This document shows, piece by piece, positions 1-64,000 of a stretch of DNA of 64,000 nt. This DNA is from Rusavskia elegans (lineage: Eukaryota; Ascomycota; Lecanoromycetes; Teloschistales; Teloschistaceae). The notes below the pieces were generated by a model. It was not told where the DNA came from, ran no database searches, and worked only from the letters and a program-made list of their open reading frames with translations. Made by a program: the position numbers and the translations under genes. Positions within the stretch are counted from its first letter, which is position 1, and the number at the start of each line of letters is the position of its first letter. The stretch spans positions 1-64,000 of the forward strand of contig SAUG01000116.1 of assembly GCA_011316305.1 (NCBI GenBank), written 5' to 3'.

Positions 1-622
1 TTTTTTTTTTATTTATAAATACCTGGACTATAGGGTTTTTAGTATCTAAAACTACTTTTTTATTTAACTTCAAACTATATAATAGTTTATCGGATATTAT
101 TGATATATCTTTATTATATAATAAATAAATTGCTTTCTATACTATCGATAGAAATTAAATTTAATTTTCTCCTTTTTTTAAATAGTAGATTCTAAAATAG
201 ATTTCTAAAATTTAATTTATCTTTTCCGTCTAGCTATCGGTCTATAGGTAAAAGAATATCGATTTTATCTATTTTATTCTTACTATTTATATAAGTTCTT
301 ATATAAAATTCGAAATAAAAAGTTTATTTCTATCTATTATAATTTTTTCTATAACTCTATTTTTATAAAAAACTATCTTTAATAATATAAAAGAATACTA
401 TTCTACTATTATCGTAATTTTATATAAAATAAACCGTATATATTTACTAAAACCGTATACGTTTATTATTTTTATATTATATAATATTTATATATACGGG
501 TTGATCGATTTAAATATATCTATTATAAAGTCTATAGTAATTTATTAGTATAGTTTTCTAGATAACTAAATAGAATATAACTTACCGATTTATTTTAATC
601 GATTCTTTTTTATTATTACGTA

Positions 623-3600
623 TAGATTGGCCGTTTCGGGTCGGGTTTCCGTCGAACCGTCGGATATCCGATCTAATTTTAATAATCCGATTCGGATCCG
701 ACCCGAATCTTAGTAGATCGAATCCGAGTCGGATTATTTAATAATTCGATCCGGACTCGATTCGATTAAATTATATAATCAATATATTATTATTCTAATC
801 TTTAAATAAAAATAATTATAACGTCTTTGTATATCAGAGGGCGTTACGTTCGAGCCTAGCTACAGCCGTAGACGTAGTCCGAGCTATTAAATAGTAAAAG
901 AATCCTAGCGTAGGTTATTATAACTAATCCTATATAACCGCAGAGGTACAGTTACGATATTACGAGGTATTTTTATTATAAAGTAATTAAAAAGAGAATA
1001 GTAGAGACGTATTTAATAATTATATTAATAACTAACGAGAGAAACTATCTATAGGAGTAACGAGCGATATATATAGTAAAAGTAGCTATAAAAGCCGATA
1101 GATAACCGTCTATTAAAAGTCCCGTCGGGAGAAACGGCTATAGCGGCTATAGGCGGCTATAGATAATTAGACTCGTTTATCTAACTAATTTTCTAGAGAA
1201 CCTCTATAGAATCGCGGACGTAATACGGCCCCTCCTATATCGCTTTTCTAAATCTTTTTAAGGCTTTCTAGATACGTTTAAGGTACTTCCTTAGTTCCTA
1301 AGTATTTTCTTTATCGGGAAACCTTTTCTATTTTACTAGAAATTCGTCTATCTCTTTCTTTTTATCTAGGATTTTATTAACCTCGTACTTTTTACGTTTC
1401 TAGTAGTACTATTCTTTTACTAGTAGAATATTTTTAGGTACTTTCTTTAGTAAGCTAATATAGAATTTAGGGAAGATTTCTATTAATAGAAGCTTTAGGT
1501 ACGCTATTATTTCCTTAAGATTCTAAACTTCGAAAGCTCCTATATATAGTTTATTAAATTTTTTATCTATTAGATTTTTAGTTAAAAATAGTATTTTATC
1601 TCCCTTTTTAATATTATATTTTTTTCTTATTTTATCTAATCTTTATTTAACTTTTTCTTTTACTATCTTGATTCTTATCTTTATTTTATTCTAGTTAGTT
1701 TTTATTTTATTAATAAAAAATTATACCGCTAGGTTTTTTATATCCGAATAAATTTCCCTCCGGATATTTTTACTATAGAGTAATTTATTAGGCGTTATCT
1801 ATATATCTTTATTATATAATAAGTTAATTACTATTTATACTATAGAAAAAAATTAAATCTAATTTTTTCTTTCGTCTAAATAGTAGATTCTAAAATAAGT
1901 TTCTAGTATTTAATTTATTCTTTCCGTTTATCTATCTATCTACGGATAAAATAATATTAATATAGTTTATTCCGTTCCGACTATTTATATTAATCTCTTT
2001 ATAAAATTTAAAATAAATATCTTATCTCTATTTAAGATAATTTTTTCTATAATCCTATTTTCGCAGAATACTATTCGTAGTAGTAAAAAAGCGAATTATT
2101 CTACTATTATTCTTATTTTATATAGTATAAACCTTATATATTTTATAAATCTATCTATAATTATTACTATTATATTATATAATATTTAAATATATAGATT
2201 AACTAACTCTAAAAATTCTATAATAAAATCTAATACGATTTATTAATATAATATATTTAGTATTTACGTCGGCTAAAATTTATTTACTAATCTCTAACGA
2301 TTTTTCTTTATTATTATATATTCCGGGCAGTTTTTTATAAATTCTTTAATATACTTCTTAAAAATTAGTATATTAGTTTTTTTTTAAATCTTTTTTAGTA
2401 TTTTTATAATTTTTTAATATCTAGCTATCCTAGATTTATATATCTATCGAATTATCTTATTTATATTTTCCGATACTTCGGCTTTTTTAAGAATTTTTTC
2501 TACTTTTTTTAGAAGAGGTCTAGATATTTTTTCGGTAGCTTTATAATCTGCTCTTCTATTTAATATATTAATAACTATATTATCTATATCTTTAATATAT
2601 CTAATTTTAAAATTATAGTAGGTTATCTCTTCCGCCTACCTTATTTATTATTAGTTAAGTTCTTTATTAACTAATAAAGATAAAAGGTTTTTATAGTTAA
2701 TATATACTACTACCTTTTTATTAGTTCCGTTTATATATATTTTCTAGTATATAAAACTTATAATAATTACTAGTATTTCTTTATCTATTATTATATAGTT
2801 AATCTCTACTAGTATTAACTTTCTAGAGTAATATCTAAGTAGTTTTTTTTTCTAGAAAATATATAATCCTATTACCCGGTCGAAAGCGTCTATATAGAAA
2901 ATTATTTATTCGTCCGGGTTAAAAATTTCTAAAGTTTCTTCGGACGTAAAACTCTATTTAAATCTTTTAAATACTTCGCTTTAGGTACGTATCTATTAAA
3001 AAAGTATATTATTCCGAAATAGATCTATAAATAGAACCGTTTTTTTCGCGTAACCTCCTATTATATTTTAATAAAACTCTATAAATTTTAAAAATCTTTA
3101 GATATCCTTTTTATTTTTAGGTATTAGCTATTCCCGTATTATTTATAACTTATTTACTTCTATAGTAATACTCTTAGATCTGATTACGTATTTAAGAAAC
3201 GTAACTTCTATTTTAAAGAATTCTAATTTTTTTTCCTTAATTCTAAAATTATTTTCTCGGAATCTTTATAATATTTTATATATATACTACGCGTATTCTT
3301 CTCTAGTTTTAGAAAAAACTAATATATTATCTATATATACTATAATAAAGATATTAAGATAGTCGTATAATACTTTATTAACCGCGCGTTATAGGGTCGC
3401 CGATATATTTATTAATCTAAAAGGTATAACTAAATATTTAAATAGTCTGTATTTTATTCTAAACGTAGTTTTTTATTTATTTCTAGCCTTAATTTATAGT
3501 AAGTTAAATACGTCCTTTAGATCGAGCTTCGTAAAAAATTTAGCTTTTCCGATTTTATTCTTTAAATCGGCTAGGAATAGAAGAAGGTATTTATCTTTTT

Positions 3601-5015
3601 ATATTACTATATTAAATTTTCTAAAATCGATATAAAATTAAAAGTTACTATTCTTTTTCGGAATAAATATAACCGGTTATTCTATTTTCGATTTAGAATA
3701 TTATATATATCCTCTTTTGGAATTATAGTTAATATATTATTTTAATCCTTTTAATTAATTATTATTTAATCTCTAAATTAGCCTAGCTTTTAGCTTTTCC
3801 GGGTCTATTATAATAATTTCGTAGTTTTTCTAGATATAAGCCGGTAAGAGTAGTTCTCCTTCCGGTTCCTTTAATACGTCCTAGAATTTTTTAAAAAGTT
3901 ATAAAACTTTATCCGTAATAGCTATTTTCTTTTTAGTCTACTATTTTCGAGTAAAAGTACTATATATCTTCTATATCTTAGCTAACCTCTTAGATATATT
4001 AAAAAGTTAGTTTCCTATTTTTACTCGTATCGTTTTCTAAACGATTTCTAGATTCTATAATATAAGCTATAAGATATCTAAATATATATCCCTTTATATT
4101 TTTATAATATCGAAAATAATCCTTTTTTTATATCTATTACTTCGTATCTATAGAGGTTTAGTCTAATATTTAACTCTAACGAACTCTATCTTATTAATAG
4201 TACCTATAAAATATAGTTCCGTTTTCCTAGTTAAAAGGATATTAAACTTTTTAGTATATTCTTCTAATATAATATTTTAAATAGCTTCTAAATCGACTAA
4301 AGCTTCTATAGGTTATCTAAATAATATTAGTTAGATAAAAATCCGATTTTTATTTATCTTCCGGAATTATTAAAGTATAACGTCTCTATATATTAGAGGG
4401 TATTATACTCGAGCCTAGCTATAGCCGTAGATATAGTCCGAGCTACTAAATAGTAAAGAAATCCTAGTATAGATTATTATAACTAATTATATATAACCGT
4501 AGAAGTACGGTTACGATATTACGAGGTATCTTTATTATAAAGTAATTAAAAAGAGAATAGTAGAGATATATTTAATAATTATATTAACGACTAACGAGAG
4601 AGACTATCTATAGAAGTAACAAGCGATATATATAGTAAAAGTAGCTATAAAGGCCGATAGGTAGCCGTCTACTAAAAATCCTATTAGAAAGAGCGGCTAT
4701 AGCGGCTATAGACGGCTATAGATAATTAGGCTCGCTTGCCTAACTAATCTTCCAGAGAATCTCTATAGAATCGCGAACGTAACAATAATACGTTTAGATA
4801 ATATATTTCCTCGAATTAAAATATTTCTAGCTAGTATAGTTAACTAATTAGAATTTTTTCAGTAAATTCGTATAAAAGTTATATTAGCTTTATACTTTTA
4901 TACTAGAACTTAGCGGTTTTAGCAGGTCGGATCGGATTATATTTTAGTTTAACTCGATTCGGATCGGATCGGATTAGCTAATTCGGATTCGAAATCCGAT
5001 CCGACAATCAATTTA
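623..5015 (+). mobile_element. hAT-like non-autonomous element, copy 1 (split by an LTR element)
   Basis: The two halves, 623-816 and 4790-5015, add up to about 420 bp. The element starts TAGATTGGCC and ends TCAATTTA, a RIP-altered inverted end. It is bounded by an exact 8-bp duplication attacgta (615-622 and 5016-5023). Its ends are rich in CGGATC/GATCCG motifs, shared with copies at 6221, 10087 and 13955. The 8-bp target duplication and short terminal inverted repeat suggest the hAT superfamily; that is inference, since no transposase is present. Confidence 0.75.
817..4784 (-). mobile_element. Complete but dead LTR retrotransposon (Ty3/gypsy), pol-only internal region
   Basis: The LTRs at 817-1225 and 4376-4784 are both exactly 409 bp. 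The 5-bp target duplication ataat is intact at 812-816 and 4785-4789. LTR ends are derived from TG..CA. On the minus strand the internal 3.15 kb carries protease-like sequence near 4.3 kb, reverse transcriptase with a Y-I-D-N version of the YxDD box near 3.3 kb, RNase H near 2.9 kb and integrase-like sequence at 1.9-2.6 kb. No gag-like sequence was recognised. It inserted into the hAT-like element at 623-5015. The loss of the second catalytic Asp (D to N, a G-to-A change) fits RIP. Confidence 0.85.
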
Positions 5016-5592
5016 ATTACGTATTCGAAGTAGTTTTTAATATATTTTTTAATATATTTTTTAAAGATTTTTATATTTATTTATTTCTAAATACGTTTTA
5101 ACGTTTTTATAATCTTATAATTTTCTAAAATTCTAGAACTATAGGCCTGTCGGATAATATTATTAATTTTTTCGGAAACTTCTATCTTTTTTAGAAAAAT
5201 ATTATTATTCCTTTTTAGTAATAGTTTACTTATTTTTTCCACTATTTTATAATTCGCTTTTCGGTTTAGTATATCTATAGTCGTACTATCTATTTCTTTT
5301 ATATATTTTATTTCGAAGTTACAATACGTAGTTTCTTCTATTAATTTTATTTATCTTTAGTTAAATTCTTTATCTACTAAAAGTAATAGAAGGTTTTTAT
5401 AATCTATATAGATTAATATCTTTTTCGACGTCTTTTTTAAATATATTTTCTAATATATTAGGTTTATAACTATTACTAGTATTTTTTTATCTATTATTAA
5501 TTAATTAACTTCTACTAGTATTAATTTCCTAAAATAGTATTCTAAAAATCTGTCTTTTTATATTATATATAATCTAAATCTTCTATCTAAAG

Positions 5593-6164
5593 TGTTATGG
5601 AACTACCGAAAAGATCTGGGATTTCCAAGAGTTAGTTGGATTTATTAGTATATCTGTAAACGGAGGTATAACGGATAATTATTTAAGTTAATTTAATAAC
5701 AATTTAGTTTAATTGCTAGAACAATATATAGCGATAACTAATAAATTAAATACGAGCTATAAAAGCGTCGAGTTCGGAATCTATATAGATAAATAAAATC
5801 CTCTATTATTTAGGTTGTTTATTAATTAAAACAATTAAAACAGCTCTATTTTAGAATATTTACTTACTAAAACTACTGAAATCAAGGTATTTATAATATT
5901 TATTTACTAAAACCACTGAGATCAAAGTATTTATAGTATTTATTTACTGAAACTACTGAAATCAAAGTGCTTATAGTACTTATTTACTAAGATTACTAAA
6001 ATCAAAGTATTTATAGTATTTATTTACTAAAACTACTGAAATATTCTTTAGTACTAATATCTAGGCCGTCTTGTATATCCTTGCCTGTCGAGGCGTAATA
6101 GAAAATCTAGCGTTGTACTAAATACTATCGCGTTTCCGAAGGCACGCCGCCTGTGTTTATAATA
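5593..6164 (+). mobile_element. Solo LTR, second LTR family, only lightly RIPped
   Basis: 572 bp beginning TGTTATGG and ending in a TG..CA-derived ATAATA, flanked by the 5-bp duplication taaag (5588-5592 and 6165-6169) inside the gypsy remnant. Unlike its surroundings it retains TGG, CAAG and CCTTGCC words, so it is probably younger. It contains a 40-bp tandem repeat (5865-6043). A reverse-oriented relative lies at 53025-53519. Confidence 0.8.
5865..6043 (+). repeat. 40-bp tandem repeat inside a solo LTR, about 4.5 copies
   Basis: The word TACTAA or TACTGA recurs at 5865, 5905, 5945, 5985 and 6025, giving an exact 40-bp period. Copies differ by a few substitutions. The same unit appears in reverse orientation in the related LTR near 53150-53260, with fewer copies. 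Confidence 0.85.
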
Positions 6165-6220
6165 TAAAGCGTCTATATATAGAATCGTCTATTCGCCCGG
6201 ATTAAAATTTCTAAAACGTT

Positions 6221-6685
6221 TAAACTGATCGTCGGGTCAGATTTCGAACCCGAATTAATTAATCCGACCCGATCCGAATCAATTTAGACTAAAATATAAT
6301 CCGATCCGACCGGATTTTAGATTCTAAATTATAGTCCGATCCGATCCGTTAAAACTAGATCTTAGTATTAAATTCTAGTATAAAAATATAAAGCTAGTAT
6401 AATATTTATACAAATTTATTAAAAAAGTTCTAATTAATTAACTATACTAGCTAAAAAGTCTATAGTAAAACTAAATGTATTATCTAGATATATTATTTTA
6501 ATTTAATTATTAAAATAATAATATATTAAATTTATAATATAATCGGGTCGAATCCGGATTAGATTACTAAATAACCCGATCTAGATTCGATCTACTAAGA
6601 CTCGAATCGGGTCCGGATCGGATTACTAAAATTAAATCGGATATCTAATAGTTCGACGGAAATCCGATCCGAACCGGCCAGTCTA
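6221..6685 (-). mobile_element. hAT-like non-autonomous element, copy 2
   Basis: 465 bp, reverse orientation relative to copy 1. It starts TAAACTGATCG and ends GGCCAGTCTA. The 8-bp duplication is aaaacgtt (6213-6220) and aaagcgtt (6686-6693), differing by one RIP-type G/A. It splits the RNase H region of the gypsy remnant. Confidence 0.8.
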
Positions 6686-7098
6686 AAAGCGTTTTTACTA
6701 GCGAAACTTTATTTAAATTTTTTAAACGCTTTATTTTCGATTCGTATCCACTAGAAGATTTTATTATTTTATAATAGATCCGTTAATAAAACGGTTTTCT
6801 TTATATAACCTCCTATTATATTTTAGTAGAAATCTATAAATTTAAAAAAAATTTATATAATTTTTTTTTTTAAAACTAGTTGTTTTTTAATTATTTTTAG
6901 TTTACTAACCTCTATTAAAATACCTTTTGGTCTAATTATATAATCTAAAAAAGGTATTTTTTTTTTGAAAAAAGTTTCGAATTTTTTTTAATTTTAAAAT
7001 TTTATTTTTAAAACCTTTAGAATATTTTATTAATAATTTATTTTTATTTATCTTTTATTTTAGAAAATATTAATACGTTATCTATATAAACTATAATA

Positions 7099-7324
7099 GC
7101 CCGATCGATCGAAGGAAATTAAGTTAATTAAAGTTAAATGGATTACGATTTCCCTCTGGGTTTTAGTCCAGATCTAGCTCCTTCGGGAATCTTTAATTCG
7201 AGTTCTCGGTAAAATACTTGAGTACCAAATAATTGCGTAATCTGATCGGTTTAGCGCCTCTAGCGTTAAAACCGTGAAAGACTAAGATCAAAAAATCCGA
7301 ATGATTAATCGCATATAATAATTA
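7099..7324. mobile_element. 226-bp insertion of unknown class with a 13-bp target duplication
   Basis: It interrupts the RT region of the gypsy remnant. Flanks are ataaactataata (7086-7098) and ataaactatgata (7325-7337), 12 of 13 identical with one RIP-type difference. No terminal inverted repeat is visible, and its composition is much less RIPped than its surroundings. A 13-bp duplication without inverted ends fits target-primed (SINE/LINE-like) insertion, but no tRNA-type A/B boxes or poly-A tail are clear. Confidence 0.45.
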
Positions 7325-10086
7325 ATAAACTATGATAAAAATACTAAAATAATTATATAATATTTTATTAATAATATATTATAAAGTCGCGGGCGTATTT
7401 ATTTATCCGAAAAATTCTATTAAATATTCGAATAGTCTATACTTTATTCTAAATACTATTTTCTTATTATTTCTTTTTTTAATTTTTAATAGATTAAAGG
7501 CGTCTTTTAGAATAAATTTTATAAATTACTTTACTTTTTAAAAACTATTCTTTAGATCTATAAAGAATAAAAGAGAATATTAATCTTTTTATATTACTAT
7601 ATTAAATTATTAATAGTCGATATAAAGTCGGAAATTTCTATTTTTTTTAGAAATAAATATTATCGATTATCTAATTTTTAATTTATAATAGTATATATAC
7701 TTTTTTTAAAGTTATAATCGATATATTATTATAATATTTTCGATTATTTTTTTTTTAATCTATAAATTTGTCTAGTTTCTAATTTATCGGGATCTATTAT
7801 AATAATTTTATAGTTTTTTTAAATATAAGCCGATAAAGGTAGTTTTTTTTCCGGTTTCTTTAATATAATCTAGAATTTCCTAATAAATTATAGATTTTTA
7901 TTTATAGTAGCTAATTCCTTTTTAGTCTACTATTTTCGGGTAAAAGCGTTATAAATTTTTTTTTATTCCGGCTAGTCTTTTAGATATTCTAAATAGATAG
8001 CTTTATATCTTTATCTATATTATTACCAGTCTACTACTATTATTAGCTTGTATTTAAAATAATTACAAAACTATTAATTTCGATCTAAAAAAGTTAAAAG
8101 CTGGATAAATTTATAGATTAAATAATAAATAATTTAAAGTAATAAAATAATAGATTAACTATAGTTTTAATCGAGAAGATATATACTATTTTAAATCTAA
8201 AATAGAATAATCGATTTTATTTATTTAAAAAAATAGTTATTTTCGATTTATATCGATTTTAGACGATTTAATATAGTAATATAGAAAGATAAATACCCTT
8301 TTCTTTTCTTTATAGATTTAAAAAATAGAATAGAAAAAGCTAGGGAATTTATAAAATTTATTCTAAAAGATATCTTTAGTTTATTAAAAATTAAAAAAAG
8401 AGATAAATAGAAAATAATATTTAGAATAAAGTATAGATTTTTCGAATATTTAGTAATATTTTTTAGATTAATAAATACGTTTATAATATTATAAAAAGTA
8501 ATTAATAAAATATTATATAATAATTTCGATATTTTTATTATAATATATTTAAATAATACATTAATATAATCGAAAATAAAGAAATAATATAAATAGTATA
8601 TAATTAAAATATTATAGAAATTTTAGAAAAATATTTTTAGAATTAAAAAAAAAGTCGGAATTTTTTTTTAAAAAAAATAACCTTTTTAGATTTTATAATA
8701 AAGCCGAAAAGTATCGAATTAGAAATAAATAAATTAAAAGTAATTAAAGAATAGCTAATACTAAAAATTAAAAAAGATAAACAAAATTTCCTTAAATTTA
8801 CTAGATTTGATTAATTTATAATAGTAGAATATATAAAGAAAATAGTTTCTTTAATATATTTATTATAAAACGATATACTATTTTAGTAGATAAAAATTAA
8901 AAACGAAGCTTTTAAAAAATTAAAGTAGAATTTTATAAATAAAAAAGATAATAGAAATTTTTAATTTAAACGAATAAATTATATTATATACTATCAATAT
9001 AGATCGAATTCTTAGATTATATATAGTATAAAGAAATGAATTTTTAAAATATTATTTAAAAAAGTTAATCTCCGTAGAAATTAACTATATAATAACGGAT
9101 AAAGGGATACTAATAATAATAGCGAATTCTATATACTAGCGAATTTATAAAATAATAATCTTTAAAAAAAATAATAATTTATATAGATTATAAATACCTT
9201 TTATTATTTCTAGTAGATAAAGTACTTAAGTAAAAATAAATAAAATAGACTAAAAAGATAATTTACTATAATTTCGAAATAGAATATATTAAAGGTATAG
9301 AAAATACTATTATATATATTTTAAACCGAATAGAAAGTTATAAAATAGTAGAATAAATAAATAGATCTTTATTAAAAAAAACGAAATAGTTCTAGAAAAA
9401 GTAGAAATATTTAAAAATATAAACGATATTATTTAATAAATATATAATTCTAAGATAATAGAATATTAGAAAAATATAAAAATTTTAAAAAAAATTTAAA
9501 AAAAGATAAATATAAAGATTCTAAAGAAATATATCGAGAAATAAATAGAAAATTACCCGGAATATATAATAATAAAAAAAAACCGATAGAAATTTGTCGG
9601 GAAGTTATAATTGGTCTAGATACTAAAATATCTATATTAATAAATTGTAATAGACTTTATAACAGATTTTCTAGAATCTGTCGATTCGATAATTTAAGTT
9701 TTCTATAATACAATTATAATAATAGTAGATAGATTAATAAAATATATAAGATTTATATAATAAAAAACTATAATAATTGTATATTAATTAGCATTCTTAT
9801 TATTAAAAACGGTCTTTTACGAAAATAGAATCTCGGAAAAGATTATATCGGATAGAAATAAATTATTTATTTTATATTTATAAAAGAATTAATTTAAATA
9901 GAAAAATTTAAATAAATAATATTAATATCTTTCTATCTGTAGACGGACGGTTAGACGGAAAGAGTAAACTAAATATTAAAAATTTATCTAAATATCTACT
10001 ATTCAGAAAAAAAAAAAACTAGATTAAATTTCTTCCGATAGTATAAATAGTAATAAATTTATTATATAATAAAGATATCTAAACTA

Positions 10087-10458
10087 TAGACTGGCCGGTT
10101 CGGATCGAATTTCTATTAAATCGTCGGATATTCGATTCGATTTTAGTAATCCGATCCGAATCCGATCCGATTATATAATAATATATTTAATATATTATTA
10201 ATTTAATAATTAAATAAAGGTAATAAATTTAGATAATATATTCAATTTTACTATATAATTTTTAACTAGCGTAGTTAATTAATTAGAATTATTTTAATAA
10301 ATTTATATAAAAATTATACTAGCTTTATACTATTATACTAAAATTTTACGCCAAAATCTAATTTTAGCGGTTCGAATCGGATTATAATTTAGAATCCGAA
10401 ATCCGATCGGGTCGGATTAGCTAATCCGGGTTCGAAATCCGATTCGACGGTCAATCTA
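10087..10458 (+). mobile_element. hAT-like non-autonomous element, copy 3
   Basis: 372 bp, starting TAGACTGGCCGG and ending GGTCAATCTA. The 8-bp duplication is ctaaacta (10079-10086) and ttaaacta (10459-10466), one C/T difference. It lies within integrase-like gypsy sequence. Confidence 0.8.
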
Positions 10459-12353
10459 TTAAACTATATCGGATAAATTATTAAACGGTAAAATTATAAA
10501 ATAAAAAATAATATCGGAATCGAAAAATCCGGCCGTTTAAACTTTTATCAATAAAAACAAAAATATTTAGGATAAAGCTAAAATAAAAATCTAAAAAACG
10601 AAAAAAAAGATTAAAAAGAAAATAGATAAATTAAAAAAAAAACTATTATATTAATAAAAGTAATAAAATACTACTATTTATTAAATATCTATTAGAGAGA
10701 AAATTAGATAAACTCTATATAAAAGCTTTCGAAATAGAAGATATTAAAAAAACTATAATATATTTAAAACTCCCGGATATAGAAATTTTCTCGAAATTCT
10801 ATATAGGCCTCTTTAAAAAAGCGCCTATACGCGTACTATTAGTAAAAGATTAATATTATTTAAAATAAAATGAATATTATATCTACGATTATATAAAAGT
10901 ACCAACGCTGGATTAGCTAGTCTAAAAGGCTAACCAGCGCAGGGCCGCGCTAGCTATAAAAGCCGCTCTCCTAAGCCGATACTAAATATCTATAGCTACC
11001 TTCGGCTATAGCGACTATTTATATCTATATATGTCGCTTTTTATCTCTATTAGATAGCTTCTTTTATTAGTTATTAATATAATTATTAAATACCGCCTCG
11101 TTTCTCTCTTATAATTATCTACGTAACGAAAACGCTTTATAATATCGAGATTTTACTTCTATAATTATATAGAACTATTCTTGATTATCTATATTAGGAT
11201 TCCTTTACTATTTAGTAGCTCGAACTATATCTATAACTATAGCTAAGCTCGACTATAACGCTTTCTAATATATAGAAACGTTAGATTTTAACGATTTACT
11301 ATATTAGTCTCGTTATCCCGCCCTATAGATCGGACCGATACTATTAAAGTAGCTACGTCTAGTATCTATAAAGGAAATAAAGAATTATTAAAAATATAGT
11401 TTATTTAGATAAATATCTACTTCGTATTATATCCGAACTAGTTTTTAAACGAAGTAATTAAGATTCTATTTATAATTTTATTTCTAGAAAAAATAGTCTT
11501 TAATTAGATATAGCCTCGTATAGAGGATTATCTTAATAACTCGGAAAGCGAAAGGAAAGATAAAATATTCTAGATTTTTTATAACTTTAGTAATCTAGCT
11601 ATAATAATAAAAGAAACCTTTAGAAATAATAGAAAAAATAGAATAATAGAAAGAAAACTAATAGTTTTAAAGTAGTAGAAATCGATAGCTATTTAAACTA
11701 TTTAATTTAAAGAATTAGTTTATAAAACAGATTAGAAAGATTTAGTTCTAAAAGTTTATTTCTAAAAAAGATTCTATTTAAAAGTTAAGGAAGCTATAGT
11801 AGCGATCGACAAATCTAATTCGCTAGTAATATTTATCGAACTAGCGACTGGAATTAATACTAGATAGTATAAAATATATATAGATAAATAAATAGTTATC
11901 AAAATAGAATCTATTAAAAGATAACTTAAAGAAGATCCGATAGAACTCGATACTATAAAATCTAAAGGGTTATAGATTAAAACTTATTATTTATATAAAA
12001 AAACGGAATATTTTAAAAAAAGTTATCTAATTAAAGAAATAACTAAAATAACCGAATATTAGTTTAAAGTAATAGCAGAATTACCCGGAAAAAAAGCCGA
12101 GAAATATATAATAAAAAGTTGGACAGCTTACTATAAAGATTATTATTTTATCTATCTATCGAATAAAGAAGGATTAGGATAGTATTCTACGAAACTAAAG
12201 AGAATAAAGAGAAAAAAAAACCTATTATAGATTTTAAACTATATCTAATAAAAAAATCTCTAAAATCGATACTTAGAATTAAAGTCGAAAAATATCAAAT
12301 AGTAGCTCTAATAAACGGGAAAAAACAATTACTAGAGAATTTTACGAAGAAAT

Positions 12354-12657
12354 CCTCGCCGGAATAGATTGGGGAAATCTATTAGAATTTGGTATAGTGG
12401 ACTCTTTTGGATTGATATGGTATAGGTTTTAGAGGCTTTTAACCCAGTCTATTTAAATAGTATAGGGTTTTTAAATTGTCCTGCACGTTGTTCTACCCGT
12501 TTCTTCGTCTAAAACGTATATATTAGGCCTAAATAAGGGCCTTTTATCCCCTACGAAATAACCTACACCATTTACGCCCTAACCTATAAAATTCAATACT
12601 CTATTGGTATAGATTTTATAGGCTAAAATTATACCAACCCAACCCATTCCGGCGAGA
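12354..12657 (+). mobile_element. MITE with CCTCGCCGGAAT inverted ends, copy 1
   Basis: 304 bp from CCTCGCCGGAAT to ATTCCGGCGAGA. The 10-bp duplication is acgaagaaat (12344-12353) and acgaggaaat (12658-12667). Its interior matches the copy at 16399-16725 along its length, including a paired GGTTTTAGAGG and a conserved TATTTAAATAGTATAGG. A 9-11-bp duplication is typical of Mutator-like elements; that assignment is inference. Confidence 0.8.
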
Positions 12658-13954
12658 ACGAGGAAATCGCGGGATATATCTTAAAATATCCTATAAAAAA
12701 AGGCAGAATTAAAGATATAGAGATTAAAATAAAGAATAGATTTATTAGAATTTGAAATTTTATAATAATTACTAGCCTAAGAGATCATATCGTTCTAGGT
12801 AGTAAACAGAAAAAATTAATCTCGTGAATACTAACATAGAAAATTAACGTAGAAAAGATAATAGAACTGTAGACGATATATCTCCTCGCGTATAAAGACC
12901 TTTTATATAGAGAACTCGACCTTATATCTAGAACAGACTATTAATAAATACGCGATTTAGACGTAAAATTTAAAGAAAGAGGCGATATATACGAAACTAA
13001 TATCTAGAAAGAATATAAATACCTGCTATTATAGTTAGCTAATAAATACGATAAAAGCCAAGAAATAATTAAAGAATTATAGATAGATTATATCTAGAAA
13101 ATCTAAAAAGGCGAATATAGCTACGTACCAGACTAAAGTTCTAATACGGAATAAAAAACCCCGGACCTAATTTAAATATATAATCTAGAAACGAAGATTT
13201 TAGCTAGTCTCTATCGTTATCGTCTTAGAACGAGATAGTGGCTAAAGAATAAAAATTGGCCGGAGTAATAGAAAACCCGAAATTAATTTATAATATCGAA
13301 ATCTAATTAAAAAAAATAAAATATAAAGATATCTTTAACTAGATATTCTTTTATACGCTTATAGTCCCTACTAAATAGAAGAGATTAAACTTTCTAAAAA
13401 ATCGATCGAAATCTTCTAAATCTAATCTAGATATTAATTTATCGAACGCTTTATACGCGGCTAGCGTATAAAAATTAAAAGAGTTAAACGTAACCGGATT
13501 ATTAAATTTATTAAAACGAGATAAAACGTATTACTTCTAAATAATAAAATCGCTTTTATCTTTATCGAGAGTACGATTATATCTAACGAAACGCTTTTAC
13601 TTTCTAAAAAAACGAAGAAGTTTCGACTTTTAAATAAAGCGACGATTACGAATTTTCTTTTTAGAATCTAGAAAGAATTCTATACGACGATAAGTTTCGA
13701 AATATTCTTTAATAACGTTTTTAATATTAGAACGAAGTTTACTTTTTTTATCTTTAAAATGACGCCTTAGGTACTAAAGATTTGAAAAAAAAAATAAAAG
13801 AAATTGAAAAACGTATATATAACGTTAGAAATTAAAAGATTATAAAATCTCTAAACGCGAGTATACTCGCTATAAATATTACCGCTAATCTCTATCTAAT
13901 ATTCTTTTAAAAAATTACGAGTATATAAATTATAAAAGAAAGATATAATAATAT

Positions 13955-14367
13955 TAGTCTCGTTACTTCGGGTCGGATTCCCGTTAAACCGTCGAGAATT
14001 CGACCCGATTTTAGCGGGTCGAACCGGTTCGACTCGCTAAGCGGTCGAGTTCGGATTAAACCCGAATCGAACCCGAATACCCGCTAAACCTTTTATTTAT
14101 ATAATAAATCTATATATATATTATATTATAGTTTTTATTATAGATAATAGAATAAACTAATACATTTAATCTAACTAGGACCTTTTTAGCTAGCGTAGTT
14201 AATTATTTAGAATTTTTTTAAAAAATTCGTATAACTTTTATACTAGAGTTATACGAGTTATAACGGTTTAATAGATTAGTCGAATCGGATTAGATTATAT
14301 AATTCGATTTAAAATTCGAGTCGGGTCGAACTGTAGAATTTTCTAACCCGACTCGACGGCCAGTCTA
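13955..14367 (+). mobile_element. hAT-like non-autonomous element, copy 4
   Basis: 413 bp, starting TAGTCTCG and ending CGGCCAGTCTA. It is flanked by an exact 8-bp duplication aataatat (13947-13954 and 14368-14375). It is nested in the 3' internal region of the LTR element 10875-14948. Confidence 0.8.
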
Positions 14368-15537
14368 AATAATATCCTTTAACTAAATTCGATAGAAAGA
14401 CTTCAATCGGTTTTATCTTCGAAAATATATAATATAAAGATTAAAATAGAAAAAAGAAAATAGAAAGATATAAACAGATTTAATATACCCCGTAGAACAA
14501 TTAATATATTAGATAAAAAGCGGTATAAAAAGAACTGTATTATATCTACGACTATATAAAAGTACTAGCGCCAGATTAGTTAATCTAAAAAACTAACTAG
14601 CGTAGAACCGCGCTAGCTATAAAGGCCGTTTTCCTAAACCGATACTAAATACCTACAGCTACCTTCGGCTATAGCGGCTACTTTTATCTATATATATCGT
14701 TTCTTATTTCTAATAGATTACTTCCTTTATTAGTTGTTAATATAATTATTTAATACAGTCCTATTCCTCTTTTATAATTATCTATATAACGAAGACGCTT
14801 TATAATATCGAAACTTTACCTCTATAGTTATATAGGACTGATTTCGATAGCCTACGCTAGGATTCCTTTACTATTTAGTAGCTCGGACTACGCCTACGGC
14901 TGTAGCTAGGCTCGAGTATAACGCCTTTTGATATACAATGACGTTATAAAAAATACGAAATTAAAAAGATAATTAATAAAAGAAAAAGGACTAATAAATT
15001 TTTAATTAAATAAAAGGGATTTCTAGAAGAAGAAAATATATAGAAACTAAGAAAATATTTTAAAAGCGTCTAGAAAACCTTAAAAAGATTTAGAAAAACG
15101 CTATAAAAGGAGCTATATTATATCTACGACTCTATAGAAGTATTTACGTTTTTTAGTTAAATAAACGGATTAATAGTTTAGTTTAGTTAAAGCCGCTAGA
15201 GCCGCAGGCCGCTCTTTTTTAATAAGTCGGCTCTATCGGATATATCGGCTCTTTTACTATCTATATCGCGTTTTAAAGTCTAGTAGATAGCTTTTTTCGT
15301 TAGTCGTTAATATAATTATTAAATATCTACTCTATTTATCTTTTATAATTATCTCTATAATAAAAACGTTTTATAATATTATAATTTTATAATTTTATAT
15401 TTACGGCTATATAGGATCTACTTCGATAATCTATACTAGAATTCCTTTACTATTTAGTAGTTCGGACTACGTCTACGGCTATAACTAGGCTCGAACGTTA
15501 CGCCTTCTGATATACAAGGACTTTATAACGAGTAATA

Positions 15538-15860
15538 CGATAAATATAACTGAATCGATAACTATAGATAATTACCTCGCAGTATAGTAGATAAATATAG
15601 CGGAAATATTAGATATTTATAACTATTTATAGCGTCGAAGAAAGATTAGATATATAGTAATTAAAATTTTAAATATAATAGAAAATTCGTAATCGAATAA
15701 AGAAGAAAATAGTTAAATAGAAGTAATTAACTACGCTTTAAATCTTATCTGACGAACTATATACTTTTAGCTGTAAAATTTCCTTATACGTAAATATAAT
15801 AATCGTTACCGTATATAACGTTATTAATATATATATATATATATATATAAACTCAATATA
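15538..15860 (+). repeat. Inverted-repeat partner of 51296-51600, left of the gene island
   Basis: About 300 bp that match the reverse complement of 51296-51600 through many shared words, for example the CGCAGTATAG, AAATAGTTAAATAGAAGTAAT and GACGAACTATATA blocks in the same order. Both copies end toward the island in an (AT)n run. The left copy is cut on its outer side by the LTR ending at 15537. It is part of an unclassified RIPped repeat; no protein could be read from it. Confidence 0.75.
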
Positions 15861-16398
15861 AATCTTGATAGAAACTTTTTAAAAAGAAATCGAATATTAT
15901 AAAAAAAAATAGACAAAAATAAATCTATATAAAAAAATTATTCTATTATTTTACAAATTATATATAGAAAATTATTTGAAAGAAATATTATAAAATTCAA
16001 GATTTAAATACAAATAATAATTGAATGAAAAAAAAATTGCTATTTTATAGAAAAAATCTACGGATATAAAACATACGTATTAAAATCGTTATCTAATTTA
16101 ACGAATCGTATTAAATCTAATCGAATTAATTATTATATATTTTTCAATTTTATAAAAATATATTTTATAGCAATTATACAATATATTACGAAATTAAATA
16201 TTAATCGAATAAAAAAAATTTATATAAAATAAAATTTCGATACTATTATATTAATATTTGATTTATTTATTAAATCATTGATTTATTGAATATTGAAATC
16301 AAAATCAATAGAAATAAAATAAAAGTATATACGGATTCAAAAACGTATGCAGACGTACGTAGTCACTCAGGGGACCAAAATTTTCTACAATTATAATT
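15861..16398. other. AT-rich RIPped stretch without recognisable feature
   Basis: Long A- and T-runs and no open frame of note. It ends in aattataatt (16389-16398), which is the RIP-altered left copy of the target duplication of the MITE that follows. Confidence 0.6.
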
Positions 16399-16725
16399 CC
16401 TCGCCGGAATGGGTTGGGGAAACCTATTGGAATTTGGTGTAGTGGATCCTTTTAGATTGGTATGGTATGGGTTTTAGAGGCCTCTAACCTAACCTATTTA
16501 AATAGTATAGGTTTTTTAAATTGTCCTGCGAGATATCCTGTATCTTTTTTCGTTAAATCTATACGTATTAGGCCTATTTAACTATATTTTTTCTTTGAAT
16601 TAAGCTTCGGCCCCTACCCTATAAAAACCCCACACAATTTACGCCCCAACCTATAAAACCTAATACCCCATTGGTGTGGGTTTTACAGGCTAAAACCCAC
16701 ACCAACCCAATCCATTCCGGCGAGG
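16399..16725 (+). mobile_element. MITE with CCTCGCCGGAAT inverted ends, copy 2, at the island border
   Basis: 327 bp from CCTCGCCGGAAT to ATTCCGGCGAGG. The left duplication is aattataatt (16389-16398) and the right is aatcatgatc (16726-16735). The three differences are all C-to-T or G-to-A on the outer side. RIP therefore reached the left flank but not the right one, so the composition border of the island coincides with this element. The right duplication contains the ATG of the next gene. Confidence 0.85.
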
Positions 16726-16729
16726 AATC

Positions 16730-17935
16730 ATGATCACCCTGAGCACCATGATCCGTTATTTGCTCAAATACTCTGCACTGTCAGCAGCCGTGGTAGTCGG
16801 CCTCTACACTATTCTTCTCGGACTCCTCACAACATCTTCCTTCCAAGTTCATGTCGTCTATCTCCACAAAATCCAAATGACTTGGTTCCAAGACCTCAAT
16901 GTCCCAGAATCCTTTGGCTTCCTTCGAAACCAGGTGGCACCTTTTTCTATCCGGCCCTCCGATGGCAGAGCATTGTATGCGTGGCATATCTTGCCCATCG
17001 AGCTGTATCGCCAGCACGAGTCTACGCTACTCGAGGAGCCCTCTGGCTTTATTAATGATATCACATCCCGAACTGCCTTCAGGCTGCTGCGCGATGATCC
17101 TGAAGTACGCTTAGTAATTCACATGCACGGTGCAGCAGGTACAGTGGGGTCAGGCTACAGAGTTCCCAATTACCGTGCACTGTCTGCTGGCGATCCCGAA
17201 AAGATCCACGTCTTGGCCTTCGACTATCGAGGCTTCGGAAACAGCCCAGGTACCCCATCCGAACAGGGAATTATACAAGATGGTATATCCGTTGTCGAAT
17301 GGGCCATGAACACCGTTGGCATCCCACCGTCCCGAATCATCCTGTTCGGTCAATCTATCGGGACCGCCGTCACTCTTGCCGTGTCAGAACACTTCGCGTT
17401 GCAATCGCCACCAGTGACATTCGCTGGTGCTGTTCTAGTCGCCCCATTCGCCGATGTTGCTACGCTCGTGGCCACGTATCGTGTGGCTGGTATCATACCC
17501 CTTTTATCCCCACTGGCCAGATTCCCTGGCATCTTTGGGTACCTCAGCACCCTCATCCACGATACCTGGTTGAGCAAAAACCGCATTAACACATACGTCC
17601 GGATAAATGAAGAAAACGGTCAGAAATATCGAATAACCCTGATCCATGCCGAGGATGACTGGGATATTCCTTGGCATCATACGGAGATTCTCTTCTGGCA
17701 AGCCGTTAAAGCTATGACCAATCAGAACATCGGTTTCAATGAACTTGAGGCCAAGAAAGATGGATCTAAGAGAAATTTAGGAGCCGCTGGAACGGTCATG
17801 GAGTGGCGGACGCCGAACGGCATCGTCAGAGAAGAGATATTGAAGACAGGTTTACACGATGTCATCATGGGAAATCCGGTTGCCACTATGGCTGTCATGC
17901 GTATCTTTACAGACACACATTCATCGCTGGTCTGA
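16730..17935 (+). CDS. Membrane-anchored alpha/beta hydrolase, ABHD12-like
   Basis: A single-exon gene of 401 residues. One hydrophobic segment (about 14-33) anchors the N-terminus; the rest is a serine hydrolase fold. The nucleophile elbow is G-Q-S-I-G with Ser209, preceded by the strand and turn D-Y-R-G-F-G-N-S. Candidate acids are Asp309/Asp310 in H-A-E-D-D-W-D-I-P, and the catalytic His is His376 in G-L-H-D. This architecture and length match fungal homologues of ABHD12-type lysophospholipid or monoacylglycerol lipases; the substrate here is unknown. The ATG at 16730 lies inside the target duplication of the upstream MITE, so its native promoter has been displaced by 327 bp of MITE. Met7 (16748) is an alternative start. 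It faces away from the left transposon block and is not clearly linked to the cluster downstream. Confidence 0.85.
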   Translation: MITLSTMIRYLLKYSALSAAVVVGLYTILLGLLTTSSFQVHVVYLHKIQMTWFQDLNVPESFGFLRNQVAPFSIRPSDGRALYAWHILPIELYRQHESTLLEEPSGFINDITSRTAFRLLRDDPEVRLVIHMHGAAGTVGSGYRVPNYRALSAGDPEKIHVLAFDYRGFGNSPGTPSEQGIIQDGISVVEWAMNTVGIPPSRIILFGQSIGTAVTLAVSEHFALQSPPVTFAGAVLVAPFADVATLVATYRVAGIIPLLSPLARFPGIFGYLSTLIHDTWLSKNRINTYVRINEENGQKYRITLIHAEDDWDIPWHHTEILFWQAVKAMTNQNIGFNELEAKKDGSKRNLGAAGTVMEWRTPNGIVREEILKTGLHDVIMGNPVATMAVMRIFTDTHSSLV

Positions 17936-18041
17936 TGTCCGTCCAAGCTGTTCGAACCATAAGCCAGCTACGAAGCTTGCAGCTACAAAATCTCCCATCA
18001 GCCGCGATCATGGGAAGTCTCATCCAAAGCGCAACCCAACA

Positions 18042-20221
18042 TCAATGCCAACAGACTGGAGCGATGGGCGCATGATGTAACGGCCAACAGGAAGTCGACC
18101 TTGAAATATTAGCCAGGAAGTAGCCAATCGGCCGAGGCACCAGTGAAACACCAAATTTGCATTTCAGGACTTGTACCAAATCAAGGGCAAATCCAGATCT
18201 CGTCCAAAATGGTTGAGCGATGATGTGAAGGGTATCGCAAAGTACCATTGACAGCATCACCAAGAGAGCTACGAAAAGCAGTGTCATTAAGTTTGCAGCC
18301 TTCAACTCTGCCGCACTACCAGTAAAGGCTTGCGGAGGTCCCCCTGCCGGTCCCACAACTGTTCCGTTCATGGCACCCATGTCAGCCTTGATAATAACCG
18401 CCTCTTTCTCGGCAATCGCGTACGTTAAGGAAATAATATTGCCTCTAACGTGGAGAGGAACGATACTAGCATCAACGACTCTCACATTCTTCGTTCCACA
18501 AACCCTTAACCTCGGATGGAGCACACCACTCTGATCTCTCGGCATCATAGGCACACTACCCACAGCATGCCAACCCGTAATGAACAGTGTATTAATGAGA
18601 TCGCGAACACTCGTCTCATTGATTTCCGTAAAGGGTGGAGCGTAGACAGTACCATTCCCTTTGAGGTGATTCGACAGTGGCGGTGTAGCGCCAGCCCTGG
18701 CGTTGAAAAACTGCAGATCAGCCAGGACCTCGTAATCCAACGGATGCGACAGATAGCGCGGATCGAATTTCAGGTCGTCGTTGGGATCCGTGGATTGGAT
18801 ATGTACATATTCTCTCGAAAAGGCATGCGTGACGAAGCCACCCATAAAGGCGCCCTTGTTCTCCTGGCCAGGTGTCGGTTCGCCACCACCAGCGGAGCCG
18901 CCGGTTTGCACCGTTTGTTGGTTCGGATCGACGAGTTTTTTTGCCGTGGGATCGAGATGTGCTTTGATGCCAGGGCGGAGGCCTTCGGAGGAGCCGTTGT
19001 GGTACCTTGCTATCAGTTCTTGAGGCCGATACTGCTGTTCTGGAGTGAGAATCTGATTCCATGACAGCTGCGCTGTTTGGGAGACACCACCGGCTAGGAG
19101 CCCGTGCTGTTCTCCTCGTAGAGCTTGATCCAGAAGGCAGTCCGATCTTCGTCATAGACGTCGTCGAAGGTGAGCTCGCCGTCGGCGGGGACGAATGGTA
19201 CCCCGCACTGTGGGGGGTCTTGCAGGTTCTCCGGCATTCGGGTTGTCGATCAATGTTTCGATCCCGAGGGATTCGAGAAGATTGGCGTCGCCTATGCCGG
19301 ACAGGTCGAGCATCTGAGGCGACTTCATCGTGCCGCCAGATATGATGACCTCCCTCGAGGCATTAGCTATGAAACTCTGATTATTGGCTGTGAGATTGAG
19401 CCCGGTGGCCACCAGATCGCCGGTTCTGCCACTGGAGAAGACAATGTTACGGACGACAGCTCCGGTCACGGTGTGCAGATTGGGTCTGCTGGCAAAGTCT
19501 TTCCAGTAAGAATTGCCTGCAAAGCTCCGCTGCGACATCACACGAGTCATGGTCATAGGGTTGGCACAGACACCTAAAGAAACACAATCTCTTGGATCAC
19601 CATTCGGTGCCAGGCCCATGTTGGCCATGTTTTCTGGCCTTGCAGCCTGTATGGGAGTGTAACCGGGCGAGAAAGACGCATTGATTGGACCTCCATAACC
19701 ATGCACATCCCCCTTGATAAAGCCGTTAAGATCGACGCTTTCCTGCTCTGACCTTGGTCCTTGGAAATTCTCGAATTTCTTGCAGTAGGGTGCCATTGAG
19801 TCATAGTTCCAGCCCGTGTTACCGAGGACCTCCCAGTCATCCAGGTCGGCCCGTGAAGCGAATGTGAATTACATGTAGTTGATACCACTGGAGCCACCCA
19901 GCATCTTTCCACGGTTTTGAGCTACGCGGAGACCTTCTAAAGCTGCCTGTTCATCGATAAGTGGTTTGTCCTCTCACGACTGGCTACACCTACCTGTGGC
20001 TCACTCAAGAGATTCCAGTCATATTTGAGAACGCCTGTCATGTCAAACATGTACAATGGGCGTTAGTAATTTCCATCGTTTGTCAAATCCTCGCCCTCTT
20101 CAATGACCCCAACAGATACAGTTGGGACTTCAGTCAGTCGGTTGGCGAGGACCAGACCTGCTGTTCCTCCACCTGCAATGAGGAAATCGAAGCTGGTTGA
20201 AGCAAACGCTTTTGGTATCAT
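18042..20221 (-). pseudogene. Broken GMC-family FAD oxidoreductase
   Basis: The reading order on the minus strand is a complete GMC protein in pieces. The FAD-binding start has the G-G-G-T-A-G turn (about 20170). A putative 47-bp intron lies at 19947-19993. The R-G-K-M-L-G-G-S-S signature follows, and the C-terminal domain has G-W-H-A-V-G-S and the V-R-G-N-I-I-S-L block. It ends in a hydrophobic tail. Two in-frame TAA codons (20063-20065, 19869-19871) interrupt it; either could come from CAA by a C-to-T change. Frame shifts near 19220 and 19100 break it further. A possible hydrophobic leader up to 20360 is in another frame. Enzymes of this family oxidise alcohols using FAD; this copy should not make one full protein unless the breaks are assembly errors. 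It lies outside the RIP blocks, so the stops may be old. Confidence 0.8.
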
Positions 20222-20985
20222 GATTGAAGTCATCTTTCACGTGGAAGATCCAAGTGACTAGACAGAAAGTCAAGAGGAAAACGACAAAGGAAACAGAAGA
20301 CAGACGAGACTGGGAAAGGAAGCTCCAAAGACGAGACAGATTCTGCATGAAGTAAATCATGTTCAGTTAACTGAAGCTCACACATAGCTAGCCGTATGAC
20401 GATAAACAAATCGCTCCATCCACTCAGTAGCTGGTTTCCAGACGATCCGCCGTCCAGAACAAGCTCTCGGGCTGTTTTTTGCAGCTTACGGCACGCTGGA
20501 ACGCTGCGGGGTCAATGCAGGTCCCCGGCAACTGCCAGATGGGCTGCTTTAAGCTCTTAAAGCCCGAACGTGGCATGATGGGACCTCGATACTGCTGTTG
20601 GACACGTCTGAAAAACAAGTAACAGCTATTCATGAAGGCGTGGTGCATTTGGAGCTGGCACTAGGAATCCTTCAAACCTAGCGCGTGACGTCATGGCAAT
20701 GCCCATCAATATCGTGGATTCAAGAACGATTATTGATAGCGAAGGGTAATTAGTCGGGACTTCAATACCCGCACGAGATACAAGTATATCAGGTCTTAAG
20801 GTATACTCTTCGTTAGATATCAACGAACACCCCGTCATCAAAACCAAGCTTGGACGCACGGGATCCGTGCATGTAATGACTAATCCGGCATTTCGATGAC
20901 CCTCGAGATTATACGTGAAACACACTGTATCTTGGATTCACATTATCTCCATATCTAGCAAAAGACGCGAAATCTTCGAACCGCA

Positions 20986-21708
20986 ATGCCGCCAACCACC
21001 GATACCAACAACTTCCTCCTCCGCACCTGCATCTCCGCCAACATCCCCACCCTAGCCGCCATAAACCTCGCCGCCTTCGACGGTCCCCGCAACAAAGTAA
21101 TGTACCTGCACGTCGCTCCAACCGAAAGACTCAAGTTCTTCGAGAACAAAGCCCGCCGAACGCTCTCATACCGAGATGCTCCAAATAGCAATCCCCACCA
21201 TCAGATCATTCATTACTTGTGCGTGGTAGATCCCATGACCGGGACCATTATCGCAAACGCCGTGTGGAATTACTTGCCGACCGGCTACTTCCCCACCCAG
21301 GACCTCGATATCCATCAAGGTCGGCTCCCTCCTGGCACGAATGAAACTTTGGTACAGGATTTCGTGATTTTGACATATCAATTACGAAGTTCCCCTCCTA
21401 GGCACGAAGAACCGCAGTGGCTGTTATCCCTTCTCGCCACACACCCTAATCATCAGGGCAAAGGGGCGGGGAGTAAATTGGTCGAGTGGGGTATGAGGAA
21501 GGCGGATGCGATGGGGGTGAGGTGTTTTGTGGATGCCAGTCCTGCGGGGTTGGGGTTGTATAGGAGGTTAGGGTTTGAAGAGGAGGTTGGGAAGTTGGAG
21601 TTGGATTTAGGGGGGTATGAAGGGGGAGAAGAGTACGGGGTGCAGAGGTGGGTTGGTTTGGCGAGAGAGGTGAAGGTGGAGGAGAAGGAGATGGGGGCCA
21701 AGGGATGA
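20986..21708 (+). CDS. GNAT-family N-acetyltransferase
   Basis: A single exon of 240 residues. The acetyl-CoA binding motif A is visible as L-A-T-H-P-N-H-Q-G-K-G-A-G-S near residues 150-165 (the Q-x-x-G-x-G/A loop), followed by the helix and the L-Y-R-R-L-G-F-E block typical of motif B. The N-terminal 100 residues are variable, as usual in fungal GNAT proteins of this size. The expected reaction is transfer of acetyl from acetyl-CoA to an amine; the substrate is unknown. The third-codon base use shifts to G-rich in the last 80 codons (many GGGG runs), which is odd but keeps one open frame. About 760 bp separate it from the preceding pseudogene with no other gene seen. Confidence 0.85.
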   Translation: MPPTTDTNNFLLRTCISANIPTLAAINLAAFDGPRNKVMYLHVAPTERLKFFENKARRTLSYRDAPNSNPHHQIIHYLCVVDPMTGTIIANAVWNYLPTGYFPTQDLDIHQGRLPPGTNETLVQDFVILTYQLRSSPPRHEEPQWLLSLLATHPNHQGKGAGSKLVEWGMRKADAMGVRCFVDASPAGLGLYRRLGFEEEVGKLELDLGGYEGGEEYGVQRWVGLAREVKVEEKEMGAKG

Positions 21709-21778
21709 TAGGGAATAATCAGGGGAGGGTCAAGGGCTACCGATGCAAAAATCCATCAAGAGCTATGCTGTAAAAAGA

Positions 21779-23095
21779 CTAGTACAGCTCTTTTGGAGCA
21801 ATCGAGGGTCTGATCCGCATTCCTGCTTTCTGGTAAGCACCATCAATCATCTCCATCTGCCGAATGGAATCCTCGCCATCAACCCATACTCCCGAGCCCG
21901 GACGACCCCGGATCTTATTGATGAATTGCTCCAGCTGGTGTCGATACGTCGTCCACGAAGCATCACCGCCAATGCTATCATCGGAATAATGCTTCAGGTA
22001 CTGCGTGTCCGTCCACTTCTTCTGCACTTGACCAGTGGTGGCAGAGCGTAGCGTATGGCTCTCGATAACATCGATACGATGCCAAAGCGACGGAGCAAGC
22101 ACATCCCAGAAAATGACCGTTCTCGTCGTCGCCGTCTCCATACCCTGCATATCACCATCTGGGACAACAACCTCACGATGCTTGACCTCCAATTTAGGCG
22201 AGCGCAGTGGAGGCAGGTAATGCGTTAGCCACGGCACATACGTCCCTGCAGCCTGGCTATCAGCATGAATAGTACCGATCCCACCGTTCGGGAATCTCCA
22301 GCTCGCAAAAAATGCTTGATCGATATCCTGATCGAACCCCTCGGGCATAAGTCGCGCACAAGCAGAAATACATTCTGTAGGCTCGCAACCGAACGCTTGA
22401 CGGAGGGTCTGGATATTATAGGAGCCTAAATCCATGAGACACCCGCCGGCAAGGTTATATTGGAATCGGATGTCGTTTTGGGCGAAAATACCTGGGGGCA
22501 CCCACGAGAGGGATGTTGCTTCCGCGATGTTGGGAGGCTCGATAAGAGTGAGGAATTTCTGCCATGCGGGGTGGAAGCGGATGTGTACGGCGTCGAGGAC
22601 GATTAAGGAGCCACCGTTTTGGAGAAGCAGAGGATTGTAGAAGAGAGCGCGGGCTTCGGAGGCATTGGACACCGACGGTTTTTCTAGAAGGACGTGCTTG
22701 TGGGCTTTTAGGGCTTTGAGGGTCCATTCGTAGTGCAGGCCGTTAGGGAGGGGGTTGTAGATTGCATCGATGGTGGGATCGTCGAGTAGGGCTTGGTAGG
22801 AGGTGTGGATGTTGGGGATGCTGTGCTTCTTGGCGTAGGCGCGGGCTCGGGTTGGATCACGGGCGGCGATAGCGACGATGATGACGCCTGGATGGGTTTT
22901 TGCCGCGTTGATGATGGCGATGGGTCTGAGGTTGATGGTTAGCCGTACATAGTTATGTTTTTATCGATGTATTGCTTGGTACGCTATCTTCGAAGCTCCC
23001 AATAAGCCGATGCGAAGGGCATTTGACTCCTTTGGCGGTTGTTCGGGGAAATTGGTCTTCCAGTTACGGTGTGCCCATTGCAGGAGAGATATCAT
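21779..23095 (-). CDS. Gfo/Idh/MocA-family NAD(P)-dependent dehydrogenase
   Basis: Two exons, 22983-23095 and 21779-22925, joined over a 57-bp intron (22926-22982, branch-like GGCTAAC). They sum to 1260 nt, 419 residues, in frame. The Rossmann start reads R-I-G-L-L-G-A-S-K-I-A and is recovered only by removing the intron. The family signature E-K-P is in L-L-E-K-P-S-V-S-N-A, followed by the C-terminal alpha/beta domain (G-G-C-L-M-D-L-G-S-Y). The N-terminal leader rich in Trp and Pro is typical of fungal members related to D-xylose dehydrogenase and dihydrodiol dehydrogenase. It would oxidise or reduce a sugar-like or cyclic alcohol; the substrate is not deducible. It is convergent with the GNAT gene, only about 70 bp away. 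Confidence 0.88.
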
Positions 23096-24181
23096 TCGTG
23101 ATTAATAAGTCGGTGTTTACGTATTTTGACGGTATGCAGTCCGTACGACGTTGATAAGGGGTGCTCTTGGCTGACGTCATGTTGAATGGCCAAGACATTG
23201 TAAAAATTTAATGCACACTAAGCGTAAAATGGATCTTATCCCCGCCGTTTGCCGTGCCCTCGGTGGTTGCTTCCCACCTACCAGAAGTCCGATGGGATCC
23301 TTCGGCCTGCTTACAACACTACTATAGCGTATCTATAAGCCGGTATGAGCTACTTGGGAGGTCCTGATCCGACAGAGCCCCTCAGTGGTCTGCAAGCACG
23401 CATGACGCTCGAGGGCGGCGAGGCGGTCGTCGCCCGTCCTGCGTCGTCTCTGAGCTCGACGATGGGCTCGCTTCAAGTTCACGCAGCCAAACATACCTCC
23501 TACTTGCAGGACAGGACGTCGATGCTGTATTTATCGGTGCATAGCAACTGAAAGCCTGCGTAAGGCAACAAGGCAAAACGCCCTCGGCTACCCGTTTGCG
23601 AAGAACATCCGAGACACGACATCAGATCGCCAGTTCCGGCAGGTCAAAATATGAAGCTTGCAGATCATTTTATCCTTGTTGGGTACGAGCCAAGAACAAC
23701 CATATGGTTTGCAGGTTACACTTCAGGTTGTGTGACCATTCTCACATGGATACCATCCCGGATTATTTCACGTCGAGAGACGATGTGATCTAATGCACAT
23801 ATAGTTAGGCAATCTCTGCGCCTTTTGAAAGTAGGTGATCATCTTATGGATTCGCCATGGTACCCAGTGCTCAATCCATCTGCAGGACATCAGAATCCAA
23901 CCTTTGTTGCTATGCGGGCCATCAGCTCTTATGGTACCATATGCAAGACACCCACAGTAGGACGACCAAATTGTGCCGCAACGCCACCTATGCATGCTTG
24001 GCCTGATATTCTCCAGCAAAATTGCTTGCTCGTGCCAATCGTTCAGTCGCTCTTTCTTCCTTTGCTCTCAGCATACACTCTTCTACATGCGCCGCAAAAT
24101 TCTCTTCAGCTTCCCAAATTTGCATGCCTCAGGCTAGAAGCATCGAGACGAAGCCTGCTCCAGCTCTCAAGACCTGCCAAC
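23096..24181. other. Intergenic stretch, no supported gene
   Basis: 1.1 kb between divergent genes. Short open frames exist on both strands but none has recognisable motifs. It should hold the promoters of the dehydrogenase (minus) and the rhodopsin-like gene (plus). Confidence 0.5.
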
Positions 24182-25867
24182 ATGTCAGCGAAATTGCCAC
24201 CACCAGATGAGTCCATCGTTGGAGGGCTCAAAGCACCGCCTGGTCCAACACCCGACCTTAGTATCAGGCACAGCAGTCTCCAAGACTACAATGTTGCTTG
24301 CCAAGTGCTATGCTATACCCTCGTCGGTATTTGCATGTTAGCAAGAATCTATACCAGGGCTTTCATAAAGCCACGATTCCAGCTCGAAGACTGTAAGACC
24401 AACAGAGACTGTGTTTCTACCTGGAGAACTGACCGCGCATAGATACATGTATATTATCCTGGGTAAAACTCGGGTTCTGGCTCTCTTCTGACGTGGGTGC
24501 TAATACATTGAAGATATTTGCCTTGATACTATCTGGAGTAGCTCTTGCGTGTAAGCACTCTACGTGTTCTACTGTCCGTCGGCTATACTCAGATTTGTTC
24601 GATATCCTGGCATCAAAGTCAAAAATTTAAATGATTCACCACCTATCCCTGAAATCCTGAGCTGCCATCTCGTTCAGCCAACCAATAACTCTATTTGTAG
24701 CTAACGCCCACTATGCTGGAGTACACCAGTGGAACGTACCTCAAGAAGCGGTCGGGGCTCTGATGAAGGTCTGTAATCCAGTAATTTTTCGACCATTTCT
24801 ACTTCCTATGCTTACTCGCTCGTGTAGTTCCAATACTTCGGACAGATCGCTTACTACCTTGCTGTCTTCTTAACGAAAGTGTCCATCCTATGCTTTATCA
24901 CCCGAGTATTCAAGCCACACCGAAGAGCAGTACTGTCTGCTCGGATTCTCATGGGCCTGATGGCGTTATATTACCTACCAGCGGTTTTTGTCAAGATGTT
25001 CAGATGCAATCCCATCAGGAAAACCTGGGATCCTACGACTGAAGAAGGTTGTTTTGTTTCCGAGAGAGGCATCTTATTATTTGATTGCGTCGTCAGTCTT
25101 GTGACGACTATCGCGATTTTCGGACTGCCAGTCCCGTTGGTTTGGAAGCTGCAGACTTCACTCAAACGCAAAGTGCGGATTCTTCTAGTCTTCGCCAGCG
25201 GCATAGCGTATGTAAACTTCTGGCATACCCTCCCCATACGAGGGTGTTGACACATGACTAACTGAATATACAGAGCATGCGCAGCAATAATTGCACGCGT
25301 CGTTGTAGTCAGTACCTTCAATCAAGATGATGCCACTTTCACCGTGATGATCATTACGTTATTGGCGCAAGTCCTCTCGGTCTACATCTTCGCTGTACAA
25401 CCAGCTGACGTGCTTTTTTTAGCATCGCTGAGGTGAATATTGGCATCATCTGCAGTTGCTTGCCTTCGCTCCAAATATGTTACAAGCGAGCTGTCAGGTC
25501 AGCAAAGAACATGATGCTCGACTCGTCGTCTTATCATGAGCTGGGCGCCTTAGCTCGGCGGGGTACCGCAGACGTGGAAAGAGTACGACTTAGCGGGTCA
25601 GCACTGCGACATCCAGAGTCGATAGGTGGCGACGTAGCGTTGCACCAGCAGTATCTGGGACCGAACGGGATAGCACAAATCTCCGCCGTATGTGCTGCGG
25701 ATGATGCTCAAGATGCGGGCAATGATGGATCCTGGGACGGAGTTGGTATATTGAAAACAGTAAGTCTGGAGACATGGACGACGCCAGCTGCTGAGCCGGA
25801 GGCAACACTTCCGAGACCTTCGAAAGCCGTGCTGCACACGAGTTTCCCAAGGACATTCGGTAACTAG
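24182..25867 (+). CDS. Fungal rhodopsin-like integral membrane protein
   Basis: A multi-exon gene. Exons consistent in phase are 24182-24392, 24443-24462, 24514-24550, 24701-24768, 24828-25207 and 25274 to about 25360; the last exon ends at 25867. The fungal rhodopsin-like domain signatures are present: E-D-Y-T-C-I-L-S-W after the first intron, H-Y-A-G-V-H-Q-W-N-V-P, then Q-Y-F-G-Q-I-A-Y-Y, and N-I-G-I-I-C-S-C-L-P at the end of the membrane part. Several hydrophobic segments span about residues 45-290; the C-terminal 130 residues are polar. The exact last intron (about 25.36-25.43 kb) could not be resolved in frame, so a frameshift is possible. The function of this family is poorly known; members often sit in metabolite clusters and are sometimes called sensors or transporters without proof. 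Confidence 0.75.
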
Positions 25868-26120
25868 CCGCCTTGAGGGTTAGAATAAAAGACGGATTAG
25901 GCCTGGAGCGACTTTTAAGGTACCTCCAAGGTGGGTTCCACTGCGCCCCGCACGCCTGCCTGCCTGATGTGTATGCAGTCTGCCGTCATGAACAAGCCAG
26001 CAGAACGTCAATTGGACTGTGAGCTATATGCATGATTGCACAACCTGCAGGCATGAAACATAAAGCACATAAAGTTGAGGCGATCGCCTCCATTTGAATG
26101 CGTCACTTATATACTTCGTT

Positions 26121-27642
26121 ATGGTCACCCGTACAGCCGAACTTGCATCCATCATATCAGCCAACACGGCCAAGATTGACGCCCATCTCGCCTCACATGG
26201 CATAGAGCCACTCTCCTTTGAGCGAAGAGGTGCCGGGGATGTACTGTTTGGTCCTGAGCTCGGCGCAGCTCGGCAAGCGGTCCCAGAGGCTACCGACGAG
26301 CTCCACGCTCTCATGCTCGGACCGGCTGGCATACTGACTAGTCCCTCTGTAAGTACAAAGGCAATAACGAGACCTGGTCTTGAAAGTATTGCATAAGGCG
26401 GAAGGGAGTCTGATTATCACAGCATAACTTCATGATCAGCCTTCAAGCGATTTGTAGATTCGGTCTTGCAACCGGTCTCCCCTCGGACAAGGATGAGGCT
26501 ACCTTTACAGGGATGGCATCCTACTCCGGGCTCCCCGAGCCGTATGTGAGACGGATCGTGCGTCATGCAATGACCTATCGGATATTCCGCGAGCCAAGGA
26601 AGGGTGTCGTAGCGCACACTGCGCCTTCAAGGTATCTGGCCGAGAACTCCCTGATGCGGCAATGGGTAGGAATGGTTTCCGAGGAAATGTGGCGAGCAGC
26701 AGTCAAGGTACGTTCTCCACAACGAGCACTTTGTACTGAGCATCTGAGGCTCAATGTAAGCAGACAGTCGAAGCCATGACGACCTGGCCTGCATCCCAAG
26801 AGCCAAATCACTCGGTAATGATAGATTCTGGTGGTCTTTGTTGCACAATGCTGAGCGGTCATCGTCCAGGGTTTCAATCTCGCACACAACACAACGGATC
26901 CCGTCTTCGCAGAGCTCTCAAAACATCCAGACCGTGAATCCCGCTACGCGGCCGCCATGTCTTGGTTCACTACCGGGCCCGGTCTCGAGCCTTCTCATCT
27001 CGTAACCAAATTCCCGCATATCACCTCCCAGCAGCCATTGATAGTAGACGTAGGAGGCTCACACGGCGCCATGAGTATAGTCCTCGCCCAGAAATACACC
27101 TCAATGAAATTTTTCGTCCAAGACAAAGCCGACGTAGTCCGCATCGGGCGTGAAAAACTGGATCCAGGTTTAAGAGACGGAATATCTTTCATGGAGCACG
27201 ATTTCTTCTCCGCCCAACCCATCAAAGGCGCGGACCTCTACCTCCTCAGATGGATCCTGCATGACTGGTCCGACAAATATGCCGCCCGGATCCTGAGAGC
27301 GTTGATCCCTGCTCTCAAAAACTCGGCTAAGATTTTGATCTGCGAGATTGTGGTTCCGGAGCCGGGAACTACTTCGCTGTATCGGGAACGGGGTATTCGG
27401 TATGTGTGACGCGACAGCGAGATATTTGGGGTGCAGTCGGTTTGCTGATGCTGATGTCTAGGACTATGGATCTTGCGATGTTGGAGCTGCATAATTCGAA
27501 AGAACGCGATGGAGACGAGTGGATTGAGTTGTTTGGGTCTGCTGATGAACGGTTTGAGGTCGTGGGGATATCAAGGCCGGAGGGTTCGAGGCTGGGCTTT
27601 ATTGAGGTTGTTTGGAGAGGAGGAAGCTATGAGGAGGACTGA
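26121..27642 (+). CDS. SAM-dependent O-methyltransferase (Methyltransf_2 type)
   Basis: Five exons: 26121-26348, 26423-26707, 26764-26814, 26870-27399 and 27462-27642. They sum to 1275 nt, 424 residues, with all junctions in phase. The N-terminal half is the winged-helix dimerisation domain (S-L-Q-A-I-C-R-F-G-L-A). The catalytic domain has the SAM motif I-V-D-V-G-G-S-H-G and the region R-W-I-L-H-D-W, where His-Asp is the usual catalytic pair that deprotonates the acceptor hydroxyl. This is the common fungal O-methyltransferase of polyketide and aromatic pathways; the acceptor here is unknown. It is convergent with the FAD oxidase at 27925-29663, about 280 bp apart. It may act in the same pathway as the RiPP block or in a separate one. 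Confidence 0.88.
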
Positions 27643-27924
27643 TTGGATTGCTGAGGCGGTGCGGTAGGATATCACTTTGTGAGAGGATGTTGCTGTTGAG
27701 TATAGGTTTTAGCTTGGTAGTATAGTTTCGATGCACGATAGTAGATGGATTTTCTAGGTCCTTAGTCAATTCAAGCCTTCCAGATGCCTTTATCAGCCTC
27801 CATTCTTTTTTAATCTTAATCCAACTGCTGGGGCTTGACAGTGATGATACAATCGCACAACATAAGGCCTCGCGTCCTCGAACGGTCGTATTGTCACCCC
27901 GAACACCACCAACCAAGCACAACC

Positions 27925-29663
27925 CTACCCCAACTTGAATCCCCCCGGCACCAATCTCTGGAACACAAACTCGGGATCATACCTCGCCCGCACAGCCCTA
28001 AGTTTCCGCAAACTCTCACCCCCATAATGCCCCAAAACATCCTGATCATAGCTCGCATCGTTCATAAACTGATAGTCCAAATAACTCCCATTACCTTTCG
28101 TAAACGTCTCGATCCGTCCAAGGATCCCTCGAGTGGCGTTGTGCGCCGTCTCGTCGTCCTCGGCGAAATAATGGCCCGTGTCGAGCGCGAACCAGGTTTG
28201 GTTGGTTGCTTGCAGGCCTAAGGCGTTGCCGCCTCGGAATTTGCCGGCCTGGACGACGCTGGCGGAAATGGGTTGCAGAGCTAAGGCTAGAGCGCCGGCT
28301 GGTACGGATGTTAGTGTTTTGAGCTGCGGGGCTGTGATTATGAGATTGTTGAGCTGGGCGTAGAGTGCAGGGCTGGGTTTGAATGTTGTGGTGAACCAGT
28401 CGAAACTTTGAGGTCGTTAGCTATAGATTCGGATGTGATGCAGAAGATTTTGGTTACCGGGGTATGGGCGGCACGTTCTGGCCTCCCATCAGCTGGGTTA
28501 GAGTTTGGAGCTTTGTTGTGTCGTTGATTGTGGGGATGGCGTAGAATGGCTTGAAGGCTGGCGGAGAGACTTCGGGTTTCAGATATACCATTGTTAATAC
28601 TATACCGATGGTGGCGTTGGTGGTGAGAATTTGCGTGATTAGATTTGCATAAGGGTCTTTGTTGGGGTTGGATTGGTATTGGGACATGGCGTGGAGCACA
28701 GCCGGTGTTTGATCGAGTGTGTAGATCTTGACTCCGCCCCAAACTTCGTGGATGGGATGGGTAGACAGGGTGAACGATGTCACGATACCTGGTTGTACTA
28801 TTAGGAATCGTCTTGAAAATTCCGAACGGCGGGTCCTCACCAAAATTGTTTCCTCCACCTTTGAGCGCCCACCAGAGATCTGGTTTGGACGTTGCGTTGG
28901 CGTCGACGATTGATCCATTTGCTAGTACGACCTTGTTCTGAATCAGCACATAATAGGTAGTACATTAGGGGGCAAAATAACCTCGTAGTTGACGACGTTA
29001 TCACAGGCCAGCCCATAAAGATCGGATAGGTACGATAGACCGCCTGGATGGTCAATATTTCATCTTGAACTCAGTATTAAAGCAACTTACATCCGAGAAT
29101 TAGGCCTCCGACACCAACCTCCAACACCCTTCCCCCAACGACAGTCACGTTATACCGATCGAGTTGGGTGTATACGTCTCGCCATACTTGTCCCGTCCCA
29201 ACCTTCGCCACATGGTTTACAGCATCGTAGCTGACGCCCTTGAATGAAGACATATCAATCAAGATACCGTCATTGATGTTGGCCGCGAGTGGAGATGGCA
29301 TATGACCACCTGAACGAATAGCAAAAGGCGCTCGACGTTTAGTCAAGATCCGAACCGCTTGCTGGACCTCCAGTGCTTTCCTCGGCTGGAAAACGCATTT
29401 GGGGGTTGCCCACGCGGTCTGTGACCTGGGAGGTTGAGCTTCATTGTTCCCAGATGAAGGAACAAGGGATACACCTACCAATTGTCCGTGGCCAAGGAGA
29501 TATATGTACTTTGCGAAGGAAGGATGGTAATGTTTCGAAAGGTATACGCCAGCTCAAGGCATGCTTCTGCACTTTGATTACCTGCAGCTGTGGCGGTGCT
29601 CATACGAGATGCAAGGCAGAGGAGACCAAGCAGCAGCAGCCGTCTTGATACTAAGAAAGGCAT
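27925..29663 (-). CDS. Secreted FAD-linked oxidase, berberine-bridge-enzyme type
   Basis: Six exons on the minus strand: 29479-29663, 29091-29425, 28982-29043, 28841-28937, 28458-28788 and 27925-28405. They sum to 1491 nt, 496 residues, all in phase. A signal peptide is seen ([10 protein letters not shown]). The PCMH FAD domain contains R-S-G-G-H, whose His normally binds FAD covalently, and G-L-A-C-D-N-V, whose Cys is the usual second attachment point. The C-terminal BBE segment ends in a Y-D-P-x-F-V-F-Q block close to the stop. Such enzymes oxidise alcohols or amines or form C-C and C-O bonds using O2, in the secretory pathway. An upstream in-frame ATG at 29699 would add 12 residues before the signal peptide. 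Its upstream region is shared with the divergent cupin gene. Confidence 0.88.
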
Positions 29664-30486
29664 TGCCTCTTGCCGTTGACGGCATTGTGCAGGAGACACG
29701 GGTCATGGAGCTATAAATCGAAACTCAGAACTACGCCGCCCTTACAAACTTGCTGACTGAAGGCTACGGCTCGGAGTGTGCCAATGGTCCGACTACAAGA
29801 ACAGTCATGTTGCATGCGGCACGTTGTAAGCTGAAAATTTCCAAAAGGCAAGATAGGTAGGACGAGAGTCAGATCCTGGCAGAGCCTGGTGAAACGCAGC
29901 AAGCAAGTAAGATCTGCGTGCTGCTGCTTCGCGGCTTGGTATGCATACGCTGCATATTTTTATCTGCAGACAAAATTAGCGCTTCAAGCATTTAGTGGCT
30001 GGCCTGAAATGCCCCGTGCCACTGTAGTGCATGCCGTGTCTTAGAAAGTCCAGATGGGCGGTAGCATTCTGGTAGGTATGAGCTGAGCACGCTATCATCG
30101 CAAAGGAAGTAATCCATGACCTTTCGATCATTCTCGTATTCTGTTATATCCATTATACCGGTGACAAAAGCATCGCAGGTTGACCTCGTCTCGTCCAGAG
30201 AGCAATGATCTCTCTGGAAAAGATAATTCGTAATTCATCTGTAAGTGAGCCCATATCGTTAGACAAAGCAAACAATATTGCTTTTGCCGCTCCGTATCAC
30301 GTCACCTGCAGATTTTACGAAGTGTTGAAGGAACACTCCGGTCTGAAATGGGGACTGCAAATCCCATCTCGAATTCCGAGAAGGATGAAGGCTATCTTTT
30401 CGTGGCGTAAGAGCCCCTTGTCCATACACCCATACACTCCAGACTGAGCCCAAACGTGTAACCACCACCCGAGTCTTCCTACCCTT
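29664..30486. promoter_or_regulatory. Divergent intergenic region, FAD oxidase / cupin
   Basis: About 820 bp between two divergently transcribed genes, so probably a shared promoter region. No gene and no convincing operator or binding-site repeat was seen. Confidence 0.4.
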
Positions 30487-31306
30487 TTGACGTCTGAATC
30501 GCTCGTTACACTGCTGATGTGGCTGGCGTCCCCAACTAGGTTCGACGGCGGCATGACAACGCGAGTGGTCACACGTCCCCACTGTGCCTTCGCGTATGAA
30601 ATAACCGTCCAAAACGAGCACCCTCAAGTCATCCCTCTAAGAATGCAAAGACCGCCTGCGCACTTTCACCCCTACCAGTGCGAATACGTGGAGGTCTTGG
30701 AGGGCCAAATGGGGCTCGAGATGAATGGCTGTGACCGTATACTGGTACGGGAGGATAACCAGGTCCGAGTCGAACCGTGGACGGTTCATCGACTTTTCCC
30801 GGCCCCACCGTCGCAGGCGTGGGAAAAAACACAGCGAGATGACGAGACCGCCGGTAGGATAACCAGATTTCTGCTGTCGGGTGAGGACACGGCGGAGGCA
30901 TTCAAGCTGGATACTATCTTCTTCCAGAACTGGTACGGGTACCAGGATGAGGTTGCAAAGGGGCGAGCACGAATGAACCCGATCCAGGTTATGTGTGTAA
31001 GTCTTCAGACGTGGATGTTCCGCGGACCGCCTATGCTTTGTCTCGCCAATCCACCTTTTCACCTGGTCTGACTCAATGGTGTAGATGTTTGACGCCGGTG
31101 GGTCGTATCTAGCCGCCCCGTGGTGGGTACCAGGCCGTCGTCAAATTTCACAGACTGTCGGTATTGCGATGGGCAGATGGCTAGGGTCCATCTTGGGGTA
31201 TCAGCCGTTTTATAGAAAGTGGACTACCGACTGGAATAGCGCTTGCGACAAGATGGACGAATCGTATTTTCAGAGGAAGTTTGCCGATCGCACGAAGGTA
31301 GATTGA
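30487..31306 (+). CDS. Cupin-domain protein
   Basis: Two exons, ending 30996 and starting 31085, with the intron at 30997-31084 in phase. Starting at Met 30553 gives 221 residues; an in-frame ATG at 30487 gives 243. Cupin motif 1 is present as A-H-F-H-P-Y-Q-C-E-Y-V-E-V-L-E-G, with the two His and the Glu that bind metal and the closing Gly. Motif 2 is V-E-P-W-T-V-H-R-L-F, with its His. The C-terminal part, after the intron, is hydrophobic and Trp-rich (Y-L-A-A-P-W-W-V-P). Small fungal cupins of this kind are found in secondary-metabolite clusters as cyclases, isomerases or dioxygenase-like enzymes, but no reaction can be assigned. It is divergent from the FAD oxidase, which suggests co-regulation. 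Confidence 0.75.
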
Positions 31307-31460
31307 GCAGTTAGGCAAGGAAGCAGTCAGTTGCTTTCTTTACTTCTCCATGCTGTCTAATGGTCGAGCTGTGTTTTGGATGAAAAAGCCTATGTCACGC
31401 GACCAAGAATACATGATATGTTTCATCCATGCTCTCAGTCTCTCAGGGAACTATATCATA

Positions 31461-32600
31461 TCATGCAAGTGCCTTTGTGAGCGCTGTGTTCTCTCGGGTG
31501 ATCCTTGCCCACTCCAAAGTCTTCTTCCATAGCCCTTGTTGCGTCTGCACTTCCATGGACTCTGGAGCACTATTGTCGTGTTTCAGCAGTGTAAAGTACC
31601 CGCGTTCTTGTGGGTGAACAGCTCTTGTTGCAAGGTCAACCACGTCGACACCCGCTTCTGCAGAAGTCCGCATCGTAGGATCCATGAAGCGGAGTAGAGG
31701 TCGCAGCGGCTGGATAACAAACCAAGACACGAATACTAGCATAGTAGGGGTATTGGTTCGCAAGGCGCGCGAGTCGCTCAGGTTACCGGGGTTAATAGCG
31801 ACCGCTGTGATGTTGCGTAGTCGTGGTTCCTGGCGCAGAATCAGTCACACAATCATGCTCCCTGCAAGAAGGTGGGAGCTAGGGCATACATTGTTCAGAT
31901 ATCGATTCAGTGCATACATCCAGGTGACGACGGCCAGCTTCGAGGTTGCATACCTCTGGAATCCTCGTCCGAGGTTATCAGAGGGTGCATCCGGGTCGGG
32001 CTTCACAAGTAGCTCCAGTTCGTCAGGAATAGTTGGGGGGTATTTCTCCAGACCATTCTTGCCCTGCCAGTGGGCGTCGCTGGAAAGGAGTACTACGCGA
32101 CCACCGTCCGAATGGAAGTGGCCGAGCAGTCGAAGGACTAGGGCTGCATGAGCGATATGAATCACTTGGAAGCTCTTCTCGTAGCCATCTCCGGTGAATT
32201 CGATTCCTCCAGAAAGATTCCAGAAATAGGCATTGCAAACAAGACTGACCAGAGGAGGGAGACTGCCTCGGCGGATCTTGTCGATAACATCGTCGGCGAA
32301 CTTGTGGACTGCGGAGAGATCTGCAAGATCGAGCTCATGGATAGAGGTTTTGGCGCCGGGGTGTTTTGCGATAGTTGAACTCAGCCTCTTCGTATTGACG
32401 TCCGAATCGGCGGCAGTGCGAACTGTCAACACCGCAGTGTAGTCGGGGTACTTTGTGAGAAGATGCTCGATGGCTGGAATGGCAAGGGAGCTGTTGGCGC
32501 CGGTAAGGACGATTGTGCCGGCCGTGGATTCGTCCGGCAGATGATTAAGACTGACGACTTGAAAGAGTTGTACGGAACAAGAGAGCTTTGCGGTGGGTAC
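31461..32600 (-). CDS. Short-chain dehydrogenase/reductase (start unresolved)
   Basis: Two clear exons, 31890-32600 and 31461-31829, joined over a 60-bp intron (31830-31889). The cofactor motif T-G-A-N-S-S-L is near the start, followed by D-L-A-D-L (adenine binding), N-A-Y in place of the usual N-A-G, an S-S-D strand and the catalytic Y-A-T-S-K (Tyr-x-x-x-Lys). After the intron, I-N-P-G-N-L-S is the conserved P-G block. No ATG lies in frame upstream of the cofactor motif; a TAG at 32601-32603 doubles as a possible 3' splice site, so a short first exon further upstream is needed (an ATG exists at 32673). It would oxidise or reduce a hydroxyl/keto group with NAD(P)H. It is convergent with the cupin gene, about 155 bp away. 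Confidence 0.8.
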
Positions 32601-32673
32601 CTAAGGACCAGCGAGCCAAGATGACCACATTATTCCAGCTTGCATTGGAAGTGATGCCCCCAGCCTCATTCAT

Positions 32674-34596
32674 CGTAATTCAAGGCTCTGGCCACCGTGA
32701 GCAGCTAGGAAGACTTCGTGATGCGTAATTGCGTACTGCTGCGGTCAAATCTGACTAACAGTTGTTGTAGACTAGCGTATGCTGTAGTCGCTGCAAGCGA
32801 GGCGGCTATTAGCTGCGGAATCGCGGAATCGCGGAACAACCCATGCGACAAGGCGACGTCTGCATACCTTACAACCTCCAAGTTCGATGCACGTCCAGCT
32901 GCATGCGTTGTGCGTACCATACTTGTACTCGCATGGAACCATGATGTTGTGCGACATGAAAACGAGAAAGCCTCTGCAATTCGCCGCTATGACTCCGAAA
33001 GTCACATGGGACCCTCCAATATTCTTGACGGCGTTGAACACCGTCCGAATTCTCCTTGCCCTTTATTTGTTTGGCTCGTCTGCAGCAACTTTTTAGAATC
33101 AAAGTCGAAAAGCCGCAAAGCTCAACTAGATAGCTCGACATTCTAGCTCTTTCTGCTGGAAATAGCACCGTTTTGTCGCGGATTTCGAATACCCGGCTCG
33201 CCCAGTGGAGATCTACAGGTGCAGAGCCTCTGTCCCATCCTAGCATAGCCGACTTTCCCCAGCTTCTGCATCTGATCTCCACCCTCCGTAACCTTTTCAG
33301 GCAACATTATCTTGCATTGCGCCAGACCCGAGTCCCGGAAAATTAACACTCTCCATGGAGAAACATACTTGCAGATCGAAGGAGGCACAGCTGCGCCCTC
33401 GGTCCAGAGTTGCTGCCGTCGATCAAGGTTCGCCCCCAGCCGTGGGGATACCAGACAGCCAACCATGGCAACATGGACTGCAGCTCTGTGTATGGCCAGA
33501 TATACATTACGACGGTGAACGTGTGACTGGCGCTCCACTTATCCATCATTTCTCACACGGGAAATATTTGAGATGGGGCTCTGCGACCTACCAACATGCC
33601 ACCGTATGTGAATAGCGGGGAAAGGGTCCCTCGGTCGAAGGCGTCCGCTGCTTGCGTCGTAGCCTGTTGCAAGGCGGTTCAACCATATGGTAATCACCGC
33701 GATATACACTGTTTGCGGCAGCTCCGCTTCTGCCTGTCGCCTATCGCAAATAATAGCATCCATCCCAGCGTGGGCAAAACAAGGCGAATCCGTTCTGCAA
33801 CCCATTTCCGTCACATTAGCCTGTGCCGGCAGAGCGTACAATTATGGCGCATGCTTGTGGTGCGGTCTTGTTCACAGGCTAAGGACTCCCTGCATCAATA
33901 TGCACTGTAACCAGAAGAAAGGGCTGGTCTTGTCTGGTTAGTCTCTAGATAACGGGACGCAGGCGATTCACAAGGCGTATGGCCCATTCCCGACACCACA
34001 TCTTCAATGATCTACGATGTGCTATCAACGTAATGTATGTATATTTGTCCCATCATGCAGTCATCATTTTCCTAAGATAAGCTCTTGCTATTGGCATTTT
34101 CGTCATCTCCGCGGACTACCTACAGCAAGGCAACCGTTTTTTGCTGGGTTAAAACCCTCTTGGGGGGTTGATGTACGGCGCAACGTTCCGACATGAAGGC
34201 AAATCAGCCAACGGCTATGGCCCAAGGTGCAACAGCACAGGTGATACCAATGAACAGTTCAGTCTACTACAACTTACATCACGCCAAAATCGGATGTATC
34301 TAGCTAACAAGGAGCGATGTGATGCAGATTTTGATTGGATTATGGGAGGAGGTAGCAGCACTCGAACGAAAGAAGACAATTGCACCAGTCTTATCCAGGT
34401 AATGCCTGAGACCACACAAAGCAGCTCCGAATCTGCTTTGTCAGGCATGGATCAGTGGCCGAGTACAACCTGTCTGATAAAAACAAGGACTGCATCGTTC
34501 TCAGAAAGCCAAAATCCTAGATCAATCAGTGATTTTTGCATGAGCATTTGTATTTCTCGCAACATTATTAACCCATCCTAGCGGATTATTTGCCCT
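32674..34596. other. 1.9-kb stretch with no supported gene
   Basis: Normal base composition, several short open frames on both strands (for example minus 33143-33538 and minus 33539-33841). None shows a domain motif or phase-consistent splicing that I could recognise. It could hold a decayed gene. Confidence 0.4.
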
Positions 34597-35688
34597 ATGG
34601 CGGAGGAGAGTGATGCAGATTTGACGGGCTATCCTCTACAGAGACAATTTCTATCCTCCATCCGGTACGACTCAATCAGACCTGCGAAGGATATTAAGGA
34701 GCTGACTGTGAAGCCAAGGCTCTATCTTCAACACTGGATGTGGAGAAGAGAACTCGGATACCTCCTACATCCCACAATACCCGTCGGGGATTCTGCAGTA
34801 GTCGTGGACGTTGCGTGTGGTAATTGGTAAGCCAATGACGTTGTATGTTCGGGTTGTACTGATTATTGCAGTGCTTGGCTTGTCGACGTGGCCCGAACAA
34901 ACCCTGCCGTGCATGTCCATGGCTTCGATATTTCTTCTGCACAATTTCCCCACCATAACTTGCTCCCAAAAAATGTCGAGATCTCTACTCTGGACGTACT
35001 GCAGCCTATACCCGAGAACCTCCTTGCGCGTTACGACGTTGTCCACGTGGGATTGCTCGTTTTCGTGGTTCAGCACGACGATCCCTTTCCACTATTGGAG
35101 AATCTTTTGAAGCTACTAAGTGAGTGGCCTCATCACGCGACGTCGTTTTCTGGCTATAGGTCATCGTGGTTCTGATTGAACGCTTACTTCAATGCCACTA
35201 GAGCCTGGCGGCTATCTACAGTGGGATGAGGCTGACTTAGGAGGACTCTATGTCAACTCTCCACATCCGGATGTGTCCTATGTAGCTCTCGAGGAATTGA
35301 AGTGCAAAACCCAAAACCTTTTTGATGCCACGAGAGGTACAACATTCAGGTACAACGGCTCCAAGACAGGCCAGATCAACGCCACACGTGCCTCCAGCTG
35401 ACAGGCTGTAGTTGGGTGCGCAACCTTGGGGCCGTATTCCGCGAACGCGGCGTGTCTGTGTTGGACGACCGATTCCTGCCGATCAACGATGATATCGCTC
35501 ATCCATGGACCTTGAACCATCTGATGTCGTCGGTGGAGTCGATCAATATTATTGATCAGCCACGTGGGAATGCCAGTGCACGTGAATGGTGGAAACTATA
35601 TGATCGAGCTGCTACTGAGGTCAAACAAGGAGCTACTATGAGGATGGGTATGGTGAGCGTAGTTGGCCAAAAGGCCACCCAGGACTAA
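34597..35688 (+). CDS. SAM-dependent methyltransferase MT1, UMTA-like
   Basis: Four exons: 34597-34826, 34872-35119, 35202-35349 and 35412-35688. They sum to 903 nt, 300 residues, all in phase. After R-L-Y-L-Q-H-W-M-W-R the SAM-binding loop reads V-D-V-A-C-G-N-C-A-W, then G-F-D-I-S-S-A-Q-F-P, V-V-H-V-G-L-L-V and G-G-Y-L-Q-W-D-E-A-D, the pattern of fungal UMTA-type methyltransferases. These are common in RiPP and alkaloid clusters, where some N-methylate amines; the acceptor is unknown here. It is a close paralogue of MT2 at 45.2-46.3 kb, with all three introns at equivalent positions. It lies at the left edge of the proposed RiPP cluster, 430 bp before the first UstYa gene and on the same strand. 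Confidence 0.87.
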
Positions 35689-36120
35689 GCATTGATGCAA
35701 ATGACCGTCAAAGGTAGCCCTGCCCAAGGGTAAGTTAGGAAAATAGCCTTCGCTTAGGAGCAGGCGTCCTCGCGGAATGTGTAGTGAAGGCAGGTACTCA
35801 GGGGCCAGCTCCGCGTCAATTACGGCCATCTGAGGCAATCAACGAGGAGTATCATTCATTCGACTCGGGCTGCTGTCAAAACCTGTCAGTTTGTGAGCAT
35901 CACGAAAGTTAACATTTAAGCCGCAGCGGTGGGCTACTAGGGTAAGCCAAACGTGGGGCCACCGGAGAAACTCCAAACGAAGGCATCAGATCATGTGACA
36001 TCGTTGTACACGGGAGCCCCCGAACATATTTGACCTTTGGGAGCTCCTCCCTTGTGCTCCATTGCTTCCGTCCTCCCCAACCCCGCTCAGAACTTTCTCG
36101 CATTCCGCCGAGATAGAAGC

Positions 36121-36939
36121 ATGCCGTTCAAAAGGGAGACGCATCGTTACTCGATGCTGAACACCAATCGGACAACAAGACTTGGATTACTCCCCATACT
36201 TGACAGTTATTCCTTGCGAACAGTGGTTGTCACATGCCTTTCCCTCGTGCTGCTCCTCAGTGGGAGCTTCATCATCGGCAGGTGGTCTGCACCCAACCGC
36301 TCACTATTGACTATCCCACGTACGTGTTAAAGCCATTCGAGGTGCTTCCTTGGCAAGATATTCTAACTGATAGAGTCTACAGTGGAAACGGAATCGAGAG
36401 TCTTCCACTACGACCGGAGATTTGGTTCATTTCCCTCCAATACCAGCGACACTGCATGGGCCGATATTTTCCCAACCCAGGGGGGATTTTTTAAACACCC
36501 TTCTCTTGCACCGAAGCGCTCGGCATTCTCAGTTTTCCATCAGCTGCATTGTCTGGTACGTGCTCAACGTTGGGCTAGGGGTTTCGGAAAGTGACGCGTT
36601 CAACAGGATGGCTTTCGTCGAGGCTACTGGGAGGTGTACAAAGCCGCATTGGATGGGCGCAAAATCGAAGAAGGAGACTTGCCCTTCATGTCGTCCCCAC
36701 CGCACATACGACATTGCATTGACCTGCTGCGGCAAAGCCTTATGTGTCAACCCGATACGACAATCGAGGTAAAAGTTGAAGAGCTAGGCGGAGTAACAGG
36801 CTTTGGTACCATACATCGGTGCAGAGATTGGAAGCAGCTCATGGATTGGACCGCGGAATGGCAGTGGTACGACTATCAGCCGAAACACGACAAGGTGGAA
36901 TCCCAAGGTCACCATCATCACAGTCAAATGTTGCAATGA
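36121..36939 (+). CDS. UstYa-family (DUF3328) oxidase, first copy
   Basis: Three exons: 36121-36319, 36374-36555 and 36607-36939. They sum to 714 nt, 237 residues, all in phase. There is one membrane segment at about 33-53, after a short basic N-terminus. The two family signatures are present: H-Q-L-H-C at 122-126 and H-I-R-H-C-I-D-L-L-R-Q at 160-170. UstYa-family proteins catalyse oxidative macrocyclisation of ribosomal peptides, classically of Tyr side chains, in the secretory pathway; the paired HxxHC motifs are thought to bind copper. Unusual is a run of four His at 229-232 near the C-terminus. It is convergent with the second UstYa gene (53 bp between stops) and 1.7 kb from the repeat precursor. 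Confidence 0.92.
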
Positions 36940-36992
36940 TCTACCCAGGGACTTGTGGTGAGAGAAGCCTCGGAGTAATTGCATCCGGGTTG

Positions 36993-37926
36993 TCATTGCA
37001 TTGTGACCGTCAATGGATTTTTCAGTCTCAAAATCTCATCCTCCGTAACTTTTCGTGCTGCCATGGAATCGATAAGGATCGGCCAGTTGACGCAAGTATG
37101 TCTCGACTCTGAAGCATTGAACATCGGCCTCGTCTTTGCAGGATCCCACTTGAACGTTGTAAGTGAAAGATCCGGTCGACAGATGGCAGATTGGCGAAGA
37201 AACTCAATGCAGTGATCTGTGGATCAGATCAGCAAAGAGACTCCGAGGTCGCACTCTCCGAGACCGTCTTGTGGAGGGATCAACTCACCAACATGAGATT
37301 CCATATGCTTCTTTGCAGCAACCGACATGTCGGAATGATAGTACTCCGGACGAAGCCATTTTCGCACCATGTTCTTGACGCGGCGTCAGTCTGACTTCCC
37401 GTGACTGGCGTCGTACCACATACAATGCAATGTAGCTGGTGAAAGGCTCCAACCCAGCTCAGATATCCTCCGCCCTCAGGAAGGGCGACCGACTCGACAT
37501 TTTCGCTATCAAGCTCGGCTTTTGTAACGCGGATGTTCATCGGAGCTAGTAGCTCGTCCCAAGTCTTATCGATCTCTGGCGAAGGTTCCCCGGCGAACCT
37601 GCTGCGAGACAGGTTATGGAATGTCTTCTGGACACTTTCGGTCTTCATATCGTGAAGCGAAGCTGGTCGACCGAGTCAGTAAACATCCGACAGCGATAAA
37701 TGAACTCTCACCCACAGCTATAGCTCAACGCCTTCGAATTGTGGAGATTGATAATCCATACAGTCCCTATGGTGTAAAGAGCGAGCAGAGCCATTTGAGC
37801 GAGAAGGAAACTGGCGCACAATCTCCATCTTGAACTTGATCGACGAAGACATTGCGCTTCAGCTCTGGTAGATGACACCTTCTCTTCCTCCTTCACAGCT
37901 AGGAAAGGCTCTTGCTCTGAAGCCAT
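36993..37926 (-). CDS. UstYa-family (DUF3328) oxidase, second copy
   Basis: Four exons on the minus strand: 37716-37926, 37424-37662, 37289-37373 and 36993-37216. They sum to 759 nt, 252 residues, all in phase. Membrane segment at about 37-60. H-Q-L-H-C is at 145-149 and H-V-D-H-C-I-E-F-L-R-Q begins at 177; the intron 37217-37288 falls inside the second motif, after the first base of its Asp codon. The first intron uses GTGGGT as 5' site, chosen because the neighbouring GTGAG breaks the frame. The protein is diverged from the first copy outside the motifs, so the two may act on different positions of one peptide, as UstYa/UstYb pairs do in known dikaritin pathways. Divergent from the precursor gene, with 753 bp between starts. 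Confidence 0.92.
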
Positions 37927-38679
37927 ATCATCTTACAGTCCAGAACAGACCATATTGCAGCGGCGGTTGGGGTCTGTTTGGGTATCTCTCAGTTCGCCAA
38001 CTTGACGGACCCCTCAGGCAAAGCATGATGTCAGAGGCTACATCGACCGTCGATGGCCACGCCCGATTCAAGGATACTGTTGCACAGCATTGCGGCAACT
38101 ACTGATGTCACTGAGCGTCAACTATCAGTCCACGATTATCCGCAACTTGGTCTAAAAGGCAGGAGCTTCCAAATTGTCATACTTTACAACAATACGTTGT
38201 AACTGTATGCAAGCCGTGCTGCAAGCTATTGGGGAGTTCGCCAATTGGCTAGGGTGTCTGTTGCTATCCATCGAACCGGGTTTATTCAGGCAAACTGGTC
38301 ATTTCAGGCAAACTTTTCTCGCCGACGAACCCGGCGCAACACGCATCGCATGATACAGAAAGTGTATGTCAGTCCATCGTCCCAACGTACGAGGCACCCC
38401 ATCAGGGGCTGTTGTGACGACCCAGCATGAACTAGTGCGGGTGAATGCATCGTGCTAACGAAGATGGAAGGTCATTAAACAAGTCCAGGTTTCGGGTGTC
38501 TGATTGCGGCTCAAAACAGGTCGCCTGCAACCTTCGTTGGGAACGATATCGCTTCAAAAGCCCGTCTCATCTCAGACAACAAGCCCACCAAAGTGTCAAG
38601 AGAAATTCAAGTCGACAATCCTCCCCAATCTCCCTGGCTTGACACAGAAGGAAGCTCTCGAGACACACGAACTTACAAA
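37927..38679. promoter_or_regulatory. Divergent promoter region, UstYa copy 2 / repeat precursor
   Basis: 753 bp between the start codons of two divergent genes. No coding signal stands out. Shared control of oxidase and substrate gene is inferred from the arrangement only; I found no clear palindromic CGG..CCG operator. Confidence 0.5.
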
Positions 38680-39069
38680 ATGCTCTTCACTACCATCCTC
38701 ACCAGTGCTCTGGCCCTATGCGCAGCAGCTATCCCTATTGGTATCCTGACCAAACCTTCAACTATCAGTGGTATTCACTGATAAATCTTTACAGACAACC
38801 GTGCAGCAAACGAAAACGCCATTGCCTACCCTGATTCCTACAAACGCACCATGGCCGAAGATGCCGTCGCCTACCCCGATTCCTACAAGCGAGGTGCAAG
38901 CGAGAACGCCATTGCCTACCCAGATTCATACAAGAGAGCAGCGAAGGAGGAAGCTATTGCGTATCCTGACTCGTACAAGAGGGAGGCAAATGAGGATGCC
39001 ATCGCGTACCCAGATTCGTACAAAAGAGAAGCGAAGGAGGAGGCTATTGCGTATCCTGATTCTTATTGA
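38680..39069 (+). CDS. Secreted six-repeat RiPP precursor (dikaritin-type)
   Basis: Two exons, 38680-38740 and 38795-39069 (intron 54 bp), 336 nt, 111 residues. Residues 1 to about 18 form a signal peptide (L-A-L-C-A-A-A). From residue 23 on, the protein is six repeats of 15 residues whose ends fall at 36, 51, 66, 81, 96 and 111. Each repeat ends in the core A-I-A-Y-P-D-S-Y (Val in the second), followed by Lys-Arg in the first five; the sixth ends at the stop codon. The spacer after each Lys-Arg is variable but keeps a Glu (for example T-M-A-E-D, E-A-K-E-E). The core is invariant while its codons vary. Kex2 cleavage at Lys-Arg and UstYa-type cyclisation through the two Tyr are expected from the dikaritin family; the mature product is unknown. 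Two spacers begin Glu-Ala after Lys-Arg, like dipeptidase-trimmed pheromone spacers. Confidence 0.92.
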
Positions 39070-41016
39070 ACGTGTGTGCTGGCAAGGAGATGTGGATTCG
39101 ATGTTGTTATTCAAGGCCATCAGCGAGCCGTCGGATGGAGAAATGTTGATGAGACGGCCAGATATCGTTTGAATGATCGTTGTCACTACCATCTCTGGCA
39201 ACTTTCAATGAATTACGACTCCACTCCATTCCACGATTTGCCAAGAGTTCTATGTAATCTTGTGAGATCCGGCTGTCAAATTTCTCCCGGACAGGACAGC
39301 TGTAATTCAATAGGTATGCCTGCGAGCAAGATAGAAGTCGCTACTGAGAAAATCAAAGGTAGGCACTCATTATTCTTGCACAAGGGGCAGGCAATCGAGG
39401 ATGAAGTCCTCTTTAGGCTTAGCTCAGTGGACCAATAGAGGCTTTACCCAACAAGGTATCGCTCGCTTGGCATTTTTCGGCGTCTTTTCGGAGAGTGGAC
39501 TGCCTTACCATTACGACAACAACAGACCAAGATGACCCTGAACAGCATGGCTCCCCTGTCCAGTCTCTGTAATGGATTGGATATTGCAAATTCGAAGAGC
39601 AACATACGCCTGGCAGTCGGATGGTCCCACCAGTGGGGGAGCTAAGTCATGGGAAAACCCCACCAAAAGAATTAGGTAGGAAAGGAGGAATGCGAACAAA
39701 TAAAATCAAGGGGGCGGGGATGCCCACCAAATTTAGTTAGGCTGTCCCATGACTTCCTGCCCCCACTGGTGGTCCTGTGGCTATGAAATGCAATGCTTTC
39801 ATCGAGTGTGTGGTCACAACAGACAAGGACGGTACCATGACTGGAGCCAAATCCACCAAGCGTTCATGACTTGCCGCTGCTGATACATGATGGAAAGGAC
39901 TGGTCGAGAGAGATAGGCTGTACTGTGTCGCGGGATGGAGCATATTGGTACGTCTCCAGTATCACCAAAAAAGTACCGGAGAAGCATTGCATTGGATGTG
40001 CATTTCGGGAGGTCTGATGGAAAATGCCTCGTCCGAAACGATGGCGGTGATCACGAGAGGACTGGTACTGCACATGGGTGAAGATGGCCCTCCGCCGGCA
40101 GCGCTCTCATGGAAGCAGATCAGCGACTGCATTGTGGTACCAACCTGCGCCGCAGGGTCACCTTTTCAGACGAGAAATTCCAAAGATTGTGACGGCCTTG
40201 GAATTAAAGCGCTAATAGGTCCACATGATTCTGTCCCAGGTCTCTGGGCGCCCGCTTGTCAGAGCTCTGAGCCGATTTACCCTTTCAGCTGAGTGCAGCA
40301 AAAAGAGCCTCCTTCACCGAGCAAGGTTTGACATCATAAAGATCCTTTGGTCGCGTCGAGATGCAGCGGGGGTGAAGCCGAATGCAGCCACGATGTCGGT
40401 TACATCCTCAATACCGCCGCCAAGGCTATTCGGTGGGCTAGCGAGAAGCCAGTCTGTCATGCATTGCTTTGCAGCGTCATCCAAGTAAAAAGGACATGCG
40501 CTTATTTGGACTTGGTGGACCCGCAAACTTACGGCCCGCGTGCACGGCTCCCGGGATGAAGAATGATATCTGGTTCCCCTCAATCTTTTCAGCCTTGTAC
40601 AACCACACTCCATTCAGCATATCATTTCATGTCGTTGCTGATTGGCAATGCAGTCTGTACCAACATGCCCAGTCGATCCAATGCGTCCTCTTATCAATCG
40701 GCTAGCAACAGGAGCGTGGATGCCTTGCATGAGTCTTCGTATCGCCTTGTTTACATCGGAGGAAAGAGTTGGCGAGAGAAGATGGTCAGAACCTCTTCGA
40801 TTGCATAGCAACATCTGAACGGTGAAGAGACCTGACCAAGGTCGGGACCCCAGCTATGCAGCGCCTCCATGCGGCTCTGCATTCGGCTAGACCAATCAGA
40901 CAGGATCACTTCCTGTGAGTGGTCTGTTATTCTCTACGATCACCATGTTTTGAACTCTGTATAGGCCTTTCCAAGGTTTTGACTGTTTCTGCTTCGTGGA
41001 AGAGTTGTGATCAACG
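39070..41016. other. 1.9-kb stretch with no supported gene
   Basis: Between the precursor and the P450. Open frames of 70-115 codons occur on both strands (for example plus 39945-40292, minus 40314-40613) but show no domain I recognise and no consistent splicing. A 146-bp inverted-repeat element lies at 39627-39772. A decayed gene on the minus strand at 39.8-40.8 kb is possible. Confidence 0.4.
39627..39772. repeat. 146-bp inverted-repeat (MITE-like or hairpin) element
   Basis: The left arm reads CCACCAGTGGGGG..AGTCATGGGA and the right arm TCCCATGACT..CCCCCACTGGTGG. The arms are about 30 bp each and nearly perfect inverted copies. The middle is AT-richer. The flanks show no convincing duplication longer than 2-3 bp. 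It is not RIPped. Confidence 0.6.
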
Positions 41017-42537
41017 ATGCTGGGTTTAAATATAATCTTTCCCATATTGGCGACAATCTCAATTCCAGTTGTTCTGCCTCGACTAAAGAGATATCAGCAA
41101 CGCCAAGCAGCCGCGCGAGATCTGGGTTGCCTCCCAGCCACGTACGCACAGCAAAGAGACCCGATCTTCGGCCTTGATTTCGTACTCCAGCTATTCAAGG
41201 CTCTTCGAAACGACCGTCGCAATGTGTCCTTCGAAGCTTTATTCCAAAAGTACGGACATACCTTTCAAGTCAACAGCTGGGGTGGAAATAAGATCTTTAC
41301 TGTAGAACCTAAGAATCTGCAATCCGTCCTTGCCACTGATTTTGCCAGCTGGGGAGTTGAGCCACTGCGACTCTTCCCGTTCGAGCCTTTTGTTGGAAAG
41401 GGCATTATGTGCTCTGATGGGATTTTCTGGGAGCATTCACGAGCCCTTATCAAACCCACATTCACAAGGACGCAGATTGCTGATCTCCACTTATCAGCTT
41501 TCGAAGCCCATGTGCAACGCCTGATTAAGTCGATCCCGGAAGATGGCGCTACTGTCGATCTGCAGCCGCTCTTTGCTAGACTCGCCCTGGATTCTTCTAC
41601 GGAGTTTCTTTTCGGTGCAGCCGTGGGAGCCCTAGGCCCCAACACAATCTCAACTGAAGTCCGGGGGTTTCTGGATGCTTATAATCACGGGCAGATGGTC
41701 GTCGGTCGAAGGTTTCAACTTCCACATTGGAATATACTGACCCAAGATCGGAGGTTTTTAGGTTCGTGCAAAGCCGCCCAAGCATTCGTAGAACAGTACA
41801 TAACAAATGCACGTATGGATCTTCAGAACGCAACACCCGAGAAATCGAAGGTAGAAAGATTCATACTAGTGCATGAGCTGCTGAAAAGAACTAAGGATCT
41901 GAAAGATGTTCGCAATCAACTGCTTAATGTGTTTCTCCCAGCACATGAAGCGACGGGAGTCGCATTGACCAACGTCTTCTTCCAGCTTGCTCGTAACCCA
42001 AGCGTCTATGCAAAGCTTCGAAAGGAGATTCACGCCTCTGGAGGCGATCAAGTACCTTGGACATTCGAACGTCTGAAGAGCCTTCGGTACCTCCAGCATG
42101 TCATCCGTGAGACCTTTCGTCTTAATCCTACAATTGGTACCACGATCCGCATCGCACTTCGGGACACCATACTACCAACGGGCGGTGGGTCTGGTGAATC
42201 AAAAGCACCCATTTATGTTAACCAAGGCGACGTCGTTACCTTCAGCCTGTATGCTCTACATAGACGCAAAGACCTGTTTGGAGCAGATGCGGACACGTTC
42301 CGGCCGGAGAGATGGGAGACGCTTCGACCGCTGCAGTGGAGCTATATGCCCTTTGGCGGAGGTCCGCGCGTTTGTCCAGGGCAAAATTTGGCATTGACCG
42401 AAGTCGCATATTCGCTTGTTAAGATTACACAAGCATTCAGAGCTATAGAGAACCGCGATCCTGTTCTTGAATTCGTTGAGGTGTACAAAATCGCAACTGA
42501 TAGCAAGAATGGAGCCAAGGTTGCGCTCATCAGATGA
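41017..42537 (+). CDS. Cytochrome P450, CYP52/CYP63-like
   Basis: A single exon of 506 residues, normal length. An N-terminal membrane anchor spans about 3-20. The K-helix E-x-x-R is E365-T-F-R368, the PERF-like region is F-R-P-E-R-W at 428-433, and the haem loop is F446-G-G-G-P-R-V-C453-P-G with Cys453 as ligand. The I-helix, usually A-G-R-D-T-T, reads P-A-H-E-A-T-G at about 308-314, so Glu replaces the usual acid and Ala the first Thr; this may alter oxygen activation. The general pattern (S-W-G, F-E-P-F-V-G-K-G-I) recalls fungal alkane/fatty-acid hydroxylases. In this context it could hydroxylate the peptide product, but no direct evidence ties it to that. Confidence 0.9.
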   Translation: MLGLNIIFPILATISIPVVLPRLKRYQQRQAAARDLGCLPATYAQQRDPIFGLDFVLQLFKALRNDRRNVSFEALFQKYGHTFQVNSWGGNKIFTVEPKNLQSVLATDFASWGVEPLRLFPFEPFVGKGIMCSDGIFWEHSRALIKPTFTRTQIADLHLSAFEAHVQRLIKSIPEDGATVDLQPLFARLALDSSTEFLFGAAVGALGPNTISTEVRGFLDAYNHGQMVVGRRFQLPHWNILTQDRRFLGSCKAAQAFVEQYITNARMDLQNATPEKSKVERFILVHELLKRTKDLKDVRNQLLNVFLPAHEATGVALTNVFFQLARNPSVYAKLRKEIHASGGDQVPWTFERLKSLRYLQHVIRETFRLNPTIGTTIRIALRDTILPTGGGSGESKAPIYVNQGDVVTFSLYALHRRKDLFGADADTFRPERWETLRPLQWSYMPFGGGPRVCPGQNLALTEVAYSLVKITQAFRAIENRDPVLEFVEVYKIATDSKNGAKVALIR

Positions 42538-43250
42538 TAAGCCAGTCTTCGCTTCTCAAAATACGTCCCAGATGCTGTGCAAAGTTAATTCTTTGCCTTT
42601 ATTGGCACGATCTCACATTTGAGCAGAATCCGACACGATGGTCATGTGGTAGATCAAGAAGAAATGTGGGAGTAGCGATCTATAATACAATATACCCAGG
42701 GTACTAAGTCTCAGCTCTTCTTGGAAAATAAATTTTGGTACCTGAAGAGAGGGCGCCTCAATCCCCTGGATGTTCTGGGGTCTTACCCAATTTATGCAAT
42801 CGGCGCACTTCCCGGGTGCATATGAGCCAATAACCTTGGAGCCATACATGCCGAGCGGCTTCTCACCAGGCACAAGTGCTTAAGGTTGCCGTGCCGTTTT
42901 GACGGAAGTGTCCGTGTTTAACATCTGGTTACCCGCCTGTAAACAATCATTTCGCCAAAGCGGCTGTGGTCCAGCGTCTCTTAGGAGCGCCTTGATACCT
43001 CGAGAGTTGATTACGCCCACAGGGACGAAAAGAGTATAACGATAGGATAAGGACAGGGCCTTAAAACGACTATCAATGACTGGGTGGCGTGACGGTAGGT
43101 GGCGCGAGCTTTGGGGGCGTTCTCACTTCGTCGAATACAAATAATTCGCATGCCGCAGGCCTCTGGCCTAGATATATTGCGACATATGCTGCAGGGACCT
43201 CCTTGCCTCAACACTCTGCTTCTATTCACTTCAATCCACTAATATTTACG
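42538..43250. other. Intergenic stretch, no supported gene
   Basis: About 710 bp; contains the probable terminator of the P450 gene and promoter of the hydrolase gene. An 86-codon minus frame (42613-42873) has no recognisable content. Confidence 0.5.
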
Positions 43251-44515
43251 ATGGATGGATTGAGCTTCTCAACAGTGCGTTACATCGTGTGGCTTGGTTT
43301 TCTAGGAATCGCTCTTGCTGCCCCTGCGTCGCTAAAGCAAGGCTTCCGAAATGGAAAGATCATTTACTCCGCAGGAAAGAAAGCAGTCTGTGTTAACGGA
43401 GTCATGTCAATCCCAGCCTCTGCGACAAACGTCATACTCGATCTAACCTCGCCGGCGACGCAATTCAATGCAACGGAGATCTTCCAGGAGCTCTTCGAGG
43501 CGGGTTCAACTATCGCACAAAGAGCACAGACGGGCACGCGTACAGTCCAGGGTACCTACGGCATCGGCGCAAATCTCTGCGTTCCGATTAACTCTGCCAA
43601 AGTCGCAGTCACAACCGTCGAGATCCTCACACACGGAGTAGGGCTTGAAAAGTCATACTGGGACATTGCACCAGGCTACAGCTACGTCGATGCCGCAGCA
43701 GAAGCCGGCTACGCGACATTTGCGTACGACAGGCTGGGTGTGGGACAATCAGACCATCCAGATCCCATACAGGCTGTTCAAGCCTTTCTTGAAGTGGAAA
43801 TCCTTCATGGTCTCGCACAGTTGTTTCGTACGGAGAAGATTGGCGGATACAAGTTCACCAACATTATCGGTGTCGGACATTCTTTTGGCTCTATCCTCCA
43901 GGTCGGTGCCGACAGCAAGTACCCACAAGACTTCGATGGCGTGGTCTTGACGGCTTTTACCGCCACCATTGCCAACTTGCCCTACACCATCTTGGCCAAC
44001 GATCCCTCGATCGCGGCGTTGAATCAGCCGGGCAGATTTGGCAGCCTTCCATACGGGTATCTAGTCCACAACGACGCGATTGCCATCCAGGAGCCTTTCT
44101 TCCGATATCCCTTCTTCGATCCTGCCAGTACGTGTACCCCATCATGTTATGGATCCCCTAAGAGCGCGCGCGATAAACTGACCCATCCATAGTCTTCCAA
44201 AACCAAGTCGAACGCAAAGATACCTACACCTTCGGCGAAGAGTTCACCATCGGAGCCATATTGAAGCCCGCAACTGGATACACAGGCCCCATCGACGTGG
44301 TCACTGGTCAGTTTGACTACCCGTTCTGCTTGGGCAACTGTTCATTTCCGGACAACCAGCTTGCGAAAGTGTTGCCAGCGCTGTATCCCGCGGCAAACAG
44401 CGCGAAGTCTGACTTGTTTGTCGTGCCTGAGAACGGGCATTATATCAATGCACATCGAAGTGCTGGGAAGGCATTTGACCAGATCAATCGGTTCTTGAAG
44501 AACAACGGCTTTTGA
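43251..44515 (+). CDS. Secreted alpha/beta hydrolase
   Basis: Two exons, 43251-44127 and 44193-44515, sum 1200 nt, 399 residues in phase. The start at 43251 is chosen because a signal peptide follows directly (W-L-G-F-L-G-I-A-L-A-A-P-A); an upstream in-frame ATG at 43089 would bury it. The nucleophile elbow is G-V-G-H-S-F-G-S, the oxyanion strand T-H-G-V-G, and Y-D-R-L-G-V-G-Q-S precedes it. The catalytic Asp is likely in G-Q-F-D-Y and the His in E-N-G-H-Y. This is a serine hydrolase (esterase, lipase or peptidase-like) acting outside the cell or in the secretory route. In a RiPP cluster such an enzyme could process or detoxify the product; that is speculation. Confidence 0.87.
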
Positions 44516-45233
44516 GCTTTGCCTTCACGGCCTTCGGATGAAGAAAGGGTTGTACAACATAATGTTATGTTTATTCTCTTCTGGCTGTGCGGTCCTGGCC
44601 GAGCGCGGGACTCTGGGGAACTTCTGCGTTACATTCTAATCTCAAGACTTGTCTTTCTGAATTTGCTACCATTGACCTTGACATCGTGTATAAGATTGAA
44701 ATAGGTGTCGGACCAAGATGAGGCTCAACGCAACCTTTTGGCTGGTTCGCCGTCATCTCGGATATGAGCTCATCCTGTGGGCACCTGGTCATCGGAGGCC
44801 GAAGACTTGTGTGGAGGGGTAATACACATGTGTGGTATCTCGACCCCACCCACCCATACGTTGAGTCTGCCACGTCATACATCTTTATTGGCTGTGCTCA
44901 AAGTTGGATGTCGTCAATGCACATCCCGACAATCTGGCTCGCATTTGTGGCTTCGTCACGTGTTAATGGCTGACATGGAGCCGCAGGTCCTGATTTTTTA
45001 GCTGTTGCTGGAGGAAATCTTCGCTCGCGTCCTCAAGAATTTCCCTAACAGCGTGTTGTTGGGAGGCAACCCAAACCTTTTCGTTCAACCAATCCTCGCC
45101 TGGTCGTCTTCACACCAGCTGATCGAAGACACCGCTTCTACGAACTTACTACTTCGGAGAAAAAGATCGTTCATCGACCTACCGAATGAAAGCAGTGGAC
45201 TTCCCCTTACCTGGCACCCGCTTATCCTAAACA
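44516..45233. other. Intergenic stretch, no supported gene
   Basis: About 720 bp between the hydrolase stop and the first candidate start of MT2. No gene recognised. Confidence 0.45.
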
Positions 45234-46306
45234 TGTCGACCGCTGCTAGTGATGTTGGAAGTTTCTACGGACTCGGCCGAGATTTCTTGTCCACGACTAG
45301 GTCCAGTAATCGCCAAATAGCTGGGCTATGAGGTATGCTGACATGTCAAGCGCCAGACTATATCTACAGCACTGGATGTGGAGGCGACAAGTCAAACACT
45401 TGCTTTTTCCCGCCATAACCAGCGAAAATGTAATCACAGATGTTGCAGACATGGGATGTGGTACAGGGTCCACTCAACACTCATCAGCCATCTGTTGAGC
45501 CAGGGCTAAAATCTTCCTTAGCATCTGGCTGATCGACCTTGCGGAGCAACTTCCTCAAGCACAGTTGGATGGCTACGATATATCCTCCTCACAGTTCCCT
45601 CCTCCAGAGTGGCTACCACGCAACGTCAAGTTGGAGGTTCTCGATGCTCTGGCAGAGATCCCCAGCTCACTCGTGGAGAAATACGATGTCATACATGTCG
45701 GGTTGTTAGTTCTGGTCGCGGGTGACAATCCTCTACCTTTGTTGAGGAACTTCGTCCGTATGCTCAGTACGTGAGCAGGGCTTCATTTTGTTTTTGCTGC
45801 TAAGCCATCCCAAATACCACGGTGAATTGACGGATTCCCAGAGCCGAATGGTTACATCCAGTGGGACGAAGCAGATCTTGGTGGTCTCTTTCGTACCACA
45901 AGCAATCCTACACTATCAAAAGACAGCCTCGAACAACTCTACGATCTGGTGGACGAACGATTCAACAGAGCTAGGCTCTCATACAGGTATGTCTGCAAGC
46001 CGAGGCTTGCAAACCTACTGATCTTCGTACAGTTGGGTTCGGTCTCTTGATGAGCTTTTCCGGCAAGAAGGGCTTGCGGTCATCGAGTACAAGCAATTTC
46101 CCATCCCTGACGAGATAGCCCATCCGTGGACCCATATGCACCTTTTATCCCTTGGCGAATTGATCAAGAACGTTGAAAAGTCGGGCGAGGATTCACAGAA
46201 ATGGTTGAATCTATACGCCAAGGCTATTGAGGAAGCTCGCCATGGTGCCAGTGTTAGAATGGACATGGTGGTCGCCGTTGGTAGAAAGTGTAGCGAGGTT
46301 CAATGA
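45234..46306 (+). CDS. SAM-dependent methyltransferase MT2, UMTA-like, with damaged or shortened N-terminus
   Basis: Paralogue of MT1. The frame-checked core is exon 1 ending 45467, then 45522-45766, 45842-45986 and 46033-46306, with the same three intron positions as MT1. Motifs are D-M-G-C-G-T-G-I-W (SAM loop), G-Y-D-I-S-S-S-Q-F-P, V-I-H-V-G-L-L-V and N-G-Y-I-Q-W-D-E-A-D-L-G-G. Met 45234 opens a stretch like the MT1 N-terminus (D-F-L-S-T-T-R against Q-F-L-S-S-I-R), but it meets a TGA at 45329-45331 and the motif-bearing frame is shifted. An ATG at 45328, in the motif frame, gives 267 residues without the first 30 or so. It may be a functional short form, or the gene may be decaying. The first intron starts GTCCAC, a weak site. 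Confidence 0.75.
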
Positions 46307-46618
46307 ACATTCGCTCCTATCGAACCAATGTGAGCATACGTGGGGATGGTACTCTTTCTTAGACCTAGATGTATAATCATCACGCATCCTGTGTTGGCTT
46401 TGCCTCCCGCAAACCCTTGGCTCTGTGATGTCCTGCAATCATTAGTTCCAGAAAGACCAGCAAAGATGCATAGACTCTCAAGCACAAACAAGCGCTGAAT
46501 AAAGAGGCTAAAGCATGCATGTCTGATGTCATGTGGTACGTTCCTCTGGACAGCTTGCATTACTGCTTCGACACACCTCAACCTCCGAGAGACTTTCCCG
46601 ACACTGTTGGCCTCAGAC

Positions 46619-48395
46619 ATGGAATCTCGAGAAGATGATTACCACCTCGATGATCCAAAGCCTGCAAAGAGACTGATTGGTATCGTCGACAATGTCTGGT
46701 ATGCTTCCGACCGCCTTCTGTACACTGAGTCATGATGATCTCAAAGTCGTATAGGGAATGGGCCTTTCAAATATCTTCCGAGTCACCAATTCAGCCTATT
46801 GCCAACCTAGGACACGGAATGATGTAAGATACCCACGATTGTCTTCTTCGTTGATGCCCATCGGTGCAGAGAATTCAACCCCCCTTCTTTCATTGTGAAG
46901 GCACACCAGAACGCTCTTTTGGAGGTCGACTGCAACCAGTATGGACCAACAATGGTTTGAAACTGCTTTCTCCCGACAAGTATCTAAGATTAACAACTGA
47001 AAACTGCTCAGGGTCGAAAACGCTTGAAGACAGTGCTTGCCATAACCTACTCTACACTCTATGATGCGCCCCTGGACGGGGATAAGAACATAGCAATCAC
47101 AACAGGTGCGACGGCGGCAATTCTCAGCTCGCTCATGGCATTCATAGAAGCTGGGGACGAGGTCATAGTAATTGAGCCACTCTTCAATTTGTAAGAACGA
47201 ACAGACAGATACTGGACCAGAACACCAGGCGTTGGTAACAAACGTTTGCAGATACGAATATCTTATCAAATTTGTGGGGGGTGTTGTCAAATCGGTCACC
47301 CTTCATCCACCTACAAACACCGGTAGATCACGAACGTTAGCGGACGAGTGGATGCTGAACATGAAAGAGCTCGGCGAAGCTATCGGTCCACGAACGAAAA
47401 TGCTGGTATGCAGATCAATACTGCTGACTATCCGACTAGAGGACTGATACGAGCAGATCGTCAACACGCCGTGAGACTCCCAGCAATCGTTTCCCCATAC
47501 ATATTGACAAAGTCGAGTCACAACCCTTTGGGCAAAGTATTCTCTTCAGAGGAGCTGCGCTCGATCGGCGACTTCTGCGTAGCTCGCAACATCATCATTC
47601 TCGCCGATGAAGTCTACGAACGACTCCATTACACGCCATCATATCCGCGTATCGCAACCCTCAGCGCACAGATTGCCGCTCGCACCATCTCTATTGGCTC
47701 AGTCGGCAAAACTTTCAATGCCACAGGCTGGCGGGTGGGCTACGCCATTGGGAACGAGAACCTCATCAAGCATGTACAATGGGCCCACGTTCTTCTGTCA
47801 TATGTGACACCAGGGCCTGCCCAAGAAGCAGCGGCAGCGGCCTATGAGGATCCCCTGTCGGAGGACTTTTACAACGAAAACAAGGCCCTGTTCAAACAGA
47901 AGATTGACAAGTTTGGTCAGATTCTGGCCGAACTAGGATTAACGGTAGGTCCTTATGCTGCATCTTCTTGGGAACGACAACGAGCCATGAACAACCGCTA
48001 AGAATCTGCATCATCTAGTACGTTGTTCCTTCGGGAGCGTACTTCATCCTCGTCAACATCAGTACATTGAGACTCCCCCCCAGCTTCGACATCCCAGCCG
48101 CACTATCCCAAAAGGGTATGGACTGGAAAATCAGCTACTACATGTGTCAAGAGCTTGGTGTGTCGTCGATACCAGGAAGTGGTGGGCCACCACCTTAATC
48201 CCATTCTTGTCTTGGTTGTGCCGCTGACACACACGGGCAGCATTCTTCCTGAAAGAGCATGCTGCACTGGGCGAAATCTTCGTGCGGTTCGTTGTATGCA
48301 AGACAGACGAGCAGATTGAGCTTGCCAAGAACAGACTACAAGGTATCAAGGCGCTACTCCTCCCTGCAGGCCACACCGCAGAACGCGAACTCTGA
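46619..48395 (+). CDS. Class I/II PLP-dependent aminotransferase (kynurenine/methionine aminotransferase-like)
   Basis: Nine exons: 46619-46698, 46755-46823, 46870-46954, 47012-47190, 47252-47405, 47457-47470, 47518-47944, 48019-48181 and 48241-48395. They sum to 1326 nt, 441 residues; every junction is in phase. The fold-type I pattern is clear: N-Q-Y-G-P-T, T-T-G-A-T-A-A-I, D-E-V-I-V-I-E-P-L-F, N-T-P-H-N-P-L-G-K-V-F-S (spanning an intron), L-A-D-E-V-Y-E-R-L, and the PLP lysine in S-V-G-K-T-F-N-A-T-G-W-R-V-G-Y. It transfers an amino group from an amino acid to a keto acid. Exon 6 is only 14 nt. In the cluster it might supply a modified amino acid or act on the peptide amino end; it could also be unrelated primary metabolism. 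Confidence 0.9.
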
Positions 48396-48916
48396 CTGCG
48401 GGACTTATTGGTGAGAATCAGCATTGGGTAGCATGCATGGTGTACGAAGATGGAGAAGCAAAGGAATGTGACACGGAAACTTTGCGCCATGGCTTGTTCG
48501 ATCACTTGCAGGTCTCAAGACCGAAATGAGGTGGACAGCAGTGAAGCATACGGCGCAGGCGTTCTGATGGAGGTGTGGGATGGATTTGTACTGGCACGCA
48601 AATAGAAAATGATCGGCAACCCATTATTTGCTGCAATCATATCGATTCCCGATCCGGCGGCCCGGTCCTGTTGTACATGCTCGAGACGCAACAATCCGGC
48701 GTTAATCTGTCAACCTGCAGCTGTCAGGCGAATGGTCCAATTGCCTACAACGTAGAGGCTCAATCTCCTGGCACTTTGAGCCTCAGCATCCAACATCGAC
48801 GAACGCATCCACAAACTACACTTTCGTCTTACTATCGAATCCTGAAGTCTCTTACAACTTTCAGAAGCAGTTCATTCTCTGACATCACAGCTTCGAATTC
48901 GTCTCTACAATCCATC
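48396..48916. other. Intergenic stretch, no supported gene
   Basis: About 520 bp. An in-frame upstream extension of the next gene exists (ATG at 48575), but it lacks domain features, so this stretch is treated as promoter and leader. Confidence 0.45.
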
Positions 48917-49755
48917 ATGGCTCTACCTCACATTCTCCTCATCCCCGGCTTCTGGGAAGGCACCTCCATCTACGACGCAGTCATCACCTCTCTTCAAGCT
49001 CACGGCTACACCGCCCAAGCCATACCTCTATCCAGCACCGGCCATGTTTCTCCCAACAATCCCAGCATGAAGGACGATGTCGCTTGCATCCGCTCCGTCA
49101 TCGCCCCACTGGTGGATCAAGAAGAGAAAGAAGTTCTTCTGGTTCTCCATTCGGCAGGCGCTTTCCTCGGTTCCATGGCGATCGAGTGTCTCAGCGTCAA
49201 GGAGAGAAAGAAGCAGGGGAAGAAAGGTGGAGTGAAGAAGATTGTCTTCCTGGCCGGCGCGGTGTGGGAGGAGGGATTTCAGCATGGGCCGTTGCCTTTC
49301 TTTGATTATCAGGTATGTGACAACGTCCACTCTTCGTTGTCGTGCGATACAAAAATACATGAAGAAAGTGGATGATATATTCATGTCCTCCACTATATGA
49401 CCCCCCTCCCCAATTAATGTACACACAAAAGGGCAACGCAATGTACTGCGCCAACCCCGCCCATCTCCTTTTCAACGATCTCCCGCCCGACTCCGCCTCG
49501 TCCTGGGTCTCCAAGCTTCAATGCCAGCCCTCGTCCGGCTGGGATGATGTCGTGGATTATGTCGGCTGGAAGAATGTCCCAAGTGTCTATCTCATTTGCG
49601 AGCAAGATGCTGTCCTACCCCCCGAGATGCAGAAGCAGATGGCGGAGAGGGCGGGAAGCGAGATCGAGACATGTAATGCGGGGCATTGTTGCATGATTGG
49701 ACAGCCGGACCGGGTGGTGGAGGTTGTGGAAATGGCGGCTGGAGAGTGTGCTTGA
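48917..49755 (+). CDS. Small cytosolic alpha/beta hydrolase
   Basis: Two exons, 48917-49312 and 49432-49755 (intron 119 bp), 720 nt, 239 residues. It starts directly with the fold: H-I-L-L-I-P-G-F-W-E-G, where H-x-x-x-x-x-G forms the oxyanion region. The nucleophile motif is L-H-S-A-G-A, a salicylate-esterase-like form of G-x-S-x-G. The late acid is in C-E-Q-D-A-V-L-P and the His in A-G-H-C-C-M. No signal peptide is present. It resembles fungal proteins of the AB_hydrolase_6 group; the substrate is unknown. It is the last gene of the island, about 280 bp before RIPped DNA begins. Confidence 0.85.
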
Positions 49756-50039
49756 GGAGTGAGGATGGTGAGAATTTGTGGTTTGATTATTAGGATTGAT
49801 GGCCGGGAATGATAAAACCTTGAATTGTTCTATCTTATTAGATACGGACAAACTAGCCCCTGGATATTTTATAGATGTGGATCGACTTCTCCTAAGTCAT
49901 CATGATGAGAAAGCAAACAGTATCAAACTAACATATAACATTCCAAGAATACCCACAACCGCTCCACTTCTCTCTCTCTTCTTTCCTACTATTATGGTTG
50001 CTCACACGTGATATAGAGCCAGCCCTAGAATGGACAGGC

Positions 50040-51295
50040 TCTACGTTCTTAATATATATAGATCTCTATTGAATTGAGATTTACTAATCAATGTTCAATA
50101 ATAATATTTAGCCGTATTAATTGATTGTAATAAAATTTTACAAGATTTAATTTCGAGATCTTTAAATCACAATAGTTAGTTTTATAAATATTAAACAAAT
50201 GTTTAAAAGACTGTTTTTTATAATAAAGAATATTTTATTACTAAATAGATAATTCTATTAAATCAAGATTATAATTAGTTTTAGTAAAATATCTAATGAA
50301 TTCAATTGTATATTCTATATAATCGAATTCGATTTTCAATCTTCTATCGAAATTTTATCGAAATCTATCGCTTTTGAAATTATAACACTGTCAATCTATA
50401 GCTAAATTATAATTAATTGTTTAAACGATAGTATTTCTAGAACAGTATACGATTATAGACTGGACGAAAGGTATATTATAGAACTAACTTATATCTTAAA
50501 AATACTATAGTATAACCTAGTAATTAAAGAAGAGAAAAGGTAGAAAAGAATCGAAATTCGATACGCTAGCGATATTCTAGCGACTAGACGGCGAGTTTTA
50601 TTTCTAAACGTTCTAATTATATTTCTAGAATCTTTATATTATATTTAGTATTTATAATTACTTTCTTTTTAGCGATATCGTCTTCGATATTAAATTATAT
50701 TTATCTATATATTTTATAGTACTTATTTAATAAATCTATTAATCGTATAATTATCTATACGGATTAAATAAGATAAAAAAAATTATCTTTTAACTATTAT
50801 TATAATCTATTACGATTCGATTATAATTATATTTTGGTTATATAAATATATACTAGAATAAAGTAATTAAAAATAGCGTTACTAGAAATCGAATCTAGAT
50901 TTTTTATTTAGCGTGATACTACGATTATAATTACGATTAAAACTAATAACGAACTATATTATAATACCGTTAAATTAATAATATAATATTACTTTAATAA
51001 AATACTTTAAATAAAATATACTATATCTATAGATATATATTTTCCTTGCGTATCTATACGTATATAGCGATTATAAATAATATTAAATAAAAGTTCTAAT
51101 AAATATAATTAAACTCGAACCTAATATAAATATTCGAAGATTTTAAATAGTAAATAAACGTTCGGAACGATACGGTTCCGATACGCTAGCGATAATATAA
51201 TAATATCTTATTTAGTAGAAATTCGGATTTTTTCTATTTTATTTATTTAAATATTTTCTTTCCTTTCTGGAAGGCTCCTATTTGGAATTATATTA
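50040..51295. other. RIPped AT-rich DNA, right border of the gene island
   Basis: Composition changes within about 100 bp of 50040 to TpA-rich, CpA-poor sequence. No open frame or element end was identified except the tRNA-like relic at 50875-50953. It closes near an (AT)n run at about 51300. Confidence 0.6.
50875..50953 (-). tRNA. Possible RIP-degraded tRNA or tRNA-derived SINE relic
   Basis: On the minus strand a T-arm-like CTAGATTCGATTTCTAG folds with a 5-bp stem and 7-base loop and fits a B box (GRTTCGAnnYC) with RIP changes. Upstream, TAGTTTTAATCG fits an A box. The 3' segment TAACGCT pairs partly with the 5' segment TTCGTTA. The anticodon arm is not convincing, so this is not called as a working tRNA. 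Confidence 0.3.
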
Positions 51296-52846
51296 AGTTT
51301 TTATATATATATATATATTCTATCAACGTTATATACGGCAACGATTGTTATATTTTACGTATAAAGAAATTTTTACAGCTAAAGATATATAGTTCGTCAG
51401 GTAAAGTTTACAGCGCAGTCGATTACTTCTATTTAACTATTTCCTTTTTTATTCGATGACGAATCCTCTACTATCCAGTCCTTTCTCGACGTTATATATA
51501 ATTATTAGCTTCTAATATTTCCGCTATATCTACCTGCTATACTGCGAAGTAACTATCTATATCTATTACTTTAGCTATATTTATTATATAATCTATATCT
51601 AAACGCTCTACTAAACTATTAAAGTACTTTTTAGCTTATATATTTTAAAAGGATTACTAGCTATAGGGTCGCCTACTAGTACGCTAGCTACTATAGCTAG
51701 AAGCTTTACCCGGTTAATTAGGTTAAAAGGGGATAGAAAGGTCCGATAGCGCGTTTTAAAGGCGGTAAAAAGAAGATCTTTATCGAAGTCGGAATAGGTT
51801 ACTCTAGTTATAATAAAGTAGTCGACGACCGCGCGGGTAGATATAGTTATTACGGATAAAGATACTACTATCTGGTTTAGATACGGTATAGCTATTATAG
51901 AAATATATATATACGTAATAGGTTTTAGTAAGTTATAGTATTTACGAAGGGCTTATATTACTAGTAAAAGAAGAAAAAGCGATAACTGCGAGGTATACTT
52001 ATCTATAAGAATTTCTACGTTAAATTATCGGTAGAAAGATACGTTATATTATTAAGTAAATTTAAATTAAAATTCTATAAAACCGTTATATATGTTATTT
52101 AGATTAGGGTATAAATTCTGCTACCGTATATTTAATACTGGTATACTAACGTTTACTTTGCTTACTGAACTACTGGTTCATCGGATACTAAAGCCAAAAC
52201 AAATAATTAAATAAATATTTTCTTTTCGTTTATACGAGTTTTTTATTTTTATATATATAGATATATCTCGTCGATTTTATATTAGATACTTTTATTATAC
52301 GACTAGTAACAAATGTAATATAAGTTATTTAAGTCTAATTTTTAAATGTTTAAAAAATTATTTAACTAATATCTATATCAAATATCGGAAAAATAGAAAG
52401 AGTTTTTTTAATTAAAAAATAGTATAGTTTCTTCTATTATATTAGCTTAAAGATAACTATAATAAATTTTCTATATTTTCGATTCGGCTATTAGATAGTT
52501 AATTAACGCGTATTTTTTTATAGTATAAAATGGTAAAAAACTTTTTCCAGACGACAATAATATTATAAAAAAATTTATTTTAGATATTATTAAAATTCTA
52601 AAATACTTCCTTCCTTTTATTATAATATTTTATAATTTTACGCGGAGAACCGATTTCCTTAAATATTTTATAGAAATTTTAAATTTAATAATTTAACGAC
52701 TCGAAATCTATAAATAAACTAATAAAAGATTAATCCGGGAAAACGTTACTATATAAATTAAATAGATTTTTCTAAAATCTAAATTCGAAAAATTTCAATT
52801 CTAGTGGCTTTCTACTATATCTGTTTTTTCTAGCTTACCACTATAC
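51296..52846 (-). repeat. Unclassified RIPped repeat; its inner 300 bp are inverted relative to 15538-15860
   Basis: The segment 51296-51600 is the inverted counterpart of 15538-15860. The rest, to 52846, has intermediate composition and longer semi-open stretches, which suggests a decayed element with coding capacity. I could not assign a protein family. Confidence 0.5.
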
Positions 52847-53024
52847 TGTTACGTCTACGACTTTTTAAAAGTACTAGCGACGGATTGACTAGATAGAAAA
52901 CTAATTATCGTAAAGCCGCGTTAGTTGCCTAGACCGTCTTTATTAATCGATATTAAATATCTACAGCCGTTTTCGGCTATAGCGGCTACTTTTATCTATA
53001 TATATTTCTCTATATTTATATTAG
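52847..53024 (+). mobile_element. Truncated LTR fragment (TGTTACGTC family)
   Basis: It starts TGTTACGTCTACGAC and follows the LTRs at 10875 and 14538 for about 175 bp, then is cut by the second-family LTR at 53025. Confidence 0.7.
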
Positions 53025-53519
53025 TATTATAAGTACAGCTGACGTGCTTTCGAAAACGCGATAGTATTTAGTATAACGTGAGATTTCCTATTACGTTTTA
53101 ACAGGCAAGGATATATAGGACGGTTTTAATATTAGTACTAAAAAGTATTTTAGTAGTTTTAATAAATAAATACTATAAATATTCTAATTTTAGTAGTTTT
53201 AGTAAATAAATACTATAAATATCCTAATTTTAGTAGTTTTAGTAAATAAATATCCTAAGATACGGCTGTTTTAGTTATTTTAGTTAATAAATAATCTAAA
53301 TAGTAGAAGATCTTATCATCTATATAGACCTCGAACTCGACGCTCTTTATAGCTCGTATTTAATTTATTAGTTATCGCTATATACTATTCTAGTAATCAG
53401 ATTGATATATTTTTATATTAATTTAAAGTAATTACCTATTATATCTCTGTTTATAGATATATTAATAAGTTTATCTAATTTTTAGAAATACTAGAATCTC
53501 TCTAGATAGCTTTATAATA
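53025..53519 (-). mobile_element. Solo LTR of the second family, reverse copy
   Basis: 495 bp matching the reverse complement of 5593-6164 at both ends and in the 40-bp repeat region. It is shorter because it has fewer 40-bp units. Its two flanks do not share a 5-bp duplication, so it probably arose by recombination between elements. Confidence 0.7.
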
Positions 53520-56500
53520 TTTTAAATATCTTTAGGATATCTATCGTAGGTTAATATTAAACCTCTACTTTAAATAATTCTAACTCTATAGTAAAAAAGT
53601 CCGAATCTAAAAATAAAGAAATCCAGATAAAAGATAATAGTAGTAATAAAAAAGTTAGTAATTCTACTACTAACTATCGTAACTATAGTATCAAAGTTAA
53701 TAAACCCGATAAATACTATAGAGATTAAAATAAATTAAAAGATTAACTTATATAATTAGATATATATTTTATATTCTATTTTATATCCGAAGAAAAAAAA
53801 ACCTTTTTTACTATATCCTATCTTCGAAAACGAGCCTAGTATTAGATAAAACCTCTCTTACGCTAATATATAGACGACGAAGAAGATAATAAATATATCT
53901 TTATATAGTTTATATAATTTAAAAAAGCTATTTATAATATTTTCGGAATTTTAAATAAAATTCTAACCGTTAAACGTATTATCTAATACCTTTAGTAGAA
54001 AACTATAGTATTGGAATACGTTATACAGTTTAAAGAAGAGTTACTACTAATAGAATAAAATAACGATACCTTATACGTAATATATAGACGAGGATAAAAA
54101 GAGTAAATAAAAGATAAATTTATATATAACAGTCGAATATACGAAACCTTAGATAATCTAATTAAAATATCTATCGACTTCGATAATAAACTATATAAAA
54201 GAAATATAGAAAAACGCTATAATAGAAGACTACGAGTTAACGCGGGATATTATTCTAGGAAACTATATAAACGATAACTTTTAAATAAAAGGACCGGAAA
54301 TAGCTACTATAGATCTATATCTATAAAACTAGACTCTATATAATAGCGACGTAAAGGGAAGAATCCTAGAGGTAATAAAGGGAATAAAAATTCTAAAACG
54401 TACTATAACTATAGTAAACCAAACTACTTCGTAAGAAAATATCGATTAAATAAAATATAATAACGATAGTTTAACGCTACGTTAAGGAAAATTAAAGATT
54501 AGTAAGAAAAAATTTTAGAAAACGATAAAAGTAGTTCTAAACTCTAGAAAGCTAGCTTGGACGAAGAATTTATATTTATAAAAAATGATAAAATACTATA
54601 GAAAGCTATAATAAATAATACTTTACTATAAATATTAATAAAACCTACTAGAAATAAAGCCGTTTCTAGATAGAAAATCGTAATAATAGAGGACGTTAGA
54701 CCAGTATACCTTTAAGCTCTTTATAATAAAAAACTAGTAAAGAAAGAATTTATAGTAATCTATAAAGGATTTAAAAATATTTATAAAATATATTTTAATA
54801 ACGAATACCTATAAAATAACAAGTAGAATAAAAAAGTAAATAATATTATCGATATATTAGAAAAGAAATTAAAAAGTAACGTTTCTAAAGATAAAAATAT
54901 TTCTAAACCGATATTATAATAAAAAAATATAATAATAGAAAACTAATATATACTATTTAATTAGATCGTCTACTATAATAATAACTATAGAATCTACGAA
55001 TTAGAAAAGAAAGAAACCGGATAGTATCTATTAAAACCACGCCGACGTATTCCCGTAATATCTACTAAAATCGGAAGTTATAATATTTATAACTATTCTA
55101 AATATATTATCTATAGTTGATATAAATACTAGAAGAAATAGTAAAAAAGAAATAGAATCTTTAATTAGAACCTCTATAGATATATTTCGCAGGTAAACTA
55201 TAAAAATAGGAAATACGAAAATATCTATAATTTAGAAAAAGTTAAAATCTTATAGTAATAGATATACTTTAAACGTATAACTTTATAACTCGGAAAAAAT
55301 AACTAAATTTAGCTAGCTATATATATATATTTAAGATTGAAATAATTATCGAAACTAATAACGGACTATAGAAAATTAAAGTATTTATCGATTTAAATAT
55401 AATCGGAAATTTCGTATTAGAAGATTTAATTAAAAGAAAAAGATTTCTGTTACGTCCACGATTCTATAGAGGTTCCCTGGAAGATTGAATAGATAAGCGA
55501 GCCTAATTATCTATAGCCGCCTATAGCCGCTATAGCCGCCTTCCTAATAGAACTCTTAGTAGACAGCTACCTATCGGCTTTTATAGTTACTTTTACTATA
55601 TATATCGCTTATTACTCCTATAGATAGTTTCTCTCGTTAGTTATTAATATAATTATTAAATACGTTTCTACTATTCTCTTTTTAATTACTTTATAATAAA
55701 GATACCTTATAATATCGTAACCGTACTTCTACGGCTATTTAGAATTAGTTATAATAATCTATACTAGGACTTCTTTACTATTTAGTAGTTTAGACTATAT
55801 CTATAGCTATAGCTAGGCTCGAATATAATACCTTCTAATATATAGGAATATTATACTTTAATAACTTACTATATTAATCTTATTATCCCGACCTATAGAT
55901 TAAAGCAATACTATTAAAATAGTAATACTAAATATCTATAAAGGAGATAAAAAATCCTTAAAGTTATAGGTTATTTAGATAAATATTTACTTTATATTAT
56001 ATATAAACAAATTTCTAAATAAAGTAGTTAAAGTTCTACTTATAATATTATATTTAGGAAAAGCTATCCTTAATTAGGTATAGCTTTAAATAGAAAATTA
56101 TCTTAATAATCTAGAAAGATAGAAAGAAAATAAAATATTATAGATCTTTTATATTTTTAGTAATTTTATTACGGCTATAAAAGAAGCCTTCGGAAATAGT
56201 AATAAAAATAGAATAATAGAAAGGAAACTAATAGTTCTAAAATAGTAAAAGTCGGTAGCTATTTATACTATTTAATTTAGAATATTAGTTTATAAAATAG
56301 ACTAGGAGGAATTAGCTCTAAAAGTCTACTTCTATAAAAAATTCTAGATAAAAATTAAAAAAATTATAATAGCGATCGAAAAATTAGACTTATTAATAGA
56401 TTTTATTAAATTTATAATAAAAATTAATACTAGATAATATAAAATATATTTAGATAAATAGATATTTAATAAAATAGGACCTATTAAAAGAAAGCCTAGA

Positions 56501-59500
56501 AAAGACCCGATAGAGTTTAATACTACCGAAATTAAAAGATCGAAAACTAAAGCTTATTATTTATATAGAAAGATAAAATACCTTAAAAAAAATTACTTAA
56601 CTAAAAAGGTAACTAAAATAACTAAATATTTTTTCGAAATAATAAAAGAATTACTTTATAAATATATAGTAAAAAGCTAGTTAATCTACTATAATAATAT
56701 TTACCCTATCTATCTATCGGATAAAAAAGGAACAGGATATTATTTTAAAGAACTAAAAAAAGTATAAAAAACGAGGCTAATAATTAATTTTAAACTATAT
56801 AAAACCGAAAAACCCTTTATAGTAGTACTTAAAATTAAAATCGGAAGTAAATTAATAATAGCTTTTATAAATAGAGAGGAAAATAATAAGATTATAAAAG
56901 GATTCTATAATAAAATTAAAGGATATTTCTATAGATAAATAATAAAAGATAATAGAATCTTTAATATCGAAATTAAAACTAAAAATAGATTAATCGGAAT
57001 AATAAACTTTACTATTATTAAAAATTAAAAGAGTTATATTATTTTAGGAAATAAATAAAAAAAATTAATTTTAAAAAAACTAATAAAAAATAATATAGTA
57101 GATAAAAAAATAGAACTATAAATAATATATCTTCTAGTCTATAAAAACCTTTTATATAAAAAAATAGATATTGTTTTAATAATAAATTATAACGATACTA
57201 TAGAATTAGATAAAAATTTTAAAAATAGTAAAAAAGTTTAGAATACTAAAATTTAGAAAGAATATTACTACTTTTTTTAATAACTTACTAAAAAATATAA
57301 TAAAAAAAAAAATAATTTAATAGCTTTAAATAAACTATATTAAAAAGATATACTAAAAAATAGTTAAAGCTATAAATAAAATCGAATACTATAAACTAAA
57401 TTAAATAGATTAAAATAAAAAAATACCGGACCCGGTATTTAGTATATAATTAAAAGATAAAGAGTTTAATTAATATCCGTTATTATTATTATAGGATAAA
57501 ATAGTTATTAAAAAATAAAATTTAGTAGGACTATTAGAGAAGTTAGAAATAATTTATAATATAGATATATAAACTAGTTATAAAAGTAAAAATAAAAGAG
57601 TTTTTAACTAAACTTTTTTTAGATACCCGTACTTTTTATAGATTAAAAGAAATTAAAATCTTTTTAGAATTAATCTAGATTATCTAAATTAAAACTAGAT
57701 ATTAATTTAATAGAAGCCTTTTATATAACTAGTATATAACTAATAGAAAAATAAAATATAACCAGATTATTAAATTTATTAAACTAAAATAATACGCGTT
57801 ACTTCTAAATAATAAAATTACTTTTATATTTATTTAAAGCGCGATAATAAATAATAAAATACTTTTATTTATTAAAAAGCCGGCGGAAATCCGACTTCTA
57901 GGCTAAATATTTATTATAAATCTTCTTTTTAGAATTAAAAAAAGATTCGATATAATAATAAACCTCGGAATATTTATTAAAAATATAAATAATATTAAAA
58001 TAGAATTTATTTTTTTTATTTTTAAAATATTTTTTTATAAAAGTTAGTAAAATAAAAAAAATAAGAAATTAATATATAGATAGTATTAGATATTAAAAAA
58101 TTATATAATTTCTAAACCCGAATATATTTACTATAAATATTACTACTAACCTTAATTTTATATTCCTTTAAAAAATTATAGGTATATAGAAAATAAGGAA
58201 AAAATATTATAATTTCTTTTAACTAAATATAATAAAAAGACTTTAAGCGATTTTCTTATCGAAAATATATAGTAAAGATATTAAAGAATAAAAAAAAAAA
58301 AAAAAAAAAAAAGGAAATATACTCTTTTTATACCCTATAGAAAAACTATATACTAGGTAAAAAGCGATATAAAGGAAGCTATATTATATCTATAATTCTA
58401 TAGAAGTTCCCTAGAAAATTAGTTAAATAAATAAGCCTAATTATCTATAGCCGCCTATAGTTACTATAGCTGTTTTCCTAATAGGACTTTTAGTAGATAG
58501 CTATTTATCGGCTTTTATAGCTATTTTTATTATATATATCGCTTATTATTTTTATAGATAGTTTCTCTTATTAGTCGTTAATATAATTATTAAATATATT
58601 TCTACTATTCTCTTTTTAATTACTTCATAATAAAAATACCTTATAATATTATAACTATACTTCTATAGCTATTTAGAATTAGTTATAATAATCTATACTA
58701 GGACTTCTTTACTATTTAGTAGTTTAGACTATATCTATAGCTATAGCTAGGCTCGAATATAATATTTTCTAATATATAGAAATATTATATTTTAATAATT
58801 TATTATATTAGTCTTATTATCCCGACCTATAGATCGAAGCAATACTATTAAAATAGTAATACTAAATATCTATAAAGGAAATAAAAGATCCTTAAAATTA
58901 TAGATTATTTAGATAAATATTTACTTTATATTATATATAAACTAATTTCTAAATAAAGTAATTAAAGTTCTACTTATAATATTATATCTAGGAGGGGCTG
59001 CCCTTAATTAAGTATAGCCTTAAATAGAAAATTATCTCGATAATCTAGAAAGATAGAAAGAAAATAAAATATTATAGATTTTCTATATTTTTAGTAATTT
59101 TATTATAGCTATAAAAGAAGCCTTCGGAAATAATAATAAAAATAGAGTAATAGAAAGAAGACTAATAGTTCTAAAATAATAGAAATCGGTAGCTATCTAT
59201 ATTATTTAATTTAGAATATTAGCTTATAAAATAGACTAGGAGGAATTAGTTTTAAAAGTCTACTTATATAAAAAACTCTAGATAAAAGTTAAAAAAATTA
59301 TAATAGCGATTAAAAAATTAGATTTATTAATAGATTTTATTAAATTTATAATAAAAATTAATACTAGATAGTATAAAATATATTTAGATAAATAGATATT
59401 TAATAAAATAGGACCTATTAAAAGAAAGCCTAGAAAAAACCCGATAGAGTTTAATACTACTAAAATTAAAGGATTAAAAACTAAAGCTTATTATTTATAT

Positions 59501-62500
59501 AGAAAAATAAAATACCTTAAAAAGAATTATTTAACTAAAAAGGTAACTAAAGTAATTAAATATTTTTTCGAAATAATAAAAGAATTACTCTATAAATATA
59601 TAGTAAAAAGCTAGTTAACCTACTATAATAATACTTACCCTATCTATCTATTAGATAAAAAAGGAATAGGATATTATTTTAAAAAACTAAAAAAAGTATA
59701 AAAAATAAAGCTAATAATCGATTTTAAACTATATAAAACCGAAAAACCCTTTATAGTAGTATTTAAAATTAAAATCGGAAGTTAATTAATAATAGTTTTT
59801 ATAAATAGAAAAGAAGATAATAAAATTATAAAAGGATTCTATAATAAAATTAAAGAATATCTCTATAAATAAATAATAAAAGATAATAGAATCCTTAATA
59901 TCGAAGTTAAAACTAAAAATAGATTAATCGGAATAATAAACTTTATTATTATTAAAAATTAAAAGAGTTATATTATTTTAGGAAATAAATAAAAAAAATC
60001 GATTTTAAAAAAACTAATAGAAAATAATATAGTAGATAAAAAAATAAAACTATAAATAATATACTTTCTAGCCTATAAAAACCTTTTATATAAAAAAATA
60101 GATATTATTTTAGTAATAAATTATAATAATATTATAGAATTAGATAAAAATTTTAAAAACGGTAGAAAAGTTTAGAATACTAAAATTTAGAAAGAATATT
60201 ACTACTTTTTTTAATAATTTACTAAAAAATATAATAAAAATAAAAAAATAATTTAATAGCTTTAAATAAACTATATTAAAAAGATATACTAAAAAGTAGT
60301 TAAAGCTATAAATAAAATCGAATACTATAAACTAAATTAAATAGATTAAAATAAAGAAATACCGGACCCGGTATTTAGTATATAATTAAAAGATAAAGAG
60401 TTTAATTAGTATCTATTATTATTATTATAGGATAAAATAGTTACTAAAAAATAAAATTTAGTAAAACTATTAGAAAAGTTAGAAATAATTTATAATATAG
60501 ATATATAAATTAGTTATAAAAGTAGAAATAAAGGAATTTTTAACTAAACTTTTTTTAGATACCCGCGCTTTCTATAGATTAAAAGAAGTTAAAATCTTTT
60601 TAGAATTAATCTAAATTATCTAAATTAAAACTAGATATTAATTTAATAGAAGCCTTTTATATAGCTAGTATATAACTAATAGAAAAGTAAAATATAACCG
60701 GATTATTAAATTTATTAAACCGAAATAATATATATTACTTTTAAATAATAAAATTACTTTTATATTTATTTAAAGCGCGATAATAAATAATAAAATATTT
60801 TTACTTATTAAGAAGCCGGCGGAAATCCGATTTCTAGACTAAATATTTATTATAAATCTCCTTTTTAGAATTAAAAAAGGATTTAATATAATAATAAACC
60901 TCGGAATATTTATTAAAAATATAAACGATATTAAAATAGAGTTTATTTTTTTTATTTTTAAAATACTTCTCTATAAAAGTTAGTAAAATAAAAAAAATAA
61001 AAAATTAATATATAGATAGTATTAGATATTAAAAGATTATATAATTTCTAAACCCGAATATATTTATTATAAATATTACTACTAACCTCGATTTTATATT
61101 CTTTTAAAAAATTATAGATATATAGAAAATAAAGAAAAGATATTATAATTCTTTTTAACTAAATATAATAAAAAGATTTTAAGCGATTTTTTTATTAAGA
61201 ATATATAGTAAAGATATTAAAGGATAAAAAAAAAAAAAAAAAAAAAAAGGAAATATACTCTTTTTATACCCTATAGAAAAACTATATACTAGATAAAAAG
61301 TAATATAAAAGAAGCTATATTATATCTATAATTCTATAGAAGTTCTCTAGAAAATTAGTTAGATAAACGAGCCTAATTATCTATAGCCGCCTATAGCCGC
61401 TATAGCCGTCTTCCTAATAGGACTTTTAGTAGACGGTTATCTATCGGCTTTTATAGCTATTTTTATTATATATATTACTTATTATTTTTATAGATAGTTT
61501 CTCTCGTTAGTTATTAATATAATTATTAAATACGTTTCTACTATTCTCTTTTTAATTACTTTATAACGAAGATACTTTATAATATTATAATTATACCTCT
61601 ATAGCTATATAGAATTAGTTATAATAATCTACGCTAGGACTCCCTTACTATTTAGTAGCTCGGACTACGTCTACGGCTATAGCTAGGCTCGAGCGTAACG
61701 CTCTCTGATACACAGGGACGTTATAATTTCTTCGGACTAAAAAAAAAAATCTATATAATTTAATAGTTATTAATAGAAATAAAATACCGAATAGAGATAA
61801 AAAGATTATAGAAAAAATAATACCGTCTTAAATAATAATTAACTAGTATTAAAAGAAACTTTAGTTCGATATCGTTTAAATAGCTAGCTATAATATTATA
61901 CTCGAAATACTTTAGTTAAAAAATAATCATCTAGTAATTAATTAGGAAAAAAGAATATTTAGTTTTAAATAATATTTCTAAATAGAAAATATCTAGTCTA
62001 TACCGAAGTAGCGATTTCGGATAGATAAAAAATAGAATATAAAATATAAATTTATAACTTCGAAAAAAAATAATTAAAAACTATTTAAATCCGATTTATT
62101 AAATACCGGTAGAAGTTAGCTGGATTAATAAAATAGAAAAAAAAAAAAAATTATAAACCTTTCGAGAACTCTATATTATTTAATAAAAAATTAATAGAAA
62201 ATCTATTAGAAAGGGTTCTAGATAAATATAAAAATTAGATAAATTTATTTCGGAAAAAGGTAACTATAAAAATACTATCTAAATATTAAATATAAAATTA
62301 TAAAATCAGATTTAAACTAGGTAAATAATCTACGTTTAGACCTATTTATCTATTATTTATAACAGAGCTTAAAATATTCCGTAAATATCTAGACGAAAAT
62401 ATAAAAAAAGGATTTATTAGAAAATCTTAATTACTAGTAAAATACTTAATTCTTTTTATATTTAAAAAAAACGGAATATTCCGTTTATATATCGATTACC

Positions 62501-64000
62501 GGAAGTTAAATAATATTATAATTAAAAACCGATATCTATTACCGAATATTAAAGAATTCTAAAATAGACTTTCTAAAATAAAATATTTTACTAAATTCGA
62601 TCTTTAAAAAATATATAATTTTATATAAATAAAAGCCGGAAAAAAAATAGAAAATAGCTTTTCTAATATAGTATATTTATTACGAATATATAATAATATT
62701 ATTTAGATTTATAAACGTTCCGGTAATTTATTAGAATATAATTAATAATATATTTAGAAAATATCTCGATATATTTATTATTACCTACTTTAATAATATT
62801 TTGGTTTTTTCTAAAATATTCGAAGAATATAAATAATATATTAGTAAAGTTTTTAAATATCTAGAAAGGAGAGATCTACGCTTTAAACTAAAAAAATATA
62901 AATTCTATAAAAAAGAAATTAACTTTCTAAAATTTATTATAGGACGAAACGGACTATATATCGATTCTAGTAAACTAAAAGCTATTATAGAATAGGAAAT
63001 ACCGATAAATATTTAAAAAGTCTAAAGTTTTCTCGGATTTATAAACTATAATCGAAAGTTTATAAAAAATTATTTTAAAAAAGCTCTCGTTCTAATAGCT
63101 TTAATAAAAAATACTGTCGAATAGTATTAAAAAGAAAAGGAATAATAAATATTCGAAAATCTTAAAGGAAAATATATAAAAGATCTAGTATTTAAAATAT
63201 TCGATTTAAAAAAACTATTATAAATAGAAATAGATTCGTTAGATCTAATTATAAAAATATATTTTCTATAATAATACGATAGTAAATAGTATCCGGTAAT
63301 ATATATATTAAAAAAATTATCGCTAGTAGAATAGAATTACGATATCTATAATAAGGAACTACTAGCTATAGTAGCTGTATTAGAATAATAGAGATAATAC
63401 GCCGAAGAATTACTAGAATTAATTATTTTTATAGACTATAAAAACCTTTTATATTTTATAATAAAAAAATAATTTAAAAGAAAATAAATATAATAGTCTA
63501 AATTCTTCGGTTAGTATAAATTTAAAATATATTATATCCTAGATAAAAAAAATAGAAAAGTAAACGTTTTAAATCGAAAAAGTAATTATATAAAAATAAA
63601 AGAGATTTTTAATAATAGTATTCTTAAAATTAATAGGAATAGATTACTATTAGTAAATTAATATAAGATAAATATAATATTATATATATTCCGAGATAAC
63701 TAGAAATAGTTTTCTATTAAAAAATAAAAAACTATAAATACTAGACGATAAAATCGATAAATATATTAAAGAATACTAAGATAGAATATTATAAAGATAT
63801 TCAGATATAATAAAGATAATATAACTTTTATAATAGTATTACTAATTTTCTAATATAAAATAACGTATCGAAATATATATTAAAAGATATTTTAGTTATT
63901 AGTAAAATAAATATAGTATATATACTCGTTATAGAAAGATCTAATATTAGAAACTACCGGATTTACTATAAAAGAAAGTTATATTAGACTTTATTATTAA
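53520..64000 (+). mobile_element. RIP-degraded Ty3/gypsy element split by an LTR array; runs off the window
   Basis: The left part (53520-55447) holds gag-like sequence, a zinc-knuckle remnant at 54401-54442 and a protease-like active-site remnant just before 55440. The right part (61726-64000) continues with the RT domain; Y-F-N-N at about 62786 replaces YxDD, and I-L-V-F-S follows as in other gypsy RTs. RNase H-like sequence follows to the window end. The two halves join across the array at the duplicated atttc (55443-55447 and 61726-61730). All frames are broken by stops. Confidence 0.75.
55448..61725 (+). mobile_element. Tandem LTR array: LTR-internal-LTR-internal-LTR, gag-only type
   Basis: Three LTRs at 55448-55855, 58382-58789 and 61318-61725 are each exactly 408 bp. 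The two internal segments are 2526 and 2528 bp and near-identical, both gag/protease-like with an A-run before the LTR. The whole array is flanked by the 5-bp duplication atttc, so one insertion event was later expanded by recombination through an LTR. The first LTR keeps TGTTACG at its start while the other two read TATTATA, showing different RIP histories. Confidence 0.88.

Follow-up and report, generated by a model that had tools for sequence, protein, structure and literature searches.

A Kex2-type repeat precursor gene beside two UstYa genes in Rusavskia elegans: a candidate tyrosinase-free relative of the dikaritin loci

Genes of the locus

The window, that is, the whole stretch of 64,000 nucleotides of Rusavskia elegans DNA that was analysed (contig SAUG01000116.1, positions 1 to 64,000), contains a small repeat precursor gene at 38680-39069 on the + strand, whose open spliced model (intron 38741-38794) encodes 111 residues. 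Two genes of the UstYa (DUF3328) family are contiguous with it over 36121-39069: UstYa-1 at 36121-36939 (+ strand, 234 aa; PF11807 E 2.5e-26, 93.3 bits) and UstYa-2 at 36993-37926 (- strand, 252 aa in the model used; E 2.5e-41, 142.4 bits), both of which widely exceed the family cut-off of 25 bits. The encoded proteins each have a hydrophobic stretch at the N-terminus and the motif HQLHC, accompanied by HIRHC in UstYa-1 and by HVDHC in UstYa-2. UstYa-2 and the precursor gene are divergent, lying head-to-head with 753 bases (37927-38679) between them. Three alternative splice sites stay open in UstYa-1; in UstYa-2 the first intron is uncertain and several alternatives stay open, while use of an alternative acceptor at 38806 in the precursor gene yields a protein of 107 residues in which all six cores are retained.

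The eight genes named in a preliminary description of this DNA are all present with open spliced models, and seven of them have Pfam support; the exception is the precursor, which has no Pfam match. The five besides the trio, each on the + strand, are putative members of the pathway. Two encode SAM-methyltransferase-like proteins that are 44% identical and match generic methyltransferase families only: MT1 (34597-35688; 298 aa), in which SAM motif I is altered to DVACGNC and two alternative splice sites stay open, and MT2 (45233-46306; 280 aa), with a DMGCGTG motif. The remaining three encode a cytochrome P450 without intron (41017-42537; 506 aa; PF00067 E 1.9e-54), an alpha/beta hydrolase with a GHSFG motif, a signal-peptide-like start (judged by eye) and two open alternative splice sites (43251-44515; 399 aa), and a class I/II aminotransferase (46619-48395; 441 aa) whose nearest solved structure is yeast BNA3, of the kynurenine aminotransferase type. 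Several alternative splice sites each stay open in MT2 and the aminotransferase. A further, esterase-like alpha/beta hydrolase (48917-49755, + strand; 239 aa, exons joined by eye) is of uncertain pathway membership.

Upstream, from 26 kb on, lie genes for an O-methyltransferase (26079-27642, + strand; PF00891), an FAD oxidase, a cupin and a short-chain dehydrogenase-like protein (SDR; 31461-32600, - strand; below the curated adh_short cut-off), which bear on where the cluster border is drawn; the ends given for the O-methyltransferase and the SDR are approximate. Three open reading frames between 32.7 and 34.6 kb matched no Pfam family above cut-off (one weak match fell below it). A Pfam scan that covered 27 distinct proteins and fragments of the window revealed neither a transporter nor a zinc-cluster regulator, and the window holds no RNA family and no tRNA. 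Ten upstream stretches were searched for shared promoter words of 7, 8 and 9 bases, for which the observed maxima (5, 4 and 3) lay within the shuffle maxima (7, 5 and 3); the promoter words were consequently discounted as a sign of co-regulation. Spaced CGG pairs occur in four of the ten promoters at three spacings, a count made with no shuffle comparison.

The repeat precursor and its core

The translated precursor begins with a signal-peptide-like sequence, as judged by eye, and carries the core A(I/V)AYPDSY six times. The sixth core ends at the stop codon, and hence there are five Lys-Arg sites for six cores. Tandem Repeats Finder places the underlying array, with 5.7 copies of a 45-base unit, at 38806-39062. 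Pairwise comparison of the six repeats revealed 42 synonymous and no nonsynonymous differences within YPDSY (pS 0.93, pN 0); between-repeat pN is 0.05 in the AIA columns and 0.36 in the five spacer columns, where pS is 0.86. The core columns have undergone eight or more changes (counted by hand), and the chance that all would be silent is 5e-6 to 4e-5. The core is thus under purifying selection, and the spacer is variable with many replacements. A chance repeat as the origin of the array was ruled out by the tandem-repeat analysis, the between-repeat substitution pattern and the odds of silent change taken together.

A search of the 44.16-Mb genome with a codon pattern for AYPDSY gave six matches, all inside the precursor gene; the reversed pattern, used as a control, gave one. 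When the window and nine further loci were scanned for open reading frames combining two or more dibasic sites with a 5-residue word that occurs three times, the precursor was the sole match. Viral contigs scanned with the precursor gave 57 pattern matches, none of which was confirmed by tblastn. The strings AYPDSY, YPDSYKR, AYPDSYK, IAYPDS and VAYPDS were absent from the open-access papers searched, a set that most subscription papers, figures and supplements fall outside, and YPDSY does not occur in the main text of a survey of fungal repeat precursors (PMC7329392).

UstYa genes in the genome

PF11807 gave 11 exon matches in the genome, which were grouped by hand into six genes on five contigs. 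With the family this rare, it is improbable that a random gene would lie within 3 kb of a UstYa gene (approximately 7e-4, by arithmetic from the six-gene count). At the four other UstYa loci, a coding repeat was found nearby only at C148, where it carries a lone Lys-Arg site and is interrupted by an in-frame stop. Sequence searches with UstYa-1 and UstYa-2 identified no relative among solved structures; one search gave three matches (best E 0.033) and the other gave one (E 0.75), all weak and unrelated by name. RiPP pathways are not the sole setting in which homologues of UstYa are known (PMC12048977).

Class assignment and comparison with known systems

In published work, this kind of RiPP is recognised by a repeat precursor of the Kex2 type that adjoins UstYa genes (PMC7329392, PMC12048977). 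The proposal that the repeat precursor and UstYa proteins together mark the dikaritin class is supported for this locus by the adjacency of the precursor to two UstYa genes and the purifying selection on its core, and these three genes form a well-supported candidate RiPP unit. By the broad definition of a dikaritin locus, a DUF3328 gene with a multicore precursor, the window has such a precursor (signal peptide judged by eye) and, close to it, two UstYa genes with two HXXHC motifs each.

The narrow, ustiloxin/phomopsin type of dikaritin is, judging from predicted gene content, not the type present here, since no tyrosinase (PF00264, UstQ/PhomQ type) was matched on the window contig (the genome has five exon matches, on C188, C24 and C38) and no S41 peptidase (PF03572) was matched in the genome by an exon-wise search, which could miss a split gene; PF03572 matched in 10 of 14 control genomes. 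Like the ustiloxin and phomopsin clusters as described, the locus combines UstYa/DUF3328 genes with a precursor whose repeats are set off by Lys-Arg, and with methyltransferase-type genes, the two SAM-methyltransferase-like genes being its candidates for an N-methyltransferase of the PhomM/UstM kind; the ustiloxin cluster also holds a P450 and a PLP enzyme (PMC6514808). However, tyrosinase is needed there, Tyr precedes Ile in the core, and S41 peptidases are reported as common to phomopsin-type clusters.

Asperipin-2a of Aspergillus flavus (aprA, aprY, aprT, aprR) is described as arising from a Tyr-rich repeat precursor beside a UstYa-type gene without tyrosinase (PMC6514808), and a UstYa-type oxidase with a Tyr-containing core and no tyrosinase on the contig is likewise the arrangement found here. 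That cluster differs in having one UstYa rather than two, the core FYYTGY and only four genes in its description (PMC6514808); families resembling AprR (isoflavone-reductase-like) and the AprT transporter were absent from the 27 scanned window proteins and fragments. The epichloecyclins of Epichloe (gigA) also derive from a multicore Kex2-type precursor with Ile before Tyr in the core (PMC9233826), but they are nonapeptides with reported Lys methylation, whereas the window core lacks Lys and has two Tyr in 5-8 residues.

The preliminary description had further presented the locus as a candidate new cluster. Novelty of kind is not supported, given that 1,758 of 7,878 fungal repeat precursors (22%) in the main text of the 2020 survey already have a DUF3328 gene within 15 genes, with Tyr in 65.6% of those repeats (PMC7329392). 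These are cases of the same gene pairing, and since such gene sets are common in fungi, the locus probably adds to a RiPP kind already known rather than founding a new one. If ordinary, it is one further member of a large class. Confirmed UstYa peptides are nevertheless few, with three dikaritin groups, victorin and the epichloecyclins covered by a 2022 review, against the 1,758 mined pairings (PMC7329392). The locus offers a clean core, with six copies in which YPDSY shows silent changes only, together with two UstYa genes and no tyrosinase match on the contig.

Proposed biosynthesis

We propose, with a probability of roughly 0.7, that the product of the trio is a cyclic peptide, released by Kex2 and cross-linked oxidatively, and that the trio is a tyrosinase-free relative of the dikaritin systems. 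An N-terminal signal would direct the precursor into the secretory pathway, and cleavage by Kex2 behind every Lys-Arg would release pieces of 13 residues, for example EANEDAIAYPDSY, from which the variable spacer would be trimmed away. Next, UstYa-1 and UstYa-2, as membrane-anchored proteins, would link a Tyr oxygen to a carbon in a side chain, most likely that of the conserved Ile/Val two residues ahead of the first Tyr, as in the epichloecyclins; alternatively, a bridge may form between both Tyr-bearing ends, for which asperipin-2a is the precedent. A tailoring role for MT1/MT2, the P450, the hydrolase and the aminotransferase, the last of which possibly removes the N-terminal amine, is plausible but less certain, because part of that set recurs without UstYa on another contig, C142.

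A sister block and the extent of the pathway

The block in question, 14 kb long and located at 131.4-145.4 kb of C142, brings together relatives of the window P450, O-methyltransferase, MT2 and SDR. Outside the window contig (C22), the best match by E-value of the P450 lies there (53%, within a range of 49-53% for this relative), as does that of MT2 (34%), and a 184-residue fragment of the O-methyltransferase has its best other genome match there (51%). The SDR match on C142, which adjoins the P450 relative, is partial (58%) and second by E-value to a better one on C21, and the esterase-like hydrolase at 48917-49755 has a relative on C142 with 35% identity over 113 residues. The block contains an aromatic amino acid lyase but no match to PF11807, and scans of it found no repeat precursor, the one tandem repeat (L050) having 2.2 copies of 24 bases. 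The claim that all eight genes constitute one pathway is not supported as it stands, as the P450, MT2, the upstream O-methyltransferase and the SDR have these relatives where neither a UstYa match nor a precursor was found.

Since a set of the same families exists on C142 without UstYa, the tailoring genes of the window may serve another compound. In a narrower form of the proposal made above, the trio alone makes one peptide, like the small asperipin-2a cluster, and a second, aromatic-acid-derived pathway that C142 has in common with the window would comprise the P450, the O-methyltransferase, the SDR, MT1 or MT2 or both, and perhaps the aminotransferase. We put this at a little under even odds. 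Against it, the trio sits within the set, between the SDR and the P450, and a rhodopsin-domain gene of the window has a better match on C73 than on C142. Moreover, the C142 copy is damaged: an in-frame stop ends the SDR match near residue 155, another lies in the P450 match, and the copy may thus have lost a RiPP part.

A single RiPP pathway spanning at least the stretch between roughly 26 and 48.4 kb would fit the position of all genes within one 33-kb island of approximately 50% GC flanked by AT-rich blocks, and the co-occurrence of P450, PLP enzyme and methyltransferase in known UstYa clusters such as that of ustiloxin (PMC6514808) favours it over two pathways. Such an island border does not define a pathway, however, no promoter word exceeded the shuffles, and the C142 relatives occur without UstYa; this broader reading is accordingly rather unlikely. 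Still less probable is a hybrid product, in which I-A-Y-P-D-S-Y would be closed by the two UstYa proteins, Ile before Tyr and without tyrosinase, and then completed by a borrowed aromatic-tailoring set consisting of the P450, whose oxygen-binding motif is unusual, the O-methyltransferase, the SDR and the aminotransferase, so that RiPP genes and a small-aromatic pathway would yield one product, the damaged C142 sister having an aromatic ammonia-lyase instead of the peptide. It is very improbable that the gene encodes a linear peptide precursor, for a secreted signal or of the pheromone type, with UstYa nearby by coincidence: Kex2-repeat proteins do include pheromones and linear peptides, and 6,120 of the 7,878 surveyed precursors lack a DUF3328 gene at a distance of up to 15 genes (PMC7329392), but two UstYa genes directly adjoin this one, one of them divergent, and its core has no Trp, whereas mating-factor type G-4 and pheromone type P-6 have closely spaced Trp, the surveyed pheromone-type precursors being, with three exceptions, without a DUF3328 neighbour (PMC7329392).

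Together with the clean core and the two UstYa genes, the sister block on C142, which matches in part, would allow single gene removals to show which neighbouring genes act on a ribosomal peptide. The monoisotopic masses previously calculated for the linear core peptides, 898.407 Da for A-I-A-Y-P-D-S-Y and 643.249 Da for Y-P-D-S-Y, were both recomputed exactly.

The Repeat Precursor and Its Core

The precursor gene (window 38680-39069) encodes a protein of 111 residues with a signal-peptide-like start, as judged by eye, and six units, each with A(I/V)AYPDSY at its end; Lys-Arg follows five of these and the stop codon follows the sixth. Across the genome searched (44,163,098 bases in 217 contigs), the AYPDSY codon pattern occurs six times, always within this gene, and a reversed-pattern control returned one match. 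Pairwise comparison of the six units revealed 42 synonymous and 0 nonsynonymous differences in YPDSY (pS 0.93), whereas five spacer columns gave a pN of 0.36 and a pS of 0.86; the pN of 0.05 in the AIA columns arises from a single Ile/Val exchange. With YPDSY changed only silently and the spacer replaced, the block under selection is thus A-(I/V)-A-Y-P-D-S-Y. Recent copying as the source of the identical cores is disfavoured because silent divergence is high; at least eight changes, counted by hand, are needed in the core columns, and the probability of all being silent is 5e-6 to 4e-5, varying with transition bias. The core sequence was absent from the open-access papers searched; supplements, figures and closed papers could still hold it.

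The UstYa Pair and Class Membership

Beside the precursor lie two genes of the UstYa family (PF11807; DUF3328), UstYa-1 (36121-36939, forward strand; E 2.5e-26; HQLHC and HIRHC motifs) and UstYa-2 (36993-37926, reverse strand, divergent from the precursor; E 2.5e-41; HQLHC and HVDHC motifs). Their products share 23% identity over 179 residues, and both have an N-terminal hydrophobic stretch, recognized by eye. Genome-wide, PF11807 gave 11 exon matches, grouped by hand as six genes on five contigs. Stretches of approximately 9 kb centred on the four UstYa loci outside the window were examined for coding repeats, and only that on contig C148 had one nearby (105.5-105.8 kb; L019:6502-6771), with 2.5 copies of 108 bases about 1.3 kb from the UstYa gene. 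It codes for di-histidine units with a single Lys-Arg site and an in-frame stop; a second precursor that has decayed or been misread is one possible reading, and the repeat carries no weight as support.

The pairing of a precursor with a DUF3328 gene is of a known and frequent kind: a survey of 1,461 fungal strains lists repeat precursors in 1,345 of them, 7,878 in all, and for 1,758 precursors a DUF3328 gene lies no more than 15 genes away (PMC7329392). The preliminary description had proposed a dikaritin-type cluster, which holds under the broad definition of a multicore precursor plus DUF3328 (PMC12048977), the testable features of which are present. It does not extend to the narrower ustiloxin/phomopsin type; tyrosinase matches are confined to other contigs than the window's (C188, C24 and C38), and the whole genome gave no match to an S41 peptidase.

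Following its synthesis, the precursor would be secreted and cut by Kex2 after Lys-Arg, the variable spacer would be trimmed away, and the two UstYa proteins would cross-link the core oxidatively. According to two accounts, ustiloxins and phomopsins have an internal Ile linked to an N-terminal Tyr, in epichloecyclins the Ile is first and the Tyr internal, and asperipin-2a has two rings from two Tyr ethers (PMC9233826, PMC6514808). Here Ile/Val, a conserved beta-branched residue, precedes the first Tyr by two positions, and the core closes with another Tyr; the cross-link may thus run from Ile/Val to Tyr, our first choice, or a ring ended by Tyr may form.

The Gene Island and Its Tailoring Genes

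Within the window, which is the first 64 kb of contig C22, the genes sit in an island whose GC content is about 50% (roughly 16.6-50 kb), flanked by blocks of 20-23% GC (window 1-16000 and 50500-64000, continuing at C22:64001-74000). The TA/AT ratio is 1.24-1.30 in these blocks vs 0.46-0.67 in the island, a dinucleotide pattern that we take to fit repeat-induced point mutation. Open, spliced models could be built for all eight genes named previously, alternative splice sites being available in some; seven have the expected Pfam families. Between 16.7 and 32.6 kb, Pfam also identified an alpha/beta hydrolase, a GMC oxidoreductase, a GNAT protein, a Gfo/Idh oxidoreductase, a fungal rhodopsin-domain gene, an O-methyltransferase, an FAD-binding oxidase and a cupin, together with an SDR-like gene scoring below cut-off. 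An element-like small inverted repeat in the precursor-P450 interval (39627-39772; 41-base arms, 78% complementary, 64 bases apart) has partial matches on C135 (67 bases, 90%) and C157 (56 bases, 84%).

The methyltransferases MT1 (34597-35688) and MT2 are 44% identical. The SAM site of MT2 reads DMGCGTG and that of MT1, contingent on its first-intron model, DVACGNC, making the predicted activity of MT1 less sure. The O-methyltransferase gene (26-27.6 kb) is a candidate that may or may not act on the peptide; a 2025 account notes that none had been reported in dikaritin clusters (PMC12048977). The hydrolase matches Abhydrolase_6. The nearest solved structure to the aminotransferase is yeast BNA3 (E 1.1e-101); because a related gene is present at C142:51.7-53.0 kb (three pieces of 46, 43 and 35%), the gene in the cluster may not be the housekeeping copy. 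Speculatively, its product could strip the N-terminal amine from the peptide.

One Pathway or a Composite

Ranking the nearest other genomic copies by E-value identified a related, partly broken block on contig C142 (about 131.4-145.4 kb; L050-L052). The best P450 match is at 144.05-145.36 kb (53%), the next of 74 listed being 40%, with some shorter pieces elsewhere at 50%. For the O-methyltransferase, a 184-residue fragment (26.9-27.4 kb) matches best at C142:141.2-141.7 (51%; next 43%, 16 matches), and for MT2 the best match outside its own contig is at C142:131.4-131.9 (34%, 19 matches; a shorter piece elsewhere has 48%). The SDR fragment has a partial match at C142:142.9-143.35 (58%), second among five to one on C21 (59%). 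The I-helix motif is PAHEATG in the window P450 (41017-42537) and PAHDATA in its C142 relative; in a comparison that included seven of 11 fetched non-self loci, five of six further P450 loci read [AG][GS]R[DS]TTA, the sixth being broken by an alignment gap.

The hydrolase and aminotransferase have no close partner within the block, and neither a PF11807 match (genome-wide profile search) nor a repeat-precursor-like ORF (ORF scan; largest array 2.2 copies of 24 bases) was found in it. Proximity alone therefore cannot tie the tailoring genes to the peptide, nor does it establish the proposed eight-gene pathway. The precursor and UstYa pair may have been inserted into an older gene set, or C142 may have lost them. 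The SDR and P450 adjoin on C142 and are separated in the window by MT1, both UstYa genes and the precursor. On C142 the SDR match extends to about position 155 of the window's SDR, runs through two frames and contains a stop codon; the match to the P450 carries a stop and lacks 20 residues.

The C142 block also contains a fungal rhodopsin-domain gene, an esterase-like gene and, with E 5.7e-52 to PF00221, an aromatic amino acid lyase; its methyltransferase and esterase fall below Pfam cut-offs. The window rhodopsin-domain gene has a better match on C73 than on C142, and the window esterase was compared with ten fetched loci only. The usual cofactor motif of aromatic amino acid lyases is A-S-G; that of the C142 lyase reads A-F-G.
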